45,463 nucleotides of DNA, taken from Verrucomicrobium sp. GTDB lineage: Bacteria > Verrucomicrobiota > Verrucomicrobiia > Limisphaerales > UBA9464. Numbering within the stretch: the stretch's first letter is position 1; every line of letters begins with the position of its first letter. This document shows positions 1 to 45,463 of this stretch, one piece after another. Where the stretch lies: positions 4,204 through 49,666 of the forward strand of contig JAJTFN010000019.1 of assembly GCA_021298285.1 (NCBI GenBank), written 5' to 3'. A model generated the notes under the pieces. That model searched no databases. It was not told the origin of the DNA and was given only the letters and a program-made list of their open reading frames with translations. The position numbers were made by a program, and so were the translations under genes.

Positions 1-711
1 TCAGCGCTTGGCGCGTCGGGCCCCGAGGAAGCGGGGTTTCCAGTACGAGTCGTCCAGCGAGGCGAAGCTCACGCCGGTGCCGTGGCTGCTGTGGGTGAAC
101 GAGCGCTCGCCCACGTAGACGCCGACGTGGATCGGGGCCAGCGAGTTGAGGTCCCCGAAGAACACCAGATCCCCCGGTTCGAACGCGGCGATGCCCACGG
201 GTTGCCCCGTGCTCCACATCTCGGCCGGAGTGGCCGGCAGGGTGGTTCCCGCCACCTCCCGGTGCAGCTGCACGGCGTATCCCGCGCCGTCGGCGCCCTC
301 GCGGTCCGATCCCCCGGCGCGGAAGGGCGTCCCCCGCCATCCCCGGGCGGCGTTCACCCAGTCGTTGGTGGCCTTGGGTTCGCGGTAGGGCCGCAGGGGC
401 GAGGCCAGGAGCAGTGGTTCCATCCGTGCGGCGGGCACGGCTGCCAGCGGGGTCGGTGGGGTCGCCTCGGTCCGGAAGCCGGTCGGCGGATCCACGTAGG
501 CCACCGGGGCGGTGGGGCGGTAGGGCAGGCCGGTGGAGGTCGCCACCTTCGAGTCATCCTGCGGTGCCGTCTGGGGGGTGACCGTCTGGGCTTTGGCCTT
601 GGCCTTGGCGCCCGGGGAACCGCATCCCGAGGCGAGGGAAAGCGTCAGGAGCGCGGCGAGGGCGGAGGGCGCGATCCCGGGGAACGCGGACCGTTGGGAA
701 GGGTGCTTCAT
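1..711 (-). CDS. NlpC/P60-like lipoprotein lacking the catalytic cysteine
   Basis: This 236-residue protein has a lipoprotein signal with lipobox LASGC (lipidated Cys at residue 30), a low-complexity Ala/Lys/Pro linker, and an NlpC/P60 (C40) fold from about residue 115 to the end. The family normally cleaves peptidoglycan stem peptides in the periplasm with a Cys-His-His/Asn triad whose Cys sits in a D-C-S-G motif. Here that motif reads D141-G142-A143-G144, and the codon at 286-288 is GGC on the coding strand. The usual downstream parts are present: PGDLVFF, then His195 in HVGVYVG and an HSS segment at about 207-209. It is therefore probably a catalytically dead, peptidoglycan-binding or scaffold version. 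It is the last visible gene of a minus-strand run and lies 27 bp after the M48 protease gene. The family call is good; loss of activity is inferred from the missing nucleophile. Confidence 0.82.
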   Translation of the reverse strand: MKHPSQRSAFPGIAPSALAALLTLSLASGCGSPGAKAKAKAQTVTPQTAPQDDSKVATSTGLPYRPTAPVAYVDPPTGFRTEATPPTPLAAVPAARMEPLLLASPLRPYREPKATNDWVNAARGWRGTPFRAGGSDREGADGAGYAVQLHREVAGTTLPATPAEMWSTGQPVGIAAFEPGDLVFFGDLNSLAPIHVGVYVGERSFTHSSHGTGVSFASLDDSYWKPRFLGARRAKR

Positions 712-738
712 GGAATCACGGGGAACGGGGCGGGGAAA

Positions 739-1530
739 TCACGGGGCGGGGGGGCGGAACTCGGCCTTGGCCTTCGGAAGCAGTTGCTGGATCCGGGCAA
801 TGCGTTGCTGGTCGAGCGGATGGGTCCGCAGGAACCACGGGGTCTGGCCGCCGGAGGAACGGTTGTGGGCGGCGAAGCGCTCCCAGAATCCGACCGCCGC
901 GGCCGGGTCGTAGCCGGCCCGGGCCATGAGCACGAGGCCGATCTCGTCGGCCGAGCTTTCCTGCGCCCGGCTGTGGGGCAGGGCCACGGCCACCTGGGAG
1001 ACCGGCGCGTAGAGCTGCTGGAAGTATGGGCCGTACTCGCTTTGCGACATCGCCTGACCGCCCAGGATCCCGGCCAACTCGAGGCCCTTGGCCACGCTCA
1101 TGCGCTCGCCGCCGTGCCGTGCCAGCGCGTGGGCCACCTCGTGCCCGATGACGGTCGCCAGTCCCGCCTCGTCACGGGTGACGGGCAGGATGCCGGTGTA
1201 CACGCCGACCTTGCCTCCGGGGAGGCAGAAGGCGTTGGCCTGCGGGCTCTCGAAGAGGACGAACTCCCACTGCGCGCCGGTCATGCCCGACACGGCGGCG
1301 ATCCGGCGGCCGACCTTCTCGAGCAGGGCCCGCTGGGTCGCGTCCTTGCTGAGCGGCGTCTCCTTCTTGAGCGTCTCGAAGGCACTCAGCCCGAGGGCCA
1401 CCTCCTGGCTCGCCCCGGTCACCAGGAACTGCTTGCGCCCGGTCACCGGCTCCGTCGCACAGCCCGCCGCCCAGGCCATCGCCAGCAGCGCGACCCGCCT
1501 CAGCCAAATCGACCGGTGCCTCGATGTCAT
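739..1530 (-). CDS. M48 family metalloprotease lipoprotein
   Basis: A zinc metalloprotease of the M48 (HtpX/BepA/LoiP-like) family, 263 residues from the chosen ATG. An in-frame start at 1608 would add 26 Pro/Gly-rich residues with no signal-peptide character. The start at 1530 places a short Arg-rich n-region and hydrophobic stretch directly before lipobox WAAGC, with lipidated Cys at residue 24. The zinc motif HEVAH is at residues 130-134, the third ligand Glu191 lies in AQESSADEIG, and the typical C-terminal THPLDQQRI segment is at about 237-245. The protein is expected in the periplasm, anchored to a membrane, acting in envelope protein quality control. It sits between hisD and the NlpC/P60-like gene on the same strand, consistent with a cell-envelope pair. 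Confidence 0.9.
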   Translation of the reverse strand: MTSRHRSIWLRRVALLAMAWAAGCATEPVTGRKQFLVTGASQEVALGLSAFETLKKETPLSKDATQRALLEKVGRRIAAVSGMTGAQWEFVLFESPQANAFCLPGGKVGVYTGILPVTRDEAGLATVIGHEVAHALARHGGERMSVAKGLELAGILGGQAMSQSEYGPYFQQLYAPVSQVAVALPHSRAQESSADEIGLVLMARAGYDPAAAVGFWERFAAHNRSSGGQTPWFLRTHPLDQQRIARIQQLLPKAKAEFRPPAP

Positions 1531-1633
1531 GCGTCCGGAGTCCACCACAGGGCCGCCGCCGGGACAAGCGGCCAAAGGGGCCGGTCCACGCCCAGGCCAT
1601 CGCCGCAACCCTCCCCGCCTCCGCGGCGGCGAC

Positions 1634-2953
1634 TCAGCGCCGGCGGGCCTGCCGTCCAGGCTTCTCGAGCCGGATGGCTGCCGAGCGTCCGTGGCCGTCG
1701 AGCCCCTCGAGGCCGGCGAAGGTCGCCACGCCGGGCAGGGCCTTGCGCAGGGCGGGCTTGGAATACTCCACCACGCTGGTGCGCCGCTGGAACTGGTCGA
1801 CGGTCAGGCCGGCGAAGCTGCGGCCCGCACCGCCGGTGGGCAGCACGTGGCTGGGTCCGGCGATGTAGTCGCCCAGCACCGTCGGCGAGCCCTGGCCGAG
1901 GAAGATGGCCCCGGCGGCGTGGATCTTCGGCACGAGCGCCCGGGGGTTGCGGGTCATGATCTCGCAGTGTTCCGGGGCCAGCCGGTTGACCAGCGCCACG
2001 GCCGCGTCGAGGTCCCGCACCTGGATGAGCCAGGTGTTGGCGTCGAGCACCTTCTGGATGAACTCCCTCCGGCCCAGGGTCGGGAGCTGCCGGGCGATCT
2101 CCTTCTCCACGGCCTTCAGCTGGGTGGCCGAGGGGGTGACCATCCAGACCCGCTCGTGGCCGGAGCCGTGCTCCGCCTGGGCCAGCAGGTCGGCCGCGAT
2201 GAAGCGCGGGTCGGCCGAGTCGTCGGCCAGCACCAGCGTCTCGCTGGGGCCCGGGAGCAGGTCGACCGAGACGTGGCCGAAGAGCAGGCGCTTGGCGGCC
2301 ACGACGTAGGCGTTGCCCGGGCCGAAGACCTTGTGCACCGGCCGGATGGTGGCGGTGCCGTGCACCATCGCCGCGATGGCCTGCGAACCGCCGACCCGGT
2401 GGATCTCGGTCGCGCCGGCGACGTTGGCCGCGAAGAGCAGCGCCGGGTTGATGGAACCATCCCGGCCGCACGGCGTGCAGACCACGATCTCCGGGCAGCC
2501 GGCCACCTTGGCCAGGGTGATGGTCATCAGCGCGGTGGACACCAGCGGCGCCGTGCCGCCGGGGATGTAGATGCCGACCCGCTGGAAGGGCTGGAACACC
2601 TCGCCCACCTGCGCGCCGTGGGAGTTGGTGGCGGACCAGTCGCGGCGTCGCGAACGCCTCGAGAAGGCGGCGATGTTGCGCGTCGCCTCGGCCGCGGCGG
2701 CGCGCAGCTCCGGCCCGGCCGAGAGGGAGGCCTGCATCCGCTCGGCGAGGGTCACCGGGATCTGTCCCGCTGTCAGGCGGGCCCCGTCGAAGCGTTCGGT
2801 GAACTCGAGCAGGGCCTCGTCCCCCCGGGTGCGGACGGCCTCGAGGATCGCCCGGGTGCGTTCCTCGATGACGGGATCAAACAGGGACGAGGCGGCGGCC
2901 GCCTGGTCGAGGCGGGCGGCGTGGTCGGCATCCGGGACGCGGACGATGTGCAT
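1634..2953 (-). CDS. hisD: Histidinol dehydrogenase
   Basis: HisD catalyses the last two steps of histidine biosynthesis, oxidising L-histidinol to L-histidine with two NAD+. The product is 439 residues, the usual family length, counted from the ATG giving MHIVRVPDAD; the frame extends further upstream but that sequence is not HisD-like. All signature residues are visible: zinc ligands Gln259 and His262 in QAEHG, catalytic Glu328-His329 in APEHCE, Asp362 in GDYIAGPSH, and C-terminal His421 in LDGHGRSA. No other his gene is in the window, so it is detached from a his operon. It follows the exonuclease gene on the same strand with a 46-bp gap. Confidence 0.96.
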   Translation of the reverse strand: MHIVRVPDADHAARLDQAAAASSLFDPVIEERTRAILEAVRTRGDEALLEFTERFDGARLTAGQIPVTLAERMQASLSAGPELRAAAAEATRNIAAFSRRSRRRDWSATNSHGAQVGEVFQPFQRVGIYIPGGTAPLVSTALMTITLAKVAGCPEIVVCTPCGRDGSINPALLFAANVAGATEIHRVGGSQAIAAMVHGTATIRPVHKVFGPGNAYVVAAKRLLFGHVSVDLLPGPSETLVLADDSADPRFIAADLLAQAEHGSGHERVWMVTPSATQLKAVEKEIARQLPTLGRREFIQKVLDANTWLIQVRDLDAAVALVNRLAPEHCEIMTRNPRALVPKIHAAGAIFLGQGSPTVLGDYIAGPSHVLPTGGAGRSFAGLTVDQFQRRTSVVEYSKPALRKALPGVATFAGLEGLDGHGRSAAIRLEKPGRQARRR

Positions 2954-2999
2954 GCGGCGGAGGGTATGGGGGAGGGCGTCGAAGTCAAAACACGCGGGA

Positions 3000-3749
3000 T
3001 CACTTGATGCCCTTGAGCCGCGCCTCCCACACCTTGTGCAGCTCGACCGTCGCCGCGACGTCCCGCAGGCAGTACTCGGCGATCTCCCGGTGCCGGCCCT
3101 CGGCCAGCAGGGTGGCCACGTCCGCCCCGGTGACCCCCATGGCCTTGGGCGAGGGGATGCCGAAGGCCTTGCAGTAGAAGTCCAGGTTGAACTTCCGGGC
3201 GGCACCGTCGCGTCCGCTCACGCTGTAGAAGGTGAACTGCTCGGCCAGGTCGCAGTGGGGCTCGGTCTGGTAGCGGTACCCCAGCCAGTCCTTGCGGGTG
3301 ATGGGCACGTTGAGCAGCGCCGAGCGGAGGTACAGGAACGGCACGTCGAAGCCCCGGCCATTGAAGGTGACGATCCCGTCGTAGCGCTTGGCGACGTCCC
3401 AGAAGGCCGTGAGGAGCTCCACCTCGTCGACCTGCGGGGCGAACTCGATGCCGGCGCCCCCGGTGGCGTCCTCGGGCGCCTCCCCCGCCTCGAGGGATTC
3501 CTCGTCGTAGTCGTCCGACTGGTAGAGCACCTGGCCCTTGCCGGAGTCGGCATTGATCATGGCGATGCACACCACCTGCGCCGTGAACGGCCAGAGGCTG
3601 AACTGTTGCGAGATCTCGGCGCGTTTGCGGGCCTTGTCCTCCTCGGTGGGCTGGCGCTCGGCCTCCCGGAACAGGTACTCCTGCTGGGCCTCGTCGAAGG
3701 TCTCCAGTCCGACGGCCGAGGTTTCGATGTCGAAGACGAGTCGGGGCAT
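3000..3749 (-). CDS. Predicted PolB-like 3'-5' exonuclease (DEDD superfamily)
   Basis: A 249-residue ribonuclease-H-fold exonuclease resembling the proofreading domain of family B DNA polymerases, with no polymerase domain attached. Exo I is FDIET (Asp7, Glu9), Exo II is FNGRGFDVPFL (Asp135), and Exo III is AEYCLRD (Tyr226, Asp230), giving the DEDDy arrangement of two-metal-ion nucleases. The frame opens at 3794, but the ATG at 3749 starts directly at the conserved MPRLVFDIET sequence and was chosen. An acidic loop (about residues 79-95) separates Exo I from Exo II. The protein is probably cytoplasmic and acts in DNA or RNA end trimming; the substrate cannot be told from sequence. It lies 54 bp downstream of obgE on the same strand. 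Confidence 0.85.
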   Translation of the reverse strand: MPRLVFDIETSAVGLETFDEAQQEYLFREAERQPTEEDKARKRAEISQQFSLWPFTAQVVCIAMINADSGKGQVLYQSDDYDEESLEAGEAPEDATGGAGIEFAPQVDEVELLTAFWDVAKRYDGIVTFNGRGFDVPFLYLRSALLNVPITRKDWLGYRYQTEPHCDLAEQFTFYSVSGRDGAARKFNLDFYCKAFGIPSPKAMGVTGADVATLLAEGRHREIAEYCLRDVAATVELHKVWEARLKGIK

Positions 3750-3803
3750 GCCGGAGGCGTTGTACGCCACCGCCGGTGGGCAACCAAGACCCAAAGGGAC
3801 CCG

Positions 3804-5045
3804 TCAGGCCGCGGAAGCCCCGGTCTCCTCGACCATTTCGCGGATGGTCTTGCGGAACGCGGCGATGCCCTCGTCGAACGCGGCGGAAATCGGCAGCACG
3901 GGCGTCTTGCGGACGCGGCGCTTGAAGGACTTCAGGTTCGCCTCGGCGGGGGGCTCGTCCATCTTGTTGGCCACCACGAGCCTCGGGCGCTCCAGCAGCG
4001 ACGGGTCGTACAGCTCGAGTTCCTCGAGCAGGCTCCGGTAGTCGTCCCAGGGCTGGCGGTTGTCGGTGCCGGCCATGTCGAGCAGGATGACCAGGATCCG
4101 GCAGCGGGCGATGTGTCGCAGGAAGGCGTGCCCGAGGCCGACGTTGCGATGGGCCCCGGCGATGAGGCCCGGCACGTCGCACACGGTGAGCCGGTGGTAA
4201 TCCTCGGGGTACTCGACGATGCCGACCTGCGGCGTGAGCGTGGTGAAGGGGTAGGCCGCGATCTTGGGACGCGCCTTGGAGATCGCCGTCAGCAGGGTCG
4301 ACTTGCCGGCGTTGGGATAGCCCACGAGGCCCACCTCCGCGATCATCCGCAGCTCAAGGAGGAAGTCCCCCTCGTCGCCCGCCTCGCCGGGCTGGGCGAA
4401 CCGGGGGGTCTGACGGGCGGCCGTGGCGAAGTTGCGGTTGCCCAGGCCGCCGCGTCCCCCCTTGCAGAGCACGAACCGCTGTCCGTGCTCGGTGAGGTCG
4501 CACACCCGCTCACCCTTCAGGGCGTCCCGCCGCTGGGAGCCGCTGCGGGAGTCGGTGCGGGAATGGTCGTCGTCCGCGCCGAGGTCGAGCTCGACGGCCT
4601 GGACGCCTCCGGAATGCCGGATGACCGGACGGTCGGTGCCGGCGGCGGTGAGGATCAGCGGTTCGGCGGAGTCTTGCGGTTCCTCCGAGCCTTCGGAGTC
4701 CCCGGAGTCGGCGTGGTCCTCCACGCCCTCCGGCAGCGCCGGCTCTCCGAGGACGCGCCACACGATGGTGCCGCAGGGGACCTTGATGACCAGGTCCTTG
4801 CCGGCCTTGCCGTCCATGCCCTTGCCCATGCCGCCCTGGCCGTTCTCGGCGAGCAGGTTCGGGACGAAGAACTGCTGGATGAGGTTGTTGAGGTCGTGGT
4901 CGGCCTCGAGGATCACGTCGCCCCCTCGCCCCCCGTTGCCGCCGCTGGGCCCGCCCTTGGGGATGTATGCCTCCCGGTGGAAGGCGACCGCACCCTTGCC
5001 CCCGTGGCCGGCACGGGCGAAGACCTTGACCTCATCGACGAACAT
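3804..5045 (-). CDS. obgE: GTPase ObgE/CgtA with enlarged Obg domain
   Basis: An essential GTPase that binds the 50S subunit and links ribosome assembly to growth control. The glycine-rich Obg fold begins at the N-terminus (MFVDEVKV, GGPSGGNGGRGGD). The G domain carries G1 GYPNAGKST (242-250), a Thr-rich switch I (FTTLTP), G3 DVPG (290-293), G4 NKMD (360-363) and G5 SAA. There is no C-terminal OCT domain. At 413 residues it is long for the family. The excess is an acidic, Ser/Asp-rich insertion at about residues 98-178, inside the Obg fold between CGTIVW and DLTEHGQR, where typical homologues have about 15-20 residues. The position directly after rplU and rpmA is the conserved bacterial order. 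Confidence 0.95.
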   Translation of the reverse strand: MFVDEVKVFARAGHGGKGAVAFHREAYIPKGGPSGGNGGRGGDVILEADHDLNNLIQQFFVPNLLAENGQGGMGKGMDGKAGKDLVIKVPCGTIVWRVLGEPALPEGVEDHADSGDSEGSEEPQDSAEPLILTAAGTDRPVIRHSGGVQAVELDLGADDDHSRTDSRSGSQRRDALKGERVCDLTEHGQRFVLCKGGRGGLGNRNFATAARQTPRFAQPGEAGDEGDFLLELRMIAEVGLVGYPNAGKSTLLTAISKARPKIAAYPFTTLTPQVGIVEYPEDYHRLTVCDVPGLIAGAHRNVGLGHAFLRHIARCRILVILLDMAGTDNRQPWDDYRSLLEELELYDPSLLERPRLVVANKMDEPPAEANLKSFKRRVRKTPVLPISAAFDEGIAAFRKTIREMVEETGASAA

Positions 5046-5112
5046 GACCTGGAGAATGGCAGAACCGACGGGGAACGCGAGGCGGGTCGGCGCCTGGGAG
5101 GCCGACAGGACA

Positions 5113-5138
5113 AAGGCGAGGCCCGGAGGCCTCGCCTT
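5113..5138 (-). terminator. Hairpin between rpmA and obgE, candidate terminator or attenuator
   Basis: A perfect 11-bp inverted repeat (arms AAGGCGAGGCC and GGCCTCGCCTT) encloses a 4-base loop. Read in the direction of rpmA it is followed by TTTGTCCTG, a short, broken U-tract. It lies 45 bp past the rpmA stop and 67 bp before obgE, so it could reduce read-through from the two ribosomal-protein genes into the obgE group. The weak U-tract means it may be only partial. Confidence 0.65.
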
Positions 5139-5183
5139 GGAGAGTGCCGATCTGGGAATGGACCCCGCCCGGCGGGGACCGGA

Positions 5184-5441
5184 TCAGGCCGCCACGGCCG
5201 CGGGCACGATGCTGACGCGGGAGCGGGCCTTGTCGAACTGGACCTTGCCGTCGGTGAGGGCGAAGAGCGTCCAGTCGCGGCCGGTGCCGACGTTGGAGCC
5301 CGCCGAGAACTTGGAGCCGCGTTGGCGGACCAGGATGCTGCCGGCGGTCACGAACTCGGAACCGAACGCCTTCACGCCCAGTCGCTTGCTGACGCTGTCG
5401 CGTCCGTTGCGGGAACTGCCTTGACCTTTCTTGTGAGCCAT
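5184..5441 (-). CDS. rpmA: 50S ribosomal protein L27
   Basis: An 85-residue large-subunit ribosomal protein whose N-terminus reaches the peptidyl-transferase centre. It begins [16 protein letters not shown], with the conserved core [16 protein letters not shown] and the [14 protein letters not shown] segment, all diagnostic for L27. Length and position are standard. There is no N-terminal cleavable extension of the Firmicutes type. It lies 61 bp downstream of rplU, probably on the same transcript. Confidence 0.97.
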
Positions 5442-5502
5442 AAGCCTGAAATTCTTTCTGTCGTTGGGTGGACCGTCCGCGGGGGTCGGGACGGCCGTTG
5501 AA

Positions 5503-5814
5503 TCAGCCGTTGATCTCGGTGACCTTCACCACGGTGAGCTCCTGCCGGTGGCCGATCTTCTTGTGGTAGCCCTTGCGGCGGCGCATCTTGAACGCGACGA
5601 CCTTGTCGCCGCGGATGTGCTCGACGACGTCGGCCTTGACCGTGGCGCCGGCGATGACCGGGGTGCCCACGGTGACGTTGCCCTCCTTGTTGATGAGGAG
5701 GACGCGGTCGAACGTGTGGACCTGACCCGCGGTGGCGGGCAGGAGTTCGATCTCGAGGGTGTCGCCAGCGGCGACGCGGTACTGCTTACCGCCGGTTTCC
5801 AGAACAGCGTACAT
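5503..5814 (-). CDS. rplU: 50S ribosomal protein L21
   Basis: A 103-residue 23S rRNA-binding protein. The N-terminal [14 protein letters not shown] and the C-terminal [16 protein letters not shown] segment are the family signatures. The ATG at 5814 was chosen because it starts exactly at the conserved MYAV; the open frame continues upstream to 6306 but without L21-like sequence. A GGGGGA ribosome-binding candidate lies 8 nt upstream and is buried in a small hairpin (separate entry). First gene of the rplU-rpmA-obgE series. Confidence 0.97.
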
Positions 5815-5822
5815 AAAAACAT

Positions 5823-5840
5823 TCCCCCGGAGCAGGGGGA
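5823..5840 (-). promoter_or_regulatory. Leader hairpin covering the rplU ribosome-binding site
   Basis: On the minus strand TCCCCC, a 6-base loop and GGGGGA form a 6-bp stem whose 3' arm is the only Shine-Dalgarno-like sequence of rplU, 8 nt before its ATG. Such a structure could limit L21 translation. Autoregulation by L21 or L27 is inference only. Confidence 0.4.
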
Positions 5841-5845
5841 CGGAG

Positions 5846-5874
5846 AAACAACCAAACGCGGCCTCGGGTGTCAA
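5846..5874 (-). promoter_or_regulatory. Candidate sigma-70-type promoter for rplU-rpmA(-obgE)
   Basis: Minus strand: a perfect -35 TTGACA (5869-5874), a 17-bp spacer and a weak -10 TTGTTT (5846-5851). It lies about 30 bp upstream of the rplU ATG in an otherwise gene-free divergent region of about 220 bp between rplU and the GNAT gene. No comparably good promoter was seen for the GNAT gene on the plus strand. Confidence 0.45.
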
Positions 5875-6034
5875 CGGCCGTTTTTGAAATTGTGGGCGGG
5901 TGGCACGAGCCGGCCCCGATGCGGCCGCATTCCCCGGCTGGACCTGGCCGGCGGGTTTCGGCGACGCTCTCGATCCGCCCGGAGCCGCTGCCGTCCCTGC
6001 CCCGTCCGGTGCCCGGTCGACACCCCGTAACCCC

Positions 6035-6637
6035 ATGGAAACCGAGCCCTTCCCCGCCCGGCCCGCCCGTCCGGCGCCGGGTGTCGGGGCCCTGCCTGCC
6101 GGCGTGGCCCTGGTGCCGACCGAGCCGGGACACGCCCCGGCCCTGCGCGAAGCCCTCGGCTCCGTGGCCAGGGAACGCCGATGGCTGGCCGCCGTCGAGC
6201 CCTTCTCGGAGGCCGAGACCCGGGCGTTCATCCGGATCAACCGGTTGGCCGGCGTGCCGCAATTCGTGGCGGTGGCCGGTCCGCTCGTCGTCGGTTGGTG
6301 CGACATCGTGCGCCTCTACCCCCATCCTGGCTACGAGCACAACGGACGGCTGGGCATGGGGGTGGTCGAGGGCTGGAGGGGGCGGGGACTCGGGCGGGCC
6401 CTGATCGACCGGGCGCTTGGCATGGCCCCGGAGGCCGGATTCGAGCGGGTGGAGCTGGAGGTCTATGGCTCCAACACCGCCGCCCTGGCCCTGTATCGCG
6501 CCTTCGGCTTCGAGGTGGAGGGGGTGAAGCGGGCCATGCGCCGGCTCGACGGCCGGGTGGATGACGTGGTGTGCATGGCGCGTCGATTCGATCCCGGGGA
6601 TGGGGCTCGGGAAGCGGGTTTTCGGGCGACTTTGTGA
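6035..6637 (+). CDS. GNAT family N-acetyltransferase
   Basis: A 200-residue acetyl-CoA-dependent N-acetyltransferase. Motif A is WRGRGLGRALID (residues 114-125), containing the R-x-x-G-x-G pyrophosphate-binding loop. Motif B is the C-terminal VELEVYGSNTAALALYRAFGFEVEG. The ATG at 6035 was preferred over in-frame upstream starts because the preceding 45 codons are compositionally ordinary high-GC read-through. The substrate is unknown; it belongs to the broad RimI/YhhY-like group. The gene is divergent from rplU, and its stop codon lies inside the CRP/FNR-like palindrome that precedes nuoB. It is probably an independent gene. Confidence 0.85.
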   Translation: METEPFPARPARPAPGVGALPAGVALVPTEPGHAPALREALGSVARERRWLAAVEPFSEAETRAFIRINRLAGVPQFVAVAGPLVVGWCDIVRLYPHPGYEHNGRLGMGVVEGWRGRGLGRALIDRALGMAPEAGFERVELEVYGSNTAALALYRAFGFEVEGVKRAMRRLDGRVDDVVCMARRFDPGDGAREAGFRATL

Positions 6638-6650
6638 AAAAATTCACAAA
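6631..6650. promoter_or_regulatory. CRP/FNR-family binding site upstream of nuoB
   Basis: Perfect 8-bp arms TTTGTGAA and TTCACAAA are separated by AAAA. This contains an exact TGTGA-N6-TCACA match (6633-6648), the consensus half-sites of CRP-family regulators. It is a striking A/T island in very G/C-rich DNA. It is centred about 85 bp before the nuoB ATG and just upstream of a plausible promoter, where an activator would bind. It overlaps the GNAT stop codon. Confidence 0.65.
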
Positions 6651-6656
6651 AGCCGC

Positions 6657-6684
6657 TTGCTGCCCGGGCGATCGGAAACATAGT
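6657..6684 (+). promoter_or_regulatory. Candidate promoter of the nuo operon
   Basis: TTGCTG (6657-6662), a 16-bp spacer and CATAGT (6679-6684). The elements are weak (3/6 and 4/6), as expected of an activator-dependent promoter, and lie directly downstream of the CRP/FNR-like palindrome. Confidence 0.4.
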
Positions 6685-6695
6685 TTGCCGCGTCC

Positions 6696-6719
6696 GCGGG
6701 GAACACTCCCCGCCCTTTT
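6696..6719 (+). terminator. nuo leader hairpin with T-run (attenuator-like)
   Basis: Arms GCGGGGA and TCCCCGC form a perfect 7-bp stem with an ACAC loop, followed by CCTTTT and then GGTTT directly before the nuoB ATG at 6725. It has the shape of a short intrinsic terminator and also occupies the ribosome-landing region. It could attenuate transcription or translation of the operon, or end transcription from the GNAT gene. Confidence 0.5.
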
Positions 6720-6724
6720 GGTTT

Positions 6725-7333
6725 ATGGATGCAACGTCCCCAGCCGTCATCGGCGGCAAGACCACCACCGAGTTCGGGTACAACACGAAAATCGAGGGTG
6801 AGGTGGTTCATACCACGGTGGACGCGGCCCTCAACTGGTTCCGGAAGAATTCCCTCTGGCCCATGCCCATGGGCCTGGCCTGCTGTGGCATCGAGCTCAT
6901 GGCCGTGGGCGCCAGCCGCTTCGACATCTCCCGCTTCGGGTCCGAGGTCATGCGCTTCTCCCCGCGCCAGTCCGACGTGATGATCGTGGCCGGCACGGTG
7001 ACCTACAAGATGGCCCTGGCGGTCCGCCGCATCTACGAGCAGATGGCCGAGCCCAAGTGGGTCATCGCCATGGGGGCCTGCGCCTCCACCGGTGGCATGT
7101 ACCGCAGCTATGCGGTGCTCCAGGGGGTCGACAACATCCTCCCGGTCGACATCTACGTGGCCGGGTGCCCGCCGCGGCCCGAGGCGCTGCTGGATGCGCT
7201 CATGCGTCTCCAGGGCAAGGTGGCCCGGGAACCCATCACCCACGACCTCAAGCGGGATGTCGCGCCCGAGAAGTACGGCCGCATGGGCCTCGAGCTGGGC
7301 ACCCATGGCGAGGTTCTCGACCGCAACCCCTGA
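6725..7333 (+). CDS. nuoB: NADH-quinone oxidoreductase subunit B
   Basis: This peripheral-arm subunit carries iron-sulfur cluster N2, the final electron donor to quinone in complex I. It is 202 residues. The N2 ligands are visible as tandem Cys53-Cys54 in GLACCGIE, Cys119 in GACAS and Cys148 in GCPPRPE. The C-terminus extends about 30 residues past the core. It is the first gene of the nuo series here; the membrane subunit gene nuoA that usually precedes it is absent, with a GNAT gene 87 bp upstream instead. There is no Shine-Dalgarno; a hairpin ends 11 nt before the ATG. Confidence 0.96.
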
Positions 7334-7352
7334 ACGTTCCCGCCCTCTTCCC

Positions 7353-7934
7353 GTGCCGACCTCCCTCGAACTCGCCGGCCAGCTTCGCGAAAAGTTTGGC
7401 GACCTGATCTCCGAGCCCCTCGAATTCCGGGGCGAAGTCACCGTGACCGTCTCCGACGCGGAACGCATCGCCGAGGTGTGCGGGCATGCCAAGACGGCCC
7501 TTGGCTTCGACCTGCTGCTCGACCTGAGCAGCATCGACAACTATGGCGAGGACCCCCGCTGGACGGTGGTCTATGAGCTTTCCGGCATCGGTCACGGGCG
7601 TCACCTGCGGCTCAAGACCCATGTCGGCGAGGAGCGCTCGCAGTTGCCGACGGTCTCGGGCGTCTGGCGCACGGCCGATTGGCACGAGCGCGAGGCCTAC
7701 GACATGATGGGCATCGTCTTCGCGGGCCATCCCGACCTGCGCCGCATCCTGATGTGGGAGGGCTATCCGTATTTCCCGTTGCGCAAGGATTTCCCGTTGG
7801 CCGGCAAGCCGACGGTCCTGCCCGACACCGCCTTCACCCAACCCGCCCCGCTCGAGGGCGGACCCTTCGTGACCCTGCCCGGCGGCAAGGACTCCGCGGC
7901 CCGTGAACCCCGCGTCCGCACCCCGGAAGCATAG
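7353..7934 (+). CDS. nuoC: NADH-quinone oxidoreductase subunit C
   Basis: A 193-residue peripheral-arm subunit that contacts NuoD near the quinone site. The conserved 30-kDa-subunit motif is WHEREAYDMMGIVFAGHPDLRRIL, followed by PLRKDFPL. The frame is open upstream into nuoB, but the NuoC-like sequence starts at the GTG at 7353, 19 bp after the nuoB stop. That GTG was chosen because no ATG is nearby in frame. NuoC is separate from NuoD here, not fused as in E. coli. The C-terminal 30 residues are variable. Confidence 0.92.
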   Translation: MPTSLELAGQLREKFGDLISEPLEFRGEVTVTVSDAERIAEVCGHAKTALGFDLLLDLSSIDNYGEDPRWTVVYELSGIGHGRHLRLKTHVGEERSQLPTVSGVWRTADWHEREAYDMMGIVFAGHPDLRRILMWEGYPYFPLRKDFPLAGKPTVLPDTAFTQPAPLEGGPFVTLPGGKDSAAREPRVRTPEA

Positions 7935-7937
7935 ACC

Positions 7938-9230
7938 ATGGCCTCCCAAACCATCGAATTCAAAGACTCCGCCGCCCGGGCGGCCCAGGCGGCGCAGACC
8001 GGGGGCGCCTCCCCGGGCGACGACCTGCTGGACCTCCACGGCGACAAGCTGGTCCTCAACATGGGCCCGTCGCACCCCTCGACCCACGGGGTGTTGCGCA
8101 TCGTCATCGAGCTCGACGGCGAGACCATCACCAAGGCCACGCCCGACGTCGGCTACCTGCACCGGGGGGACGAGAAGATCGCCGAGAACATGACCTACAA
8201 CCAGTTCGTGCCCTACACGGACCGGTTGGACTACCTCGCGCCCTTGGCCAACAACGTGGCCTATGCGCTGGCGGTCGAGAAGCTCATGGGCATCGACACC
8301 CAGCTGCCCCCGCGCTGCCAGTACCTGCGGGTGGTCTGCTGCGAATTGGCCCGCATCTCCGCCCACCTGCTGGGCCTGGGCGCCTTCGCCATGGACATCG
8401 GCGCCCTGACGGTGTTCCTGCACACCTTCACCGAGCGCGAGAAGATCTACAACCTGTGCGAGTCCCTCACCGGGGCGCGCCTGACCACCAGCTACACGCG
8501 CATCGGCGGCATGACCCGCGACTGCCCGCCCGGCTGGGTGGCCGCCGTGCGCAAGTTCCTCGACGAGGTGGTCGTCAATTTCGACGAGTCCGAGACCCTG
8601 CTGACCCGCAACCGCATCTTCGTGGACCGCACCCGGGACGTGGGCGTGATCTCCCGCGAGATGGCCATCGACTACGGCCTCACCGGCCCGAACCTGCGGG
8701 GCAGCGGCGTCGACTACGACGTCCGCAAGGCCCATCCGTACCTGGTCTACAAGGACCTCGACTTCGACATCCCGGTGGGTTCGGTGGGCGACTCCTACGA
8801 CCGGTACCTCGTCCGCATGGAGGAGATGCGCCAGAGCGTGCGCATCATCCGCCAGTGCCTCGACCGCATGCCCGGCGGCCCCGACAACGCCGGCAAGGAG
8901 CCCGTCAACGTGGCCGACGGCAAGGTGGTGCTGCCTCCCAAGAACAAGGTGCTCACCAGCATGGAGGAGCTCATCCACCAGTTCATGATCGTCACCCAGG
9001 GCGTGAACGCGCCGCCCGGAGAGGTCTATTTCGGCGCCGAGAACCCCAAGGGCGAGCTCGGTTTCTACATCAACAGCCGCGGGGGCGGCACGCCCTACCG
9101 CCTCAAGATCCGCGCCCCGTCGTTCGTGAACCTGGGCATCCTGCCGGCGGTGTTGCCGGGCCACCTCATGAGCGACGTGGTCTCCATCCTGGGTTCGTTC
9201 GACTTCGTGATGGGCGAATGCGACCGATGA
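7938..9230 (+). CDS. nuoD: NADH-quinone oxidoreductase subunit D
   Basis: The 49-kDa subunit, 430 residues, forms the quinone-binding pocket with NuoB. The signature GPSHPSTHGVLR is near residue 50, followed by VGYLHRG, and the C-terminus FDFVMGECDR is the usual ending. It descends from the large subunit of [NiFe] hydrogenases but lacks the nickel-binding cysteines. An N-terminal stretch of about 30 Ala/Gly-rich residues precedes the family core. The ATG lies 3 bp after the nuoC stop, so translational coupling is likely. Confidence 0.96.
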   Translation: MASQTIEFKDSAARAAQAAQTGGASPGDDLLDLHGDKLVLNMGPSHPSTHGVLRIVIELDGETITKATPDVGYLHRGDEKIAENMTYNQFVPYTDRLDYLAPLANNVAYALAVEKLMGIDTQLPPRCQYLRVVCCELARISAHLLGLGAFAMDIGALTVFLHTFTEREKIYNLCESLTGARLTTSYTRIGGMTRDCPPGWVAAVRKFLDEVVVNFDESETLLTRNRIFVDRTRDVGVISREMAIDYGLTGPNLRGSGVDYDVRKAHPYLVYKDLDFDIPVGSVGDSYDRYLVRMEEMRQSVRIIRQCLDRMPGGPDNAGKEPVNVADGKVVLPPKNKVLTSMEELIHQFMIVTQGVNAPPGEVYFGAENPKGELGFYINSRGGGTPYRLKIRAPSFVNLGILPAVLPGHLMSDVVSILGSFDFVMGECDR

Positions 9231-9253
9231 CCGGACTTCAACGGACTTCAACG

Positions 9254-9745
9254 ATGAGCTTTTCCGTCCCCGCCAGTTTGGAAGCCGAGCTCGACGAGCT
9301 CACCACGCACTATCCGGTCAAGCGGAGCGCCTCGCTGATGTACCTGCACGCCCTGCAGGAGCACTTCGGGTACCTCTCCAAGGAGGCCGTCGAGTGGACC
9401 GCCCGGAAGCTGGGGCTCCAGCCCATCAACGTGCAGGAGCTGGTGACGTTCTATCCCATGTTCCGCCAGGAGCCGCTGGGCAAGACGCACATCAAGGTGT
9501 GCCGCACCCTGAGCTGCGCCCTGGCCGGCAGTGCCGAATTGCGGGAGAAGTTCTGCACCCGGCTGGGCCTCGACTCCCATGCCCACGCACCGCAGACGAC
9601 CCCCGACGGCAAGTTCACGGTCGAGTTCGTGGAGTGCCTGGCCAGCTGCGGCACGGCCCCGGTCGTGCTGGTCAACGAAGAGCTCCACCACCAGGTGGGC
9701 GCGGCCGAGGCCGAGGCCATCCTCAAGAAGGGGCAGGCCGCCTGA
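9254..9745 (+). CDS. nuoE: NADH-quinone oxidoreductase subunit E
   Basis: The 24-kDa subunit of the NADH-oxidising module, a thioredoxin-like protein holding the off-pathway [2Fe-2S] cluster N1a. It is 163 residues. Ligands are CRTLSC (Cys-x4-Cys) and ECLASC (Cys-x3-Cys). The start is the ATG at 9254, giving MSFSVPASLEAEL; the open frame upstream runs inside nuoD. The 23-bp gap after nuoD holds two tandem copies of CGGACTTCAA (9232-9241, 9242-9251). A 350-bp gap with an opposing tRNA gene follows. Confidence 0.95.
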   Translation: MSFSVPASLEAELDELTTHYPVKRSASLMYLHALQEHFGYLSKEAVEWTARKLGLQPINVQELVTFYPMFRQEPLGKTHIKVCRTLSCALAGSAELREKFCTRLGLDSHAHAPQTTPDGKFTVEFVECLASCGTAPVVLVNEELHHQVGAAEAEAILKKGQAA

Positions 9746-9967
9746 GCCAGTCATGAGCGGCCCATTGGATCATCTGACCGACCGCTTGGAGCCGACGGCC
9801 ACGGCCCCGGGCATGTCTTTGCCGTCCCCCGAGCGAATGGCCGGTACGGTCCGAAGGGGTGTTCTGATCGGGAAACAGGCGAACTTTGGAAAAGCCGCCC
9901 GGAGAAGAGCCGCCGTGAGAAAACCGGTGAGAGAAAACCGGGTCTGGAAAAAATCGGTCCGGAGGAG

Positions 9968-10041
9968 TGGTTGCCCGACATGGATTCGAACCATGACAAA
10001 CAGATTCAGAGACTGTTGTGCTACCATTACACCATCGGGCA
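9968..10041 (-). tRNA. tRNA-Gln (anticodon CUG)
   Basis: The minus strand folds as a complete cloverleaf. Acceptor arms are TGCCCGA and TCGGGCA, the D-arm is GTG-TAATGGTAG-CAC, and the anticodon arm is ACAGT-CTCTGAA-TCTGT with anticodon CTG at 10007-10009. The T-arm is ATGG-TTCGAAT-CCAT, the discriminator is A, and CCA is encoded (9970-9968). The 31-39 pair is T-T. It is 74 nt including CCA. It reads codon CAG, the expected major Gln codon in such G/C-rich DNA. It lies antisense to the nuo operon, between nuoE and nuoF. Confidence 0.93.
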
Positions 10042-10059
10042 GCCGGAACCGAAGCCGCG

Positions 10060-10087
10060 AACTTACCGACAACCGTTTTTGAGTCAA
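10060..10087 (-). promoter_or_regulatory. Candidate promoter of the tRNA-Gln gene
   Basis: Minus strand: TTGACT (10082-10087), a 16-bp spacer and TAAGTT (10060-10065), about 18 bp before the tRNA 5' end. The -10 match is poor. It lies immediately ahead of the nuoF ATG on the other strand. Confidence 0.4.
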
Positions 10088-10095
10088 GCACAGCC

Positions 10096-11523
<1,428 letters not shown>

Positions 11524-11529
11524 TTCCCG

Positions 11530-13272
11530 ATGTCCGCCCCCGCTGCTCCCTCAACGCCCCCGGCACCGGCCCCCGCCCCGGCCGCACCGCCGGTCGAGAC
11601 CATGACCGTCAAGGTCAACGGCAAGACCGTGCAGGTGCCCAAGACCATGCCCGACTGGCAGGGCAAGCCTGCGCCGACGACCATGCTGCAGGCGGCCCGC
11701 ATCGCCGGCGTGGACATCCCGCACTACTGCTACCACGACAAGCTCCCGGTTGCCGGCAACTGCCGCATGTGCCTGGTGGAGTTCGGCACCCCGATGATCG
11801 GCCCGGACCGCAAGCCGGTGCTCAACGAGGACGGCACGCCCAAGATCGCCCGCTCCGTGCTGCCCTACGAGCCGGGCACGCCGCGCGGCGCCATCGCCTG
11901 CGCCACGCCCATCTCGCCGGGCATGGAGATCTACGCCGATTCCAAGGCCACCGAGCAGATGCGCGAGTCGGTGCTCGAGTCGCTGCTCATCAACCACCCG
12001 CTGGACTGCCCGATCTGCGACCAGGCGGGCGAGTGCAAGCTGCAGGAATACTCCGTCCAGCACGGCAAGGCCGGCAGCCAGTTCGTCGAGGCCAAGGTGC
12101 ACAAGCCCAAGGCCGTGGACCTCGGGCCGCGCATCGTCCTCGACGACGAGCGCTGCATCCTCTGCACCCGCTGCATCCGCTTCACGCGTGACATCGCCGG
12201 CGACGACGCCCTGGGCATCGTCAACCGCGGTTCCTACAACACGATCAGCGCCTTCGAGCCCGGCAAGTTCGACAACAACTACACGCTGAACACCGTGGAC
12301 CTCTGCCCGGTGGGCGCGCTGACCTCCAAGGATTTCCGCTTCAAGATGCGGGTCTGGTTCCTGAAGGAGACCAAGAGCCTCTGCACGAGCTGCGGCACCG
12401 GGTGCAACATCACCATCGGCTCCCGCGAGGGGGTCATCCACCGCTACGAGCCCCGCGACAACGACGCGGTCAACGGCCCGTGGATGTGCGACAGCGGGCG
12501 GCTCAACTACCGCTGGGTCGGCCGTCCCGACCGCCTGAAGGAGGTGCTGCGGACCTCCGCCGGAGGCGCCCGCGAGCGCATCACCTGGGGAGCCGCCCTC
12601 GAGACGGCCGCGGACATCCTGCGCCGGGCTCCCCAAGGCGGCGTCGCCTTCGTGGTCTCGGCCCGCCAGACCAACGAGGAACTCTTCCTGCTCAAGAAGC
12701 TGGCCGCCCACACCGGGGCCCTGACCGACGCGGTGCCGCGCGAGGGCGAACCCGACCGGCTGCTGGTCAGCGCCGACCGCAACCCCAACAGCAACGGCGT
12801 CCGCTTCACGGGCATGGCCTTCACCGAGTTCGGCTTCAACCTGCCCAAGATCGCCGACGGCATCGCGCAGGGTCGCATCAAGACCCTCGTGGTCTTCGGC
12901 GAGGAGGTCACCCGCGAGGGCCTCGGCCCGGAACTCCTGGCCAAGCTCGATGCGTTGATCGTCAGCGACATCCTCCCCAACGCCACGACGGCGGCGGCCA
13001 CCCTGCTGCTGCCCGGCGCCGCCCACGCCGAGAAGCGCGGCACCTTCGTCAACGTCAAGGGCCGCCTGCAGCGCTTCCAGAAGGCCGTCGAGCCCCCGGG
13101 CGACGCCCGGCCAGAGGCGGAGTTCCTCCAGGAACTCGTGCAGGCCGTCACGGGCGAGGAGCCCAGCCGCAGCATCGAGGGCCTCTTCAACCGCATGGCC
13201 GCGGCGGTGCCGGCCTTCGCCGGGCTCGAGTGGGCCCGAATCGGTGACACCGGCGTCACGGTGCAATCCTGA
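11530..13272 (+). CDS. nuoG: NADH-quinone oxidoreductase subunit G (short form)
   Basis: The 75-kDa subunit that relays electrons from NuoF/E along the peripheral arm. After a Pro/Ala-rich N-terminus of about 25 residues comes the [2Fe-2S] ferredoxin domain (CYHDKLPVAGNCRMC and a later Cys). Next are the His-ligated cluster motif HPLDCPICDQAGEC, a two-cluster ferredoxin pair (CILCTRC, CPVGAL), and the extra motif CTSCGTGCN at the start of the molybdopterin-oxidoreductase-like region. The protein ends at 580 residues, well short of E. coli NuoG at about 900, so the C-terminal pseudo-molybdoenzyme domain is strongly reduced. It lies 6 bp after nuoF. Confidence 0.94.
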   Translation: MSAPAAPSTPPAPAPAPAAPPVETMTVKVNGKTVQVPKTMPDWQGKPAPTTMLQAARIAGVDIPHYCYHDKLPVAGNCRMCLVEFGTPMIGPDRKPVLNEDGTPKIARSVLPYEPGTPRGAIACATPISPGMEIYADSKATEQMRESVLESLLINHPLDCPICDQAGECKLQEYSVQHGKAGSQFVEAKVHKPKAVDLGPRIVLDDERCILCTRCIRFTRDIAGDDALGIVNRGSYNTISAFEPGKFDNNYTLNTVDLCPVGALTSKDFRFKMRVWFLKETKSLCTSCGTGCNITIGSREGVIHRYEPRDNDAVNGPWMCDSGRLNYRWVGRPDRLKEVLRTSAGGARERITWGAALETAADILRRAPQGGVAFVVSARQTNEELFLLKKLAAHTGALTDAVPREGEPDRLLVSADRNPNSNGVRFTGMAFTEFGFNLPKIADGIAQGRIKTLVVFGEEVTREGLGPELLAKLDALIVSDILPNATTAAATLLLPGAAHAEKRGTFVNVKGRLQRFQKAVEPPGDARPEAEFLQELVQAVTGEEPSRSIEGLFNRMAAAVPAFAGLEWARIGDTGVTVQS

Positions 13273-13279
13273 AGCGACC

Positions 13280-14371
13280 ATGGAAGCGATCAACTATCTC
13301 AGTCCGACGGCGCAGATGATCCTCTTCAGCGCCCTGAAGATCGGCGTGGTCTTCGGTGTGGTGATGACGGCCGTGGCCTACGCCGTCCTCGTCGAGCGCA
13401 AGGTGTCGGCGTGGATCCAGGACCGGGTCGGCCCCAATCGTGCGGCCCCGTTCTTCGTCGACTACCTGCCGGTCATCGGTCCGTTCCTGGTGAAGCTGGG
13501 CATCTTCCAGCCCGCGGCCGACGGCCTGAAGTTCCTGCTCAAGGAGGACTTCACCCCGAGCTACGTGCGCAAGGTGTACTTCTGGCTGGCGCCGGCCATC
13601 ACGGTGATCCCGGCGCTGCTGACCATCGCGGTCATTCCCTTCGGGTCGAACCTCGGGGGCCAGAAGATGGTCATCGCCGACCTGAACGTCGGCATCCTCT
13701 ACACCTTCGGCATCGTCTCCCTCGGCGTGTACGGCATCGTGCTCGCCGGCTACGGTTCCAACTCCAAGTACCCCTTCCTCGGCAGCATCCGCTCCAGCGC
13801 CCAGATGATCTCCTACGAGATCGCCATGGGCATGAGCGTGGTCCCGATCTTCCTGCTCACCGAGAGCCTCAACCTGGGCGAGATCATCCGCTACCAGGCC
13901 GAGCACGGCTGGATGATCCTCAAGCAGCCGCTGGCCTTCGTGATCTTCCTGATCGCCGCCTTCGCCGAGACCAACCGCCTGCCCTTCGACCTGCCGGAGT
14001 CCGAGTCCGAGCTCGTGGGCGGCTACCACACCGAGTACAGCTCGATGAAGTTCGCCCTCTTCTTCCTCGGCGAGTACGCCAACATGATCGCCTCGGCGGC
14101 CATGATGGTGACGCTCTTCCTCGGGGGCTGGACGCTGCCCTTCATCGACGCCCTGAACCTCCCGGCCGGGTCGCTCCTGCTGGGCCTGGTGCACATCGGC
14201 GTCTTCCTGGCCAAGATGGCCTTCTTCATGATCGTGTTCATCTGGGTCCGCTGGATGCTCCCGCGATTCCGCTACGACCAGCTCATGGACCTGGGCTGGC
14301 GGCGGTTCATCCCGCTGGCCCTGGCCAACATCGTCGTGACCGCCATCGTGGTCGCCCTGTTCAACCACTGA
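13280..14371 (+). CDS. nuoH: NADH-quinone oxidoreductase subunit H
   Basis: This membrane subunit links the peripheral and membrane arms and forms part of the quinone channel. It is 363 residues with about eight hydrophobic helices. Diagnostic loops are ERKVSAWIQDRVGPNR near the N-terminus and AETNRLPFDLPESESELVGG in the middle, the latter being the conserved acidic E-channel loop. The start ATG at 13280 begins MEAINYL, 7 bp after the nuoG stop; the frame opens slightly earlier inside nuoG. Confidence 0.96.
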   Translation: MEAINYLSPTAQMILFSALKIGVVFGVVMTAVAYAVLVERKVSAWIQDRVGPNRAAPFFVDYLPVIGPFLVKLGIFQPAADGLKFLLKEDFTPSYVRKVYFWLAPAITVIPALLTIAVIPFGSNLGGQKMVIADLNVGILYTFGIVSLGVYGIVLAGYGSNSKYPFLGSIRSSAQMISYEIAMGMSVVPIFLLTESLNLGEIIRYQAEHGWMILKQPLAFVIFLIAAFAETNRLPFDLPESESELVGGYHTEYSSMKFALFFLGEYANMIASAAMMVTLFLGGWTLPFIDALNLPAGSLLLGLVHIGVFLAKMAFFMIVFIWVRWMLPRFRYDQLMDLGWRRFIPLALANIVVTAIVVALFNH

Positions 14372-14389
14372 CCCGCCCCCGTCGACCCC

Positions 14390-14959
14390 ATGAGCACCAA
14401 AGTCGTTGATCGCGCCCCGCTGACCTTCTACGAGCGCACCTACCTGCCGGCCATCCTCGGCGGCCTCAAGGTCACGGCCAAGCATTTCGCCGACACCGTC
14501 TTCAAGGGCAAGTCCGTGACCATGCAGTACCCGGAGGAGCGCTGGGTGGTGCCCGAGGGGTACCGCGGGGCGCCCTACCTGGTGAAGGACCAGGATGGCG
14601 CGACCAAGTGCGTGAGCTGCCAGCTCTGCGAGTTCGTGTGCCCGCCCAAGGCCATCCGCATCACGCCGCCCGGGCCCGAGGGCCGGCCCGCCGACCGGGC
14701 CAATGCCGAGAAGATGCCCCGGGAGTTCGAGATCAACATGCTCCGGTGCATCTTCTGCGGCATGTGCCAGGAGGTCTGCCCCGAGGAGGCCATCTTCCTC
14801 CAGAAGGATTATTCGATCACCGGCGAGAACCGCGAATCCATGATCTTCAACAAGGAGAAGCTCCTGTCGCTGGGTGGCACCCACGCCGGCATCCAGAAGT
14901 GGAAGCACAAGCTCGAGGAGGCCCAGGCCCAGGAGAGCTTCCCGGTCGAAACCCCCTAG
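14390..14959 (+). CDS. nuoI: NADH-quinone oxidoreductase subunit I
   Basis: An 8Fe ferredoxin-like subunit carrying clusters N6a and N6b, which pass electrons to N2 in NuoB. It is 189 residues. The two cluster motifs are CVSCQLCEFVCPP and CIFCGMCQEVCPEEA, each with the usual fourth Cys-Pro. An N-terminal amphipathic segment (YLPAILGGLKVTAKHF) anchors it to the membrane surface. It starts 18 bp after nuoH. Confidence 0.96.
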   Translation: MSTKVVDRAPLTFYERTYLPAILGGLKVTAKHFADTVFKGKSVTMQYPEERWVVPEGYRGAPYLVKDQDGATKCVSCQLCEFVCPPKAIRITPPGPEGRPADRANAEKMPREFEINMLRCIFCGMCQEVCPEEAIFLQKDYSITGENRESMIFNKEKLLSLGGTHAGIQKWKHKLEEAQAQESFPVETP

Positions 14960-15001
14960 TCCCTGCCAGGAGCCCCTCCCGGAGATCCACCCCTTCCCGA
15001 C

Positions 15002-15514
15002 ATGCCCCAGTTCACCGACCTCCTGTTCTATGCTCTGGCCGGGCTGACCCTGCTCTTCGGGTTCCTGACCGTGCTCAACCCGCTGAGCCGCAGCCCGGTC
15101 ACCAGCGCCATGTTCCTGGTGCTGACCATCCTCTCGATGGCGGGGCTCTTCGTGCTGCTGCACGCGTTCTTCCTCGCGGCCGTGCAGATCCTGGTCTACG
15201 CGGGCGCCGTCATGGTGGTCTTCCTCTTCGTCATCATGCTCCTCGACCTCAAGGAGGACGAGCGCCGCCACTTCAACCAGGTGGCCGTCGGCCTGGGTGG
15301 CCTCTCGGCGCTGGCCATCGCCGGCACCCTCGTGGCCGCGGTGGTCAAGAGCGTGCCCGCCGTCGCGCCGGCCGGCCGCCTCGCCGAGGGCGAGACCAAG
15401 GCGCTGGGCCGGCTGCTCTTCGAGTCGCACATCCTGCCGTTCGAGATCCTGTCGCTGCTCCTCCTGGTCGCCACGGTCGGGGCGATCCTGATCACCAAGA
15501 AGGACCTCCGCTAG
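15002..15514 (+). CDS. nuoJ: NADH-quinone oxidoreductase subunit J
   Basis: A 170-residue membrane subunit with about five transmembrane helices. The third helix contains the [17 protein letters not shown] segment typical of NuoJ, where the pi-bulge associated with coupling is found. It starts at ATG 15002, 42 bp after nuoI, and lies between nuoI and nuoK as in canonical operons. Confidence 0.93.
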
Positions 15515-15572
15515 GCAGACCCCGACATCCGCCCGCCCCCCCAGCCGAAACCCCCGCCCGAGAGCCCCTCCC

Positions 15573-15878
15573 GTGATCCCCGGACTCCACCACTACCTGA
15601 TCGTCAGCGCGCTGCTCTTCAGCCTCGGCCTGCTCGGCGTGGTCGCGCGCCGCAACCTCTTCGTGGTCTACATGGGCCTCGAGCTGATGCTCAACGCCGC
15701 CAACCTCGCCCTCGTGGCCTTCTCCCGGTTCCACAACAACCTCAACGGCCAGGTGATGGTGTTCTTCATCATCACCGTCGCCGCGGCCGAGGTGGCCGTC
15801 GGCCTGGCGCTGCTCGTGGCGCTGTACCGCAAGCGCCAGACGGCGCATGTGGAGGACCTGACCACCCTCAAACTCTGA
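15573..15878 (+). CDS. nuoK: NADH-quinone oxidoreductase subunit K
   Basis: A 101-residue membrane subunit with three helices, the standard family size. The conserved Glu lies in [16 protein letters not shown] and a second one in [15 protein letters not shown]; both belong to the membrane-arm proton pathway. A GTG codon (15573) starts the gene, as [11 protein letters not shown] aligns with the usual N-terminus and no ATG is near. It lies 58 bp after nuoJ. Confidence 0.94.
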
Positions 15879-15882
15879 CCGC

Positions 15883-17840
<1,958 letters not shown>

Positions 17841-17844
<4 letters not shown>

Positions 17845-19400
17845 CCGCCATGGACTCCCTGACTCCCGTCCTCCTCACCCCGGTCGTCACGGCCGTGTTG
17901 CTCCTGCTGATCCCGGGCAACCTCCGGGTCGTGCTGCGTTCGGTCGCCATCCTCGGGTCGGCCCTCACGGCGTGGACCGCCATCGGGCTCTTCGCCCGGT
18001 TCCAGCCCGGTCAGGTCGGTCTCCAGTTCGAGTCGCTCGTGCCCTGGGTCACCGTGGGGCCCCTGAAGCTGGCCTACCATGTCGGGGCCGACGGGCTGAA
18101 CATCGGGCTCATCCTGGTCACCGGCCTGGTGGGCCTCGCGGCGGTGCTCGTCTCCTGGAACATCGAGCGTCACGTGAAACTCTTCTACGTGCTGCTGATG
18201 CTCATCATCGCCGGCGCCATGGGGGCCTTCGCCTCGCTCGACCTGGTCCTCTTCTACTTCTTCAACGAGCTGGCCCTCGTGCCCACCTTCATCATGATCG
18301 GCGTCTGGGGCCGGGGCGAGGACCGCAACTGGGCCGCCTTCAAGATCACCCTCTACCTCACCCTCGGCGCGCTCACCGCGCTGGTCGGCCTGGTCGCCCT
18401 CCATGGGGCCGCCGGGGCCGACAGTCTCGATGTCACCGTGCTGCAGCGGCATCTGGCCGCCCACCCGCTTCCGGCGGCGGCGCAGCTCTGGATCTTCCCG
18501 CTGGTGGTCTTCGGCTTCGCCGTGCTGGTCGGGCTCTTCCCCTTCCACTCGTGGGCACCCATCGGCTACGCCGCCGCTCCCACGGCCACGGCGATGATGC
18601 ACGCGGGCATCCTCAAGAAGGCCGGTCTCTATGCGATCCTGCGGGTCGCGGTGCCCCTCATGCCCGAGGGTGCCAGCCGCTGGCTGCCGCTGGTGGCGGT
18701 GCTGGCCATCGGAAACCTCCTCCACTGCGCCTGGGTGGCCCTCCGCCAGAAGGACATGAACCTGCTCATCGGCAACTCGAGCCTGGCGCACATGGGCTTC
18801 GCCTTCCTGGGCATCGCCAGCCTGACGGTCATCGGAGTCACCGGAACCGTCCTGCTGATGGTCGCCCATGCGCTCCTGGCCGGCTTGAGCTTCGCGCTGA
18901 GCGGCTACCTGGAGACCCAGACCGGGACCCTCGACATGACCCGCATGGGCGGGTTGCTCCGCCGGATGCCCTTCTACGGCACCGCGTTGGTGATGGGCTT
19001 CATGGCCGGGTGCGGACTCCCCGGTTTCGCCAATTTTGCCGGTGAGGCCACCATCCTCTTCGGGTCCTGGAAGTCGTTGCCCTGGCTGGTGGTCATCGCC
19101 GCCTGGAGCGGCCTGGTCATCGGGGCCGTGGCGATGCTCCGGGCCCTGCGGGCGGTGCTGCAGGGACCCGAGCGGCCGGAGTTCGCCCGGGTTGCCGACG
19201 CAGGCCATTGGCGCCGGCTGCCCTTCGTGGTGCTCCTGGCCGCCATGGTGCTCTTCGGGGTCGCCCCGGGCATCCTCACTTCCCGCATCGAACCCGCCGC
19301 CAAGGTCGTGGTCGCGGCCCACCTCCCGTCGCCCCCGGCCGCGGCAGCCGCCCCCGCCTCCGCCCAACCCGCGGGCACCCCGGCCCAACCCGGCCACTGA
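17841..19400 (+). CDS. nuoM: NADH-quinone oxidoreductase subunit M
   Basis: An antiporter-like proton-translocating subunit, 519 residues and about 14 helices. The core motif LFPFHSWAPIGYAAAPTATA and MMHAGILKKAGLYAILR identify NuoM. The Glu/Lys proton path is represented by FFNELALVPTF early on. The C-terminal 35 residues are an Ala/Pro-rich hydrophilic tail not usual for the family. The start overlaps the nuoL stop, so translational coupling is likely. Confidence 0.95.
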
Positions 19401-19426
19401 GCCGCCCAGCCCCAGTCCTTGCATCC

Positions 19427-20917
19427 ATGAATTACTCCCTGATCACCCTGGAATTCCTGGCGGCCCTGTTGGGCTTGGCCGTGCTGGTGGCCGACCTCTG
19501 GGTCCCATCGACGGCCCGCCGGGCCCTCGGGCTCGGCCTGGCCGCCGCGCTCTCCTGCCTGCTGGCCCTGGCCGTCGGTTCCCTGGCGCCCCAGTCCGGG
19601 TCGGCCTTCTCGGGCATGTTCGTGGTCGACGACCTGGCCCGCTACTTCAAGGGCTTCTTCCTCTTTGCCGGGTTGGCCGTGGTGCTGATGGCCGTCGAGT
19701 TCGCCCCGAAGTTCGGGGCCGGGCTCTCGGAGTTCTTCTCCCTCACCGTGTTCGCCATGGTGGGCATGCTCTGCGCCGCCTCGGCCAACGACCTGGCGCT
19801 GCTCTTCGTCAGCCTCGAACTGGTGACCGTGACGTTCTACGTGCTCAACAGCTTCCAGCGGACCCGCCTCGCCTCGCTGGAGGCCGGCGTGAAGTACCTC
19901 ATCCTGGGAGGAGTCTCCTCGGCCTTCATGGTCTTCGGCATCGCCCTGGTCTTCGGCATGGCCAACTCCACGAACTTCGCCGTGCTGGCCGCCAAGCAGA
20001 AGGAGCTCGCCGGCTCGGCGGTCTTCCTGGTGGGCCTGCTGCTCATCCTCGTCGGTCTCGGGTTCAAGATCGCCGCGGTGCCGCTGCAGATGTGGGCTCC
20101 GGACGTCTACCAGGGATCGCCCGCGCCGGCCACGGCCTTCCTGGCCATCGGTTCCAAGGCTGCCGGGTTCGTCCTGCTGATCCGCCTTTTCATCGGGGCG
20201 CTGCCCCAGGTCACGGCCGAATGGCATCGGCTCTTCGTGGTCATGTCCGCCGCGACGATCCTGTACGGCAGCCTGTGCGCGATCCCGCAGCGCAACCTCA
20301 AGCGCCTCATGGGGTACTCGTCGATCGCCAACGCCGGGTACCTGCTGCTGGGCCTGGTCGCCGCGTCGTACACCGCCACCTCGGCCGGTCCGACGGCCAT
20401 GCTCGTCTATCTCGGTGGCTACGCCTTCACCGTCCTGGCGGCCTTCGCCGTCATCAGTGCGCTCGCCAACCATGTCGACGGCGACGACATCAGTGCGCTC
20501 TCGGGCCTCGGCCAGCGCTCCCCGGTGCTCGCGGCCGGGCTGACCGCGGCCATCGTCTCGCTGGCGGGCATCCCGCCGATGGCCGGGTTCTTCGGCAAGG
20601 TGCTCCTCATCCAGGGGGTGCTTGCCGCCGCGCCGGGCCACCCGGAGTTGTACGCGCTGATCGCCGTCGCGGTCGTCGGCGTGGTGCTCTCGCTGTACTA
20701 CTATTTCGGCGTGATCCGGGCGATCTACTGGGGTGGCCAGTCGGCCAACCTGTCGACCATCCCGGTGGCCCTGCCGACCCGGCTGCTGCTCGGGTCCTGC
20801 GTGGTTGGCATGCTGGTCCTGGGGGTGTTCCCGCAGGGGCTCGTGAAGCTCGCCGACCAGGCCGTGGCCGGCCTGTCCCACCCCGCCGCGGCCGCCCCGG
20901 TCAAGGCCGCCCATTGA
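19427..20917 (+). CDS. nuoN: NADH-quinone oxidoreductase subunit N
   Basis: The third antiporter-like proton-pumping subunit, 496 residues and about 14 helices. The conserved core is AVPLQMWAPDVYQGSPAPATAFLAIGSKAAGF. The start ATG at 19427 (MNYSLITLEFL) was chosen because the open frame upstream lies inside nuoM. It is the last nuo gene. No convincing intrinsic terminator was found in the following 127 bp, which contain two further copies of AAGGCCGCC after one at the gene's own end. Confidence 0.95.
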   Translation: MNYSLITLEFLAALLGLAVLVADLWVPSTARRALGLGLAAALSCLLALAVGSLAPQSGSAFSGMFVVDDLARYFKGFFLFAGLAVVLMAVEFAPKFGAGLSEFFSLTVFAMVGMLCAASANDLALLFVSLELVTVTFYVLNSFQRTRLASLEAGVKYLILGGVSSAFMVFGIALVFGMANSTNFAVLAAKQKELAGSAVFLVGLLLILVGLGFKIAAVPLQMWAPDVYQGSPAPATAFLAIGSKAAGFVLLIRLFIGALPQVTAEWHRLFVVMSAATILYGSLCAIPQRNLKRLMGYSSIANAGYLLLGLVAASYTATSAGPTAMLVYLGGYAFTVLAAFAVISALANHVDGDDISALSGLGQRSPVLAAGLTAAIVSLAGIPPMAGFFGKVLLIQGVLAAAPGHPELYALIAVAVVGVVLSLYYYFGVIRAIYWGGQSANLSTIPVALPTRLLLGSCVVGMLVLGVFPQGLVKLADQAVAGLSHPAAAAPVKAAH

Positions 20918-21044
20918 GGCAAGGCCGCCTCATCCTGCCCGGAAGGCCGCCGGGATGGGCGTCCATGGTGAGGAATTGACCCCTCGGTGATGTTTTCTGG
21001 CGTGCGCGGTCGGGCGGCTTGGCGTTGAATGGCCGTCCTAGGTC

Positions 21045-22361
21045 ATGTCTGTCCCGACACATCCGATCGAATTGTTGCGCTTCAACACCTGCGGCTCGGT
21101 GGACGATGGAAAGTCCACGCTCATCGGCCGGCTGCTCTACGACTCCAAGTCGATCATGGAGGACCAGCTGGAGGCGCTCGAGCGCTCGGCCGACCTGACC
21201 GGCGGCGGGCAGATCAACCTGGCCAACCTCACCGACGGCCTGCGCGCCGAGCGCGAGCAGGGGATCACCATCGACGTCGCCTACCGCTACTTCGCCACCC
21301 CGCGGCGCAAGTTCATCGTGGCCGACACCCCGGGCCATGTGCAGTACACGCGCAACATGGTCACGGGCGCCTCGACGGCGAACCTGTCCATCGTGCTGGT
21401 GGACGCGCGCCAGGGCGTCATCGAGCAGTCGCGCCGGCACACCTACATCGCCTCGCTCCTGCGCATCCCGCACCTGGTCATCGCCGTCAACAAGATGGAC
21501 CTGGTGGGCTGGTCCGAGGCCCGGTTCCACGAGATCCGGGAGACCTTCGAGAGCTTCCTGCCCCGCCTGGACATCAAGGACGTGAAGTTCATCCCGTTGA
21601 GCGCCCTCAACGGCGACAACGTGGTCGACGCCTCCGCCCACACGCCCTGGTATTCCGGGCCCACCCTGCTGGGGCATCTCGAGACGGTGCACATCGCCAG
21701 CGACTGGAATCTCCAGGGCCTGCGATTCCCGGTGCAGTGGGTCAACCGGCCCAACAACCCCACCGACCCGCACCTGCACGACTTCCGCGGCCTGAGCGGC
21801 CAGATCGCCAGCGGCATCGTGCGCCGGGGCCAGCGCATCATGGTGCTGCCCAGCGGCCTCAAGAGCACCGTCCAGAAGATCTGGACCCTCGACGGCGAGC
21901 TGGAGGAGGCCTTCTGCCCGCAGAGCGTCACGCTGCAGCTCGAGCACGACCTCGACATCAGCCGCGGCGACATGATCGTCGGGCTCGACGCCCTGCCGGG
22001 CCTCTCGAACGACCTGGTCGCGCAAGTCTGCTGGATGAACCCGCGCCCGCTGCAGAAGGGTCGCAAGCTCTTCCTCAAGCATTCGACCCAGACCGTTCAG
22101 GCGGTGGTCACCTCGCTCGAAAGCCGCATCAACATCCAGGCCCTCGAGGAGGAGCCCGAGCCGGTCGAGCTGGCCATGAACGACATCGGCCGCGTGCGTC
22201 TCCGGACGGCCAAGCCCATCGTCTTCGACGGCTACCGCACCAACCGCCTCACCGGGGCCTTCATCCTGGTGGAGCAGGGCAGCAATGCCACGGTCGCCGC
22301 CGGCATGCTCCAGCCGCCGCTCGAGGCCGTGAAGCCCGAGTACAACGACTTCGCCATCTGA
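21045..22361 (+). CDS. cysN: Sulfate adenylyltransferase subunit 1 (CysN GTPase)
   Basis: The GTPase subunit of ATP sulfurylase. It couples GTP hydrolysis to formation of adenosine 5'-phosphosulfate by the CysD subunit in sulfate assimilation. It is 438 residues, an EF-Tu-like fold. Motifs are G1 GSVDDGKST (17-25), G3 DTPGH (94-98) and G4 NKMD (149-152). The N-terminal LLRFNTCGSVDDGKSTLIGRL is CysN-specific. There is no C-terminal APS-kinase (CysC) domain. The catalytic partner cysD, normally directly upstream, is not in the window, which has nuoN there. Confidence 0.94.
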   Translation: MSVPTHPIELLRFNTCGSVDDGKSTLIGRLLYDSKSIMEDQLEALERSADLTGGGQINLANLTDGLRAEREQGITIDVAYRYFATPRRKFIVADTPGHVQYTRNMVTGASTANLSIVLVDARQGVIEQSRRHTYIASLLRIPHLVIAVNKMDLVGWSEARFHEIRETFESFLPRLDIKDVKFIPLSALNGDNVVDASAHTPWYSGPTLLGHLETVHIASDWNLQGLRFPVQWVNRPNNPTDPHLHDFRGLSGQIASGIVRRGQRIMVLPSGLKSTVQKIWTLDGELEEAFCPQSVTLQLEHDLDISRGDMIVGLDALPGLSNDLVAQVCWMNPRPLQKGRKLFLKHSTQTVQAVVTSLESRINIQALEEEPEPVELAMNDIGRVRLRTAKPIVFDGYRTNRLTGAFILVEQGSNATVAAGMLQPPLEAVKPEYNDFAI

Positions 22362-22428
22362 ACCGCGTGTCCGGCCCCGTCCGGGTCGGGTTCCCGCCGG
22401 AGGCTCGAGCGCGCCGATTTCCCGCACC

Positions 22429-24267
22429 ATGGAAGCCTCCGACCCCTCCCGGCCCACCCTCCGGGTGGTCCCCATCGACGAGCCGGAGGGGCTGGACGGG
22501 TCGGCCACAGGGGGCGCTCCGGGCGAAATCCCCGGGACCACGCTGTCCGCCAAGTATCGGCTCGAGCGCCTGCTGGGCCGCGGTGGCATGGGGTCCGTGC
22601 ACCTGGCCACGCACCTGGGCACCGGACGCTATGTCGCCGTGAAGCTCATCGCGCCCCAGTTCATGCGGAATGCCCACTTCGTGGAGCGGTTCCGGCGCGA
22701 GGCCCGGGCGGCGGGCCGGCTGAGGCATCCCCACATCGTCGACGTCACCGACTTCGGGTTCTCCCGGCTGGGCGAGGACGAGGTGGCCTACCTCGTGATG
22801 GAGTACCTCGACGGTTGCAGCCTGGGCCAGGTGCTGCGTGAGGAAGGCAGCCTGCCGCTGCCGCGGGTCGTGGAGATCCTCGAGCAGGTCTGCTCGGCGG
22901 TGCACGAGGCGCACCAGGCCGGCATCGTCCATCGCGACCTCAAGCCCGACAACATCTGGCTCGAGCCCGACCGCCTGGGAGGCTTCCGGGTCAAGGTGCT
23001 CGACTTCGGCATCGCGCAGCTGGCCGACGAGGCGGTGCTCCCGTCGTCGACGGCATCATCCCCGCCGCTCGAGGCGCCGATGGCGACCGCAGCCCTGACC
23101 CGTGCCGGGGCGGTGCTCGGAACCCCGCTCTACATGTCGCCGGAGCAGTGCCGGGGCCAGGCCCTGGACCCGCGCTCCGACCTCTACAGCCTCGGCGTCA
23201 TCGCCCACCAGATGCTCGCCGGCGCACCCCCGTTCGATGGCCCCGTGGAGAGGGTCCTCGAGGCCCACCAGTCCGGGGTCCCGCCGCGGTTGCGGCGTGA
23301 TCGTCGCGGGGTGCGCGTGCCCGCCGGGGTCGCGCAGGTCCTCGGCTCGGCCCTCGAGAAGGACCCGGCCAGGCGGCCGCCGACGGCGCTCTCCCTCGCC
23401 CAGGGGCTGCGGGCCCGCTCCCAGGGCATCGGGCAGGTCTACCGCCGGGCCTTCGCGCTCTACTGCGAGCATTTCCCCATGGTGGCCCGGCTCTCGCTGA
23501 TCGCCCACCTGCCGCTGCTCGTCGTGGTCCTGGCGACCCTGGGCATGAGCCTCGGCGGCCTGGAGACCCGAGGGATCGCCGGCCCGGTCGCCGCGGGCAT
23601 CCTGCGCCTGCTCAACCCGCTGGCGGCGGTGCTGGCCGCCACGCTGGTGTCGGGCGTCCTGGCGTTGCTGGCCGTCCATTGGGAGGTGGCTCCGCTCCGC
23701 TCGCTGCCCTTGCGCTGGGCCTTCGACCTGCTGCGTCGTCGCGCCGGCCCGCTCCTTCGCACCTCCGCCCTTTCGCTGGTCCGCGTGCTGGGGGGGTTTG
23801 CGCTGCTGGTGCTGCCCGGGTTCGCGGTCTGGGCCCTCGAGGCCTTCTGGGCCCCGGTGGTGCTGATGGAGGGACTTTCGGGTCGGGAGGCATTCAGCCG
23901 CTCGCGTCGGTTGGCCCGTCGTTGCCTCGGGGCCATGGCACTGACCGTGGCCTTCCTGGTGCTGGTACCTGCCATGGTGCACGGGGTGCTGGGCATGGAC
24001 CCCGCCTCCGCGCGGGGCGATGTCGGCACCGCCCGCCGGGCTTGGGTGGAACTGTCCTCGCTGGTCGGGATCCTCACCACGCCGCTGGGGTCCCTGGTCG
24101 TCGCGTTGTTGTACCTCCGGGCCCGTCAACTGGGGGGCGAGACGCTCGAGGAGGTGATGACCCGGGCCGATGGCGAGGCGGGCCTCGCCGAGTGGGAGCG
24201 TCGCATGCGCACGCGCCTTCCCCGCACCCGGACCGATCCGGCGTCCGGCTCGGCGCCAAGGCCCTGA
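22429..24267 (+). CDS. Membrane-anchored Ser/Thr protein kinase
   Basis: A Hanks-type kinase of 612 residues. The catalytic domain (about 43-310) has the glycine loop GRGGMGSV (50-57), Lys72 in VAVKL, a C-helix Glu at about 91, HRDLKPDN (168-175), DFG (192-194) and activation segment GTPLYMSPE, so it should be active. Residues from about 350 to 580 form a polytopic membrane domain of five or six hydrophobic stretches. The more usual bacterial layout is a single membrane helix with a sensor domain. The N-terminus is cytoplasmic and Pro/acid-rich. The signal and targets are unknown. It lies 67 bp after cysN with no obvious functional tie. Confidence 0.88.
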   Translation: MEASDPSRPTLRVVPIDEPEGLDGSATGGAPGEIPGTTLSAKYRLERLLGRGGMGSVHLATHLGTGRYVAVKLIAPQFMRNAHFVERFRREARAAGRLRHPHIVDVTDFGFSRLGEDEVAYLVMEYLDGCSLGQVLREEGSLPLPRVVEILEQVCSAVHEAHQAGIVHRDLKPDNIWLEPDRLGGFRVKVLDFGIAQLADEAVLPSSTASSPPLEAPMATAALTRAGAVLGTPLYMSPEQCRGQALDPRSDLYSLGVIAHQMLAGAPPFDGPVERVLEAHQSGVPPRLRRDRRGVRVPAGVAQVLGSALEKDPARRPPTALSLAQGLRARSQGIGQVYRRAFALYCEHFPMVARLSLIAHLPLLVVVLATLGMSLGGLETRGIAGPVAAGILRLLNPLAAVLAATLVSGVLALLAVHWEVAPLRSLPLRWAFDLLRRRAGPLLRTSALSLVRVLGGFALLVLPGFAVWALEAFWAPVVLMEGLSGREAFSRSRRLARRCLGAMALTVAFLVLVPAMVHGVLGMDPASARGDVGTARRAWVELSSLVGILTTPLGSLVVALLYLRARQLGGETLEEVMTRADGEAGLAEWERRMRTRLPRTRTDPASGSAPRP

Positions 24268-24365
24268 GCCGGCGGGTTTCCCGGTTCCTCCGGCCGGATC
24301 CCGGGAACGGTCCCGTCGTCCATTTCTGGGTGGCGGGGTGGCGGGACCGGGGGTTCACTCGCGGC

Positions 24366-24575
24366 GTGGAGACCCCCGAATTCAAGTTCTTCTGCTCGCA
24401 CTGCGACCAGCCGCTCAAGTGCGAGGTGCGCTTTGCCGGCCGCCAGATCCAGTGCCCCGGCTGCAAGCACCTGATCCGCATCCCCAACCCGCCAGCCGGG
24501 CTGGGATTCACCCACGTGTCCCCGGAATCGGGCCGCACCTGGGACACCCACGTGCCGACGCACCGCAAACCCTGA
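24366..24575 (+). CDS. Small zinc-ribbon protein
   Basis: A 69-residue protein from a GTG start. [12 protein letters not shown] and [12 protein letters not shown] give two CxxC pairs spaced like a zinc ribbon. The metal knuckle, followed by IRIP, is a form often seen at the N-terminus of larger proteins in PVC bacteria. Here the frame ends after a further 24 hydrophilic residues, so it is either a stand-alone small protein or a remnant of a larger one. The GTG was chosen because it directly precedes the conserved-looking part and follows the kinase stop by 98 bp; no ATG lies close by in frame. Confidence 0.62.
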
Positions 24576-24648
24576 GCATCGCCCGGGCGCCACGGGCGGA
24601 ACGATGCCCACCGGGCGTCTCCCTTCGCGGCCAGACCCCATCCGCCTC

Positions 24649-26601
24649 ATGACGGCCCACGACCTCTTTGGTTCCTTCCCGGAGTCCCTGGCCCGGATCC
24701 GCACCCGCGCGCCCGGCCCCTCCGGCAAGCTGCCGTTGACCGAGGCGATGCTGCGCGAGGCCCCGAGCGGCGACCTTTTCGGCATGACCCAGAACGCCGG
24801 CATGGGATGGAACCCCGCCGAGCTGGGACGCCGGCAGTTCCTCATCCTCAGCACCCAGGGCGGGATCCGGGCCGAGGACGGCCGTCCCATCGCCTTGGGC
24901 TATCACACCGGTCATTGGGAGATCGGACTGCTCTCCTGGGCCGCGGCCGAGACCTTCCGGGAGGGCAAGGCGCTGCCCTTCGCCGCCAGCGTCTCCGATC
25001 CCTGCGATGGGCGCACCCAGGGCACGGTGGGCATGTTCGACAGCCTGCCCTACCGCAACGATGCGGCCATCGTCTTCCGCCGCCTCATCCGTTCGCTGCC
25101 CCAGCGCGTCGGGGTGCTCGGCGTGGCCACCTGCGACAAGGGACTGCCCGCCATGATGATGGCCCTGGCCGCCCAGTCGGACCTGCCCACGGTGCTGGTC
25201 CCCGGCGGGGTGACGCTGCCCCCGGAACGCGGCGAGGATGCCGGCACGGTGCAGACGCTGGGCGCGCGGTTCGCCCACGGGCTCGTGACCCTCGACGAGG
25301 CGGCCGACCTCGGCTGCCGTGCCTGCGGGACGCCGGGCGGTGGCTGCCAGTTCCTCGGCACCGCGGCGACCTCGCAGGTGGTGGGCGAGGCCTTGGGCCT
25401 GGCCCTGCCGCACTCGGCGCTGGCCCCGAGCGGCGAGCCGGTCTGGGTCCAGTTGGCCCGAGACTCCGCCCGGGCGCTCATGGCCCGCGAAGCCGCCGGC
25501 CTGACCACGCGGTCGGTGCTCACCGATGCCGCGCTGCGCAATGCGATGACGGTCCACGCGGCCTTCGGTGGTTCGACCAATCTCCTGCTCCACATCCCGG
25601 CCATCGCCCATGCGGCCGGCCTCCGTCGGCCCACGGTGGACGACTGGATCGCCATCAATCGCCGCACGCCGCGCCTCGTGAGTGTGATGCCCAACGGGCC
25701 GACCCATCATCCGACCGTGCGCGCCTTCCTGGCCGGCGGCGTGCCCGAGGTGATGCGGCACCTGCGGGATCTCGGGTTGCTCGACCTCGAGGTGGTCACG
25801 GCCACGGGCGACCGGCTCGGGGATGTCCTCGAGGCCTGGGCCGGCTCGGAGAGGCGGACCGTGCTGAGGGAGCGGCTCCGTGAGGCCGACGGCGTGGATC
25901 CCGACTCGGTCATCCTGCCGCCGCCGCTGGCCCGCGAGCGTGGCCTGACCAGCACGGTGACCTTCCCGCGCGGCAACCTGGCGCCCGAGGGGGCCGTCAT
26001 CAAGAGCACCGCCATCGACCCGGCGGTGCTCTCCGCCGACGGCGTCTTCGAACTCGAGGGTCCTGCCCGCGTCTTCACCCGCGAGCGCGAGGCCATCGCC
26101 GCCATCAAGGCGGGCCGCATCCGGGCGGGCGACGTGATGGTGCTGGCCGGGGTCGGCCCGATGGGCACCGGCATGGAGGAGACCTACCAGCTCACCTCGG
26201 CCCTCAAGCACCTGCCCTTCGGCAAGCACGTGGCGCTGCTCACCGACGCGCGCTTCAGCGGCGTCTCGACCGGTGCGTGCATCGGCCATGTGGGTCCGGA
26301 GGCCCTGGCCGGCGGGCCCATCGGCAAGGTGCGCGACGGCGATCGCATCCGCGTGCGCATCGATTGCCGGAACCTCGAGGGATCGGTGGACCTCGTGGGC
26401 GATGCCGACGGTCCCTGGGATGCCGAGCGGGCCCGGGCAGAGCTGCGGTCGCGGGCTCCCCATCCCGGGTTGGCCCCGCACGAGAAGCTCCCTTCCGACA
26501 CGCGTCTCTGGGCGGCCTTGGTCCGGGCCAGCGGCGGCACCTGGGGCGGGTGCGTGTACGATGTCGACTCGATCGTCGCGGCGCTCGAGCGTGCCCACTG
26601 A
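24649..26601 (+). CDS. YjhG/YagF-type D-xylonate dehydratase (IlvD/Edd family)
   Basis: An iron-sulfur dehydratase of 650 residues that removes water from sugar acids. The sequence follows the YjhG/YagF subgroup closely, including [53 protein letters not shown] and LITDARFSG-like [21 protein letters not shown]. Cluster-ligand candidates are Cys119, Cys162 and Cys233. E. coli YjhG and YagF act on D-xylonate in oxidative pentose use. An upstream in-frame ATG at 24604 would add 15 residues; the ATG at 24649 matches the family N-terminus better. No other pentose gene is nearby, so the physiological substrate is uncertain. Confidence 0.9.
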
Positions 26602-26820
26602 CGGGGCGTCGTCAGGCTTCCTGAGGCCGCGCCTGTTTCCATGCGGGCAATGATTCCTGCCCAACCTGTCCAGAAAACGCCAATGGCCGTCTCGCCCGGG
26701 GCGGGGCGGAGGCCTCCCGGGGGGTGCCGACCCATCCAGCCGGGCGGTCGCCCCGGATGCCGGAGGCCACCCGACCCGTTCAGGCCATCGACGTCCGAGG
26801 CCGCTGCTGCGGGGGGAAAC

Positions 26821-26855
26821 CCGGATGGTGAATGGTTTTCATCATCCGGATGAAA
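26821..26855. promoter_or_regulatory. Nested palindromes, candidate operator of the nitrate operon
   Basis: A perfect 12-bp palindrome TCATCCGGATGA (26842-26853) is overlapped by a TTTCATC...GATGAAA inverted repeat (26837-26843 and 26849-26855) and by CCGGATG (26821-26827) facing CATCCGG (26843-26849). They lie about 70-100 bp before the first start codon in DNA richer in A/T than its surroundings. This suggests a regulator-binding region; the regulator is unknown. Confidence 0.45.
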
Positions 26856-26875
26856 CCTTAGACCGCTTTCTTCGG

Positions 26876-26919
26876 GTGCCACCCCGCCTGTCGGCATCCG
26901 CTGCGCTGGCACGGTGGCA
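26876..26919 (+). promoter_or_regulatory. Mutually exclusive leader hairpins before the NasS-like gene
   Basis: GTGCCA (26876-26881) can pair with TGGCAC (26907-26912), while the overlapping TGCCACC (26877-26883) can pair with GGTGGCA (26913-26919). The second pairing ends 3 nt before the ATG. The two stems cannot form together. This could be an RNA switch, but short stems in G/C-rich DNA can arise by chance. Confidence 0.3.
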
Positions 26920-26922
26920 GGA

Positions 26923-28044
26923 ATGAGTCGTGTCACCGACAACCCGCTGGAACGGTCCCGGTCCCGCCATGCCGTCGGGTTTTCGGAGATCCGGGTGGGT
27001 TTCGTCCCGTTGAACGACTGCGCGCCGCTGATCGTCGCCCAGGAATACGGGCTCTTCGCACGACAGGGCCTGCAGGTCCGCCTGAGTCGGGAGCTGGGTT
27101 GGGCCTCGATCCGAAGCAAGCTGGCCAACGGGGAGTTGGAGGCGGCCCATGCGCCCTGCGGCCTGCCCCTGCACCTGAGCCTGGGCCTCGAAGGGCTCCC
27201 CACGCCGTGCTGCACCGCCCTGGTGCTCAATCTGAACGGCAATGCCATCACCCTGGCGCGTCGGTTCCATGATGATGGGGTCCACAGCGCCGAGGACCTC
27301 GCCCGGTGGGTCGTCCGCCGTCGAGGGGGTCCGATCACCCTGGGCACGGTCTCGACCTGCTCCACGCACTCGCGATTGCTCCGGGGATGGTTGTCGACGG
27401 CGAACATGGTCGAGGGTCGCGACTATCGGCTGGTCGTCGTGCCCCCCAGGCAAATCCTCACGGGCCTGAGTTCCGGGCACCTGGACGGGTATTGCGTCGG
27501 CGAACCCTGGAACTCCGAGGCCGTGCTGCGCGGATTCGGATACTGCCCGGCCACGAGCTGTTCGGTGGCGCCGCGTCATCCGGAGAAGGTGCTGGCGGTC
27601 GGCGGCCACTGGGCGGACGCCGAACCGGAGCAGCATGAGCGCTTGGTCGCGGCCCTGTTGGAGGCGTGCCGCATCTGCGACCTGCCCGGGGAGGCCGACA
27701 CGGTGATCGCGCTGCTCTCACGCCCGGAATACCTGCACCTGCCCGCCGAGTTCATCCGGCCGGGCTGGACCGGGGTGATCCCCACCTCGCCGGGCAGGTC
27801 CTGCACTCTCCCGGAGTTCAACTGCTTCCACCGCTTCGACACCAACGAGCCCAGCCCGGAGAAAGCGCATTGGATCCTCCGTGAACTCTACGGGGACCGG
27901 CCGACCGGGCCCATCCGGCCCGCGTGGCTCGGTTCGGTCTTCCGCATGGAGGTCTACGAGGCCGCCCGCCGCCGTCTTTCCGAGTCCGCTTCCCCGCACA
28001 AACCCCTCCCCAATCCCCATGAACCCCAGACCCTGTCGGCCTGA
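26923..28044 (+). CDS. NasS-like cytoplasmic nitrate/nitrite sensor (NrtA homologue without signal peptide)
   Basis: A 373-residue protein of the CmpA/NrtA binding-protein family. It aligns along its length with the NrtA encoded next: VGFVPLNDCAPLIVAQEYGLF, ELGWASIRSKL, GHLDGYCVGEPWNSEAV and RHPEKVL. It has no signal peptide, lipobox or Tat motif, so it should stay in the cytoplasm. That is the layout of NasS, the nitrate sensor that sequesters the RNA-binding antiterminator NasT in proteobacteria. No NasT/ANTAR gene is in the window. A GTG three codons earlier (26914) is an alternative start. The gene overlaps nrtA by 26 bp. The sensor role is inferred from homology and missing export signal. 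Confidence 0.72.
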   Translation: MSRVTDNPLERSRSRHAVGFSEIRVGFVPLNDCAPLIVAQEYGLFARQGLQVRLSRELGWASIRSKLANGELEAAHAPCGLPLHLSLGLEGLPTPCCTALVLNLNGNAITLARRFHDDGVHSAEDLARWVVRRRGGPITLGTVSTCSTHSRLLRGWLSTANMVEGRDYRLVVVPPRQILTGLSSGHLDGYCVGEPWNSEAVLRGFGYCPATSCSVAPRHPEKVLAVGGHWADAEPEQHERLVAALLEACRICDLPGEADTVIALLSRPEYLHLPAEFIRPGWTGVIPTSPGRSCTLPEFNCFHRFDTNEPSPEKAHWILRELYGDRPTGPIRPAWLGSVFRMEVYEAARRRLSESASPHKPLPNPHEPQTLSA

Positions 28045-29281
28045 AACCACCCGTCGTCACTTCCTCCGCACCACCGTCGCCGGATCCCTGCTGGCCGGCC
28101 TTCCCGCCGGTTGGACCGGTTCGGTGTACGCCGACGACTCGCCCGAGTCGCCGAATGTGCGCTTCGGCATCATCGCGCTGACCGACTGCTCTCCGATCGT
28201 CATCGCCCACGAGAAGGGGCTCTTCAAGAAACACGGCATCCAGTCCTCGATCTCGAAGGAGGCCAGTTGGGCGGTCATCCGGGACAAGCTCCAGACCGGC
28301 GACAACCAGGCCACCCACATGCTCATCGGCATGCCCATCGCATCGACCATGGGGCTGCTGGGTTCGGCCAAGAAGCCCATGGTCTTCCCGTGGATCCTGA
28401 GTCGCAACGGCCAGGCGATCACCCTCAAGTCCGAATTCCTGGGCAAGGTGCAGGAGGATCCCAAGGCGTTGAAGCCCTTCGTCGAGAAGGCCAAGTCCCT
28501 GGGCGAACCCATGACCTTCGCCATGACCTTCCCCCCGGGGACGCATGCCATGTGGTTGCGCTACTACCTCGCCGCCGGAGGCATCCACCCCGACAAGGAC
28601 GTCAACCTCATCACCATCCCGCCGCCCCAGATGGTCGCCAACATGAAGGTGGGCAAGATGGACGGGTTCTGTTTCGGCGAGCCGTGGAACGCCCGCGCGG
28701 TCAGCGACAAGATCGGCTTCACGGCCATCACCACCCAGAAGCTCTGGAAGGACCATCCCGAGAAGGTCTGCGCCTTCCTGGCCGAATACGCCGACAAGAA
28801 CCCGAAGACCGTGAAGGCCGTGCTCAAGGCCCTGCACGAGGCCTCGGTGTGGCTCGATGACCTGGGCAATCGCCCGGAGCAGTGCGACATCGTCAGCAAG
28901 CCCAGCTACGTGAACTGCCCGAAGGACGTGATCCTCGGCCGGCTCCTGGGCGACTACGACCTCGGAGACGGCCGGAAGTACAAGGATCCGTTCCCCATGA
29001 TCTTCCACGAGCGCAACTGCAACTATCCCCAGCCCAAGTACGTGGCCTGGTGGCTCAGCCAGTTGCGGCGCTGGGGGATGGTCACCGGCGCTCCCGACTA
29101 CGCCGGCATCGCGGCCAAGGTGGCCCGCACCGATCTCTACGAGGCGGCGATGAAGGAGATCGGGGCCGTCCATGGCGGGCGTGACGATCGCCCCGAGACG
29201 CTCTTCGACGGCATCCCCTTCGATCCCGCACAGCCCGAGGCCTATGCCAAGGCCTTCGCGGTGAAGAACCTCAAGGGCTGA
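28019..29281 (+). CDS. nrtA: Nitrate ABC transporter substrate-binding protein
   Basis: The periplasmic binding protein of a nitrate (or nitrite) ABC importer, 420 residues. The N-terminus carries a twin-arginine signal (TTRRHFLRT) followed by a hydrophobic stretch and a VYADD cleavage region, indicating Tat export. Family segments include FGIIALTDCSPIVIAHEKGLF, KEASWAVIRDKL, and GKMDGFCFGEPWNARAV. The CmpA/NrtA family also includes bicarbonate binders, but downstream nasA and nirA favour nitrate. The start ATG at 28019 lies inside the end of the sensor gene (26-bp overlap); the frame is open further upstream but without family sequence. Confidence 0.9.
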   Translation: MNPRPCRPETTRRHFLRTTVAGSLLAGLPAGWTGSVYADDSPESPNVRFGIIALTDCSPIVIAHEKGLFKKHGIQSSISKEASWAVIRDKLQTGDNQATHMLIGMPIASTMGLLGSAKKPMVFPWILSRNGQAITLKSEFLGKVQEDPKALKPFVEKAKSLGEPMTFAMTFPPGTHAMWLRYYLAAGGIHPDKDVNLITIPPPQMVANMKVGKMDGFCFGEPWNARAVSDKIGFTAITTQKLWKDHPEKVCAFLAEYADKNPKTVKAVLKALHEASVWLDDLGNRPEQCDIVSKPSYVNCPKDVILGRLLGDYDLGDGRKYKDPFPMIFHERNCNYPQPKYVAWWLSQLRRWGMVTGAPDYAGIAAKVARTDLYEAAMKEIGAVHGGRDDRPETLFDGIPFDPAQPEAYAKAFAVKNLKG

Positions 29282-29287
29282 CCCCTC

Positions 29288-30127
29288 ATGAAGAAGATCC
29301 ATTGGGAATCGGTGCTGATGCCGCTGGTGGGCATCGCCCTGACCCTGCTGGCCTGGCAGATGATCTCGGGCCGGACCGTGACCCGGAGCCTGGCCGACGG
29401 GACGGTCGAGGAGGTCAGGCTCGGTTGGGTCCAGGACCTGCCCGGTCCGGTCCAGACCTGGGAGAAGACCCGCAAGTACGTCGTGGAACCCTTCGCCAAA
29501 CGCGAGGAACTCGACCAGGGAATCCTGAGGTTCACGTGGTACTCGCTGGTGATCGTGGCCAAGGGCTACGCCATCGCCCTGATCCTGGGAACCCCGATGG
29601 GATTCCTCCTGGGTCTCTCGGCCACGTTCTCCAAGATGTTCGATCCGATCATCCAGGTGCTGCGACCGGTGTCGCCCCTGGCCTGGATGCCGCTGGGCGT
29701 GGTGCTCTTCGCCAATGCCGGCAAGAGCGCCAACGAGTTGGCGGCACTCTTCACCATCGCGGTCTGCGCCATGTGGCCGACCGTCCTCAACACCGCGGTC
29801 GGGGTCCGTGCCATCCCGCAGGATTACCTGAATGTGGCCCGCGTCCTGAAGCTCTCCCGGACCCAGACCCTCTTCCGGATCATGATCCCGGCCACCCTGC
29901 CGTACATGTTCACCGGCTACCGGTTGAGCCTGGGCATCGCCTGGCTGGTCATCGTGGCGGTGGAGATGCTGACCGGTCGCATCGGCATCGGGAACTTCCT
30001 CTGGAACGAATACAACAACGGCCTCTACACGAGCATCGTCCTCTGCATCGTGACCATCGGCCTGGTCGGCTTCTCGCTCGACCGGGCCATGAGCCTTCTG
30101 GAGCGCCGCTTCAAGGGAATCCTCTGA
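29288..30127 (+). CDS. nrtB: Nitrate ABC transporter permease
   Basis: A 279-residue inner-membrane permease of the NrtB/SsuC type, with an N-terminal helix, a hydrophilic loop (about 30-75) and five further helices. The EAA-like coupling loop is YLNVARVLKLSRTQTLFRIMIPATLPYMFTG shortened to the usual pattern (A-x-x-L-x-x-S near residue 185, then IMIPATLP). WMPLGVVLFANAGKSANE and LVIVAVEMLTGRIGIGNFLW are typical of nitrate permeases. It lies 6 bp after nrtA and 10 bp before the first ATPase gene. Confidence 0.92.
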   Translation: MKKIHWESVLMPLVGIALTLLAWQMISGRTVTRSLADGTVEEVRLGWVQDLPGPVQTWEKTRKYVVEPFAKREELDQGILRFTWYSLVIVAKGYAIALILGTPMGFLLGLSATFSKMFDPIIQVLRPVSPLAWMPLGVVLFANAGKSANELAALFTIAVCAMWPTVLNTAVGVRAIPQDYLNVARVLKLSRTQTLFRIMIPATLPYMFTGYRLSLGIAWLVIVAVEMLTGRIGIGNFLWNEYNNGLYTSIVLCIVTIGLVGFSLDRAMSLLERRFKGIL

Positions 30128-30137
30128 ACCGTTTCCC

Positions 30138-31055
30138 ATGTCCTTCCTTGTCCTAGACCGTGTTTCCAAGGGATTCGGGCCGCCCGAGGCGCGCCGGGAG
30201 GTCCTCCGCGGCGTGGATCTCTCCGTCGAGCAGGGCGAGATCGTCGCCATCGTGGGCTACTCGGGCGCCGGCAAATCCACCCTGCTGCACCTCGTCTCCG
30301 GCCTGCTGGGGCCCGACACCGGCAGCGTCCGCCTGGATGGTCGCACCATCGAGGGTCCGGGCCCCGACCGCGGGGTGGTCTTCCAGAACTACAGCCTGCT
30401 CCCCTGGTTGACCGTGGCCGAGAACATCCGCCTCGCCGTGGATTCGGTCTTCCCCGGGTGGACGGAGGCGCAGCGCGCCGAGCAGGTGGACCGTCACATC
30501 CATCTGGTCAATCTCACGCCGGCTCGGGACCGGCGCCCCGGGGAGTTGTCCGGAGGCATGCGTCAGCGCGTGTCCGTGGCCCGGGCCCTGGCCATGGATC
30601 CCCGGATCCTCCTGCTCGATGAACCGCTGGGCGCGCTCGATGCCCTCACGCGAGGGACCCTCCAGGACGAGATCTCCCGCATCTGCCGGGCCTCGGGCAA
30701 GACCGTCGTGCTGATCACCAACGATCCCGACGAGGGGATCCTGATGGCCGACCGGATCATCCCGCTCAGCGCCGGCCCGGGAGCCACCCTCGGGCCGTCG
30801 TTTCCGGTCGTCCTCGATCCCACGCGCGATCGGCGGGCCCTCAACCATGATCCCCGCTTCAAGGCGCTCCGCGCCGAGGTGGTCGCCTGGTTGATGGGCC
30901 CCGGGGCTCGCCCGGCGGTCTCCGTCTCCCGCAAGTTGATCCTGCCGGACCTCGAGCCGGAGGACCTCGAGATTCCCAGGTCCCTGATCGGCGGGCGCCG
31001 CCGGCCGCGGAGGCGATCCGAGGAGCGCCGCGAGACGGTCGACCTCAACCCCTAG
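30138..31055 (+). CDS. Nitrate ABC transporter ATP-binding protein 1 (H-loop Asn)
   Basis: An NrtC/NrtD-type ATPase of 305 residues. Walker A GYSGAGKST (40-48), Q-loop Gln83, signature LSGGMRQR, Walker B ILLLDEP with catalytic Glu162 and D-loop LGALD are all intact. The switch (H-loop) histidine is replaced by Asn195 in LITNDPDEG (codon AAC at 30720-30722), whereas its partner keeps His. The ending ADRIIPL...GPGATLGPSF is characteristic of nitrate transporter ATPases. The C-terminal 45 residues are basic (RRRPRRRSEERRE). It lacks the NrtA-like C-terminal domain of cyanobacterial NrtC. It probably forms a heterodimer with the next gene product. Confidence 0.9.
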   Translation: MSFLVLDRVSKGFGPPEARREVLRGVDLSVEQGEIVAIVGYSGAGKSTLLHLVSGLLGPDTGSVRLDGRTIEGPGPDRGVVFQNYSLLPWLTVAENIRLAVDSVFPGWTEAQRAEQVDRHIHLVNLTPARDRRPGELSGGMRQRVSVARALAMDPRILLLDEPLGALDALTRGTLQDEISRICRASGKTVVLITNDPDEGILMADRIIPLSAGPGATLGPSFPVVLDPTRDRRALNHDPRFKALRAEVVAWLMGPGARPAVSVSRKLILPDLEPEDLEIPRSLIGGRRRPRRRSEERRETVDLNP

Positions 31056-31061
31056 GCACCC

Positions 31062-31937
31062 ATGGCCGACCACGTCGAGATCTCCCACCTCAGCAAGGTC
31101 TTTCCGACCCCCAAGGGTCCGCTGCGCGTGGTGAAGGACTTCAACCTGCGCATCCGGCAGGGAGAATTCGTCACCCTCATCGGCCATTCGGGGTGCGGCA
31201 AGAGCACCGTCCTGTCGATCCTGGCCGGGTTGAGCGAGGCCTCGGCCGGCGGCATCGTCCTTGCCGGTCGCGAGCTCACCGGCCCGGGGCCGGACCGCGG
31301 GGTGGTCTTCCAGGCCCCCAACCTCCTCCCGTGGATGAGCGCCCTCGAGAACGTCCAGCTCGGGGTCGACCAGGTGTTCTACACCGCGTCCCGGGAGGAA
31401 CGCCGCCAGATCGCCGAGTACTACCTGACGGTGGTCGGATTGGGCGAGGCCCTGCACCAGCTCCCCTCCGAACTCAGCCAGGGGATGCGTCAGCGGGTGG
31501 GCATCGCGCGGGCCTTCGCGTTGTCTCCCAAGATGCTCCTGCTGGACGAACCCTTCGGGATGCTCGATTCGCTCACCCGCTTCGAGCTGCAGCAGGTGCT
31601 GCTCGACCTCTGGAACCGGACCCGCCTGACGGCGCTCATGGTGACGCATGATGTCGACGAGGCGCTGTTCCTGTCCGATCGGGTCGTGATGATGACCAAC
31701 GGCCCGGAGGCCGAGGTGGGCGAGATCCTGCAGGTCCCCTTCGCCCGACCGCGCCGACGCCAGGAATTGCTGGAGGATCCCGAGTACTACCGGCTCCGCG
31801 AGCAACTCATCGAGTTCCTCCATGTGCGTGCCTACACCCTCAAGGGACAGACACCCCGCGGGAGGGCCCCGGATGGAGGCCAGGGTGCATCTGCTGCGAC
31901 CCCGGCCGCTCCCCCTGTCGCCACCGCAGGCGCATGA
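31062..31937 (+). CDS. Nitrate ABC transporter ATP-binding protein 2
   Basis: The second ATPase of the importer, 291 residues. Walker A is GHSGCGKST (41-49), the signature LSQGMRQR (138-145), Walker B MLLLDEP, and the switch histidine His196 is present in MVTHDVDEA. The C-terminal 35 residues form a low-complexity Gly/Ala/Pro tail. It lies 6 bp after ATPase 1, with which it shares the [11 protein letters not shown]-loop region. The end overlaps an in-frame upstream ATG of the porin frame by 4 bp (31934). Confidence 0.92.
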
Positions 31938-31996
31938 CCGATCCCCGCTTTCCGAAACCCATCCACCCACCGCCCACCCGAATCGAACCCTCCCCG

Positions 31997-33595
31997 ATGA
32001 AACCCTCCGCGACATTCCTCCGCCTCGCCGCCATCACCCGCCTCGCCGCCCTTGTCCTGACCCCCGGCGCCGCCCACGCCGCGCCTCCCGGTTTCGACTG
32101 GGGTGTGACCACGCCGGTCGCGCCGTCGCCGGCCGGCTTCATCAACGACTGGCTCCGGCAGGACAATCCCTACCTCTCCTCCTGGAACCTCGGCGCCCTC
32201 TACTGGGGCCGCTATGAGATCAAGCAGAACGGCGGATTCACCGGCCCCGGTTCCCTGGCGGACTTCCGCACCGACACCGACAACGACAACAGCTACCTCC
32301 TCCAGAGGGTCCTCATCCGTGGAGGCTACACCGGTCGGTGGTTCGAGGTCTTCGCGCAGGGCCGCTCGAGCACGGTGACCGGTGACGACCGTTCCAGCAC
32401 GGGCAACGGCGTGACCCAGGCCAAGACCCTGAACGGCGTCGCCATCCCGGCCTATCCGGCGGCGCCGGCGGGGAGAGGCAGCAGCCCGGAGTCGGACGGT
32501 CCCATGGACCTGCACCAGGCCTATGTCTTCCTGGGCAACCACAAGGAGTTCCCCGTGTCGCTCAAGGTGGGGCGCCAGGAACTGCTCCTGGGCGAGCAAC
32601 GGATCGTCGGTCCGCTGGCCTGGAACAACATCGGCCGGCAGTGGGATGCGGCCAAGGTGCGCTGGCAGAACCCGTACTTCGCCGTGGAGGGGTGGAGTTC
32701 GATGGTGGTGATGCCCGACGACAACGGCTTCAACCGATCGAACCCGGACGAGATCTTCTCGGGTCTGCACCTCACCACGAAGGCCATCCCCAAGACCTGG
32801 ACCGAATTCTACCTCCTCGGCCGGAATGCCGGGCGCGATGCCAATGCGGGCAACCGGGGACTTGTCCCGGCCCCCTTCCGGCCGCCGGAGGCCCAGGACA
32901 TCTACACCGCGGGAACGTACGTCCGCAGTTCCACCAACGACTGGGTCAACGTCGACTGGGGTGCCCAGGCCTATTACCAGTTCGGCAACTTCGCCGATGC
33001 CCGCGAGGCCGCCGGGATGGGACCGCGGAGGGAACACCGCGCCTGGGCGGGAGTGCTCTCCGGCGGGTACACCTGGAAGGAATCGGAGCTCCAGCCGCGC
33101 CTGGGCCTGGAATACAGCCTGGCCAGCGGGGACAACGACCCCAACGACGGCACGCACGAGACCTTCGTCCACCTCTATCCCACCGGACATCTCTTCTATG
33201 GCTACGCCGACTTCGCCTCCTTCCAGAACCTGCACAACGTGCGCCTTCGCAGTTCCCTGCTCGCCACGCCCCGGGTGCGCGTCCAGCTCGAGGGGCACCT
33301 GAAGTGGTTGGCGACGGCCAACGACAACTTCTACAACGTCGCCGGGTTGCCCAGGGGTGGCCTGACCTACCAGGGTGCGGCCGCGCGTGGGACCGGTTAT
33401 GGGATCAATCCCGATGCCGGATCCTTCGTCGGCTCCGAGATCGACCTCGTGGTCACGTGGCAGGCCAGCAAGTACCTCGTGCTCGAAGCCGCCTACTGCC
33501 GGTTCCTCCGGGGCGACTACATCCGGGACTCGCTCTCGAAGGTGGGTTCCCAGGACGCCGACTACGTCTACGTCCAGGCGCAGGTGAACTTCTGA
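31997..33595 (+). CDS. Alginate-export-family outer-membrane porin
   Basis: A 532-residue beta-barrel protein with a signal peptide (hydrophobic LRLAAITRLAALVL, cleavage after AAHA). A barrel pattern of alternating aromatic strands follows, ending in C-terminal Phe (VYVQAQVNF), the outer-membrane insertion signal. Segments such as VGRQELLLGEQRIVG and QWDAAKVRW are typical of the AlgE-like (alginate export) porin domain found widely outside alginate producers. Inside this operon the likely role is passage of nitrate or nitrite across the outer membrane. The ATG at 31997 was chosen because it begins the signal peptide; one at 31934 would add 21 Pro-rich residues. Confidence 0.85.
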   Translation: MKPSATFLRLAAITRLAALVLTPGAAHAAPPGFDWGVTTPVAPSPAGFINDWLRQDNPYLSSWNLGALYWGRYEIKQNGGFTGPGSLADFRTDTDNDNSYLLQRVLIRGGYTGRWFEVFAQGRSSTVTGDDRSSTGNGVTQAKTLNGVAIPAYPAAPAGRGSSPESDGPMDLHQAYVFLGNHKEFPVSLKVGRQELLLGEQRIVGPLAWNNIGRQWDAAKVRWQNPYFAVEGWSSMVVMPDDNGFNRSNPDEIFSGLHLTTKAIPKTWTEFYLLGRNAGRDANAGNRGLVPAPFRPPEAQDIYTAGTYVRSSTNDWVNVDWGAQAYYQFGNFADAREAAGMGPRREHRAWAGVLSGGYTWKESELQPRLGLEYSLASGDNDPNDGTHETFVHLYPTGHLFYGYADFASFQNLHNVRLRSSLLATPRVRVQLEGHLKWLATANDNFYNVAGLPRGGLTYQGAAARGTGYGINPDAGSFVGSEIDLVVTWQASKYLVLEAAYCRFLRGDYIRDSLSKVGSQDADYVYVQAQVNF

Positions 33596-33616
33596 GCCGC
33601 GACCCCGATCTCCCGC

Positions 33617-35437
33617 ATGAACATCGTGCCGGAAACCGCTCCGTTCAGCAGGGAGCAGCGCGCATGGCTCAACGGGTTTCTGGCCGCCTCGCTCTTTGAC
33701 CGGCTGGGGTCCGTGGCCCCGGCGAGCGCCCCCTCCGGGTCGCCGCCGGTCGCCCGGCCCCGACCGCTCTGGATCGGAGTCGGGTCCCAGTCGGGCTCCG
33801 CCTCCGGACTGGCCAAGAAGGTGGCCAAGGCGGCCGAGTCCAAGGGTTTCGAGGTCACGTTGCGCGAGCTGGACCGCATCACCCCCGACGAGCTCTCCGG
33901 ATTGGAGCGCCTGCTGGTGGTGTGCTCGACCTGGGGCGATGGTGAACCTCCCGACAACGCCGCCGGCTTCTGGTCCCGACTCAGTGACGGTGCGGCATCC
34001 CGGCTGGAGTCGCTCCGGTATTCGGTGCTCGGCCTCGGCGATCGGAACTACGCCGATTTCTGCGGTGCCGCCCGCAGGATCGATGAACGCCTGGAGGCCC
34101 TGGGCGCCCGGCGCGTGGCGCCCCGCGCCGAATGCGACGGTGGGGATCGGGCTCCGTTCACGGCCTGGATGGAGGCCGTGTGGCCCTCCCTCGACAGGGT
34201 CGAGCCGGAGGGCGCGCCTCCCTCCGTCGCGTCGCCGATCCCCGGGCCGGACCCGGTGCCAGGGTCGGGCCCGAGCGCGGCGACACCGGCGACTGCCTGC
34301 CCTTGGACTCGCCGCCATCCCTATCCGGCCCGCCTGCGGGTGGCCCGGCGACTCAACGGCGAGGGATCGTCCAAGGACACACGGCACATCGAGATCGAGC
34401 TCGGAGATTCCTCCCTCGCCTACGAGGCCGGTGACGCCTTGGGGGTTCAGCCGTCGAATGACCCGGCCCTGGTCGAAGGGATCCTGCAGGCCCTCGGCCT
34501 GGATCCGGGGGTGCCGGTGTCCCTCGGCCCGTCGGTCCCCGGTGGTTCGATCGATCTTGGGGAAGCCCTCGCGAACCGGTGGGTGCTCACCCAGCCATCA
34601 CCGGCCCTCGTGAAGCGTTTGGCGGAACTGGCCCCCGGTTCCCTCATCGCCTCCCTCTCGGATCCGTCGCGGCGCCCGGACCTCGAATCCTGGATGGCCG
34701 GGCGCGATGTGTTGGACGCGCTCCGATCGGCCCCGGAGGCACGGCTCGACGCCACGGAATTGGGATCGCTGCTGCGGCCGCTCCAACCCCGCCTGTATTC
34801 CATCGCCTCCTCCCCGAAGGCCCACCCGGGTGAGGTGCACCTCACGGTGGGGACCGTCCGCTACGAAGCCCATGGTCGATCCCGCCTCGGGGTGGCGTCG
34901 TGCTGGTTGGCCGACCGGGTGGTCCCGGGGGTGACCCCGGTCCCGGTGTTCGTCCAGGTCAGCCGGCATTTCCGGCCGCCGAGCGACCCGTCACGGCCCA
35001 TGATCATGGTGGGCCCCGGCACCGGGATCGCCCCGTTCCGCGCCTTCCTGCAGGAACGCCGCGCCACCGGGGCCACCGGGAAGAACTGGCTCTTCTTCGG
35101 CGATCAGCGCCGGGCCACCGACTACCTGTATTCCTCGGAGCTGGACCCGCTGCACCGGGACGGCTTCCTCACCCGGCTCGATCTCGCCTTCAGTCGCGAC
35201 CAGGAGTCCAAGGTCTATGTCCAGGACCGCATGCGGGAACAGTCCGGGGCCCTGTGGCAGTGGCTGGAGGAGGGGGCGCATTTCTACGTCTGCGGCGATG
35301 CCCGACGCATGGCCAAGGATGTCGAGGCGGCCCTCCGGACGGTGATCCAGACGGCGGGGGGGCGCACCGAAGAGCAGGCTTCGGAGTACCTCGAAAGTCT
35401 CCGGTCCGAGGGGCGCTACCAGAAGGACGTGTACTGA
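33617..35437 (+). CDS. CysJ-like diflavin reductase (NADPH, FAD, FMN)
   Basis: A 606-residue sulfite-reductase-type flavoprotein. After an N-terminal segment (EQRAWLNGFLA) comes the flavodoxin domain (about 50-190; GSQSGSASGLAKKVA, STWGDGEPPDN, GLGDRNYADFCG). A Pro-rich linker follows, then the FAD domain (RLYSIASSP, 392-400; GVASCWLADR) and the NADPH domain (GPGTGIAPFRAFLQER, 467-482; VCGDARRMAKDVE), ending in Tyr606. CysJ passes NADPH electrons via FAD and FMN to a sirohaem protein. No cysI is present; the next gene is nirA, 29 bp on. It is therefore likely to feed nitrite reductase. Feeding NasA is an alternative. Confidence 0.88.
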   Translation: MNIVPETAPFSREQRAWLNGFLAASLFDRLGSVAPASAPSGSPPVARPRPLWIGVGSQSGSASGLAKKVAKAAESKGFEVTLRELDRITPDELSGLERLLVVCSTWGDGEPPDNAAGFWSRLSDGAASRLESLRYSVLGLGDRNYADFCGAARRIDERLEALGARRVAPRAECDGGDRAPFTAWMEAVWPSLDRVEPEGAPPSVASPIPGPDPVPGSGPSAATPATACPWTRRHPYPARLRVARRLNGEGSSKDTRHIEIELGDSSLAYEAGDALGVQPSNDPALVEGILQALGLDPGVPVSLGPSVPGGSIDLGEALANRWVLTQPSPALVKRLAELAPGSLIASLSDPSRRPDLESWMAGRDVLDALRSAPEARLDATELGSLLRPLQPRLYSIASSPKAHPGEVHLTVGTVRYEAHGRSRLGVASCWLADRVVPGVTPVPVFVQVSRHFRPPSDPSRPMIMVGPGTGIAPFRAFLQERRATGATGKNWLFFGDQRRATDYLYSSELDPLHRDGFLTRLDLAFSRDQESKVYVQDRMREQSGALWQWLEEGAHFYVCGDARRMAKDVEAALRTVIQTAGGRTEEQASEYLESLRSEGRYQKDVY

Positions 35438-35466
35438 AGACGCTCGATCCCGATGAACCCCATGCC

Positions 35467-37299
35467 ATGAGCCTCCCGTTCCAACAGATCTCCGGTCAAC
35501 CGCTCGATGCCGAGCAGACCGCCTACCTCGAGGGCCTCTTCGCAGGCCTCCGCAATCGCGGTCTCGGCTTCGGCGACCTCGTGCCGTCGGGCCCGGTTCC
35601 TGCCGCGTCGGCTGCGGCGGCGACTCCGGATCTGTCCGAGTTGACCGACCAGGAACGCATCAAGCGGGAACTCCACCCGCTGGACGCCTACTCGCTGCTG
35701 CTGCAACACGCGGCCTCCGATCAGGCCCCCGACCCGGACAACGCGTTCCGCTTCAAATGGCAGGGGCTCTTCTCCATGAGCCCGATGAAGGAGGGGTACA
35801 TGGCCCGACTCCGCATCCCGGGCGGCCAATTGACCTCGGCCCAGCTGCGTGAGATCGCCGCGGTGGCCGACAGCCTCACCACCGGTTACCTGCAGATCAC
35901 CACGCGGGCCAACCTGCAACTCCGGCATATCCGTTTCCAGGATGCGCCGGAATTCCTGCGGCGGATCCAGGCCGTCGGCCTGCACACCCGGGGCACCGGA
36001 GCCGACAACATCCGCAACCTGACCTGCGATCCGACCAGCGGGCTCGATCCGTCCGAGCGGTTGGAAACGCTGCCCCTGACCCTCCAGCTGGGGCAGCTCA
36101 TCCTGAACCACCGCGAGTTCTACGACCTGCCCCGGAAGTTCAACATCGCCTTCCATGGAGGTGGAACGATCCCCACGGTCGAGGACACCAACGACATCGG
36201 TTGGAAGGCCGTGCGGGTCTGGTCGCCGGCGGAGTGCCAGCCCGCGCCCGAGGGGTCCCATGACCTCCGCCCGGGAGACCTCGTGACCGCATCCGTGCCC
36301 TCGGGCCTGTATTTCCGGTGCCTGCTGGGCGGAGCGACGGGTCACAAGGCCTTCGCCCGGGACCTCGGGATCCTGGTGCCACCGGAGGAGGTCGTTCGGG
36401 TGACGGCCGCGATGGTCCGGGTCTATCTCGCGCATGGCGACCGCACCGACCGGAAGAGGGCCCGCCTCAAGCACCTGTTGGAGCATTGGACATTGGACCG
36501 TTTCCGCACGGAGACCGAGGCGCTGCTGGGTCGCCCGTTGCTTGGGATCCCCGAGGGATCCGAGGCCGCCGTCGCCCATGGCGACGATCCCGTCGCCACG
36601 ATGCATCCCCACCTCGGGGTCCATGCCCAACGTCAGGCGGGCCTGCACTGGATCGGTGTCGCGGTCCCCGTCGGACAGGTCTCCTCCCGCCAGTTGCGCA
36701 GGCTGGCCGAGCTGGCCGAGTGGTACGGGAGCGGCGAGGTCCGGTTGACCGTGTGGCAGAACCTGATCGTGCCGAACATCCCCGAGGCCTACGTCGAGAC
36801 GGTGAAGAAGGCCCTGGTGAAGGCGGGTCTCGACTGGAGATCGAGCGCCCTCCGGGGGGGATTCATCGCCTGCACCGGCAATCGGCATTGCCGGTTCGCC
36901 GCGTCCGACACCAAGGGACACGCCCTCCGGTTGATCGAATGGCTCGACTCCCGGGTGAGCCTGGATCAGCCGGTGAACATCCACCTGACCGGATGCCCGA
37001 ACTCCTGCGCCCAGCACTACATGGGCGACATCGGGCTGCTGGGCACGCAACTCAAGCGCGGAGGGCAGGCCCAGGAGGCCTACCATGTCTTCGTCGGAGG
37101 GGGATTCGGCCCGCGTCAGGCCATCGGGCGTGCGGTCTTCCAGGGGGTGATCCTCGAGGAATTGGGCCCGCTGCTGGAGAGGATGCTGAGGGTCTACCTC
37201 CGCGACCGGCACCCGGGAGAGACCTTCCAGGGCTTCACCTCGAGGCACGACCTCGGACGACTCCAGGAGTTGTTCGCGGACAGTCCGAGCCGTCCCTGA
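35467..37299 (+). CDS. nirA: NirA-type sirohaem nitrite (or sulfite) reductase
   Basis: A 610-residue enzyme of the nitrite/sulfite reductase family, catalysing six-electron reduction of nitrite to ammonium (or sulfite to sulfide). Duplicated ferredoxin-like half domains and sirohaem domains are recognisable. The [4Fe-4S]-sirohaem ligands are Cys469 and Cys475 (CTGNRHC) and Cys510 and Cys514 (TGCPNSC). An extra N-terminal EQTAYLEGLFAG segment resembles that of the preceding diflavin protein. Nitrite is favoured over sulfite because transporter and nitrate reductase genes flank it. The usual ferredoxin donor may be replaced by the diflavin protein. The start ATG at 35467 is the only suitable one in frame. 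Confidence 0.88.
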   Translation: MSLPFQQISGQPLDAEQTAYLEGLFAGLRNRGLGFGDLVPSGPVPAASAAAATPDLSELTDQERIKRELHPLDAYSLLLQHAASDQAPDPDNAFRFKWQGLFSMSPMKEGYMARLRIPGGQLTSAQLREIAAVADSLTTGYLQITTRANLQLRHIRFQDAPEFLRRIQAVGLHTRGTGADNIRNLTCDPTSGLDPSERLETLPLTLQLGQLILNHREFYDLPRKFNIAFHGGGTIPTVEDTNDIGWKAVRVWSPAECQPAPEGSHDLRPGDLVTASVPSGLYFRCLLGGATGHKAFARDLGILVPPEEVVRVTAAMVRVYLAHGDRTDRKRARLKHLLEHWTLDRFRTETEALLGRPLLGIPEGSEAAVAHGDDPVATMHPHLGVHAQRQAGLHWIGVAVPVGQVSSRQLRRLAELAEWYGSGEVRLTVWQNLIVPNIPEAYVETVKKALVKAGLDWRSSALRGGFIACTGNRHCRFAASDTKGHALRLIEWLDSRVSLDQPVNIHLTGCPNSCAQHYMGDIGLLGTQLKRGGQAQEAYHVFVGGGFGPRQAIGRAVFQGVILEELGPLLERMLRVYLRDRHPGETFQGFTSRHDLGRLQELFADSPSRP

Positions 37300-37315
37300 G
37301 CCCCTGTCCCGACCG

Positions 37316-38785
37316 GTGAACCTCCCGTCGCCATCGTCCGCAGCCACCGGTCCGGGGGACCGCCTCGAGACGTTGCTGGATGCGTTCGTGGCCGAGCAGC
37401 GGCGACTGACCGCCGTCGAGCGGTTCAGCCAGCGCCATGCCGATGCGCGTGCCCCGTTGCTGGAGAGCCGTTACCGGGCCCTGCTGCCGGCCACCCCTCC
37501 CGGGCCCGGGGAGCAGTACGCGTTCGAGGTCGACCTCGACCAGTGCTCCTCCTGCAAGGCCTGCGTCGTGGCCTGCCATTCGCTCAACGGGCTGGAACCC
37601 GAGGAATCCTGGCGCGAGATCCGTCTCCTGGTCGGTTCCCGTCCGGTTCCCCAAGCCCCCCGCCCGGAGGCGGTGACCCTCGCGGTCACGTCCGCCTGCC
37701 ACCATTGCGTGGACCCCGGTTGCCTGAAGGGGTGCCCGGTCCTGGCCTACGAGAAGGATCCCCTCACCGGCATCGTCCGCCATCTCGACGACCAGTGCAT
37801 CGGGTGCAGCTACTGCATCTTCACCTGCCCCTACGAGGTGCCGAAGTTCTCGGAATCCCGCGGCATCGTCCGCAAGTGCGACCTGTGCCAGGGGCGGCTC
37901 CAGGCGGGGGAGGCCCCGGCCTGCGTGCAGGCCTGCCCCAACGAAGCCATCCGGATCACGCGCGTCCCGGTGGCGGGCACGATCGATCGCTGTCGAGGCG
38001 AGGCATCGACCTCCGGCCATCGCGACGGCGGATGCTCCCTGCCCGGGATGCCCTCGGCCTCGATCACCGTGCCGTCGACGGTGTACCGCTCGAGGCGCCC
38101 GATGGACGGACTGGAGTCACGCCTGGTGTCCGGGACCCCGGGCCGGGTGGAGGCCCATTGGCCGTTGATCGCGATGCTGGTGCTGACCCAATGGGGTGGC
38201 GGGATCCTGGCCGCGGTGGCCCTGGGCACGGGAATGGCCGGGCGGATTCCCACGGTCAGGGACGCCGCGGTGGCCGCGCTGGGTTGCCTGTGGGTCCACG
38301 CCGGGTTGATCGCATCGGTGTTCCACCTGGGGCAGCCGCTCAAGGCGTGGCGCATCTGGATGGGGTGGAGGACCAGTTGGTTGAGCCGCGAGGCGTTGGC
38401 GCTGGGCGCCTTCTCGGCGGTTGCGCTGATCTTCACCGGGTGGACCGCCGGGCTGGCCCGGGTGCCGGGATTCCCGGCTTCGCCGCGTGTGTTCCAGGGC
38501 GCCGCCTCGATGCTGCTCGTGCTCCTGGTCCTGGCGACCGTGGCGCAGATCCAGGTCTACGCCGTCACCGGTCGCGTGCGGTGGCGTTCATGGCGCACCG
38601 GCCCGCGCTTCGCCGGAACCGTCCTGATGGGGTGCGGCGTGGGCGGCGGCCTGCTGGCGGGGACCTCGCCGGTGCCGGTCGTGGCCCTGCTGGTCCTGAC
38701 AGGTCTGTCCGTGTTCGAGCGCTGGAGGTTCTTTGCCGGGGGATCCCCGGTGGATGCCGATTCACCCGACCGAGAAATGCCATGA
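37316..38785 (+). CDS. DmsB-DmsC fusion: four-cluster ferredoxin and membrane anchor
   Basis: A 489-residue fusion. The N-terminal half has sixteen Cys in four groups (77/80/83/87, 128/131/136/140, 161/164/167/171, 188/191/203/207), the pattern of DmsB-type subunits with four [4Fe-4S] clusters. After a linker, residues 283-475 form about six hydrophobic helices with FHLGQPLKAWR and SWLSREAL, motifs of DmsC quinol-oxidising anchors; E. coli DmsC has about eight. No signal peptide is present, so the ferredoxin part stays cytoplasmic. It starts with GTG at 37316 and overlaps nasA by 4 bp (ATGA). It is expected to carry electrons from the quinol pool to NasA. Confidence 0.87.
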   Translation: MNLPSPSSAATGPGDRLETLLDAFVAEQRRLTAVERFSQRHADARAPLLESRYRALLPATPPGPGEQYAFEVDLDQCSSCKACVVACHSLNGLEPEESWREIRLLVGSRPVPQAPRPEAVTLAVTSACHHCVDPGCLKGCPVLAYEKDPLTGIVRHLDDQCIGCSYCIFTCPYEVPKFSESRGIVRKCDLCQGRLQAGEAPACVQACPNEAIRITRVPVAGTIDRCRGEASTSGHRDGGCSLPGMPSASITVPSTVYRSRRPMDGLESRLVSGTPGRVEAHWPLIAMLVLTQWGGGILAAVALGTGMAGRIPTVRDAAVAALGCLWVHAGLIASVFHLGQPLKAWRIWMGWRTSWLSREALALGAFSAVALIFTGWTAGLARVPGFPASPRVFQGAASMLLVLLVLATVAQIQVYAVTGRVRWRSWRTGPRFAGTVLMGCGVGGGLLAGTSPVPVVALLVLTGLSVFERWRFFAGGSPVDADSPDREMP

Positions 38786-41043
38786 GTCTTCCACGAATCC
38801 CCTGGAGGGCCTGGGATGGGCCGTTCACCGCCGACCTGGCCCGTGTGTCGGGCGGGTTCGGATTGGGCCAGGTGCCCGCCCGCCTGAAGCCCGACGGAAC
38901 CACCGGCCTGGTCTGCGGTTACTGCGCCACCGGGTGCGGGTTGACGGCCCACCTGGTCGATGGCGAGGCGGTCAACCTGAGCCCGGATCCGCGCTTTCCG
39001 GTGAATCAAGGCATGGCCTGCCCGAAGGGATGGGAGGCCTTGGCCGCCCTGGAGGCCCCTGATCGCGCCACGATGCCGATGCTGCGGAATCCTGAGACCG
39101 GTGCGATGGAACCGGTGAGCTGGCCCCACGCCCTCCAGACCTTCGTGTCACGGATGAAATCGGTGCAACAGAACTGGGGCCCGCAATCCATCGCGTTCCT
39201 GAGCACCGGCCAGATCTGCACCGAGGAGATGGCCCTGCTCGGCGCCCTCTTCAAGTTCGGCATGCGCGGTCTGCACTGCGACTCCAACACGCGCCAGTGC
39301 ATGGCGACGGCGCATGTCGCCTACAAGCAGAGTCTCGGCTTCGATGCCCCACCCTACACCTACGCCGATTTCGAGGAGTCGGATTGCCTGGTGTTCGTGG
39401 GTTCCAATCCTGCGGTCGCCCACCCGATCCTGTGGCAACGGGTGCTTCAGAACCGGCGCCATCCGGAGATCCTCGTGCTCGATCCGCGGCGGACGGAGAC
39501 CGCCATGGGCGCGACCCTCCACGTCCCGCTGGCCCCGAAGTCCGACCTGGTCCTGCTGTATGGCGTGGCCTCGGCGCTCATCCGTCGGGGGGCGGTGGAT
39601 CGCGCGTTCATCGACGCCCACACCCGGGGCTTCGAGGCGTTCGCGGCCGCTGTCAGCGGCTTCACCCCGGAACGGGTGTGCGCCGAGGCGAGGATCCCGC
39701 TCGATCTGTTCGAGACGCTGGTGGAGCGCATCGCGACCCGGGCCCGGGTCTCCTACTGGTGGACCATGGGGGTGAACCAGGGTCACGAGTCGACCCGCAC
39801 CGCCCAGGCGATCATCAACCTGGCGTTGATGACCGGGCAGATCGGCAAGCCCGGGACCGGGGCCAATTCCATCACCGGTCAATGCAACGCCATGGGGTCT
39901 CGCCTCTTCTCCAACGTGACCAACCTCTTCGGGGGGCGTGACTTTGCCGATCCGGCCGCCCGGCTCGAGGTGGAATCGCTCCTGGGGCTGCCTGCCGGCA
40001 CCGTGCCGACGGAGAATTCCTGGTCCTATGACCGCATCGTCGACGGGATCGAGTCCGGGGCGATCCGCGGCCTTTGGGTCATCGCCACGAACTCCTCGCA
40101 TTCCTGGATCCAGCAGCGCCGGTTCAACGAGCTGCTGGGTCGGCTGGAGTTCCTGGTGGTGCAGGATCTCTACACCACCACCGAGACCGTCCAGCGGGCG
40201 GATCTGTTGCTGCCGGCGGCCGGTTGGGGCGAGAAAGAGGGCACCTTCATCAACAGCGAACGCCGCCTGGGGTTGGTGAAACGTGTCCGCCGACCACCCG
40301 GCCAGGCCCTGTCCGATTTCCACATCTTCCGCCTGGTGGCGGAGGCCTGGGGTTGCGCCGACCTGTTCCGGGAATGGGTGACCCCGGAGACGGTCTTCGA
40401 AGTGCTCAAGCGGTTGAGCCGAGGTCGGCCGTGCGACATCACGGGCATCGATGGGTACCGTGCCATCGACGCGCTGGGTGGGATCCAATGGCCCTTCTCC
40501 GAGGCGATGCGGGATCGTGTCCTCGACCACGCCTCCGGCGGGTCCCTGGAGACGTTGCCCGAGACACGGGTGGCCGGGATCCGGGAGCGACGGCTCTTCG
40601 CCGACGGGTCTTTCCATACCGCCGACGGACGCGCCGTCTTCCATCATTCACCTCCGACGCCGGTGCCCGAGCCCACCGATGAGGCATACCCATGGGTGCT
40701 CTTGACCGGTCGGGGAACGAGTTCCCAGTGGCACACCAACACCCGGACCTCCAAATCCCCGGTGCTCCGGCAGCTCTACCCGGAGAACTGCTATGTGGAG
40801 ATCCACCCTGAGGATGCGGCGCGGATAGGACTCCAGGCCAAGGGCCGCGTGCGGGTGCGTTCGAGGCGGGCCGAGCTCTTGGCTGATGCCTGCATCACGC
40901 CCGCCGTCCAACCCGGGCAGGTGTTCATTCCCATGCATTACCGGGAGCTGAATCCGCTCACCCTCACGGTGGTCGATCCGCACTCCCGGCAACCGAGCTA
41001 CAAGTTCTGCGCCGTCGCCCTCGAGGCCCTGCCGCCGGGCTGA
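38782..41043 (+). CDS. nasA: Assimilatory nitrate reductase catalytic subunit (NasA/NarB type)
   Basis: A molybdopterin enzyme of 753 residues reducing nitrate to nitrite. Its N-terminal [4Fe-4S] site is Cys45, Cys48, Cys52 and Cys80 (CGYCATGC, ACPKG). Cys173 in DSNTRQCM fits the molybdenum ligand. WTMGVNQGHESTRTAQAIINL and GKPGTGANSITGQCNAMGS are typical of NasA/NarB. There is no Tat signal, so it is cytoplasmic, and no C-terminal [2Fe-2S] domain of the kind found in Klebsiella NasA. Electrons must therefore arrive from a separate protein, most simply the DmsBC fusion encoded by the overlapping upstream gene. The start at 38782 was chosen for that ATGA overlap and the family N-terminus. Confidence 0.92.
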   Translation: MSLPRIPWRAWDGPFTADLARVSGGFGLGQVPARLKPDGTTGLVCGYCATGCGLTAHLVDGEAVNLSPDPRFPVNQGMACPKGWEALAALEAPDRATMPMLRNPETGAMEPVSWPHALQTFVSRMKSVQQNWGPQSIAFLSTGQICTEEMALLGALFKFGMRGLHCDSNTRQCMATAHVAYKQSLGFDAPPYTYADFEESDCLVFVGSNPAVAHPILWQRVLQNRRHPEILVLDPRRTETAMGATLHVPLAPKSDLVLLYGVASALIRRGAVDRAFIDAHTRGFEAFAAAVSGFTPERVCAEARIPLDLFETLVERIATRARVSYWWTMGVNQGHESTRTAQAIINLALMTGQIGKPGTGANSITGQCNAMGSRLFSNVTNLFGGRDFADPAARLEVESLLGLPAGTVPTENSWSYDRIVDGIESGAIRGLWVIATNSSHSWIQQRRFNELLGRLEFLVVQDLYTTTETVQRADLLLPAAGWGEKEGTFINSERRLGLVKRVRRPPGQALSDFHIFRLVAEAWGCADLFREWVTPETVFEVLKRLSRGRPCDITGIDGYRAIDALGGIQWPFSEAMRDRVLDHASGGSLETLPETRVAGIRERRLFADGSFHTADGRAVFHHSPPTPVPEPTDEAYPWVLLTGRGTSSQWHTNTRTSKSPVLRQLYPENCYVEIHPEDAARIGLQAKGRVRVRSRRAELLADACITPAVQPGQVFIPMHYRELNPLTLTVVDPHSRQPSYKFCAVALEALPPG

Positions 41044-41136
41044 ACCCGACCTTCCGGGATCCACGGTCCGTTCCCGGCGCGCGGAGCGCTTTTGCGCTGC
41101 CGTTCCGGCCGTCTGCGGGGCAGGGTTCCCGACATC

Positions 41137-44100
41137 ATGCCCCGCGTGTTGTCGTTGCTCCTGGTCGGTGGGTTTCTCCTGGCGGGAATCCCGTGGTCCC
41201 TGCCTGCGGACGATGCGACGGATGCCTGGCGGCCTGTCGAGGTTCCCGGGCCCATCCCCGCGGGCCCGGGCTGGCGCTGGTACCGCGCATGGTTCAAGCC
41301 CCACGACAGCTTCTTCACGCCGCATGAGCGGAACCTGTTCGCCGAGTCGGTGACCCTGAACCTGCGCGGCTTCTCCGGGGCCCACGAGGTGTTCGTCAAC
41401 GGGGAGTCGGTCGGTCGGGGCGGGGCCTTCCCGCCGCAGTACCGGGATGGGGTGGCGGGCAACCACCGTCACAAGATCCGGCCGGGCCTGCTCCAGAAGG
41501 GGCGGTGGAATGGCCTGCTGATCCGCGCCCATCACCCGGACGGCCCGGCGGGGTTCCAGGGTGAGGCGCCCTTCGTGATGGACTACTTCAACGAGGCCAT
41601 CCTCGAAGGGGGCTGGGAATGGCGCCCCGCCGGACCGTCCGGGACACCGTCCGCCGTCGAGGTCCCGGTGCTCGCCGAGCGCCCCCCGCGTGCCGCCTTC
41701 GACCAGTACCACGAGTCGCACCGGGTGCTGGGCGAGGCGCAGCGGTTCGTGCCCGGACCGCGCAAGGCCCCGGCCGAGACCATGGCGCTGATGAAGCCGG
41801 CGGCCGACCTCCGCGTGGACCTGCTGCTGAACGAGCCCGAGGTGGCCCAGCCCACGCACTTCAGCTTCGACGCCCGGGGCCGCCTGTGGGTGGCCCAGTA
41901 CCGCCAATACCCATACCCCGCCGGTGCCCGCATGATCAGCCGGGACAAATACTACCGCGCCCACTACGACCGGGTGCCGGAACCGCCGCCGCGTCACACC
42001 CCCGGCCGCGACCGGATCACCGTGCATGAGGACACCGACGGCGACGGATTTCCCGACCGGCACCGGGTGTTCCTCGACGGGCTCAACATGGCCAACGCCG
42101 TCCTGCCGGGGCGGGGCGGGGTGTGGGTCATGAACACGCCCTACCTGCTGTTCTTCCCGGATGCCAATGGTGACGACGTGCCCGATGGGCCACCGGTGGT
42201 CCACCTCGCGGGCTTCGGCCTGGAGGACACCCACTCGGTGGCCAACGGGCTGGTCTGGGGCCCGGACGGGTGGATCTATGGCGGGCAGGGCAGCACCACC
42301 ACCAGCCGGGTGGTCCGCCCGGGTCTCGACCCGGAAGGGGCGCCGGGAGTCCATTTCGAGGGCTGCATGGTCTGGCGCTATCACCCCGTCAGCCGCGAGT
42401 ACGAGCTGTTCGCCGAGGGCAGCGGCAACGTGTTCGGCCTGGAGCTCGACGGCGAGGGTCGCCTCTTCAGCGGACACAATGGGTCGGAGACCCGCGGCTG
42501 GCACTACCAGCAGGGCGGCTACTACCTCAAGCAGGGCGTCGACCCGGGCAAGTTCGGGCCCCCGCGCAATCCGCACACCTTCGGCCAGTTGCCGTGGATG
42601 GCCCCGGCGGCCCCGTTCCAGCGCTTCACCCACCTCCTGTCGGTGGTGGAGGGCCCGGCGCTGCCGCCGTCCCGGCAGGGGCAACTGCTCTGGCTCGACC
42701 CGCTGCACAACGTCGTGCTGGCCACCGACCGGCACCGGATCGGGTCCACCTTTGGCACCCGCGATCTGGGCACCGCCCTGCATTGCGGCGATGAGGCCTT
42801 CCGGCCGGTGTACCTCGCGAATGCGCCGGACGGCTCGGTCTGGATCGCCGACTTCTACGAGCACTACATCGCCCACGGGCAGCACTACCAGAGCCAGATC
42901 GACCCCACCACCGGACGCCTGTACCGCCTGCGCGGTGCCGACCAGCCGTTGCTCCGGGACCTTCGCCTCGACGACCAGGCGCCCGAGGCGCTGATGGCGG
43001 CGCTCTCCCACTCGAACCGTTGGCACCGGTTGATGGCCGCGCGGGAGCTGGCCGGCCGGATCTCCGCCCTGCCGGTACCGGATCGGGAGCGCTGGACCGG
43101 CCGCCTGGCCGGGCGGCTGGGGTCCCCGGATGCCCCGATCGCCGCCCTGTGGGCCCTGCACCAGGCCGGTGCGCTCGACGAGGCGCTGGCCGCCCGGCTG
43201 GTGGCGCATCCGGTGCCGCTGATCCGCGAGTGGTCGGTGCGACTGATGGGCGATGCCCGCCGGATCGGCATGCCCCTGCTGCAGGCCTGGCTCGATCGCC
43301 TCCCCCACGAGACCGACGTGCGCGTGCGGGCGCAATGGGCCGCCTCGGCGCGCCGGCTGCCGGCCGCCCAGGCGTTGCCCCTGCTGACGGCCCTCCTGGC
43401 CCACGACGAGGACCTCTCGGATCCCTGCGTCCCCTTGCTGTGCTGGTGGATCGTCGACTCGCACTGGCCGGCGGCCCGGCCCGAGATCCTCGGGCTGTGG
43501 AAGACCGATGCGCTCTGGCGTCGGCCCCTGGCGCGCGAGGCCGTCCTTTCGCGCCTGATGCGTCGTTGCGCCACCGAGGCCCGCCGGCAGGACCTGCTCG
43601 ATGCGGCCTGGCTGCTGGACCGGGCCCCCGACGAGGCCTCCGTGGCCGCGCTCATGACCGGATTCGAGGAAGCCTTCCGCGGACGGGACGCCTCGGCCTT
43701 GCCGGAGGAACTGGTCCGCGCCCTGGCCCGGCGTGGCAAGGCCTCGCTCGCGTTGCGCCTGCGTCAGCGCGATCCGGCCGCCGTATCCGAGGCGCTCGAG
43801 CGCTGGAGGCTGCCCGCCGTGTCCGTGGCGGAGCGGGCCGAGTTGATCCGGACATTGGCTGACCTGCAACTGCCGGGCCTGCGCGCCCTGCTGTCGGAGG
43901 CCCTCCGCGAGGGTCAACCCCTTCCCGTGCGGTTGGCCGCGCTGGCCGGCCTCGCTCGCGACACCGATCCAGCCGTGGCGACGGAGGTGCTGGGCCTCTT
44001 GGGCCCCGCCGCCCCGGCCGAGGTGCGCACCGCGGCTTTGGCGCTGCTGGTCAGCCGGCCCGCCTGGAGCCTGTCCCTGTTGGAGGCGATGGGCCGCCGG

Positions 44101-44688
44101 GTCGTCGACCGTCAGACGGTGCCGGCCGAGATCGTCGAGCGCCTCCGCCGATCCCCGGAGCCCAAGGTGCGGGAAGGTGCCCTGGCCGTATGGCCCGCCC
44201 CGCCGTCCGTTCCGGCCCCGGAGATCGCGCAGCGGATCCGCCACCTCGAGCGGGTGCTCCGAGAGGCTCCTGGCAATCCTTACACCGGGGAGGCCCTCTT
44301 CCAGCAGCGCTGTGCCGGCTGCCACCGGTTGTTCTTCAAGGGCGGATCGGTCGGGCCCGACCTCACCGCCTACCAGCGGGATCACCTCGGGACGCTCCTC
44401 CACAGCATCCTCGACCCGAGCGCCGAGATCCGCGAGGGCTACGCCTCGGTGGAGGTCGAGACCCGGGATGGCCGCACCTTGGCCGGTTTCCTCACCGAAC
44501 GGGACGCCCGCTCCACCACGGTCCGCACCCTTGATGGGCAGGATCAGGTGCTGTTGGCCGCCGACGTCCGCGAAGTCCGGCCGACCGGACGCAGCCTCAT
44601 GCCCGAGGGTCTGCTCGACGGCCTCGACGATCGTCAGTTGAGGGATTTCTTCGCCTACCTGCGCAGTTCGCAGCCGTTTTCCCGGTGA
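41137..44688 (+). CDS. PVC-type membrane-bound dehydrogenase with HEAT repeats and haem-binding domain
   Basis: An 1183-residue exported protein with signal peptide (LSLLLVGGFLLAGIPW, cleavage near LPADD). Order of parts: a jelly-roll, sugar-binding-like domain (about 25-190); a beta-propeller dehydrogenase-like domain of the Pirellula/Verrucomicrobium type (about 215-600, with VAQPTHFSFDARGRLWV, EDTDGDGFPDR and GLVWGPDGWIYGGQGS); an alpha-helical HEAT-like region (about 610-1020); and a haem-binding domain with CAGCH at residues 1059-1063. It is probably a periplasmic sugar or alcohol oxidase that passes electrons to a c-type haem; the substrate is unknown. It starts 93 bp after nasA and need not belong to the nitrate operon. 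An upstream in-frame ATG (41092) would add 15 residues ahead of the signal peptide. Confidence 0.85.
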   Translation: MPRVLSLLLVGGFLLAGIPWSLPADDATDAWRPVEVPGPIPAGPGWRWYRAWFKPHDSFFTPHERNLFAESVTLNLRGFSGAHEVFVNGESVGRGGAFPPQYRDGVAGNHRHKIRPGLLQKGRWNGLLIRAHHPDGPAGFQGEAPFVMDYFNEAILEGGWEWRPAGPSGTPSAVEVPVLAERPPRAAFDQYHESHRVLGEAQRFVPGPRKAPAETMALMKPAADLRVDLLLNEPEVAQPTHFSFDARGRLWVAQYRQYPYPAGARMISRDKYYRAHYDRVPEPPPRHTPGRDRITVHEDTDGDGFPDRHRVFLDGLNMANAVLPGRGGVWVMNTPYLLFFPDANGDDVPDGPPVVHLAGFGLEDTHSVANGLVWGPDGWIYGGQGSTTTSRVVRPGLDPEGAPGVHFEGCMVWRYHPVSREYELFAEGSGNVFGLELDGEGRLFSGHNGSETRGWHYQQGGYYLKQGVDPGKFGPPRNPHTFGQLPWMAPAAPFQRFTHLLSVVEGPALPPSRQGQLLWLDPLHNVVLATDRHRIGSTFGTRDLGTALHCGDEAFRPVYLANAPDGSVWIADFYEHYIAHGQHYQSQIDPTTGRLYRLRGADQPLLRDLRLDDQAPEALMAALSHSNRWHRLMAARELAGRISALPVPDRERWTGRLAGRLGSPDAPIAALWALHQAGALDEALAARLVAHPVPLIREWSVRLMGDARRIGMPLLQAWLDRLPHETDVRVRAQWAASARRLPAAQALPLLTALLAHDEDLSDPCVPLLCWWIVDSHWPAARPEILGLWKTDALWRRPLAREAVLSRLMRRCATEARRQDLLDAAWLLDRAPDEASVAALMTGFEEAFRGRDASALPEELVRALARRGKASLALRLRQRDPAAVSEALERWRLPAVSVAERAELIRTLADLQLPGLRALLSEALREGQPLPVRLAALAGLARDTDPAVATEVLGLLGPAAPAEVRTAALALLVSRPAWSLSLLEAMGRRVVDRQTVPAEIVERLRRSPEPKVREGALAVWPAPPSVPAPEIAQRIRHLERVLREAPGNPYTGEALFQQRCAGCHRLFFKGGSVGPDLTAYQRDHLGTLLHSILDPSAEIREGYASVEVETRDGRTLAGFLTERDARSTTVRTLDGQDQVLLAADVREVRPTGRSLMPEGLLDGLDDRQLRDFFAYLRSSQPFSR

Positions 44689-44711
44689 TTCCTCCCCATC
44701 TCCTTCACCGG
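44682..44711 (+). other. Inverted repeat across the dehydrogenase stop codon
   Basis: CCGGTGA (44682-44688, containing the TGA stop) and TCACCGG (44705-44711) form a 7-bp stem with a 16-nt loop. No T-run follows, so terminator function is doubtful. Confidence 0.3.
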
Positions 44712-44801
44712 TCGGAACCTCCGAGCCGGGCCGTTCCATCCTGACCGTCCCGGGGGCGCACCTGAACGTCAGACCGCCGTCACCGCAAAGCCACAATCCT
44801 G

Positions 44802-44830
44802 TTGACACGCCGGGACCGTCTCGGCAAAAC
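44802..44830 (+). promoter_or_regulatory. Candidate promoter of the LamG-domain gene
   Basis: A perfect -35 TTGACA (44802-44807), a 17-bp spacer and a weak -10 CAAAAC (44825-44830). The expected transcript would start about 30 nt before the ATG at 44868. As at rplU, a consensus -35 is paired with a poor -10. Confidence 0.5.
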
Positions 44831-44850
44831 ATTTGTGGTTCCCAACAAAT
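44831..44850 (+). promoter_or_regulatory. Inverted repeat at the start of the LamG transcript
   Basis: ATTTGT (44831-44836) and ACAAAT (44845-44850) form a 6-bp repeat around an 8-nt loop, at or just after the expected transcription start. It could be an operator or a 5' stabilising hairpin. It stands out as A/T-rich in this DNA. Confidence 0.35.
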
Positions 44851-44867
44851 CAATAACCTACCCAGAT

Positions 44868-45463
44868 ATGAAATCTCAGAGAGTTGCCTTCTCGGCATTG
44901 GGTGCCGCCGCGTTTTTCGCGGCAGCCCAGGCCCAGGCGCAAACCAAGCTGGTCGCGTGGTGGGACTTCGAGAAAGTCGAGTCCGACGGCGTCACCGTGA
45001 AATCCGTCATCGGCGGCTACGCCGGCCAGATCAAAGACCTCGCGGTCGTCTCCGGCGCCGGTGAAGGCAAGTCCGGCAAGGGCTTCGTCATGTCCCCCGA
45101 GGCCAACAAGGGCCAGTTGGTCATCGAGGCCTCCGGCGATGCCAACCCGCTGAACGTCGCCGCGGTGGATGACAACATCACCATCACCGTCTGGCAGAAG
45201 AACAACAGCAACCCCAACTCCAGCACCTTCTGGGCGGTTTCCGACGATTCCAACCGCGCCACCCAGGCTCACCTGCCTTGGTCCGATGGCACCATCTATT
45301 GGGATTCTGGCGGTTGCTGCGGTGGTGACACACGTCTGAACCAGGCTCCCTCGGGCCACGATTGGAACACCTGGCACCTGTATTCGTTCGTCAAGCGCGG
45401 CACCACCAAGGAGATCTGGATCGACGGCAACCTGCTCAAGACCCAGGACGGCTACAAGGCCCA
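44868..45463 (+). CDS. Exported LamG/concanavalin-like domain protein (3' end outside window)
   Basis: 198 complete codons are visible before the window ends. The N-terminus MKSQRVAFSALGAAAFF ending in AQAQAQ is a signal peptide. The mature start TKLVAWWDFEKVESDG, later ITVWQKNN, HLYSFVKRG and KEIWIDGNLLK follow the LamG jelly-roll pattern common in PVC surface or secreted proteins. A GGCCGGD motif gives a vicinal Cys pair. The role may be carbohydrate binding or adhesion, but the rest of the protein, which would decide this, is not in the window. It has its own probable promoter, so it is separate from the dehydrogenase gene. Base composition looks less G/C-rich than that of neighbouring genes. 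Confidence 0.75.
   Translation, partial: MKSQRVAFSALGAAAFFAAAQAQAQTKLVAWWDFEKVESDGVTVKSVIGGYAGQIKDLAVVSGAGEGKSGKGFVMSPEANKGQLVIEASGDANPLNVAAVDDNITITVWQKNNSNPNSSTFWAVSDDSNRATQAHLPWSDGTIYWDSGGCCGGDTRLNQAPSGHDWNTWHLYSFVKRGTTKEIWIDGNLLKTQDGYKA

Follow-up and report, generated by a model that had tools for sequence, protein, structure and literature searches.

A candidate quinol-fed, membrane-bound assimilatory nitrate reductase that pairs NasA with a DmsB-DmsC fusion

Known nitrate reductases of the NasA, NasC and NarB kinds are soluble and take their electrons from NADH flavoproteins, ferredoxin or flavodoxin. The window, that is, the whole stretch of 45,463 nucleotides of Verrucomicrobium sp. 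DNA analysed here, contains a nitrate-assimilation operon (positions 26923-41043) whose last two genes encode a DmsB-DmsC fusion and NasA, which raises the question of whether this NasA might be fed from the membrane.

The nitrate-assimilation operon

All of the operon genes lie on the + strand. The first (26923..28044, ATG at 26923; PF13379, 221.8 bits) encodes an NMT1_2 substrate-binding-type protein in which we saw no signal peptide by eye, a candidate cytoplasmic nitrate sensor of the NasS kind; an ANTAR/NasT partner had no match in this genome, and the control genomes were likewise without one. The second (28019..29281, start chosen by eye; PF13379, 304.7 bits) encodes an NrtA-like nitrate-binding protein with the twin-arginine leader TTRRHFLRT. 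These are followed by the nitrate ABC transporter permease NrtB (29288..30127; TIGR01183, 222.6 bits, above the cut-off of 209.05), two transporter ATPases of the NrtC/D type (30138..31055; TIGR01184, 280.5 bits, just below the cut-off of 291.8; and 31062..31937, 326.8 bits, above it), and an outer-membrane porin of the Alginate_exp family (31934..33595; PF13372, 165.5 bits). An Rfam scan gave a single family match, a tRNA.

Next come a CysJ-type diflavin reductase (33617..35437; TIGR01931, 591.3 bits, below the cut-off of 668.15; NF004859, 502.1 bits, above the cut-off of 432) with the Pfam domains Flavodoxin_1, FAD_binding_1 and NAD_binding_1, and a sirohaem nitrite reductase of the NirA family (35467..37299, scanned from 35461, the start given being the in-frame ATG; NF007126, 691.9 bits, above the cut-off of 523). 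The CysJ-type protein is probably the NADPH donor to the nitrite reductase. A preliminary description of this DNA had reported that no NasC/NasB-type partner is present; as the operon does encode this flavoprotein, that statement holds only if the protein serves nitrite reduction. The fusion gene (37316..38785) and nasA (38782..41043) overlap by four nucleotides, ATGA, as had been described, the nasA ATG at 38782 running into the fusion stop that ends at 38785.

The NasA subunit and the DmsB-DmsC fusion

The only Pfam domains detected in NasA are Molybdop_Fe4S4, Molybdopterin and Molydop_binding; the protein therefore has neither a BFD/[2Fe-2S] domain nor a flavoprotein domain. Nor is a twin-arginine leader visible, and on both points our results bear out the preliminary description. 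E. coli DmsA, in contrast, has a Tat-type leader. Across the NasA N-termini collected, a Tat motif scan picked out no sequences other than L073 and L078, near-duplicates with MRRLLKQS but no hydrophobic stretch. In the window NasA, an N-terminal extension of 44 residues (38782..38913) precedes the first cluster cysteine and may contact DmsB.

No curated model in the NCBIfam list scanned covers this NasA clade, and its scores remain below those needed for the curated equivalogs NasA_Halo (438 bits, 1000 needed), NasC (348, 1100 needed) and formate dehydrogenase alpha (427, 666 needed). Despite the closeness of the first and last of these scores, we rejected formate dehydrogenase as its identity, mainly on the Mo-site motif. 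The Mo-ligand segment is TRQCM (39289..39303), with Cys173-Met174, and RQCM is present in 86/86 NasA sequences; at this position Cys/Sec-His stands in both formate dehydrogenases used for comparison, and the own genome's formate dehydrogenase has Cys-His and RGQNN. The active-site segment GQCNAMGSR (residues 366-374; 39877..39903) recurs in 80 of the 86 sequences, partial ones counted. Tree support for NasA versus formate dehydrogenase is 92/90, a value not starred, and the fold separates the two weakly. Motif and tree together point to the catalytic subunit of a cytoplasmic, Nas-kind nitrate reductase with Mo-bisPGD.

Some nitrate reductases that lack the fusion carry an electron input of their own: FAD and BFD domains were found in two (L167, L175) of five lower NasA relatives scanned; the other three (L166, L168, L170) also have no in-chain donor, so that this lack is not peculiar to the fusion-linked clade. 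The Cetobacterium NasA, which branches beside that clade, has no adjacent DmsBC and adjoins a 4Fe-4S protein and an FAD protein. A single clade of all fusion-linked NasA was rejected (p-AU 8.5e-7), in a test with long branches on a group defined after the tree was seen.

The fusion joins a four-cluster ferredoxin to a quinol-site membrane anchor, as judged by family models, alignment and an AlphaFold2 model. Its DmsB domain (residues 67-215; 37514..37960) scored 132.1 bits against TIGR02951, below the curated cut-off of 214.1, and its DmsC domain (38156..38737) matched PF04976 over residues 281-467 with 44.6 bits (cut-off 22.3); the Pfam matches of the fusion include no NarI-type domain. The five best PDB sequence matches to the DmsB part are molybdoenzyme partners. 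For conservation we used 99 fusions, obtained from 110 loci by removing L048, L072, L093 and L099 (frame not closed or broken) and seven near-duplicates; L002 of the own genome, DmsB-like at 32%, was left out of the count. All 16 cluster cysteines, in four groups corresponding to four [4Fe-4S] clusters, are kept in 99/99. In the quinol-site segment (38315..38392), alignment equates Ser334, His337, Ser354 and Glu359 with E. coli DmsC Ser62, His65, Ser82 and Glu87; the last three are likewise invariant in all 99, while the Ser62 equivalent is serine in 66. What looked like a DmsBC-NasA fusion occurring naturally in Chthoniobacter flavus (L072) was rejected as an artefact, since its open frame is due to a reading-frame break at the draft DmsC end and is no evidence of fusion; L099 (DmsC) and L088 (NasA start) also look broken.

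The AlphaFold2 model (mean pLDDT 67, with 144 residues below 50, many of them in the Fe-S part) predicts six DmsC helices, at residues 282-306, 314-338, 355-377, 390-416, 425-448 and 452-474, and thus lacks the eight helices in two bundles that characterize DmsABC/SoeABC-type anchors. About two central helices present in relatives are missing: at the junction (38669..38719), 92 of the 99 aligned fusions carry at least 65 residues (TM6, loop, TM7), whereas the window has 12. This short form, which the preliminary description had missed, is common to the window and its nearest kin (L032-L034), and the six-helix DmsC of this lineage is under purifying selection.

An anchored topology parse succeeded for 94 of the 99 fusions (L043, L057, L058, L074 and L079 were unparsed) and in all 94 placed the cluster side in the cytoplasm, with K+R averaging 8.0 in loops 2+4 versus 1.4 in loops 1+3; E. 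coli DmsC, the only control, has the opposite bias (3 versus 6). A cruder helix-finder topology gave the cytoplasmic side in 82 of the 99, the other 17 being ties or reversals that we attribute to overlooked helices and shifts in parity. The loop charges support a DmsB cluster side that faces the cytoplasm, opposite to E. coli DmsC; with its positive charges on the cluster side, the fusion does not appear to match the periplasmic orientation of Tat-exported DmsABC.

Occurrence of NasA with the fusion

The preliminary description had proposed tabulating the neighbours of such fusions. In 97 of 110 loci (L072 counted), or 90 of 103 after removal of the seven near-duplicates, NasA follows the fusion on the same strand. 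Of the 97, 49 have the four-nucleotide overlap and 87 are spaced by -4 to +45 nucleotides, with starts picked by script. Where NasA is not adjacent, all five genomes tested carry this NasA elsewhere, as do G178 and G251. Verrucomicrobiota, Planctomycetota and myxobacteria all contain the pair, with Haloferula and Sorangium among its cultured carriers.

Presence across genomes is matched as well. In a sample of 288 genomes, presumably Verrucomicrobiota and including that of the window, the 32 with NasA at 722 bits or more are the same 32 that have the fusion at 297 bits or more; in 199 Planctomycetota genomes, 13 NasA genomes are the 13 fusion genomes, so that the main NasA clade has 45 carriers, all of them fusion carriers. 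A second NasA clade is matched in 6/6 (five of five in Planctomycetota, and G159 in the larger sample), giving 51/51 carriers among 487 genomes; this match, like the shared gene order, goes beyond chance. The fusion was found in 0/22 and 0/19 of the genomes in the two samples that hold only lower NasA-like matches, although these absences are less sure than the presences because the searches scored no more than a few top candidates in each genome. G492 has a match to the DmsB part only (open frame 225).

Electron donor and proposed mechanism

We consider it likely, from the gene order, the co-occurrence, the conserved cluster ligands and quinol residues, the charge bias and the nitrate-reductase motif, that the last two genes would encode a membrane-bound, cytoplasm-facing quinol:nitrate oxidoreductase for nitrogen assimilation. 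The preliminary description had proposed such an enzyme, and the gene pairing, kept quinol residues and loop charges lend support to this predicted activity. Quinol, probably menaquinol, would be oxidised in the first DmsC helix bundle, at a site toward the cytoplasm, and two electrons would pass through the four DmsB [4Fe-4S] clusters to the NasA cluster and on to Mo-bisPGD, where nitrate would be reduced to nitrite. This step would be electroneutral, because protons would be released and consumed on the same side. NirA would then reduce the nitrite, probably with NADPH via the CysJ-type flavoprotein. The gain would be that assimilatory electrons travel via the quinone pool and any upstream proton-pumping dehydrogenase, with no direct NAD(P)H cost.

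The CysJ-type reductase encoded in the operon could also feed NasA, in which case NADPH (or flavodoxin or ferredoxin) would supply the electrons and DmsBC would be a mere anchor or an overflow valve. Some relatives keep only the flavodoxin part of the CysJ type beside Nir, and other bacteria have Nas proteins joined to CysJ-type domains, according to PMC4013037, both of which count for such a route. However, a mere anchor would not need the invariant quinol residues, and among 28 non-redundant loci with at least 7 kb on both sides, NasA was found in 26 and Nir in 22 but CysJ in only 19 (17 full length); in six loci (L058, L076, L086, L097, L099 and L101) NasA and the fusion occur but neither Nir nor CysJ gave a match. 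We regard this route as unlikely.

Still less probable, in our view, is that DmsBC feeds the NirA-type nitrite reductase and not NasA. In many loci, including that of the window, Nir directly precedes the fusion, and at times it is Nir and not NasA that stays linked to it: NasA has moved while Nir remains upstream in L037, L068, L104 and L075 (3.8-7.7 kb of downstream sequence), a flavodoxin-like gene standing between Nir and the fusion in L075. Overall, though, Nir is upstream, downstream or not found, against a downstream position of NasA in 97 of 110 loci; over 38 loci the distances give a partial r of 0.53 for NasA and fusion given Nir, compared with 0.19 for fusion and Nir given NasA; and the presence of the fusion tracks NasA across genomes. 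The molybdoenzyme partners among the PDB matches of the DmsB part also speak against a Nir feed, as does the general point that sirohaem nitrite reduction is poorly served by quinols as donors. Quinol-linked nitrate reductases such as NarGHI and NapABC are usually respiratory, which would favour an enzyme that respires nitrate in the cytoplasm and whose place in the operon is incidental; yet the operon content is assimilatory in kind (nitrate ABC transporter, NirA-family enzyme, diflavin reductase), and a cytoplasm-facing quinol site, as the loop charges suggest, would not on its own contribute to the proton-motive force, making a dissimilatory role very doubtful.

Compared with known systems, the proposed quinol:nitrate enzyme resembles NarGHI in cytoplasmic quinol:nitrate reduction and a four-cluster subunit, and differs from it in the catalytic clade and in the anchor, which in NarGHI is the haem-bearing NarI. 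With soluble NasA/NasC/NarB it shares the catalytic subunit, by motif and tree, and the nitrate-assimilation operon setting. According to a published phylogeny (PMC7331816), four-cluster or membrane-anchor partners occur with no member of the Nas clade, a generalisation that a quinol-fed NasA-DmsBC enzyme would contradict. E. coli DmsABC, which faces the periplasm (PMC8076601, in the part available), shares the DmsB-type cluster pattern and the DmsC residues His65, Ser82 and Glu87, which SoeC has too. SoeABC of Allochromatium and Aquifex, as described in the same part of PMC8076601, is hypothesised to face the cytoplasm with an inverted quinone site, and likewise combines a Mo-bisPGD subunit, a four-cluster subunit and an NrfD/DmsC-type anchor; however, its three subunits are separate and it oxidises sulfite, whereas the present system has a B-C fusion and a Nas-kind catalytic subunit and is expected to oxidise quinol. 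The best reading is that the enzyme would work like SoeABC or DmsABC with a Nas catalytic subunit.

What is new is the electron-input variant of a known enzyme. We found no description of the NasA-DmsBC pairing among the papers listed in searches of the open PMC literature; it is not described in the accessible portions of PMC4013037, PMC7331816, PMC8076601, PMC10609526, PMC10100899, PMC6688271 and PMC4378227. It is reasonably probable that Verrucomicrobiota, Planctomycetota and myxobacteria share an additional class of assimilatory nitrate reductase, 'NasA-DmsBC', in which an inverted DmsBC takes electrons from the membrane quinol pool and ties nitrogen assimilation to respiration. If so, the window's lineage shows that six DmsC helices are enough even though the centre of the second bundle is missing, and ion translocation through that bundle would therefore not be needed for this job; the short DmsC thus offers a natural test of the purpose of the second helix bundle in NrfD-like anchors. 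The proposal predicts that, during nitrogen assimilation, nitrate would be reduced by a membrane-bound activity that depends on quinol and is sensitive to inhibitors. Nitrate appears to be reduced for growth by an enzyme tied to the cytoplasmic face of the membrane and probably fed by respiratory-chain quinols; if true, a quinol-fed Nas would mean that both the energetic cost and the regulation ascribed to nitrate use in two large environmental phyla have to be revised.

Gene context and recurrence of the pair

An operon-like gene run spans 26923 to 41043 on the + strand and encodes, in order, two NMT1-type binding proteins, NrtB, two Nrt ATPases, an Alginate_exp porin, a CysJ-type diflavin reductase (CysJ), a NirA-family nitrite reductase (Nir), the DmsB-DmsC fusion (37316-38785) and NasA (38782-41043). 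As stated in the preliminary description, nasA overlaps the fusion gene; the two share four bases, ATGA. Directly 5' of the run lies an imperfect palindrome, GGTTTTCATCatCCGGATGAAACC (26836-26859), a possible operator. The first gene (26923-28044) encodes a binding-protein homologue that lacks a visible signal peptide and resembles the nitrate sensor NasS; an ANTAR partner for it gave no match in the window genome, and none in the search control either. The downstream gene at 41092-44688 encodes a large protein, which we take to be of the PVC membrane-bound dehydrogenase/CxxCH kind, and a similar gene directly follows DmsBC at one other locus (L037). In the genome assembly (244 contigs, completeness 88.9%), the end of a further contig (G000:C18) repeats the NasA end at 100% identity, which we took for an assembly overlap.

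A scan of an 84,980-species collection for relatives of the fusion, close or remote, found at least 565 encoding stretches; only the best 80 were kept, which biases the set to close kin. The preliminary description had proposed tabulating the neighbours of such fusions: nasA lies downstream on the same strand at 97 of 110 loci, the window's own counted, or at 90 of 103 once seven near-duplicates are removed. With starts picked by script, the spacing is -4 to +45 nt in 87 of the 110 loci, including the identical 4-nt overlap in 49. Nine of the 13 loci without NasA downstream end within 1.3 kb and four (L037, L068, L075, L104) continue for 3.8-7.7 kb; the genomes of these four and of L070 encode the same NasA elsewhere (58-69% identity), as do genomes G178 and G251. 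At two loci where NasA stands apart from the fusion (L128, L131), it adjoins a gene that, by eye, resembles a MOSC-domain (Mo-cofactor) protein. By record title, the fusion loci include members of Verrucomicrobiota, Planctomycetota (Adhaeretor, Rhodopirellula, Stieleria) and Myxococcota (Sorangium cellulosum, L089); titles naming Proteobacteria, Akkermansia muciniphila or Klebsiella pneumoniae seem ill-fitting to their loci (L040, L046, L047, L050, L056, L057, L062). A single open frame joining DmsBC and NasA in a draft Chthoniobacter flavus (L072, 7989-11765) was rejected as a real fusion, since the reading frame is broken at the end of DmsC.

Co-occurrence was determined by searching for each protein separately in two samples: 288 genomes of the window's phylum (inferred to be Verrucomicrobiota) and 199 from Planctomycetota, the phylum to which Adhaeretor mobilis belongs. 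Because each genome was scored on its few best candidates alone, absences are less sure than presences. In the first sample, NasA scoring at least 722 bits and the fusion scoring at least 297 bits occurred in an identical set of 32 genomes, the window's included, although three of the NasA matches (G134, G240, G243) run through one stop. In the second, NasA (at least 885 bits) and the fusion (at least 264 bits) again shared an identical set, of 13 genomes, in one of which (G492) the match covers the DmsB part only, in an open frame of 225. Six more genomes across both samples encode, on one contig, a second clade of the pair (NasA 430-540 bits, fusion 192-223 bits); this NasA cannot be separated by score alone, a lower-type copy in G194 also scoring 430, and was recognised partly by its fusion, while by sequence it forms one clade (support 100/99). 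No fusion was detected in genomes having only lower NasA-like hits, neither in 22 of the first sample (E limits 1e-60 for NasA, 1e-20 for the fusion) nor in 19 of the second (1e-100 and 1e-25). A NasA fragment of 255 residues with a stop, in G160, likewise had no fusion match. G194 (L167) and G211 carry a lower-type copy besides the DmsBC-linked NasA.

Identity of NasA

The NCBIfam scores of NasA, 438 bits for haloarchaeal NasA and 427 bits for formate dehydrogenase alpha, are both below cut-off and leave its identity undecided; the motif at the Mo ligand does decide, in favor of a predicted nitrate reductase. RQCM is present in 86 of 86 NasA relatives, and E. coli NapA has the same Cys-Met form, whereas two compared formate dehydrogenases have Cys/Sec-His. 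Besides the contig end noted above, the other NasA-family match in the window genome is an NAD-type formate dehydrogenase subunit with Cys-His and RGQNN motifs, and in our tree NasA groups with the Nas/Nap rows, away from this protein and FdhF (support 92/90, not starred). Desulfovibrio NapA was the top match in a PDB sequence search (350.7 bits) and the best structural match of the NasA model (mean pLDDT 89; TM 0.85-0.86 by query, 0.89 by target); however, since formate dehydrogenases follow closely (0.82-0.83 by query), the fold is weak evidence. The first cluster cysteine is preceded by 38-69 residues in the main clade, to which the window's NasA belongs, by 42-63 in the second clade, and by 7-29 in eight of ten lower relatives (the remaining two have 37 and 55); this N-terminal segment would, we suggest, contact DmsB.

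Quinol site, orientation and the short anchor

The quinol site of DmsC comprises Ser62, His65, Ser82 and Glu87; replacing His65 blocks quinol oxidation, and Glu87 matters, according to a review (PMC8076601). All 99 non-redundant fusions share the 16 cluster cysteines and the equivalents of His65, Glu87 and Ser82; the Ser62 equivalent is Ser in 66. Foldseek matched the window fusion model to FdnH and ArrB, and its membrane part to menaquinone-bound PsrC (TM 0.53 by target). FdnH alone fell under E 0.001, and model confidence is low in the Fe-S part.

On average, loops between helices 1 and 5 contain 8.0 lysines and arginines on the cluster side versus 1.4 on the opposite side, a bias in the same direction in all 94 sequences parsed; E. 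coli DmsC, the sole control, has 3 versus 6. By the positive-inside rule, clusters and quinol site would be on the cytoplasmic side, in keeping with the lack of a Tat signal in NasA. SoeABC offers a precedent for an inverted anchor, an orientation that is itself hypothesised (PMC8076601).

Between window residues 455 and 468, 92 of the 99 fusions carry at least 65 residues; the junction has 11-12 residues in the window, L032, L033 and L034, 34 in L035, and 0 and 12 in L057 and L069, whose frames are cut short near a contig end. About two central DmsC helices have been lost in the window lineage and L032-L034 (38669-38719); the window model has six helices, versus eight read by eye in the relatives' alignment. 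Being common to four assemblies, the short DmsC is not a single-assembly slip, and dN/dS against L032-L034 (0.25-0.29 for the DmsC part, 0.045-0.066 for DmsB; synonymous sites are almost saturated in the comparisons with L032 and L034) indicates purifying selection on both. The short form retains the first bundle, which holds the quinol site, as well as R469 in TM8, an arginine in 95 of 99 fusions. One putative ion half-channel has been placed in the second bundle, although in DmsC and SoeC such channels are difficult to delineate (PMC8076601); the short-anchor lineage speaks against a need for ion movement through that bundle in this system.

The partner of the fusion

Nir and CysJ, encoded in the same run, are the other candidate partners. 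They lie upstream or downstream of the fusion, or were not found, depending on the locus. Of 28 non-redundant loci flanked on either side by 7 kb or more, 26 encode NasA, 22 Nir and 19 CysJ; at six of them, NasA and the fusion occur without Nir or CysJ. Across the 38 loci at which the fusion, NasA and Nir were all of sufficient length, fusion and NasA distances correlate (r 0.71, Mantel p 0.001); the partial correlation of fusion with NasA given Nir is 0.53, and that with Nir given NasA is 0.19. At L004, L010, L018 and L021, CysJ is represented between Nir and DmsBC by its flavodoxin half alone, which suggests a flavodoxin donor for Nir at these loci.

Among five lower NasA relatives scanned, two (L167, L175) have an in-chain FAD reductase and BFD [2Fe-2S] domain, and L166, L168 and L170 lack an in-chain donor. 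The NasA of Cetobacterium, branching next to the main clade, has a 4Fe-4S protein and an FAD oxidoreductase encoded beside it. A tree test rejected one common clade for all fusion-linked NasA, with the cautions that branches are long and groups were named after the tree; the DmsBC module would therefore have been acquired on two occasions, or else the Cetobacterium line lost and replaced it.

No description of the NasA-DmsBC pairing was found among the open-access literature matches listed. A DMSO-reductase phylogeny (PMC7331816) reports no canonical four-cluster or membrane-anchor subunits for any member of the clade holding NasA/NasC, AioA, NapA and one formate dehydrogenase lineage. The phrase 'nitrate reductase' is absent from the 2021 review on NrfD-like anchors (PMC8076601), and the pairing is not mentioned in passages of a later superfamily paper (PMC10100899) or of a verrucomicrobial genome paper predicting a cytoplasmic NasA (PMC6688271). 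The gene arrangement given in the preliminary description is confirmed, and the membrane-anchored quinol:nitrate reductase proposed there is the best supported reading, on the basis of gene pairing, co-occurrence, conserved quinol residues and loop charges; this reading of a putative quinol-fed enzyme applies to a gene pair found repeatedly, not to a single genome.
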